Virus record (IMG/VR): IMGVR_UViG_3300042453_004266
Location: 1 to 25,119 of that record
Reading direction: 5' to 3' (one strand)
Source of the DNA: a virus
Length of the DNA: 25,119 nucleotides
The position numbers were made by a program, and so were the translations under genes. The notes beneath the pieces are model-generated. The model was not told where the DNA came from and made no database searches. It was given only the letters and a program-made list of their open reading frames with translations. The stretch's first letter is position 1. The number at the start of each line of letters is the position of its first letter. Shown one piece after another: positions 1-25,119 of this stretch.

Positions 1-73
1 CGAAGGCGGTATTACCAAATGTAGATTTTACTTCGGCATCCGTTTCATTCAATATGTCTTTGAGTTTTATCAC
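1..73 (-). CDS. Unrecognised protein, N-terminal fragment (runs off left edge)
   Basis: A reading frame opens with GTG at 73 and continues without a stop to the left edge, giving 24 residues that begin (M)IKLKDILNETDAEVK. This is a charged, helix-prone N-terminus. The frame has a stop (TAG) just upstream, so the gene must start close to here; GTG is the only conventional start in it. No good Shine-Dalgarno sequence precedes it, and the visible fragment is too short to identify a family. It follows the membrane-protein gene by about 40 bases on the same strand, which fits the same transcription unit. Confidence 0.5.
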   Translation of the reverse strand, partial: MIKLKDILNETDAEVKSTFGNTAF

Positions 74-113
74 AGGAAATTTACAAATCTATTCCATTTT
101 ATCAATAGAGTTC

Positions 114-1037
114 CTACATTATCTCTATATCATACGATGAATAGTCTTGATTTGGTGTAAACTTTATTGTTTTCAAATATCTGTCTCTAACTACGAGTGG
201 AGATTCACTCTTGATTTTATAACCAGCTCGTTTTAGATTATTTATAAACATATTTGGGTCTTTGTATTTACTATTCTTTAGGAACGTAAATTTCATAGTA
301 TTCTCACCTGTTTTCTCTAACGTATAGTTTGCACTATTTGGAAATAGAGACTTCAATTGGTTTTCGGTTCGGTATGAAGTTATTTTATCTGTTCTACCGT
401 GAAGACCAGAAGATATGTATTTTACGGCGAGAGAAATTAGTGAAATACAAAGAAAAACAAAAAATATTGTAGAGATAAAATTTAGAGTAGAGTCTGTGCT
501 AGATATTTTGTCTAATAGTTCTTGAAAGTTATAAAAAACGTGTTTATTTGGTGCCCTAAATCTAGGAAGTATAACTTCTATAATACCATCCGCCCCAACT
601 TTCTCCGAGAAATGTTCAAACGCATCTTTGAGTATCAAATATTTGACAAAAATTAAAGAGTATGCCCCACCGGCGAGTGCACTAATTATTCCAGAAATCC
701 ATGATAAATTAGTTGAAACATCCCATATTTTACGCAATATATCGGACAATCCTTCATTTACCACACTTTCATTTGATCCTTGTTTTACAAGACCTGCAAT
801 CTTTGATTGCACCATATCTAAAGATACTTTTGGTTTATCATTTTGAATCTTATCCATTTTTAGAAATGGTTTATATTCTTCAAAGTTTTCTTTGGCATAA
901 GATTCTGCGGCTTTTCTTATTCCAGCTATGGCGTCCATAATGACACCTTCATTGAGTTGTTGACGTTGTTCTAAACGTATTTTTCTCAATACATCTTCTG
1001 CTTCTAAAAGTAATTGTCCTCTTGATGATAACTTCAC
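114..1037 (-). CDS. Two-TM membrane protein of unknown function (GTG start)
   Basis: This encodes 307 residues that I do not recognise. The N-terminal third is charged and helical. Two strongly hydrophobic segments follow, at about residues 111-137 (around WISGIISALAGGAYSLIFV) and 186-210 (around FISTIFFVFLCISLISLAV). They are separated by a roughly 48-residue loop, and a charged C-terminal domain of about 95 residues follows. An in-frame ATG exists at 1208, but I chose the GTG at 1037. A GGAG lies 7 bases before it, and the 57-residue extension would only overlap the endonuclease gene in another frame. The two helices and soluble ends suggest an inner-membrane protein. A lysis role (holin or regulator) is possible by position but has no specific support. 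Confidence 0.75.
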   Translation of the reverse strand: MKLSSRGQLLLEAEDVLRKIRLEQRQQLNEGVIMDAIAGIRKAAESYAKENFEEYKPFLKMDKIQNDKPKVSLDMVQSKIAGLVKQGSNESVVNEGLSDILRKIWDVSTNLSWISGIISALAGGAYSLIFVKYLILKDAFEHFSEKVGADGIIEVILPRFRAPNKHVFYNFQELLDKISSTDSTLNFISTIFFVFLCISLISLAVKYISSGLHGRTDKITSYRTENQLKSLFPNSANYTLEKTGENTMKFTFLKNSKYKDPNMFINNLKRAGYKIKSESPLVVRDRYLKTIKFTPNQDYSSYDIEIM

Positions 1038-1044
1038 AATTTTT

Positions 1045-1048
1045 CTCC
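1045..1048 (-). promoter_or_regulatory. Ribosome binding site that fixes the GTG start at 1037
   Basis: GGAG on the minus strand, 7 bases upstream of GTG at 1037. It supports this start over the longer ATG frame that would run into the endonuclease gene. Confidence 0.7.
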
Positions 1049-1073
1049 AATAAATAATATACCAATAAATATA
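1047..1073 (-). repeat. Short AT-rich direct repeat in the gap before the membrane-protein gene
   Basis: On the plus strand the 10-mer ccaataaata occurs at 1047-1056 and again at 1062-1071, so the two copies are 15 bases apart. It fills most of the short intergenic gap. The copy nearer the gene contains the GG of the ribosome binding site. Possible promoter or operator, or a small slippage duplication; the function is unknown. Confidence 0.5.
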
Positions 1074-1077
1074 AAGT

Positions 1078-1485
1078 TTACAAACAATCATCCAACCATT
1101 CTTGTGGAATTTCTTTCTTTGACCACAACCAACCCCGTTTTTCACAGAATTGGGCATAGGTTGTTTTACTTCCCTTGTAGAGTTTTGCATTTGGATTCTG
1201 AAAGACAAACCTAATGTCTATGTTTGGATATTGGTTGAATATCAGTTCCATCTTTTCTCTATCAGCTTTTACCCAACGTCCCTTTGTTTCCAAGTACATT
1301 GTTCCACCCTTTTTCTTTTGTAGAACAAAGTCGGGTGTGTATGTGTGGTTTGTGGCTGGTTTGATATAGGAGAGTTTCTCGGTTTCGTAACTGTACTTTT
1401 TCTTGGATTCTTTGAGTAGTTCATTTGTAACATCCTCCAATCCTGATTTGAAACCATGTTTTATCGCAACTGCATTTCTTTTCAT
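1078..1485 (-). CDS. T7 endonuclease I-type Holliday junction resolvase
   Basis: These 135 residues strongly resemble phage T7 endonuclease I (gp3, 149 aa), which resolves four-way and branched DNA during replication and packaging. Matching blocks in order are FKSGLEDVT, PATNHTYTPDFVL, YLETKGRW, a D-R-K-like helix, NIDIRFVFQN, KLYKGSKTTYAQFCEK and IPQEWL. The catalytic residues of the T7 enzyme (Glu20, Asp55, Glu65, Lys67) correspond to Glu17, Asp52, Glu66 and Lys68 here, so the active site looks intact. The T7 protein has a longer basic C-terminal tail that is missing here. The ATG overlaps the TAA of the preceding tail gene by one base (TAATG), implying translational coupling. Canonical T4 phages use the unrelated endonuclease VII (gp49). 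Confidence 0.95.
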   Translation of the reverse strand: MKRNAVAIKHGFKSGLEDVTNELLKESKKKYSYETEKLSYIKPATNHTYTPDFVLQKKKGGTMYLETKGRWVKADREKMELIFNQYPNIDIRFVFQNPNAKLYKGSKTTYAQFCEKRGWLWSKKEIPQEWLDDCL

Positions 1486-3248
1486 TATACGTCGAACCTT
1501 ATAATTACGTTCATATCTACGTCGTCTCTTTTTTCAAGTGGGGATGATAATTTACCAATGGCAACCAAGTCGTATTTATCATTGTAAAGACCAATTGTTG
1601 TAACATAAGGGTTGAAGAATGAACTTGTTGCATAATCGTCTACAAATTGTGACGAGTCATTTTTGTCCTGTCTTATGGTCCAATTTTGTGTAAAATTGAA
1701 TTCACTTTTTCTTATCTTACAAGTTATCTCGTGTTCATAGAAGGTTGTTGTACTTCTAAACGAACCTGTAAATCCGTAATTAGTTCCATCAAAATCAAAA
1801 TTACCGTTTTGACCTAAAAATGTATTTGCATATTTAGGTCTTGGGTCACTAACTATAATCATTCCCTGTTTATAGAAAACATTACCTATTCTTGACGTTT
1901 GATATGCATATCCATTTTCAAAACTATTATTACCCAAATAAGTTATTTGTTCAGTCGTTAGACCTTTTCCATAAATTCTAATTTCATCAAGATAGCCAGA
2001 AAAAGAACCAGTTGTTGTTCCATTACTTCCAATAAAAAATCGGTTAGTATTGGATGTATTTGATGTTATAGAACCAGTTGTTTGACCATGTAAAATACCA
2101 TTTACCCAAATTTGATAATAACTTGCACTCTTTTGACAAATGATATGATTCCAAACAGAATGTGAAACTGCACTTGAAGTTACAGAAAAAATACTTGTTC
2201 CAGATTTTTGAGAAAATTCTATTTTATGTTCTTTAGATAATCCAGCGGTTCTATTATAAAGTTTTATATCAAATGGATAATCTGATGATTCACCTTGTAT
2301 TGTTGGATGGTCATTACTATCAATTGTGGAAACTACCTTTGTTATTCTATCTCTGACTGTCAAATCTTTTGTTGTTCTCTTATCAAACAGAGGATTATAA
2401 GAAAGTTGTAGATTTGATTGTGTTGGTGGTATGTTTACCCAAAAACTAAATGCAAAACTATTTCTTCCACTAAAGTTAAAATTGGAATCTGCATTTCTTA
2501 CTTCATAATACCCACCGTCAAGATACGAACAAACTCCAGTTGATTGTGTTGTATCTGTTGTTAGTATACCTGGTTGATATGAAATGTTTTTATTTCTAAT
2601 AGAATCTACCAAATTTTCAAAAGGTGAACCATCTAATACATAACTTGTTGGTTTATTTCGTAGATTGTATTCTCTGTATTTTTCATTGAATCCAAGATAT
2701 AGGTAAAGATTGTCAGTCCCTACCATTTTTGTTTCATCAAAAGAAAGATCTTTTAGATTACCAATACCGTCGTCCGCCATTGTAATCTGGCGTGATGCCG
2801 TTTGACTCACATTTGTAAATTTTACACTACCTCTACGAATACCTTCACCAAAAACCCCACGAGGTAATACCATCATAGAACTAGATTCTGCCAAATACGT
2901 TATTCTATCATAATCAGTTATTACGTTTGGAAACTTATCTTTAGAGTATTCTGTATAAAAATTATGATCTAGATAATACCATAATAATTTTGGGTCAAGA
3001 CTTTGTGTTGTAAAAACTCTTTCGTAAAGAGAAGATGATAAGTTTGCAACACCGCCGTAGTATTTATAATTTTCTGGATAAAGTGCTCTGTAAATTTGTA
3101 TATCAAATAATCCATAATAGTTTTTTGGCTCATTTGAATCTGATGAAATTTCCCATAACTTATACACCTCAAAAGGTCTGACTGTATAGTCTCCCTTTTT
3201 AAGTTTTTTCCAAATTAGGCTTATATTATTTCCGGTTTGAAATGACAT
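1485..3248 (-). CDS. LamG-containing tail protein, fifth member of the paralog array
   Basis: This is a 587-residue virion protein in three parts. Residues 1-180 form a unique, Tyr-rich N-terminal region. Residues about 185-440 form a LamG/concanavalin-like sandwich, shown by FAFSFWVN, then WNHIICQKS, YQIWVNGILHG, RFFIGSNG and GYLDEIRIYGKGLTTEQI. Residues about 445-587 match the C-terminal half of the module shared with the four upstream genes, including the VTTIGLYNDKYDLVAIGKL signature and a final beta strand. LamG domains commonly bind carbohydrate, so I infer a peripheral tail or baseplate protein that may contact host surface glycans. It starts one base after the 744-aa gene and is the last structural gene before the nuclease. 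Confidence 0.85.
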   Translation of the reverse strand: MSFQTGNNISLIWKKLKKGDYTVRPFEVYKLWEISSDSNEPKNYYGLFDIQIYRALYPENYKYYGGVANLSSSLYERVFTTQSLDPKLLWYYLDHNFYTEYSKDKFPNVITDYDRITYLAESSSMMVLPRGVFGEGIRRGSVKFTNVSQTASRQITMADDGIGNLKDLSFDETKMVGTDNLYLYLGFNEKYREYNLRNKPTSYVLDGSPFENLVDSIRNKNISYQPGILTTDTTQSTGVCSYLDGGYYEVRNADSNFNFSGRNSFAFSFWVNIPPTQSNLQLSYNPLFDKRTTKDLTVRDRITKVVSTIDSNDHPTIQGESSDYPFDIKLYNRTAGLSKEHKIEFSQKSGTSIFSVTSSAVSHSVWNHIICQKSASYYQIWVNGILHGQTTGSITSNTSNTNRFFIGSNGTTTGSFSGYLDEIRIYGKGLTTEQITYLGNNSFENGYAYQTSRIGNVFYKQGMIIVSDPRPKYANTFLGQNGNFDFDGTNYGFTGSFRSTTTFYEHEITCKIRKSEFNFTQNWTIRQDKNDSSQFVDDYATSSFFNPYVTTIGLYNDKYDLVAIGKLSSPLEKRDDVDMNVIIRFDV

Positions 3249-3249
3249 A

Positions 3250-5484
3250 TTAGTTTAGTCTCACTACTACTTCAAATATACGAACTTTTCCATCATTTTT
3301 TAGTATTGGATTTCTAAGCTTACCAACTGCAAGTAATTCTTTCTTTCTATTATAAAGACCTACCGTTGTAATATAAGAATGTGGATTATTTTTGAAATAA
3401 TCGTATTTCAAAAATCCATTACTTCCACTCACATATGTATAATTAGTTGAAGTATTGAATTCATGTACGTCCGCTCTGCAGAAATAAGTTTCTGTCAAAA
3501 ATGTCTCAAATGAACGTGCAAAAAATGAACTACTTGGTCTGTACAAAGTTGGAACTGCAGCTCCACTAATTGATAAAAACAAACGATTTGAGTTTTGACC
3601 ATCTACCGAACCAGTTATAGTGTTGAATGAACATGATTGATCCATAACAACACCATCAAGAATAATAAGTCCCATCTTTGGAAAGACTATGCCCCATGCA
3701 TCATCTTCTACTTCATTATAAATACCATCTCGAATCGAACCAGATGTTACATAGTAGTATTCTTGTACTCCTTCATTTGTAACAATTTCTTGTTTTGAAT
3801 CTTTACTTTCATCAATTAGAGTAAAAAATCTAGTTGATGTTCCATGTGATTGTGTTCCACTTGATGATAATTCACATAGAGATAATTCAAAATTTCCCAA
3901 GTCAAGTTTTTCTTTGAACTGATCCCTATCTAACTGAATGGCGTAGAAATAATCTCCGTTTTTTCCATTTTTAAAAGGAAATTTTCCGTTTGTGTGTCCA
4001 AAACATTCTAGCATATATTTACGGTACATGGCTTTTGCCGGGTATAAATCAACTTCACCCTCAACATGGCTTGACCCAGAACCAGAAATATGACAATATG
4101 TTATATCAAACTGGTGGTATGAATCTCTTGTGTTTTCTGCCTCATTTAGAACGGTCAGATAATATTTTTGTTGTTTTCCTGTCAGAGAACCTGTGTAGAA
4201 AGTAGATAATTTTTCACCAGTACACTTGAACAACCCGTGTGTCTTATATTTCAAAATGGGCAAATCATAATCAGATACTTTGGATATTTTTTTGAAAACA
4301 TATGTGTTATTGTCATCAATTTCCAAATCTTCTATTATCTCATCTATGAAATCTTCAAATCCTAATTGATCATCAAATATTTGATTTTCTATAATCTGTA
4401 TTTCTGGATCTATTGGTGGTGGTAAAACTACTGTGACCGGTTCTTGTGTAACAGATACTGCATCGGGCGTCACAACCGGTGTTGTTATTGCAGTTTGAAT
4501 ATCTGTGTTTAAAATCTCGGATAACTTTTCAAGTAAATAATTCTTTATAGTTGTATAAAAAAATATCTCGACTTTAGAAGAAAATTCAAAAGCAAATGGA
4601 TTGTAAGCATTAGAACGTTCTCTATCTAAAAATTCCAAAATTGTAGATATTCTACTGTCTATCAATTTTAGATTACTTCTAATAATAGTTTCATTATCAA
4701 TATTGAATAGACCTTCGGCAACTGATTGTGGTCTTGCAATTGTTGTTACATCTGTTACTTCAATAGGAGGTATAAAATTGTTATAGAAATTCAAATCATT
4801 TGTGAATCTCTCTAAAGCAATTTGTTCTGCCCTTTCATCTGAAAAACCTGCGACTTCCCTGAATCTACCACCTATTGCAACCGGAGTTGGTGGGTACATT
4901 ACAGTTGTTACTTTTGGTGTATTAATAATAACTGGTTGTGGAGTAGGTGGTGTTGCTACGATGAAATTCTCTTGTTGTAAATCAGAGAAGTAAGACACCA
5001 ATTCATTTTTGTATTTTTCTGATGTTAGAAAAACATAATTTGTAAAAAGAATAAAGTTTGGAGAGTTGTAAATATAAACCGGTTTGTTCATGTCACTCGT
5101 ATCAAATGACCAATTTTCTTGAATTGGTAACAAACTTGCATCCGGTGTTTTATTTGGCGCACGTCTATCGAATCTATAAAGAACTTCTAGACTTGATAAA
5201 AATGTTTTATCAATTTTGGTGTATCTCGATAAATCTTCGAGAGGTTGTCCAATTAACTTTCCAAATTCGTAATAGTACCTCAAATCGGGGAGTTGATCAT
5301 TCAGCTTTTTTACATCTAAATCTTCATTCGTTGATATAAAAATAGATTGGCGTCTTCCCGATTCTATGGTATTGGGAACATTTGTTACTTCAATGGTTTT
5401 ACCGACGTTTATTGGTGAATTGAATTCACCTTGCCATAAAGAACCTATGAAGCCAACTTCTTTGATTTCATATTCTACTGCCAT
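3250..5484 (-). CDS. Paralogous tail/baseplate appendage protein (fourth of five)
   Basis: This is a 744-residue virion-type protein. Residues 1-415 are unique: an initial beta-rich region, two Pro/Val/Thr-rich linkers (about 178-205 and 336-362), a helical segment between them (about 215-330), and an acidic stretch (about 370-395). Residues about 416-744 are the shared module, starting at GLFKCTGEKLSTFYTGS. It includes TYCHISGSGSS, LDLGNFELSLCEL, FFTLIDES, WGIVFPKMGLIILDG, FNTITGS and ITTVGLYNRKKELLAVGKL. It is the most diverged of the full-length modules; for example, it has TYCH where the 366-aa and 829-aa members have YGH. A scaffold or peripheral baseplate role is inferred from the family and position; no enzyme motif is seen. 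Confidence 0.8.
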   Translation of the reverse strand: MAVEYEIKEVGFIGSLWQGEFNSPINVGKTIEVTNVPNTIESGRRQSIFISTNEDLDVKKLNDQLPDLRYYYEFGKLIGQPLEDLSRYTKIDKTFLSSLEVLYRFDRRAPNKTPDASLLPIQENWSFDTSDMNKPVYIYNSPNFILFTNYVFLTSEKYKNELVSYFSDLQQENFIVATPPTPQPVIINTPKVTTVMYPPTPVAIGGRFREVAGFSDERAEQIALERFTNDLNFYNNFIPPIEVTDVTTIARPQSVAEGLFNIDNETIIRSNLKLIDSRISTILEFLDRERSNAYNPFAFEFSSKVEIFFYTTIKNYLLEKLSEILNTDIQTAITTPVVTPDAVSVTQEPVTVVLPPPIDPEIQIIENQIFDDQLGFEDFIDEIIEDLEIDDNNTYVFKKISKVSDYDLPILKYKTHGLFKCTGEKLSTFYTGSLTGKQQKYYLTVLNEAENTRDSYHQFDITYCHISGSGSSHVEGEVDLYPAKAMYRKYMLECFGHTNGKFPFKNGKNGDYFYAIQLDRDQFKEKLDLGNFELSLCELSSSGTQSHGTSTRFFTLIDESKDSKQEIVTNEGVQEYYYVTSGSIRDGIYNEVEDDAWGIVFPKMGLIILDGVVMDQSCSFNTITGSVDGQNSNRLFLSISGAAVPTLYRPSSSFFARSFETFLTETYFCRADVHEFNTSTNYTYVSGSNGFLKYDYFKNNPHSYITTVGLYNRKKELLAVGKLRNPILKNDGKVRIFEVVVRLN

Positions 5485-5485
5485 A

Positions 5486-7975
5486 TTACCAGTTCAGTCT
5501 AATTTTTATTAGAACGTCATTATCATATGATTTATTTATTGGTTTGCTTAGTTTAGCAATGGCAAGTAATTCATTAAAATCGTTATACAATCCAACAGAA
5601 GTTATGTATGTTTGTGGATTCGTATCAAAACATGGGTGGAAAAATTGTCCTTCGCTTCCACTAACATAAGTTGGATTGTTACTGTAGTTTGCAAATGGTG
5701 CACCTACTCTAACAAAATAATGATTTGTTGTTTTGTAGTTTAGATTTCTTGCCTTCATATATGAACCAATTACACCAGAACCACTTATTGAGGTAAATAA
5801 TTTGAAAGCATTATCACCAGCAACATTACTACCAGTTACAGTATTGAATCCAAGTTCGGTATTCAATTTATATGGGTCTAATATCATTATACCAAGATTA
5901 GGATATACAATACCATATGTATGACGTGATGATGTTGCATAAGCCCCATATGTCAAACTTCCACTTATAATATCATATGAAACATATGGATCGTGTGTAC
6001 ATGATATAGTATCTGATCTATCATCAGAATCATCAATGAATGTTAGAACTTTATTTGAAGAAGAGACGGCAACATTACTTCCTGTAAACACATTATTTGC
6101 GTATGACCCTCCACGTAATTCAGCAAGGTCAAGTTCCCAATTACCAGGATCAACCCTATCACTCATACCAGTACGAGAGAAATTTATAACATAAAAATCT
6201 TTAGATGAAGTTGGTTGCCCATTTGTATAGAATGTAAATTGTGTTTCCGGCATTTCCAATGCCATCAATCTGTACTGACCATATATTGCACGAGTTGGGG
6301 TATCATTCAATTCGCCTTCAGCCCATATTGAACCAGAACCCCCATTATGACCATAGGCTACAGCAAAATATGGTGTCTTACCACAAGAATCACAATCTGT
6401 TACTTCATAATAATGTGTTTTTGATGCAGTTGGTTGTGTTGAACTTGTATGGTGACATTCTAATGTTTGTGAACCATCAAATAATCCTTTAGTTTTCGCA
6501 CGTATTTTTGCATTAATAACATCTTTGCCTAAATCCAAAGGATGATATACCTTTACGGTTTCTGGCGCACAATCTGCATCTTGTTTTCTGTAATACCGTA
6601 CAAATGCGCCTTGTAGATACAATTCAGTATACCCATCTTCGTATATTCTGGTTACATCTTTCTTTACTATACCAAAACACTTATCTGACGGATCATCTTC
6701 TTCATATTCAACTACGTGTTCTCTGTAAGGACAGTCTGGGTTTCTACCTATATCAATGTATTCGACTACTCTGCCTACAAAAACTCTAGTTTCTACGGTT
6801 CTAATTGAATCGTATCGTAGTTGTGGTCTAATCTTATCTTTTGTTGCAAATACAGGTATTCCTAATTGATATTCACCCAACTGATATTCGTCAAATACAG
6901 ATACAGTCGCAAGTCTACATGGTTTGTTTGGATGTGGTTGTGATACACCAGTTGAACCACCTTCAACTTGTATTCTTTCTTTTGTTGTTAATTTTCTACT
7001 TCCTTGTATTTCTTCTTCTTCACCAAAAGTAGGACCTTCTGGTACAGGAGGGAAAACTGGTGCATCTGGTTCTACGGTTGATTTTTCATTCAGACACTCA
7101 CCAAATCCTTCACATGAAGCCTTTATAGCCCTTGCAATTATTGTAGATGGTGATGATGCTTCGGCATAAATAGGTTTACTATTCAATACACTTCTTGCAT
7201 CACTTTCACCAACTATAATCCCAGTTGGATATGTAGAATCAAAATATTCTTGAAAGGAATCAAAAGCCCTAACAGATGTTCCATTTGGATTATCAGCTGT
7301 TGGGGCACCACAACTATTTGCCCATTTCTTATTATACCAACCTAAATTTTCTTTACTACTAAGCGATACAGTATTACTCTGAAATGCGGTATCTAGTGTA
7401 TCTAATATGAGATTTGGTCCAGGGCCAAGTTCTGATAAATCGTAGTATTGTTCTACTATCGCCTGTTTTCCACCATTTCCACAATCTCTGTAAAATCTTG
7501 AGGATTTAGACCTTGCCAATTCAATCCAACCAAGTTTAGTTTCTCCATCTGCACAACATTTATAAATTTCTGCAATAAGAATACATTGTTTGGTTATGTT
7601 GGCAAAATTAACACCAACAAACTGGTCGGAGGTTCCTTTTGATGATAATTCCTTTATTTTTCCAAGTCTATATGTTGCATTAGCACATGGATCTTGAAAT
7701 CCTCGTTGTGGTGGAGGTGGCGGTGGTGGCAGTGGTTGGTCAAACCCCGTATCCAATACAGAATTATCTAAGTTGAATCTCTCAGTTGTTGTTGCCGCTG
7801 ATGTGGTTCTACTACCGATACTAGCAGAAGTATTTTGTCTTTCTAACAAGACTTCTTCAACTGTTTTACCAGTTTCTTGAAAAATTTGACGATTGATGCG
7901 TTGTCTTTCCACCGCATCAGATTCTCGCAACCAACTGGTTGCCAATGCATCGACTGTATCTCTTAGTATTGCCAT
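5486..7975 (-). CDS. Large Cys-rich paralogous tail/baseplate appendage protein (third of five)
   Basis: This is an 829-residue protein. Residues 1-70 are helical and Ser/Thr-rich. A run of eight prolines within LPPPPPPPPQ-like sequence follows at about 82-89. Residues about 97-300 are cysteine-rich (C97, C131, C140, C141, C165, C222, C288, C294), and residues 310-490 carry more Cys plus a small EYQLG-EYQLG duplication. The shared module runs from about 497 (GLFDGSQTLECHHTSS) to the end. It includes VAYGHNGGSGS, VDPGNWELDLAEL, YGIVYPNLGIMILD, NTVTGSNVAGDNAFKLF and ITSVGLYNDFNELLAIAKL. The gene is tightly linked to its neighbours (8- and 1-base gaps). It is probably a virion structural protein; the function of the unique N-terminal part is unknown. 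Confidence 0.8.
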   Translation of the reverse strand: MAILRDTVDALATSWLRESDAVERQRINRQIFQETGKTVEEVLLERQNTSASIGSRTTSAATTTERFNLDNSVLDTGFDQPLPPPPPPPQRGFQDPCANATYRLGKIKELSSKGTSDQFVGVNFANITKQCILIAEIYKCCADGETKLGWIELARSKSSRFYRDCGNGGKQAIVEQYYDLSELGPGPNLILDTLDTAFQSNTVSLSSKENLGWYNKKWANSCGAPTADNPNGTSVRAFDSFQEYFDSTYPTGIIVGESDARSVLNSKPIYAEASSPSTIIARAIKASCEGFGECLNEKSTVEPDAPVFPPVPEGPTFGEEEEIQGSRKLTTKERIQVEGGSTGVSQPHPNKPCRLATVSVFDEYQLGEYQLGIPVFATKDKIRPQLRYDSIRTVETRVFVGRVVEYIDIGRNPDCPYREHVVEYEEDDPSDKCFGIVKKDVTRIYEDGYTELYLQGAFVRYYRKQDADCAPETVKVYHPLDLGKDVINAKIRAKTKGLFDGSQTLECHHTSSTQPTASKTHYYEVTDCDSCGKTPYFAVAYGHNGGSGSIWAEGELNDTPTRAIYGQYRLMALEMPETQFTFYTNGQPTSSKDFYVINFSRTGMSDRVDPGNWELDLAELRGGSYANNVFTGSNVAVSSSNKVLTFIDDSDDRSDTISCTHDPYVSYDIISGSLTYGAYATSSRHTYGIVYPNLGIMILDPYKLNTELGFNTVTGSNVAGDNAFKLFTSISGSGVIGSYMKARNLNYKTTNHYFVRVGAPFANYSNNPTYVSGSEGQFFHPCFDTNPQTYITSVGLYNDFNELLAIAKLSKPINKSYDNDVLIKIRLNW
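6863..6895 (-). repeat. In-frame 15-base tandem duplication (EYQLG twice)
   Basis: Two adjacent near-identical 15-base units encode EYQLG-EYQLG at about residues 364-373 of the 829-aa protein. The reading frame is kept. The units differ at a few bases, so this is not a fresh sequencing or slippage artefact. Confidence 0.6.
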
Positions 7976-7983
7976 AGTTTATC

Positions 7984-9048
7984 TTAATAATCTAGTTTAA
8001 CTTTTACTACCAATTCTCTATCGAAAGATTTCTTTACCGGTTTACTTAGTTTAGCGACTGCCAATAACTCTTGATTATCATCATAAAGTCCAATTCCAGT
8101 AACATAGACCTGTGGGTCTGTTACCATAGAGTCGTACTTTAGTACACCACTACTCGAACTAACAAAACTATTGTTTGTTGAATAGTTATATTCTCCATTG
8201 AACAGTCTTACAAAATAATATGTTGAAGACAATACTTCACTCGTTCTACCTTGAAATGAACGAGAAACATTTGATGCCATTGCACCACTAATTGATGTAA
8301 ACAATTTTAGTGCATTATCAAATCCACTTCCAGTTGCTGGAACTCGTTGTGTACTAAAAGAAGCAGATGAATCCAATGCCTGACCATTCAGAACAATAAC
8401 CCCTCTATCTGGGTAGAAAAGTCCCCACGGTGTTGTGTCTGATGTATAAATTCCGCTTGCAATAGAACCACTTCTAACATTATAAACTCTACCACCTTGT
8501 TGTGCCAACTCAGTTGTAGTTGTAGTTGAATCATCTATAAGTGTAATATAGTTTGAACCACCACCATCTATTGTTAGTTGCCAAGATTTAGTGTCCATTC
8601 TATCTTTGAATCTTGCACGATTTATGTTTATAACATATATGTATTCTGATGTTTCATTATTTCTAAACGTGAATAATGTATCACCAGCGTTCAACAGCAT
8701 CTGTCTATATTGTGCATATACAGTTTTTGTTGGATAGTCATATACATTTTGAGTGGATGAACCGGTAGAAGAACCACTCCCCACGGAATCACCATATGCT
8801 ACACTAAATTGAGCTTCGGCACCCTGTACATTTGATTGACTATTGTAAAGTTCATAATAGTATCGTTTTTGGTTTGTAGACTGAAATGAACTTGTGAATA
8901 TGGCAGTTAGACTTGCTTGATTTTTAGACCACAATGGAGCAGTAACAACCTCTTTTTGGTTTGGCGAAACGTCAATATCGTCTACAAAAGGTGTAAACGT
9001 TTTTCCATTTCTCAAACTTTTTCTTAATAAAATCTCTTCTTGTGTCAT
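7984..9048 (-). CDS. Minimal paralogous tail/baseplate appendage protein (second of five)
   Basis: These 354 residues consist almost entirely of the shared module, behind a unique 37-residue N-terminus (MTQEEILLRKSLRNGKTF...). Module landmarks in order are PLWSKNQASLTAIFTSS, YYYELYN, SVAYGDSVGSGSS, YPTKTVYAQYRQM, YVININRARFKDRMD, ITLIDDS, VRSGSIASGIY, WGLFYPDRGVIVLNG, ALKLFTSISGA, YYFVRLFNGEYNYSTN and VTGIGLYDDNQELLAVAKL, then a terminal strand ending in LDY. It is Ser/Thr/Gly-rich and beta-rich, with no signal peptide or TM segment. It is very similar in layout to the upstream 366-aa gene and lies 5 bases after it, so it arose by tandem duplication. I infer a virion appendage or adaptor subunit. 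Confidence 0.8.
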   Translation of the reverse strand: MTQEEILLRKSLRNGKTFTPFVDDIDVSPNQKEVVTAPLWSKNQASLTAIFTSSFQSTNQKRYYYELYNSQSNVQGAEAQFSVAYGDSVGSGSSTGSSTQNVYDYPTKTVYAQYRQMLLNAGDTLFTFRNNETSEYIYVININRARFKDRMDTKSWQLTIDGGGSNYITLIDDSTTTTTELAQQGGRVYNVRSGSIASGIYTSDTTPWGLFYPDRGVIVLNGQALDSSASFSTQRVPATGSGFDNALKLFTSISGAMASNVSRSFQGRTSEVLSSTYYFVRLFNGEYNYSTNNSFVSSSSGVLKYDSMVTDPQVYVTGIGLYDDNQELLAVAKLSKPVKKSFDRELVVKVKLDY

Positions 9049-9053
9049 AATTT

Positions 9054-10154
9054 TTAATACTCAAGTTTTACAGTAATTGATAACTCACCATTGAATGATT
9101 TTTGAATTGGTTGACTGAGTTTTGCAACACCCAACAATTCTCTATCATCATTATACAGACCGATAGATGTGATATATGAAACGGGTTCATTTATAAATCT
9201 TACATTGGATATGTCAGAATTACTTCCACTCACATATGTTGGATTTGTAGAATAGTTGAATTCATTGTTTGAAATTCTTACAAAGTAAAAATCTTGTTGT
9301 TTTACATCAACTGCTCTAGCAGTAAACCCAAATGATTTAACACCAGATCCACTTATAGATGTAAATAACTTGAATGAATTGTCTCCAGCTACATTACTTC
9401 CAGTTACAGTATTGAAAGAAGATGAGATATTCAAAACTTCTGCCGATATTAATATTGTACCAATGTCTGCATAAACTAATCCGTAGTAATGTGGAGCTGA
9501 TGGATTGTATATTCCATCTTCCAAACTACCACTCACCAGATTTCTAACAGGAGACGGTATACCGTTATATCCAAGACTATCACTTTGATCTATTGAGTCA
9601 TCAATAAGTTTTATAATTTTTGGATTTGAACCCGATACCTGAACTGCACTACCTGTGTGTGATGAGTTTACCTTTCCGCTTCCACTAAGTTCTGCAATGT
9701 TCAATTGAAAATTTCCTGGATCGAGTTTATCACCAACTTTATTTCTATTGAAATTTACAGCATAGAAATCATAAAATGTTGTTTGTAAACTATCACCCAG
9801 TTTGAATAGTGTTTCAGTTGGGTCAAGACAAATCAATCTATATTGAGAGTAAATTGCCTTTGATGGTGTATCACTCTCTTCACCCCCAGGTGAAGATGAT
9901 CCAGAACCAGCATAGTGACCATACGTTACTGAAAATACTTGTGCGTCTTCACAATCAAGTGATGCCGAACTCCATACTTCATAATAATATTCCTTTGAGG
10001 AACTTGTTTGTAACGAACTTGTGAAAAATGTTAGTAATTCACCAGTTCCAGGAGACCAAAGTCCTCGTGTTTCGATGGCAACTTGTGCAGATTCCATTGG
10101 TCTGCCATCATCACCTATTGGTCTAACTACGTTTCTATAAATTCTTGACATCAT
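9054..10154 (-). CDS. Minimal paralogous tail/baseplate appendage protein (first of five)
   Basis: This is a 366-residue protein: a unique N-terminus of about 31 residues, then the shared module from GLWSPGTGELLTFFTSS to the end. Landmarks are YYYEVWS, SVTYGHYAGSGSS, TPSKAIYSQYRL, YAVNFNRNKVGDKLDPGNF, IKLIDDS, LVSGSLEDGIY, YGLVYADIGTILIS, NTVTGSNVAGDNSFKLF, FYFVRISNNEFNYSTN and ITSIGLYNDDRELLGVAKL. It opens with two consecutive ATG codons. An AGGAA-type ribosome binding site precedes it, better than those of the following four genes, which fits it leading a coupled sub-operon. It is closest to the 829-aa member in the NTVTGSN block. A structural role in the virion is inferred. Confidence 0.8.
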   Translation of the reverse strand: MMSRIYRNVVRPIGDDGRPMESAQVAIETRGLWSPGTGELLTFFTSSLQTSSSKEYYYEVWSSASLDCEDAQVFSVTYGHYAGSGSSSPGGEESDTPSKAIYSQYRLICLDPTETLFKLGDSLQTTFYDFYAVNFNRNKVGDKLDPGNFQLNIAELSGSGKVNSSHTGSAVQVSGSNPKIIKLIDDSIDQSDSLGYNGIPSPVRNLVSGSLEDGIYNPSAPHYYGLVYADIGTILISAEVLNISSSFNTVTGSNVAGDNSFKLFTSISGSGVKSFGFTARAVDVKQQDFYFVRISNNEFNYSTNPTYVSGSNSDISNVRFINEPVSYITSIGLYNDDRELLGVAKLSQPIQKSFNGELSITVKLEY

Positions 10155-10171
10155 AATTTATTTCCTACGAA

Positions 10172-10867
10172 TTAGTTTCTAGTTGTAATTCGTTTCTTTA
10201 TTGTTACTGGTACAATTACTCGTCCACCAGTCTCATTTGCAGTCACTATAACTTTAGTTGTCTTATCTGTTGATAAATTTGCAGCTCTTGATGTTGGATA
10301 AACTTCAAACTCTAATCCAATTACCGATAGAGAATTTGCAGTTTCAGAGTCGCCAGCGATATTTCTCATAGGAGTATTAGATGTTTGACCGTTATCCAAT
10401 TGTTTTGTTATATCAATGGTTGCATATGTACTGTCTAAAATAGTTGCAGTATATCCAAGTGTTGTATTCAAAGAAGATACTTGTAGTCCATCACCATTGA
10501 ATCTTGTTTCTGGAGTTATATTTGACTTTCCTGTCTTTGGAAGACCGGCTGTAACTTCAACATCAGATTTCCCAATCAACACAATATATGGAATTGCAGT
10601 AGTTCCTTTTGGAAGAGTAATCAATTTATATTTCATTGATTGTGTCTCATCAGGAACCGCCTCTGTAATTGGCATATTTTCGATAGCTACACCGTAATAA
10701 TCAGACCCAAGTGGGTGTGCCGGATTCCATAAGTCATAATCAACTTCATCATCTGCTAAAGCAAATTGTGTAATTTTGAATTGACTTTTTCCTTTTGCCA
10801 GAAGTTCACGGCCCTTCTTTGTCAATATGGCATCTACTGTAATCGAGGTATTGTCTAAATAACCCAT
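10172..10867 (-). CDS. Virion structural protein, Ig-like C-terminus
   Basis: These 231 residues open with MGYLDNTSITVDAILTKKGR followed by FKITQFALADDEVDYDLWN, a type of N-terminus I associate with baseplate-region structural proteins of T4-like phages, though I cannot name the family firmly. The second half is beta-rich, and the last 70 residues (SVIGLEFEVYP..., KVIVTANETGGRVIVPVTI) resemble a small Ig-like strand pattern. A strong AGGAG at 10876-10880, 8 bases before the ATG, and a 63-base gap upstream make it one of the best-initiated genes here. It separates the gp7-like giant gene from the five-paralog array, so it may be an adaptor between wedge and peripheral proteins (inference from position). 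Confidence 0.7.
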   Translation of the reverse strand: MGYLDNTSITVDAILTKKGRELLAKGKSQFKITQFALADDEVDYDLWNPAHPLGSDYYGVAIENMPITEAVPDETQSMKYKLITLPKGTTAIPYIVLIGKSDVEVTAGLPKTGKSNITPETRFNGDGLQVSSLNTTLGYTATILDSTYATIDITKQLDNGQTSNTPMRNIAGDSETANSLSVIGLEFEVYPTSRAANLSTDKTTKVIVTANETGGRVIVPVTIKKRITTRN

Positions 10868-10930
10868 TTTAGTTACTCCTTGTTGAATGTAATGTTACTC
10901 ATATAAATATACATATTCTTTATTTTTCTT
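10868..10930 (-). promoter_or_regulatory. 63-base intergenic gap with possible promoter
   Basis: This is one of the longest gaps in the window. On the minus strand it holds an AT-rich GTATATTTATATGAG and then the AGGAG ribosome binding site of the 231-aa gene. TATATT could serve as a -10-like box, but no convincing -35 is seen. The T4-late box TATAAATA occurs only on the opposite strand (10902-10909). No GC-rich hairpin is present, so there is no evidence of a terminator. Confidence 0.25.
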
Positions 10931-13900
10931 TTAGATTCCACTATTTGCAGAATACTGATTGAAATTTATTTTGTTTGGATCTACAATAAATAATTCAACC
11001 ACGGCTTTTCCATCTGGAGTGCTTCTTGTTTCAATGTTTATATCAGGACCAGTTAGTTTAGAACCTTCAAATCTATTGTTTCTAGTTGCAGTTGTTAAGT
11101 TATTTGGATTTTCAAAACTACCACTTACTGTTTCGTATGTTGAGTAATTTCTATAAGCCATATCTAAACTACTGGTATAATAAAACTTATAGGCACTATA
11201 ATAACTATCAGTTCTGTAAGATTGATATGTTGTAAATAAAAATGTTGATTTTGCAGCATCGGTAGTTGCCAATCCCCACCCCACACCATATCCAATATCA
11301 GGAGCACCTTCGGAATATTGTATATTTGTTTTACTGGATGGGTTTGAAAATGAACTGTTCACTACACCAAACACATTCGATAAACCCGTGCCCAATCCTG
11401 TAGAAATTGCAGCCTTTAGAGAACCAAATGTTTTATTTACTATGGTTGATTGGAATGTTCTATATTGTGAAGAAATAGAACCAGTTGAAACAATCAAAGT
11501 TTTATATTGTTTGAATGTATCTCTTACAAAATTTGCAAAACTTCCTCTAGAACTTGAAATAGACATTTTATACTGTTTTGCAATACCAGTTGGAATTATT
11601 ACTTGGTCATAGTCACCAGATACATTTATATCTTGTTCGGATTCTATACTAATCGGTATATTCGATTCACCTTCAATTTCTTGATACGAACTATCATTAT
11701 CCAATCCGATAACAATTGTTGTTTTTTTAGAAGAAATTGAAACAGATGGAATTGCGGATGAAGATATTTCATTTGTTCTATAAGAATTATTCGATTCACC
11801 GCTAAAATTTCTGACCACTTTTACCTTTGAACGTTCAAGAACATTTGGCTCTATAACCAAACCAAGTATTTCATTTACACGGGCAGGAAGTGTTTGACGT
11901 ATTTGGTCAAATACACTAAAATCAAATGCAGAAATCAATCTAATATAAGCAGTAAAATCATTCTTATTTGGATATTTTTGCCAATATTGACGTGCAAACC
12001 ATTTTAGTCTTGGATATTCTTCTTTGTCTATATTTGAATATTCACCAAAGTAGTCGTCAATTGTTGTGTAACCTATTGCCTCGTAAATATCTTCGTTTAT
12101 AATGCTTTGTGGAGAGAATGCAACCATCAGTTTGTTAGAATCGACTGAGAATTTATCAAACCTAGAAACTTCAGACGAATAATCCGGATCTAATCCGCCA
12201 ATTAGTGAACCAGAATCTAATCTTACTTTTTCTGCAAATGGTGTGTTGTTTCCTACGGTTGCAACTTCCATATTGTAAGTTTCTGTTATAGATTCAAATG
12301 CATCATAATTGAATCCTACAAGAGATGCAGATTTAATTGAACTATAAAAACTTCTATTTGTTTGGTCCGGATGAGAACTTATAATACTCGATGTTAATGT
12401 TGTATCAAATTCTTGCCAGAACTTGAATTGTGCCTGTAAATCATAAAATGATGATGTTGATGTATTTCCATTATATGCACGAGGGGCAATTACGTGATTG
12501 TTGAATGAATTTTCATTCAATTGATTGGTCCAATATCTCAATTCAAAAATAGAACCTGACAAAATTCTATTTGTTTGTGGATTTGATCCTGATCCGATAT
12601 AGAGTGTTCCGTCTGATGTCCATGATCTGTTGTATGACCCACTAGAACTACCAGTAATGAAAATACTACCAGAACGTTCTATTACAAGTTTTCCATATTT
12701 TGATGTCTTTACAAAGAAATTATAAATCTGGTTTGATGATGTTGCGTCATTACTGTATTCTCTACGAATCATCAAACTAACTGGAATATCATCATAGAAA
12801 TAATCATCATAGATAGATGCCGATGTATATGTTGTGCCATCTCCTAACCAAAATGTGATTGTTCCTTTTCCTTCGTCTGTTCCAGATGCCTTATCCATTG
12901 TAACAAACCAGTCAACACGACTACCAGAATTTTTTTGTAGAAGTGTCTGTGTAGAGTCACCATAGTAGTTGTATCTACTTTCAGGTTCCATTTTCCATCG
13001 GAATGTTATAGTGTCAGGGTATAACCAAGAACCAGTTGGTGATATTATTTTTTCCCAAGGAAGTGTAACGTAACTTGCAGTCGTAGGTAACGGATTAGTT
13101 CCACGTATATTCAAGTAATATGTATGTTTTTCCCATTCTGATTTTGGTATTATTCCTAAATCTGCATTATCTGGTCCACCATATTCTCTGATAGTGAGAA
13201 GAGTTTGTGGAATACCATATGCGGCTAGAAGTGCCTTTATACCACGAGCAGTTCCTTTTGTTTTATAGATATATGGAAGGTTATTGAATATTCTTCTCCA
13301 AACTTCCTTTGTTCTTTCTTCATATGTTTTAGCAAGATACTTGTTTGTTGTTGTTTTACCAGTCCATATCGGTTCTGTGCTGCCACTTATTCCAAGTGCA
13401 TACTCCCAAAGGTCTTTTGTTTGTGTACCATGAGATAAAGTCCAACCAAAGTTTCTAGTTGCATCATAAATCAAATCTTGTGAAAGACCAGATTTTGGAT
13501 GTTCTTCACGTAAATTCTTTTTTAGAATATGATCTGTGTATAGGTAAATTACATCAAAATGTTGACCTAACATATTGACAAATGTTACTGCCTGTTCGTT
13601 ATCATTATCTTCTCGAATATGGTCAGGTAAAGATTTTGCCAAAGCATAATAATTTGATGCATCATATTCATCTGCGAGTGTAAGTAAACCATCAACCCAT
13701 TCTTCAACAAAACTAGACGTGTATGAATAAAACTTATACTTACCTTCTTTAGTTGATATATCATATATGCTTGCAGAAGAGTTCAATTCATATTTTGGGT
13801 ATGGTAAAATTGATGAACTTATCTGATATGTGTAACTAAAGCTTCCCGTCGATTCATAATACAGATACTTTTCAAACCCATCAAATCCAGAGATTACTCT

Positions 13901-14953
13901 ATCTTTCAATTGTTTCAATCTCAAGATATTGGTTTGAACAGAACCTGTTACTGTATTTATTCGATTTATTTCCCCACTATAAAATTCAATAAGTTCCATT
14001 TTATAGGCAAAATTTTCTACTCTATCTCTTGCGTTTGAATAATAGATGAAATTTTTAAATTCACCGTAGTCTATGTTTAGTTCTACTGGTGCACCAGATG
14101 AAGAAATATATCTGTTCAGTATTTGTTCGGATGTTTGTACATTTTCAGAAAGTATCTCTGTCCAAGATTTGTATTCAGTATCTGAATTTACCCAATAGTC
14201 ATAATCGACTTCAAAATTAGGACCTTGTAGATAACTTGGTTCTGTTGGTATTTGTTCTGGTATTACAATCATTGTATCAATGTAAGGCTTCATCAACCTA
14301 ACACCAACCCAACAGGTAAAGAATAAATCTAAATCAATAGGAAGTGGATCATATAATTTGACGTAAAATGATGTTGGATCGCCATCCGATGTTACATTTG
14401 ATACATCTATAATTTTATTGTCACCGAAGTTCAAAATTATATTCGGTACAAATGATTTTGGTTTTACTGTTTCAATTACAAATCGTGCTAATTGAAGTCT
14501 TCCTGATTTTGAATTAGGATCCGAAAGAGAAACTTTCAACTCTGTTCTGTCCGTAGAAATATCGGATATGAAAAGTTTATCCTTCGATGTGTAAGAACCT
14601 ATAAAGTTTCTAATAAAGTTATAGACAACTTTATACTCACTTGGAGGGACTCCTAAATTTTCTAAGTCTTTATGAACTTGTAATTTTACAGTAGGATATT
14701 CTTGTCCAGGTATTACTTGAAAAGTATCAATATTATATGCAGACTTTACATAGAATAGATTTTTTAGAAAGGCGTGAAATTCAACATTGAATGGTTTTTC
14801 ATCAGTAATTGGATCAACAAATGTTGGATCAAATTCTGGAACGACTAATCTTTTTTCTATCAAAGAAAGGTCACTTACTGAAATTGTATCTCCCCTTTTT
14901 GGCAGATTATCTTCTGTTATTTCATCAATATTTTTGTATTCAAAGTTTGCCAT
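10931..14953 (-). CDS. Giant baseplate protein: gp7/tail-protein-I-like with LamG-like domain
   Basis: This 1340-residue protein is the largest gene in the window. Residues 1-250 have a beta-rich N-terminal region with LKNLFYVKSAYNIDTFQVIPG. Residues about 450-595 contain a helical block (FNNLPYIYKTKGTARGIKALLAAYGIPQ, about 556-583, then LTIREYGG) that I associate with P2 tail protein I-type baseplate proteins. Residues about 640-830 look like a LamG/concanavalin sandwich (TITFRWKMEP, TFWLGDG, TLYIGSGS, FELRYWTNQL). Residues 950-1100 include YPRLKWFARQYWQKYPNK. The Ser/Tyr-rich C-terminus is of unknown fold. Size and order, after gp25 and gp6, match T4 gp7 (1032 aa), which links wedge parts. 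A wedge role is inferred; the LamG-like part may reach the surface. No clear ribosome binding site precedes the ATG. Confidence 0.75.
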   Translation of the reverse strand: MANFEYKNIDEITEDNLPKRGDTISVSDLSLIEKRLVVPEFDPTFVDPITDEKPFNVEFHAFLKNLFYVKSAYNIDTFQVIPGQEYPTVKLQVHKDLENLGVPPSEYKVVYNFIRNFIGSYTSKDKLFISDISTDRTELKVSLSDPNSKSGRLQLARFVIETVKPKSFVPNIILNFGDNKIIDVSNVTSDGDPTSFYVKLYDPLPIDLDLFFTCWVGVRLMKPYIDTMIVIPEQIPTEPSYLQGPNFEVDYDYWVNSDTEYKSWTEILSENVQTSEQILNRYISSSGAPVELNIDYGEFKNFIYYSNARDRVENFAYKMELIEFYSGEINRINTVTGSVQTNILRLKQLKDRVISGFDGFEKYLYYESTGSFSYTYQISSSILPYPKYELNSSASIYDISTKEGKYKFYSYTSSFVEEWVDGLLTLADEYDASNYYALAKSLPDHIREDNDNEQAVTFVNMLGQHFDVIYLYTDHILKKNLREEHPKSGLSQDLIYDATRNFGWTLSHGTQTKDLWEYALGISGSTEPIWTGKTTTNKYLAKTYEERTKEVWRRIFNNLPYIYKTKGTARGIKALLAAYGIPQTLLTIREYGGPDNADLGIIPKSEWEKHTYYLNIRGTNPLPTTASYVTLPWEKIISPTGSWLYPDTITFRWKMEPESRYNYYGDSTQTLLQKNSGSRVDWFVTMDKASGTDEGKGTITFWLGDGTTYTSASIYDDYFYDDIPVSLMIRREYSNDATSSNQIYNFFVKTSKYGKLVIERSGSIFITGSSSGSYNRSWTSDGTLYIGSGSNPQTNRILSGSIFELRYWTNQLNENSFNNHVIAPRAYNGNTSTSSFYDLQAQFKFWQEFDTTLTSSIISSHPDQTNRSFYSSIKSASLVGFNYDAFESITETYNMEVATVGNNTPFAEKVRLDSGSLIGGLDPDYSSEVSRFDKFSVDSNKLMVAFSPQSIINEDIYEAIGYTTIDDYFGEYSNIDKEEYPRLKWFARQYWQKYPNKNDFTAYIRLISAFDFSVFDQIRQTLPARVNEILGLVIEPNVLERSKVKVVRNFSGESNNSYRTNEISSSAIPSVSISSKKTTIVIGLDNDSSYQEIEGESNIPISIESEQDINVSGDYDQVIIPTGIAKQYKMSISSSRGSFANFVRDTFKQYKTLIVSTGSISSQYRTFQSTIVNKTFGSLKAAISTGLGTGLSNVFGVVNSSFSNPSSKTNIQYSEGAPDIGYGVGWGLATTDAAKSTFLFTTYQSYRTDSYYSAYKFYYTSSLDMAYRNYSTYETVSGSFENPNNLTTATRNNRFEGSKLTGPDINIETRSTPDGKAVVELFIVDPNKINFNQYSANSGI

Positions 14954-14962
14954 ATATTTTCA

Positions 14963-16732
14963 TTAATATTTCGTCGGTAATTCTGATAGAATATTTAAAA
15001 TTTCTAAAAATTGATCATTTGTTGTTTTTTTCAGAGCTGCCTCTATATTTTCAGTATTACCATTTTCCCAAGTAACACCCAATATACCGTAAATCTCTCT
15101 AATTTTCTCCTCATTTGAACCTCTACCTCGAATACAATCGTTTCTCCATTTGTCAAGTAAGTCACCTGTACATGGGTCTTGACCTGGGGCTTGATCATAA
15201 ATAAAAGTTCTAACTGAGCTGAACCCATTTGTCTTTGTTTCGAGTGTATTTATGTCCTTTAGTATAGATTTTGCGGTTTCTAATGTTTTTATGTTTTCAG
15301 CCGTCAACAAAGATCTATACTGTTTTTTGTAAAGGTTATTCCAATCCACTATTTGTTTTATACGTGATGACATATTTCCACCTAAATCAACAAACTTCTG
15401 ACGTTGAATAGGTGTCTCTGCTTTTAATAAAGTAAGTACACGTAATAATGTATCATCATTTGATGTATTGATGTATAGTATTTTTTCCCAAGCAGATTGA
15501 ATATTTTTGATTGTATTTTTACGTTCAATTTCTTCTGGGGAATCACCTGGTTCGGGTTCTGGTTCTGCCGGTTTCAATGCATCTGCTATACCACCAACCG
15601 CCTTTTCAAAGGCTGCAAGTTGTTTAGCCGCAGCTTCTTCTGATTTCTTGGCTTGGGTTTCTAGTTGAGTCGCCAGAGCATCAAATGCATCGGCAGTATT
15701 TGTTAGTTGTTCTGATACATTCCCTTCTAATTCCGAAAGAGTAGAATTTATAGTTTCATTGAGAGAAACTATAGTTTCGTTCAAAAATTCCTTATTTCTT
15801 TCTGCCAATTCAGCCTGAGAAGACACTTCGATTATAACTTCTCTCAAGTTTGCAATATCTCGGTTTTTCTCGAATACCATTTTCTCAAATCCGTCTGCTC
15901 TTTCTTTTTCAGATTCTAATTTTACTTCCAATGCCAATTTACTATTGGAGTCTTCAACGATTAGTTTTTTCAAATTCTCTATGAGTTTTTGTTCGTCCAC
16001 ATCTGTTCCATCTGCCCCACCGGTTCCTTCAGATGACAAATCATCTGTATTTTGAAACACTTCATTTGCAATTCGTAATACATTTTTTTCTGCCTGCACT
16101 GCCTCATCTAACTCTGTAAATTCATTAGGAATAACATATCGAAGAGATTCTACTGAGAATCTCTCATCTAATAAATCTACACGAACAGATCCTTCATTTT
16201 TCAAATAGTTATCAAATGTTATGATTTTTCCAAAATCGTCACGAGTTACATCCACTTCCGTATTTATATCTGGTTTTGTTTGTTTTGTCAAGTCATCCAA
16301 AATAGTTTTCAAATTTTCGGATGGTAGAACTCCATTGGGACTACCGGTCAACATCTTTCTAACAACAAAATTGAAAAATGGGTCAACTGGTTGAAGACTG
16401 ATACCGTCTAATAAATTTTTTGCAACTACAAAATTACCATCTTTGACAAGAGCTTGTATTTTTCGTTGTTCAGCTATGTATTTTTTTACATAATCATAAT
16501 CAGTCGAACTTTTGAATTCCTTGAATCTTTGTAAAAGTTCCACCTTTTCCGGTGATTTTCTGGTACGTGATTGTATATCTGATGTTATAACAAGTCGTAT
16601 ATTATTTTCTTTGAAAAAACTTTCAAATTCTTCCATGCTACTAAATGATAAGTCTGAAAACTCTGATGTAAGAGACTCCGCTTGTGTGGGTTCAACATTT
16701 TTTTCAAAAAGAAATTGTTCTATACGAATCAT
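14963..16732 (-). CDS. Coiled-coil baseplate-region structural protein
   Basis: These 589 residues belong to no family I can name. Residues 1-240 are mixed helical (MIRIEQFLFEKNVEPTQAES...), followed by a Gly/Asp-rich hinge (GTGGADGTDVDE, about 236-247). A long heptad-like, charged coiled coil covers about 248-385. A Pro-Glu-rich linker (PAEPEPEPGDSPEE) follows at about 388-401, then a helical C-terminal domain to 589 with two cysteines around DPCTGDLLDKWRNDCIRG. The ATG overlaps the stop of the preceding gene by 4 bases, so translation is coupled to the DNRLRE-type gene. The coiled coil suggests an oligomeric rod or trimeric adaptor. Position between gp6 and the giant protein suggests a baseplate component or chaperone (inference). 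Confidence 0.65.
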   Translation of the reverse strand: MIRIEQFLFEKNVEPTQAESLTSEFSDLSFSSMEEFESFFKENNIRLVITSDIQSRTRKSPEKVELLQRFKEFKSSTDYDYVKKYIAEQRKIQALVKDGNFVVAKNLLDGISLQPVDPFFNFVVRKMLTGSPNGVLPSENLKTILDDLTKQTKPDINTEVDVTRDDFGKIITFDNYLKNEGSVRVDLLDERFSVESLRYVIPNEFTELDEAVQAEKNVLRIANEVFQNTDDLSSEGTGGADGTDVDEQKLIENLKKLIVEDSNSKLALEVKLESEKERADGFEKMVFEKNRDIANLREVIIEVSSQAELAERNKEFLNETIVSLNETINSTLSELEGNVSEQLTNTADAFDALATQLETQAKKSEEAAAKQLAAFEKAVGGIADALKPAEPEPEPGDSPEEIERKNTIKNIQSAWEKILYINTSNDDTLLRVLTLLKAETPIQRQKFVDLGGNMSSRIKQIVDWNNLYKKQYRSLLTAENIKTLETAKSILKDINTLETKTNGFSSVRTFIYDQAPGQDPCTGDLLDKWRNDCIRGRGSNEEKIREIYGILGVTWENGNTENIEAALKKTTNDQFLEILNILSELPTKY

Positions 16733-17901
16733 CTTGAAACCTTGAAATAATATTGATTATCAAATATTTGAGATATGTCACCACCGTCTGTTTCTGATTT
16801 AATCAACACCCTATAAAATCTTTCTGGTTGAAATGAATTCATCCAAAGTTTGAAATAATTACCTTCACTATCACAACTGATTTTTGAACCTGTTTTATCA
16901 AATGGAATTATTATCTCATCCGTGTGAGCATCTCTAATTTCATAATAAGAAGATGTTGGTAGAAAATAATTTTGGGTGTAGTATGATTGTGTTGTATATG
17001 TCTTTTGCGGATATTTACTATTCACATAGATTCTTATTTTTGCCTTTTCTGTTTCAGAATATGATTTTTTTAGATTTACATTGATTAGTGTATCGTCTAA
17101 AGAAATTCGTGAAAGACTACCAGTTTGAAACGATGAGTCATCCCAAACAACAAAAAGTTTTGGAACATATATTGTATTACTATCTACTGAAAAGAATTTC
17201 AAGCTTGGTAATGATTCTGTTGAAGACTCTATTTGATTTGAGAATTTCAAAATAAATCCATCATTTTCAAATCTACCAGATCCAGTTATCCATTTTTTTA
17301 CGATAGAACTAACGTCCATGTAAATGTCTGATGATTCATATGAAAAAGATTGAGTACATACTGTGTTCTCAAATGTCCACCATGTTCCACCACCTACTGA
17401 TGAAAAGTAAGAACCTGTTGTACTTGCATAAAGTGCACCAAAAATTAAGTTAGCATCGACCCATGAATCAGAGATTTCATCCCATTCATAGTTTATACCA
17501 CCAGTTACTGCCGTTACACCCCATAATGTTCCAACTGATTTAGACGAACGATATTTCCAAGAGACACCATCTGTTGTTGCTGGTGTATTCGAATATTTAC
17601 CAGTACCGTTTGTCCATGACCCACTCAAAGGGTATGCATATATCGTATATTCTTGTGGTATCTCTTTTACATCCGCAGTTCTAAGTTGTAAGTAGTATTT
17701 CGCATTAGACGATATTTTTCCAGAATTTACATCAGACTCTATACCAGATACATCGAACTTCATCAAAATTCTACTATTATATTTTGATGAACTACCTACC
17801 AATTCATGAGATAATTCTAAAATCTGGTCTGTACCAGTATTTAGGGATTCTGTTTTTTCATAGATTGTAGAATCAAATTTTGGATAAATGGTGTATATCA
17901 T
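16729..17901 (-). CDS. DNRLRE-type virion structural protein
   Basis: These 390 residues have the features of a DNRLRE-like domain in the first ~230. There is an opening DSTIYEKTESLNTGTDQILEL, then SRILMKFDVSG, YYLQLRTADV and the SWTNGTGKYSNTP loop. Further on are IVKKWITGSGRFENDGFILKF and a short C-terminal beta-rich domain (FYRVLIKSETDGGDI...). Proteins with this fold are usually extracellular or surface-exposed beta structures. Here the gene lies directly after gp6, with a 4-base ATGA overlap on both sides, inside the wedge operon. I infer a structural baseplate or appendage protein; no enzymatic residue set is evident. The family call rests on pattern recognition alone. Confidence 0.65.
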   Translation of the reverse strand: MIYTIYPKFDSTIYEKTESLNTGTDQILELSHELVGSSSKYNSRILMKFDVSGIESDVNSGKISSNAKYYLQLRTADVKEIPQEYTIYAYPLSGSWTNGTGKYSNTPATTDGVSWKYRSSKSVGTLWGVTAVTGGINYEWDEISDSWVDANLIFGALYASTTGSYFSSVGGGTWWTFENTVCTQSFSYESSDIYMDVSSIVKKWITGSGRFENDGFILKFSNQIESSTESLPSLKFFSVDSNTIYVPKLFVVWDDSSFQTGSLSRISLDDTLINVNLKKSYSETEKAKIRIYVNSKYPQKTYTTQSYYTQNYFLPTSSYYEIRDAHTDEIIIPFDKTGSKISCDSEGNYFKLWMNSFQPERFYRVLIKSETDGGDISQIFDNQYYFKVSR

Positions 17902-19799
17902 CCGAATGCCCTCACTCTACCGATAATATCGTTATCAGGATATTTGATTTCAAAAATTGATGGGTCAAGGGATGGAAATATAATACCATCTCTTGTTGCA
18001 AGATCTATATTGTATGCGTGTTCTGAGTAACCAAGTGTTGTGTCATAGAAATTAACTATCCTTACATTAGTAACCGTTTGTACTCCATTTACTTTATCAA
18101 GTTCGGTATAGATATTACTTATGATTATTGGTTGATTTATTTGCCACTTCTTTATATCGAAATATCTCTTCAACTTATCTATACATCTCAATATTACCTG
18201 ATTTCCATTTTGATCTGGTAGTGTGATAATATCAAATTCTATACCAATGTTTATTATGTATGCATCTTTTATATTGATTGCATCTGTGAGAACACGGTGG
18301 TGATTTAGATACGTCTTTAGATTTTCTTTGGTTGCCTCGTTTATAGATGTTAGTTTATTACTACCATCATATCCAAGAACGTAAAAATTTAGTGCCAAAT
18401 CATTAGCAACTCTATCACTATTGTATATTGATTCTTCGGTTAATTGAGTATCTTTTGTAATGTACGCCTTTGCAATTGAACCGTATTTCTGTGGAAGACT
18501 GTATGCACGAATGATATAATCTTCTTTTGTTACAGCACGGTTTTGTGATGCAAATGAGGCAAGTGCATTTTGACGAATTTCATCTATTGTTTCACCGTCT
18601 TTACCACCAGTCGCAGGTTCAGGATTTGTACAAGCTAAACTACCGATAACCTGTTGATATAAAGTTGAATCGAGTGAAGACTCATCGAGTAAAACTGTTC
18701 TCTGAACTATACGAGTTAATTTATCAGATTCAACATTATCTTTTATCCCACCACCTTGTGTGTAAGAAAAAGTCAATGTTGTGTTATTTGGTGCAATTCC
18801 ATAGGTCTTTGTGTAAAGAAAGTTTGATGGATCTATATTCTGTGATGTTGAAGATTCTATTCCCGTTAGAGAAGAGCCTATCAAATCTGGGTTTGGTATT
18901 ATTTCTTCATCATCAAAATCAGAAACTCCAGCTCCAAAACTAATTTCGTAAGAACTTGTAAAATTTGCACCAAATGCTCTCGATGAAAATCGTCTAGATA
19001 CTTTTTTCATTTTCATCAAATACGGAGTTTCTCCCCTATATTTGGATAAAAATTTATCATTTCTAGGAATATTAGGAGTTGGATCAAAAACAGTATCTTG
19101 TGCTAAATACGGTACATGATACCATTCATTCCCATCCGAATCAACCGCTTTTAGAATTTCTATTATACTTGAATCCTGTATTATTACCTTGTCATATGGT
19201 TTCGGCGAACCAAACTCAAAAGAGGCCGTTTTCAAAACACCAGAAACAGAATTTACTGATTTCTTCAGTAAATAAAATTCAGGTTCATTTGTTAGGTCAT
19301 CGACTTCAAATACTGTAACTTCTGTTGGATCAAATGAACTACTAAATCTAAAATCTAAATAATCTATTGTTCTGAACTGTATGGCAGAGTTATTTTCTGA
19401 TTCCACTCTCATACCGGGTTCTATTGCAAATGCGTAATTCCAATCGGGTGAATTGTTTACACCCGAACCAATCGCCGGTACTATTTGAAACACATCTAAT
19501 TTTACATTTGCAGCAATTGATGTTTTTGGTGAATAACCAAATGATTGAGCTAGATTCAATATGTTCTGTGTTTCAGAAGCTTGCAATATCATTGATTCCT
19601 GAAGTGCAACGTCTGTATAATATGATAGAACATCACCGACGTAGGCAGACATTTCTAAAAACATCATACCAGGTGAAGACTCATTGAAATCTTGATAGGT
19701 ATTTGGGAAGTAATTTTTTGCAAAATCTATCAAGTTTTGACGTAAAGATCCAAAGTCTCTCGAAAGATACCTAATATCTTTTTTTACTAAATCTGCCAT
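17898..19799 (-). CDS. 6: Baseplate wedge protein gp6, baseplate J-like
   Basis: These 633 residues are close to T4 gp6 in length (660 aa). In T4, gp6 dimers form the ring that joins the baseplate wedges. The N-terminus (DIRYLSRDFGSLRQNLIDFA, then ESSPGMMFLEMSAYVGDVLSYYTD) is typical of phage wedge J-like proteins. The C-terminal J core includes GGKDGETIDEIRQNALASF, then QNRAVTKEDYIIRAY, at about 397-435. This is followed by the NHHRVLTDAINIKDAYIINIGI block and a beta-rich end. The ATG overlaps the gp25 stop by one base (TAATG). The gene order 25-6 and the coupled downstream genes indicate a baseplate-wedge transcription unit. Confidence 0.92.
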   Translation of the reverse strand: MADLVKKDIRYLSRDFGSLRQNLIDFAKNYFPNTYQDFNESSPGMMFLEMSAYVGDVLSYYTDVALQESMILQASETQNILNLAQSFGYSPKTSIAANVKLDVFQIVPAIGSGVNNSPDWNYAFAIEPGMRVESENNSAIQFRTIDYLDFRFSSSFDPTEVTVFEVDDLTNEPEFYLLKKSVNSVSGVLKTASFEFGSPKPYDKVIIQDSSIIEILKAVDSDGNEWYHVPYLAQDTVFDPTPNIPRNDKFLSKYRGETPYLMKMKKVSRRFSSRAFGANFTSSYEISFGAGVSDFDDEEIIPNPDLIGSSLTGIESSTSQNIDPSNFLYTKTYGIAPNNTTLTFSYTQGGGIKDNVESDKLTRIVQRTVLLDESSLDSTLYQQVIGSLACTNPEPATGGKDGETIDEIRQNALASFASQNRAVTKEDYIIRAYSLPQKYGSIAKAYITKDTQLTEESIYNSDRVANDLALNFYVLGYDGSNKLTSINEATKENLKTYLNHHRVLTDAINIKDAYIINIGIEFDIITLPDQNGNQVILRCIDKLKRYFDIKKWQINQPIIISNIYTELDKVNGVQTVTNVRIVNFYDTTLGYSEHAYNIDLATRDGIIFPSLDPSIFEIKYPDNDIIGRVRAFG

Positions 19800-20311
19800 T
19801 AGTTTTGTGCCTCTTCAGTTATACGAATAGTTGCCATTTCTGATATAAATATCCGTATCGGTAAATATATGTTGGTTCCTTTGATACTGACTCTCAGAAA
19901 TATACCAACAACATGATTTGGATCTACAACTCTACCATCTTCTGACATATTCAATGTTACAGTTAGTTGAGTTATAAACAGATAAGGTAACCATCTTCCT
20001 ATTGCAGATTCAATTTCTCCCTTTAGAGAATTTTTGAATTGACTTTCATCTGATATATTTTCAAATAAAACTCTTCTAATATCTGTTCCAAATTCAGGTT
20101 GGAAATATCTTTCCCCCTTTGCGGTAAGTAATAGATTTTTCAAGTTACTTAGAACTTGGTCTCTGTTTGTTACCGTTTTGAAAAATATGCCACTCGGATT
20201 GTTGAATGGTAGAGAAACACCAATTGGTTTTGTTGTAACTGGGGTTATAAAATCTGCTTGATTTCCAGCTAACGTTACAGGATCAATTATTACGGTTTTT
20301 CTTCTAAACAC
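19799..20311 (-). CDS. 25: Baseplate wedge protein gp25 (GPW/gp25 family)
   Basis: These 170 residues carry the gp25 core: SNLKNLLLTAKGERYFQPEF, then GTDIRRVLFENI, a helix with LKGEIESAIGRWLPYL, and beta strands QLTVTLNMSEDG and IFLRVSIKG. gp25 is the wedge protein that with gp6 and gp53 triggers sheath contraction. T4 gp25 has 132 residues; the extra length here is an N-terminal extension with the IGVSLPFNNPSGIF segment and a short C-terminal tail. The start is GTG, preceded at 7 bases by GGGAG, which overlaps the end of the upstream gene. Its stop is shared with the gp6 start (TAATG). Confidence 0.93.
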   Translation of the reverse strand: MFRRKTVIIDPVTLAGNQADFITPVTTKPIGVSLPFNNPSGIFFKTVTNRDQVLSNLKNLLLTAKGERYFQPEFGTDIRRVLFENISDESQFKNSLKGEIESAIGRWLPYLFITQLTVTLNMSEDGRVVDPNHVVGIFLRVSIKGTNIYLPIRIFISEMATIRITEEAQN

Positions 20312-20314
20312 AGA

Positions 20315-20728
20315 TTATCTCCCAGATTTTTCGTTCATTTTTGCAACCAATGCAGAATAATCACGAGTAAGTGCCTTCTCTACTTCTGGTGTTATTTCAG
20401 AAGATGAGTATCCCTGTGGAACCATATTATCTATGTTTGGGGTAGATACCATACTTGAGTTGAATCTCATAGTTGGGTATTCCTCTTCGTCATACATTGA
20501 TGACTCCATAGACATTCTAGTTTCATTCAATAATTCTTGAATACTCAATCCTGTTTTTGTTTTTACAGGTTGTTTTTTCTTAGAAACTTCTTTCATGAGG
20601 TTCATTCCATGTTGTAACGCCTCTTTTTGTTTTGGTTTTATAGATTCATCTAACCTCTTTTCCAAGGCGTATTCTATTTCCTCACGGATAATCATCCGAA
20701 TTTGTTTCAATAACTTATCTAAAGCCAT
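20315..20728 (-). CDS. Small helical protein preceding gp25
   Basis: This encodes 137 residues. The first 60 are basic and amphipathic helical (MALDKLLKQIRMIIREEIEY...), consistent with a short coiled coil. The rest is polar and probably flexible, with methionine-rich patches (NETRMSMESSMYDEEEYPTM) and a charged C-terminal helix. I recognise no family; it is likely a virion or baseplate-assembly protein by its place next to gp25. A strong AGGAG sits at 20736-20740, 7 bases before the ATG. A TATAAATA late-promoter-like box lies about 60 bases upstream, so it may be the first gene of the gp25-gp6 transcript. Confidence 0.7.
   Translation of the reverse strand: MALDKLLKQIRMIIREEIEYALEKRLDESIKPKQKEALQHGMNLMKEVSKKKQPVKTKTGLSIQELLNETRMSMESSMYDEEEYPTMRFNSSMVSTPNIDNMVPQGYSSSEITPEVEKALTRDYSALVAKMNEKSGR
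20319..20323 (-). promoter_or_regulatory. Ribosome binding site for gp25 embedded in the upstream stop region
   Basis: Minus-strand GGGAG, 7 bases before the GTG at 20311, overlaps the last codons and stop of the 137-aa gene. It decides the GTG start and suggests re-initiation after the upstream gene is translated. Confidence 0.75.
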
Positions 20729-20749
20729 ATTAGTTCTCCTTTCAAAGTA

Positions 20750-23650
20750 TTATGTCATTTTACTAAATTTTGTTATTTCATTATAAAATGTATTTATAAG
20801 ACTTGGATCTTTTTCATTCAGTCGTTTTTCATATTCAAGAAAAACAGGAGTCTTTTTCAATGACCCACCAAGACCACCAATTGTCCAAGGATTTTTTTCT
20901 CCTCGTTTTATTATGAAGGTAATTTCCTTACCACCCCAATTTCTAATTCTACCAGCTTTTACACCAAATTGATCACCGTTTCTTAACTGTTTTCCTGAAA
21001 GATTTGATGCGACTCCTGTGTTTCCTCCCAAGAAGAGTCCCTGTCCTGCATTGTTTACTGCAAGTAGAATTTCTACGTGGTCTAAATTTGTTATAAATGC
21101 ACCTGGCCATTTTTTTAGAACTTCAAAGATTAATTTACCACGTTCGGTCCATTTATCATTACCAATATGAGTCACACCATCATACAAAATTATAGCATTA
21201 CCATTTGGGTTCCATTTTTCAAAGTTTGTATTTTTTGAACCATATTTTTCTTGTGACTCTGTTCTTTTAGAAATCAATGATGATAGTTTTGCATCAATTT
21301 CTCTTATTTTTCCATTGACATCATTTAGTTCCGCAATTGCCTCGTTCAATTTTTTTTGAGGGTCTGGCCATTTACCTGTGCCTGCATTATTTTGACGTAA
21401 ACATTCTTTGTAGTATGGTATACTACCTTCCCATCTTGCATTTGCAATGGGACTACCCCACGGAGTTGGTGTTTTAGTATTTGGTATTGGTTGTGCATTA
21501 TCATCTAAAAATTCTAGTTGTTTTTTTCTGGTCCAAAGTGTCCCTTTTTTTGATTGTGATTCATCGGCTTCAAATGTTGCAAAAGAAGCATCAACATTTA
21601 CAGGATTTCGTTTGTACATTTCAATTGCAGAAGTACACCCAGCTATATTCTGAAAATCTTTATCAGCTTCATAACCATTTGTATTTTTTTGTAAACAATA
21701 GTTTACCCATATCCCACACCAAAAAGGTTCATATCCCCAGTTGTTATCACCCGCATTTCCTATACCACCCTCTGGTTTTCTATCAATAGAATCTGTACTG
21801 TAACCAGCACGAGTGATAGTTGCGTGTGTTTCACAACCTTCCATAAAGGTATATGGTATATTTTTATTCACAATACCTGCTTGACACGGATTCAATAAAA
21901 GTGCAACATCATATGGAGATTCTGGTTTTGGTGTTTCGGCAAACATTTTTTCAACATCGGAACCATAATTGAATAAATTTTTATATCGTTGTGGTTCTAT
22001 TCCTTTTGTTATTTCACCAGTACCAACTTCTTTTGACCGATAATATACACCATTTGACGTATCTTTATTTTCGGGTAGTTTTGTCCATTCAGCAAATGTC
22101 TTCAGTTCAGGTGCAGGTTTACTTGGTGTTGATTTTGCATCTGGATTATTTTCTCGTGTATTTTTTTCAACTTCTGCAGTTTTTCCGTCTGGTAATCCAG
22201 AATTACTTTTTAGTGGAGATGGAGTTGCCTTTAGTTTGGCCTTTTCTTTTTGAATTGAAGTAGGGTCTACAAGTGTTTGAACAAGTTCGTTAATTCTTTG
22301 AACAATTGTATTTTGTTTTTCAAGTTCTGTTTTTTGATTTTGGGCAACAAAATTATTAGTGCCAGTAGTCGGTGGTGATGGCATCTCTGTTCCTCTTTGT
22401 GAGGCGGGGACTTCAGTATTACCATTTTGATTAACTGTTGTTACTTGAGATTCTGGTTCAGTCGCTGTTTCTTTTCTACCGGAAACACCCGATGACCCAC
22501 TTTTTAGTGCAAGAGTTTTGTATTTTTCAGTTGATGATTTTTTTGCCTCATCTTCTAATCTTTGAGATCTTAATTTTCGAAGTGCATTTAGTTTTGCAAA
22601 ATTTATAGAATTCTCTGCATACTTGTTTTTACTTCCATCTGTAAACCATTCATTGCCTAGTGCAAGTTTTTTATAGCCACCCGATTGACCAGATGTTCCT
22701 TGATTTTGTTTTTCTACTCTATCGTCCTTTACCGCTTCAACTGATGTATATTTTCTATTATCTTCAACACTTGATGTTGAACTTGCACCAGAAACACCAG
22801 TTGTTCCAACTCCACCAGAAATACCAGATGTTCCAGATAATCCAGTTGTTCCTAATGTACCAGATACTCCAGAAGTACCGGATAAACCTGGTGGTTGAGG
22901 AACAGATGGTGTTGGTAAAACATAACTTGGTTCCCACCCTTCGGGTTCAGGTAGAACAGAAGAAAATTTTCCCGTTATTAATCCGTTAAATGATTGTACA
23001 CTTGCACCAACTAATCCAATAAGCTGTGATATTGGTAATAAATTTTGTTGTTTGAGTTTTTCATTTACTAAATCTAAATATTTTTTGAATTTTTCATGTG
23101 ATTGTAATGCTGTAATTGGATACTGAACAGATGATAACTGTGTGCTCAAATCACTAAAAGATTTTGCGGGCACGGGTTGATTACTACCAGGGTTAAGAAC
23201 AGAAAATATTTTTTCTGGTTCTTTTCCAGGTAATTTTAAGTAAACACTTTCCGACTCTATGTAAAATTCAAACTGAGCAGTCCCTGTTTGGTCAGTTGTT
23301 CTTCCTCCAGTTTGAAAAACACCAATTACAAATTCAATATATGAATATGGTTCGGTTGTTTTATTTAACTCAGAGATAATCTTTTCTGTAATATCACCGG
23401 TTATAAAACCGCTTATTCCTATTATATCTCCAGTTGAAGGAAAACTACGACGTTTCCAAATTTCTTCTTTCGTAAAAAAATTAGTAGAAGTATAAACATT
23501 CGTAATTATACCAGTTTGATTGGATTTTTCACTAAAAGATTTCTTTCTAATCTCTTCGGACATTCTACCAGAAAGAACAGTATGTAATTGTAAAAGCCGT
23601 TCCTTGTAAGTAGTTTTATATTTTTCTATTACCTCTTCTTTTGTTGCCAT
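20750..23650 (-). CDS. Tail-associated protein with collagen-like repeats and Cys/His cell-wall hydrolase-like domain
   Basis: This is a 966-residue protein. Residues 1-240 form an N-terminal structural region. Residues about 254-295 are a collagen-like G-x-S/T run (GLSGTSGVSGTLGTTGLSG...), with further GTSGQSG (about 318) and GSSGVSG (about 385). Residues 300-560 are low-complexity, charged and probably flexible. Residues about 580-920 resemble an NlpC/P60- or CHAP-type peptidase/amidase. They hold Cys645 in EPFWCGIWVNYCL, His858 in NLDHVEILLAV, then LGGNTG at 874-879, with a roughly 200-residue insertion (coiled coil about 760-800) between Cys and His. Inferred role: degrading host peptidoglycan during injection, next to the lysozyme-less spike. 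The exact family is not certain. Confidence 0.75.
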   Translation of the reverse strand: MATKEEVIEKYKTTYKERLLQLHTVLSGRMSEEIRKKSFSEKSNQTGIITNVYTSTNFFTKEEIWKRRSFPSTGDIIGISGFITGDITEKIISELNKTTEPYSYIEFVIGVFQTGGRTTDQTGTAQFEFYIESESVYLKLPGKEPEKIFSVLNPGSNQPVPAKSFSDLSTQLSSVQYPITALQSHEKFKKYLDLVNEKLKQQNLLPISQLIGLVGASVQSFNGLITGKFSSVLPEPEGWEPSYVLPTPSVPQPPGLSGTSGVSGTLGTTGLSGTSGISGGVGTTGVSGASSTSSVEDNRKYTSVEAVKDDRVEKQNQGTSGQSGGYKKLALGNEWFTDGSKNKYAENSINFAKLNALRKLRSQRLEDEAKKSSTEKYKTLALKSGSSGVSGRKETATEPESQVTTVNQNGNTEVPASQRGTEMPSPPTTGTNNFVAQNQKTELEKQNTIVQRINELVQTLVDPTSIQKEKAKLKATPSPLKSNSGLPDGKTAEVEKNTRENNPDAKSTPSKPAPELKTFAEWTKLPENKDTSNGVYYRSKEVGTGEITKGIEPQRYKNLFNYGSDVEKMFAETPKPESPYDVALLLNPCQAGIVNKNIPYTFMEGCETHATITRAGYSTDSIDRKPEGGIGNAGDNNWGYEPFWCGIWVNYCLQKNTNGYEADKDFQNIAGCTSAIEMYKRNPVNVDASFATFEADESQSKKGTLWTRKKQLEFLDDNAQPIPNTKTPTPWGSPIANARWEGSIPYYKECLRQNNAGTGKWPDPQKKLNEAIAELNDVNGKIREIDAKLSSLISKRTESQEKYGSKNTNFEKWNPNGNAIILYDGVTHIGNDKWTERGKLIFEVLKKWPGAFITNLDHVEILLAVNNAGQGLFLGGNTGVASNLSGKQLRNGDQFGVKAGRIRNWGGKEITFIIKRGEKNPWTIGGLGGSLKKTPVFLEYEKRLNEKDPSLINTFYNEITKFSKMT
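20791..20798 (-). promoter_or_regulatory. T4-late-type promoter box TATAAATA
   Basis: The minus strand reads CTTATAAATACATTTTATAA, an exact match to the T4 late -10 consensus TATAAATA. It lies inside the last codons of the 966-aa gene, about 60 bases upstream of the ATG of the 137-aa gene. Expected initiation shortly downstream would leave a leader of about 50 bases with a strong AGGAG. Late promoters in T4 need only this box plus the sigma/clamp proteins. A chance occurrence is possible because the DNA is AT-rich and two other copies lie deep inside coding sequence. Confidence 0.4.
22759..22889 (-). repeat. Collagen-like G-x-S/T triplet repeat region
   Basis: Residues about 254-295 of the 966-aa protein are built from Gly-x-Ser/Thr triplets (GLSGTSGVSGTLGTTG...). 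At DNA level the units are imperfect 9-base repeats such as ccagatgtt and ccagttgtt. The region probably forms a flexible or triple-helical stalk between the N-terminal anchor and the distal domain. Confidence 0.75.
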
Positions 23651-23669
23651 TTTTTACACCAAAATTTGA

Positions 23670-25025
23670 TTACATTCTGTAATTAGTATCTGGTTTGACA
23701 GTTTTTTCACGAGTACCTTGATTTCCACTATCAGACGTTGTTGGTTCAACCACAAAATTATTCTTTGCTAAATCTCTATACTTGTCTCTTTCCGAGGCAG
23801 GTGGATTTCCTGTAAATTCGTTCACGAAAGCAAATTTACTTGCCAAATCTGGAAGTGTGTCAATAAGTGAATTGATTTGATTTTTTATAAACACAAAATC
23901 TCCACTATTAATTGGAGTACCAGACGGACCAACTCCAGTTGGATGTTGTATCATATTTATTTTTTCATTCATTTGCACTACCAAGTTCATAAACTCATTC
24001 AACAAATTTATGAGCCTATCACCCAAAACCATTGGATGTGTTGCATTAAATCCAAGTAAAATTCTTCCTGCGGCAATTTCAACTATATTTTTTGCATTTA
24101 GAGCAAGAGTTTTTTCGGTAGAAAATCCAATTCCTTCTTTTGCAAATCCAACAATTTCCTGTTTTTTTGAATTTAGGACTATTCTATCTGATGATAAAAT
24201 TATCTGATTTCCCGAATACCAATTACTCTTGAACATCGCAATTTGTTTATCATATATTGATTCTGCATAATCCGATGCCGGTTTAAAACTAACAGACTGA
24301 CCTGATGTTAACCATATGGATGAGTCGTCTTCATCAGGACTTTCGATATGAAATTGGTTGAATGATTTTTCACTCTTTTTAGGGTTTGTTCCATTTGAAA
24401 TAATAGTAATAGGATTTCCTGTTGCACCGGCCCCAACACGCCAGTTTGGTCCTTGTTGATATGGTCTTACTTGATTTACAGATGAACCAAGTCTAATAGA
24501 TTGTCCCCAACGTCCCTCAATTATAACATCACCTGAAAATGGTTGTATTGGAAATACATCCAATCTTTCAGGAAAAGAACCATCTATTGTTTGTTTTGTA
24601 TCGGTTCTATCAGTAAGTTTACGGGTTATGCCTGTTCTTGCATCTTGTGCTTTATCTTTTTGTGATTTCTTATCAAGTAATATAAGATTTGCACCAGGAA
24701 GTCCATTATGATGAACCGATGATTGTATAGAAATAGGGTGTGTATAATAAAATTCTCTACCATATCCTCCACCAGAATGGTATGGGGATGGTGCCTTACA
24801 AACAAAAACAACTTCTCCTTCTATTGGGATATTTTTGATATTAGCATGAAGTGGCCTTGCCTGTATAACATCGGTTGGTGAACCGGCAACACCTGCGTTC
24901 AGAAATTTACATAGAATAGTGTAAAGTCTGGAAGGATTTACCGTCTGATAATCTACGGAAATGACTTCAGCGGGCACCCACTCAAATTCATCTCCGCCAT
25001 TAAGTAATATCTTTTGTGGATTCAT
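23670..25025 (-). CDS. Central-spike-like protein (gp5-type OB region and repeat stalk, no lysozyme domain)
   Basis: This is a 451-residue protein. Residues 1-125 look like the OB-fold part of spike proteins (WVPAEVISVDYQ, SRLYTILCKFLN, ARPLHANIKNIPIEGEVVFV, YYTHPISIQSS). Residues about 150-340 contain short repeated beta strands typical of a spike helix: GDVIIEGRWGQSIRLGSS, then ITIISNG, IILSSDRIVLNSKKQEIVGF, LALNAKNIVEIAAGRILLG. A helical segment (about 337-360) and a polar tail follow. T4 gp5 has a lysozyme domain between OB and beta-helix; here only a short linker (115-150) is present, so no glycosidase is expected. The ATG overlaps the upstream gene by 26 bases and follows GAGG at a loose distance. 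It is probably the hub/spike. Confidence 0.75.
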   Translation of the reverse strand: MNPQKILLNGGDEFEWVPAEVISVDYQTVNPSRLYTILCKFLNAGVAGSPTDVIQARPLHANIKNIPIEGEVVFVCKAPSPYHSGGGYGREFYYTHPISIQSSVHHNGLPGANLILLDKKSQKDKAQDARTGITRKLTDRTDTKQTIDGSFPERLDVFPIQPFSGDVIIEGRWGQSIRLGSSVNQVRPYQQGPNWRVGAGATGNPITIISNGTNPKKSEKSFNQFHIESPDEDDSSIWLTSGQSVSFKPASDYAESIYDKQIAMFKSNWYSGNQIILSSDRIVLNSKKQEIVGFAKEGIGFSTEKTLALNAKNIVEIAAGRILLGFNATHPMVLGDRLINLLNEFMNLVVQMNEKINMIQHPTGVGPSGTPINSGDFVFIKNQINSLIDTLPDLASKFAFVNEFTGNPPASERDKYRDLAKNNFVVEPTTSDSGNQGTREKTVKPDTNYRM

Positions 25026-25119
25026 TTATATCATTCGCCTCGTTTGATTCACCGATGTTTTTGATCTCTTTTAGAAGAGCATCCTTTTCTTCATCTGTCA
25101 AGAACGAACTTCCTTCTTC
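25000..25119 (-). CDS. Unrecognised protein, C-terminal end (runs off right edge)
   Basis: A minus-strand frame open from the right edge ends in TAA at 25000-25002. It gives 39 residues (EEGSSFLTDEEKDALLKEIK... ending NDINESTKDIT). The piece is acidic and helical. It overlaps the start of the spike gene by 26 bases in another frame, so it is transcribed with it and its translation may couple to the spike. The fragment is too short to identify. Confidence 0.6.
   Translation of the reverse strand, partial: EEGSSFLTDEEKDALLKEIKNIGESNEANDINESTKDIT

Follow-up and report, generated by a model that had tools for sequence, protein, structure and literature searches.

Why does a phage keep, side by side, five genes whose products share a C-terminal module and differ ahead of it, and what could such a set of proteins do? 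The genes lie in a window of 25,119 bases, which is a whole IMG/VR record and carries its long ORFs on the minus strand. A first-pass annotation had read them as appendage proteins produced by repeated tandem duplication and exchange of N-termini around one docking or assembly module. Here we compare the array with its relatives, follow the history of its copies and weigh what its products may do.

The array and its common module

The array consists of five consecutive genes at 1485-10154 on the minus strand, named here by their length in codons: g366 (position 1, 9054-10154), g354 (position 2, 7984-9048), g829 (position 3, 5486-7975), g744 (position 4, 3250-5484) and g587 (position 5, 1485-3248). 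The lengths of 366, 354, 829, 744 and 587 amino acids, the coordinates and the adjacency given by the first-pass annotation were reproduced exactly. Neighbouring genes are separated by 1-8 bases, hence the five very likely form one transcription unit.

All-against-all BLASTP demonstrated that g366, g354, g829 and g744 share a full module of ~332 positions, with pairwise identity of 34-46% over 320-360 residues (E 1e-43 to 4e-92), in good agreement with the ~320-335 residues claimed earlier for four members. The module occupies 9054-10070 in g366, 7984-8943 in g354, 5486-6493 in g829 and 3250-4242 in g744. It is preceded by 28, 35, 494 and 414 residues, respectively, close to the range of ~31 to ~490 initially reported. 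The C-terminal signature and blocks said to be common to the genes (YGxxxGSGS, LIDDS, FKLFTSISG and IGLYND..ELLAVAKLS.P) are present in the module alignment. A module profile built without the window's sequences detected all five array proteins (E 3e-129, 3e-124, 4e-124, 1e-114 and 7e-17) and gave no match at E<=10 among 1000 shuffled copies or among four other window proteins. In virtually all full-module proteins the module is the extreme C-terminus, with 0-1 residues beyond it; the exception is that of locus L038, with 14 residues.

The fifth protein, g587, consists of an N-terminal region, a LamG/ConA lectin domain and no more than the C-terminal portion of the module. BLASTP aligned its last 40-190 residues with the other four (E 4e-9 to 4e-7), and the profile alignment of the C-termini, by which the relationship was to be judged, proved significant: hhalign aligned residues 222-366 of g366 to 452-587 of g587 (probability 99.2, E 2e-19). 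As this match spans ~127 columns, g587 shares more than the signature and far less than the full module. The common part, ~135 residues at 1485-1895 on the minus strand, was also found by HMM (E 3e-16). The lectin domain, Laminin_G_3 (PF13385), covers residues 324-435 (1944-2279, minus strand; E 1.6e-14, 54.7 bits against a gathering cut-off of 27.6), and LamG was found in 48 of 53 g587-type proteins. The PDB profile matches of g587, among them clostridial neurotoxin binding domains and pentraxins, go back to no more than the jelly-roll that lectins have in common, and nothing points to a toxin.

The AlphaFold2 model of g366 (mean pLDDT 88.7) matched no PDB fold (best E 0.16), and the role of the module is for this reason not readable from structure. 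Searched against a library of predicted viral structures, the same model gave 11 matches at E<=0.001; most of these are uncharacterised proteins of phages, and two bear lectin/LamG names. Another, UPI000018F680 (416 aa), we take from its equal length to be the RM378 protein Rm378p128. Pfam holds no family for the module, and g366, g354 and g829 have no Pfam match at all at E<=1, in scans of a kind that can overlook remote domains. PHROG hits of the module family were marginal and scattered, none of them convincing. Marginal PDB sequence matches, mostly to caspase-3 (best E 0.06), were taken as chance, and profile comparison gave no support for a relation between the module and the neighbouring g231.

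In order of transcription the array is preceded by g451, g966, g137, g170, g633, g390, g589, g1340 and g231, and followed by endonuclease I and by a final ORF that starts with TTG. The minus-strand genes g170 (19799-20311) and g633 (17898-19799) encode baseplate wedge subunits of the gp25/W type (PF04965, E 6e-9, above the cut-off; PHROG 261, E 6e-16) and of the gp6/J type (PHROG 6, E 4e-19); the operon thus holds both homologues by which a T4-like baseplate cluster is recognised. The order gp25, gp6, g390, g589, g1340, g231, array, endonuclease I is largely kept across relatives. The array stands at the end of a baseplate operon in a mostly uncultured, far-T4-like phage group. By synteny, two minus-strand genes of this operon are candidate partners of the array: g231 (10172-10867), which nearly all relatives keep immediately upstream of their first module gene, and g1340 (10931-14953), a large conserved neighbour and candidate baseplate protein, which has no match in Pfam or PHROG. 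At one locus (L018, 3533-7561) two ORFs of 747 and 579 aa take the place of the g1340 homologue, which is a single ORF of 1342 aa in the close relative L017; the split could be due to a frameshift, an insertion or misassembly.

Other genes of the window were also noted. The product of g390 (16729-17901), a gene that nearly all relatives keep between those for gp6 and g1340, matches the carbohydrate-binding module CBM96 above the Pfam cut-off (E 3e-7). That of g966 (20750-23650) has collagen-like GTSG repeats (a weak Pfam match) and, by eye, a WCGxWVNYCL stretch resembling CHAP/NlpC peptidases; the matching place in phage Mel-JY01 is annotated 'putative chitinase'. The endonuclease I gene (1078-1485, Pfam E 9e-41) adjoins the array; most relatives, too, have it next to the array or within a few genes of it.

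Relatives and the history of the copies

Annotated phages with matches were limited to Mel-JY01, Flavobacterium phage immuto (four records), uncultured phage LR756508 and Rhodothermus phage RM378. Immuto infects Flavobacterium, RM378 infects Rhodothermus, and Mel-JY01 is recorded from Microcystis. A profile scan of IMG/VR matched at least 600 stretches, at least 591 of them confirmed as relatives: the phage group that carries the module is very common and almost uncultured. A scan of genome contigs added 11 loci, and several of them lie in MAGs of Flavobacteriaceae or Flavobacteriales.

In Mel-JY01 (PP395634) all five genes (WWT39513 to WWT39517, each annotated 'hypothetical protein') recur in the window's order, behind the same baseplate genes; a literature search found no description of them as an array. 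Its best-matching members share 48-66% identity with those of the window, and at positions 3 and 4 its N-termini are alignable with the window's over 34% and 54% of their length. Immuto (gp106, gp105), LR756508 and RM378 (Rm378p128) likewise carry a homologous full module directly after the g231 homologue, remote in RM378 (24-25% identity), yet each has one full-module protein instead of the window's expanded set; a tail-only protein is also present in LR756508 and immuto. Searches of whole records showed that module places and array places coincide, with five in Mel-JY01, two in immuto, one in RM378 and two or five in large contigs.

Among the loci read, full modules range from 1 to 7 per relative. 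The commonest arrangement is one full-module plus one tail-only (LamG) protein, at about 60 loci that are not all independent samples. Four plus one in fixed order was found at 18 loci and in the window, and two full modules plus one tail-only protein at L038, L044 and L109. The largest array, at L074 (9788-20094) and also L075, has seven consecutive full-module proteins of 419, 411, 543, 430, 490, 767 and 363 aa, several of them on very long branches. A Methylococcaceae MAG contig (L119, 8585-14083) encodes two consecutive tail-only proteins of 554 and 1273 aa; no full-module protein was found in the stretch read.

In a tree of 86 modules, positions 1, 2, 3 and 4 each form one clade (SH-aLRT 99-100), and g354 (position 2) groups with the single-copy modules of two-gene relatives. 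One clade per position indicates that the copies arose before the five-gene group radiated and were not homogenised; gene conversion among the modules of one genome was not seen. A backbone tree of four genes (FastTree, with some gappy rows) placed the five-gene group in one clade, to which L074 and L109 are the nearest outgroups, and in this sampled tree the five-gene state arose once. L038 and L044 are placed elsewhere in it, indicating that expansion happened at least twice. From its breadth among relatives we infer that the one-plus-one arrangement is ancestral, in a tree whose root is not fixed. Pseudogene copies are unlikely, as all five array genes are under purifying selection.

Of the history proposed by the first-pass annotation, repeated tandem duplication stands, as an old process, and exchange of N-termini between paralogues is not supported as the origin of the array. 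A cross-position search among N-termini revealed no move between positions inside five-gene arrays, and recent swapping between paralogues is ruled out there by the absence of cross-position N-terminal homology. What exchange there is runs within a position: g829 orthologues are mosaic, and two lineages encode the N-terminal domain of g744 as a gene of its own. The one odd match of the cross-position search was a weak one, to L102 (8222-11065), which outside the usual context encodes a 947-aa module protein whose N-terminus weakly resembles that of position 3 (E 3e-4) and whose C-terminal end has the position-4 form, possibly a true move of an N-terminus between positions.

Variable N-termini of g829 and g744

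The N-terminus of g829 (6494-7975, minus strand) is fast-evolving and mosaic among relatives. Its layout comprises a helical part (residues 1-53), a Pro-rich linker, a Cys-containing beta domain (~96-297), a second linker and a long-strand beta domain (~314-465); the beta-rich character rests on a predicted model of low confidence (pLDDT 63), for which a fold search gave no usable match. In L011, L014 and L015, 35-41% of this N-terminus is still alignable at a module identity of ~84-85%. L015 resembles L014 and L011 over residues 81-200 and L012 over 320-480, and L012 in turn resembles L017 at residues 80-160 and the window and L007 further on. Cys and YYD landmarks, followed by eye, recur in most orthologues, which suggests that the N-termini differ in large part because one domain type diverged fast, and not because an unrelated one replaced it.

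The N-terminus of g744 (4243-5484, minus strand) varies in gene structure as well. Residues 1-186 correspond to a domain encoded as its own ORF in L017 (317 + 453 codons) and in L132, L133 and L150 (321 + 457), so fission or fusion of this domain has occurred. In L024, L032, L033 and L035 an ORF of ~145 aa between positions 3 and 4 stands in place of the position-4 N-terminal part; it has no HMM match to the g744 N-terminal domain. Scans of IMG/VR with the N-termini alone returned relatives largely on known array contigs, with two short ones, L131 and L133.

Comparison of L011 with L014 gave dN/dS of 0.03-0.06 for the modules and the two module-only genes (0.04-0.06 for the g829 and g744 modules) and 0.04 for the neighbour g1340, against 0.17 for the N-terminus of g829 and 0.14 for that of g744. 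Between the window and L007, pN/pS was 0.12 in the modules of g829 and g744, against 0.47-0.48 in the N-termini of these two proteins, rough ratios because synonymous sites are near saturation. The module is thus under strong purifying selection, and the rate of change is 2-5 times higher in the N-termini of g829 and g744. Together these data indicate that diversification runs within positions, by fast substitution, mosaic recombination and fission or fusion of the g744 domain, and they bear out the earlier view of a constant part in a structural setting joined to diverging N-termini.

Proposed function and comparison with known tail proteins

The operon setting, the constraint on the module and its near-invariant C-terminal place argue for a docking or assembly part. 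On balance we consider it probable that the five are proteins of the tail or baseplate periphery that dock by the C-terminal module and hold variable domains, N-terminal or lectin, towards the cell surface. Coming from one late baseplate operon, they would be virion proteins, each docked by its module on a common partner, the baseplate, most likely via g1340 or g231. A literature search found no virion proteomics or structure papers on the relatives, including Mel-JY01 and immuto, and the presence of the five in the virion, the docking by the module and the contact of the N-termini with the host are inferred. The products of g366 and g354, which have little beyond the module, would probably be structural connectors; g829 and g744 would hold out fast-diverging N-terminal domains and g587 its lectin domain, and these three parts are the candidates for host range in such phages. 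From a one-plus-one ancestor, old tandem duplications would have led to copies that each kept place and job, after which the N-terminal domains would have diversified by the routes described above, as expected of parts that contact the host surface.

The fixed gene order and the single clade per position could also reflect modules that dock mainly on each other, assembling into a hetero-oligomeric ring or collar around the rim of the baseplate with one specialised subunit per quasi-equivalent position; the N-termini would then serve chiefly as spacers or braces. Two of the five proteins having little beyond the module, and a module as constrained as neighbouring genes of the baseplate operon, fit such a structure too. 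We nevertheless consider it unlikely, since relatives with two genes or one would have to make the same site from a single full module, and fast, mosaic N-termini suggest surface contact over bracing. A single long fibre built from the five as consecutive segments, end to end like T4 gp34-gp37 and with the module as the joint, is improbable: such a chain needs matching N-terminal acceptors, the N-termini are unrelated between positions, and relatives with one or two members are common, even if consecutive genes in fixed order with a single type of C-terminal joint, and the long-strand beta domains in the low-confidence model of g829, would suit a fibre.

Most tail fibres attach by the N-terminus and bind with the distal C-terminus, and polarity therefore argues both ways for C-terminal docking. 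That the module itself binds a common cell-surface feature, with the varied N-termini as adaptors placing it at different sites, would agree with this general rule; we hold it to be very improbable, because the module changes no faster than neighbouring genes of the baseplate operon while the N-termini are fast and mosaic, and because the last residues of the module resemble a docking motif and not a receptor-binding domain.

This resemblance is to the docking domain of P2 gpH, in which the motif (R)E.GL(Y/F)D..G.L.AV.N aligns with the module's YITTIGLYND..ELLAVAKLS.P. Over the last ~36 residues hhalign gave E 1e-4 and 6.5e-5 (22-36 columns, probability 58-64%), with scores of 38-41 against at most 20, and a best E of 0.04, in 100 column shuffles. 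The module has no Pfam match to the gpH domain, and we regard the likeness as a lead. The gpH gene follows W and J in P2 as the array follows gp25 and gp6 in the window, a corresponding place, yet the gpH docking domain is N-terminal, whereas the module is at the extreme C-terminus in nearly all members. The likeness of g231 to the gpH docking domain is weak, barely exceeds that of shuffles (26.1 against 22.8) and is not taken as homology, and hhalign did not support g1340 as a P2 gpI homologue (E 0.04). For the T4 gp9-gp12 families of the short fibre and baseplate periphery there was no convincing PHROG match, and the g366 model matched no such fold in the PDB.

Several surface-contact proteins per virion, as proposed for the array, are carried by multi-fibre phages such as the Klebsiella jumbo phage phiKp24 (PMC9700779). 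The sign of such a set, two or more proteins per genome that share a module and differ elsewhere, is found in the window, where the module would be the docking part. Among the variable parts a lectin domain (LamG) occurs in g587 only; the N-termini of g829 and g744 have no family match, with no receptor-binding or enzymatic domain in Pfam, and no depolymerase or beta-helix domain was found in the array proteins. More tentatively, the array may represent an undescribed, expandable attachment system of far-T4-like phages, in which a C-terminal docking module with no fold match holds one to seven proteins per tail, positions were specialised early, and only the outward N-termini diversify by mosaic exchange. 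The series of 1, 2, 4 and 7 full modules, with paralogue clades that can be traced, offers a test of how phages enlarge their host-contact set. In the long tail fibre of A-1(L) the shoulder consists of residues 1-155 (PMC10966104). The array would use one attachment principle with the constant part at the C-terminus, unlike the usual N-terminal attachment of tail fibres, and if docking is indeed C-terminal, it would be a compact counter-example to that polarity.
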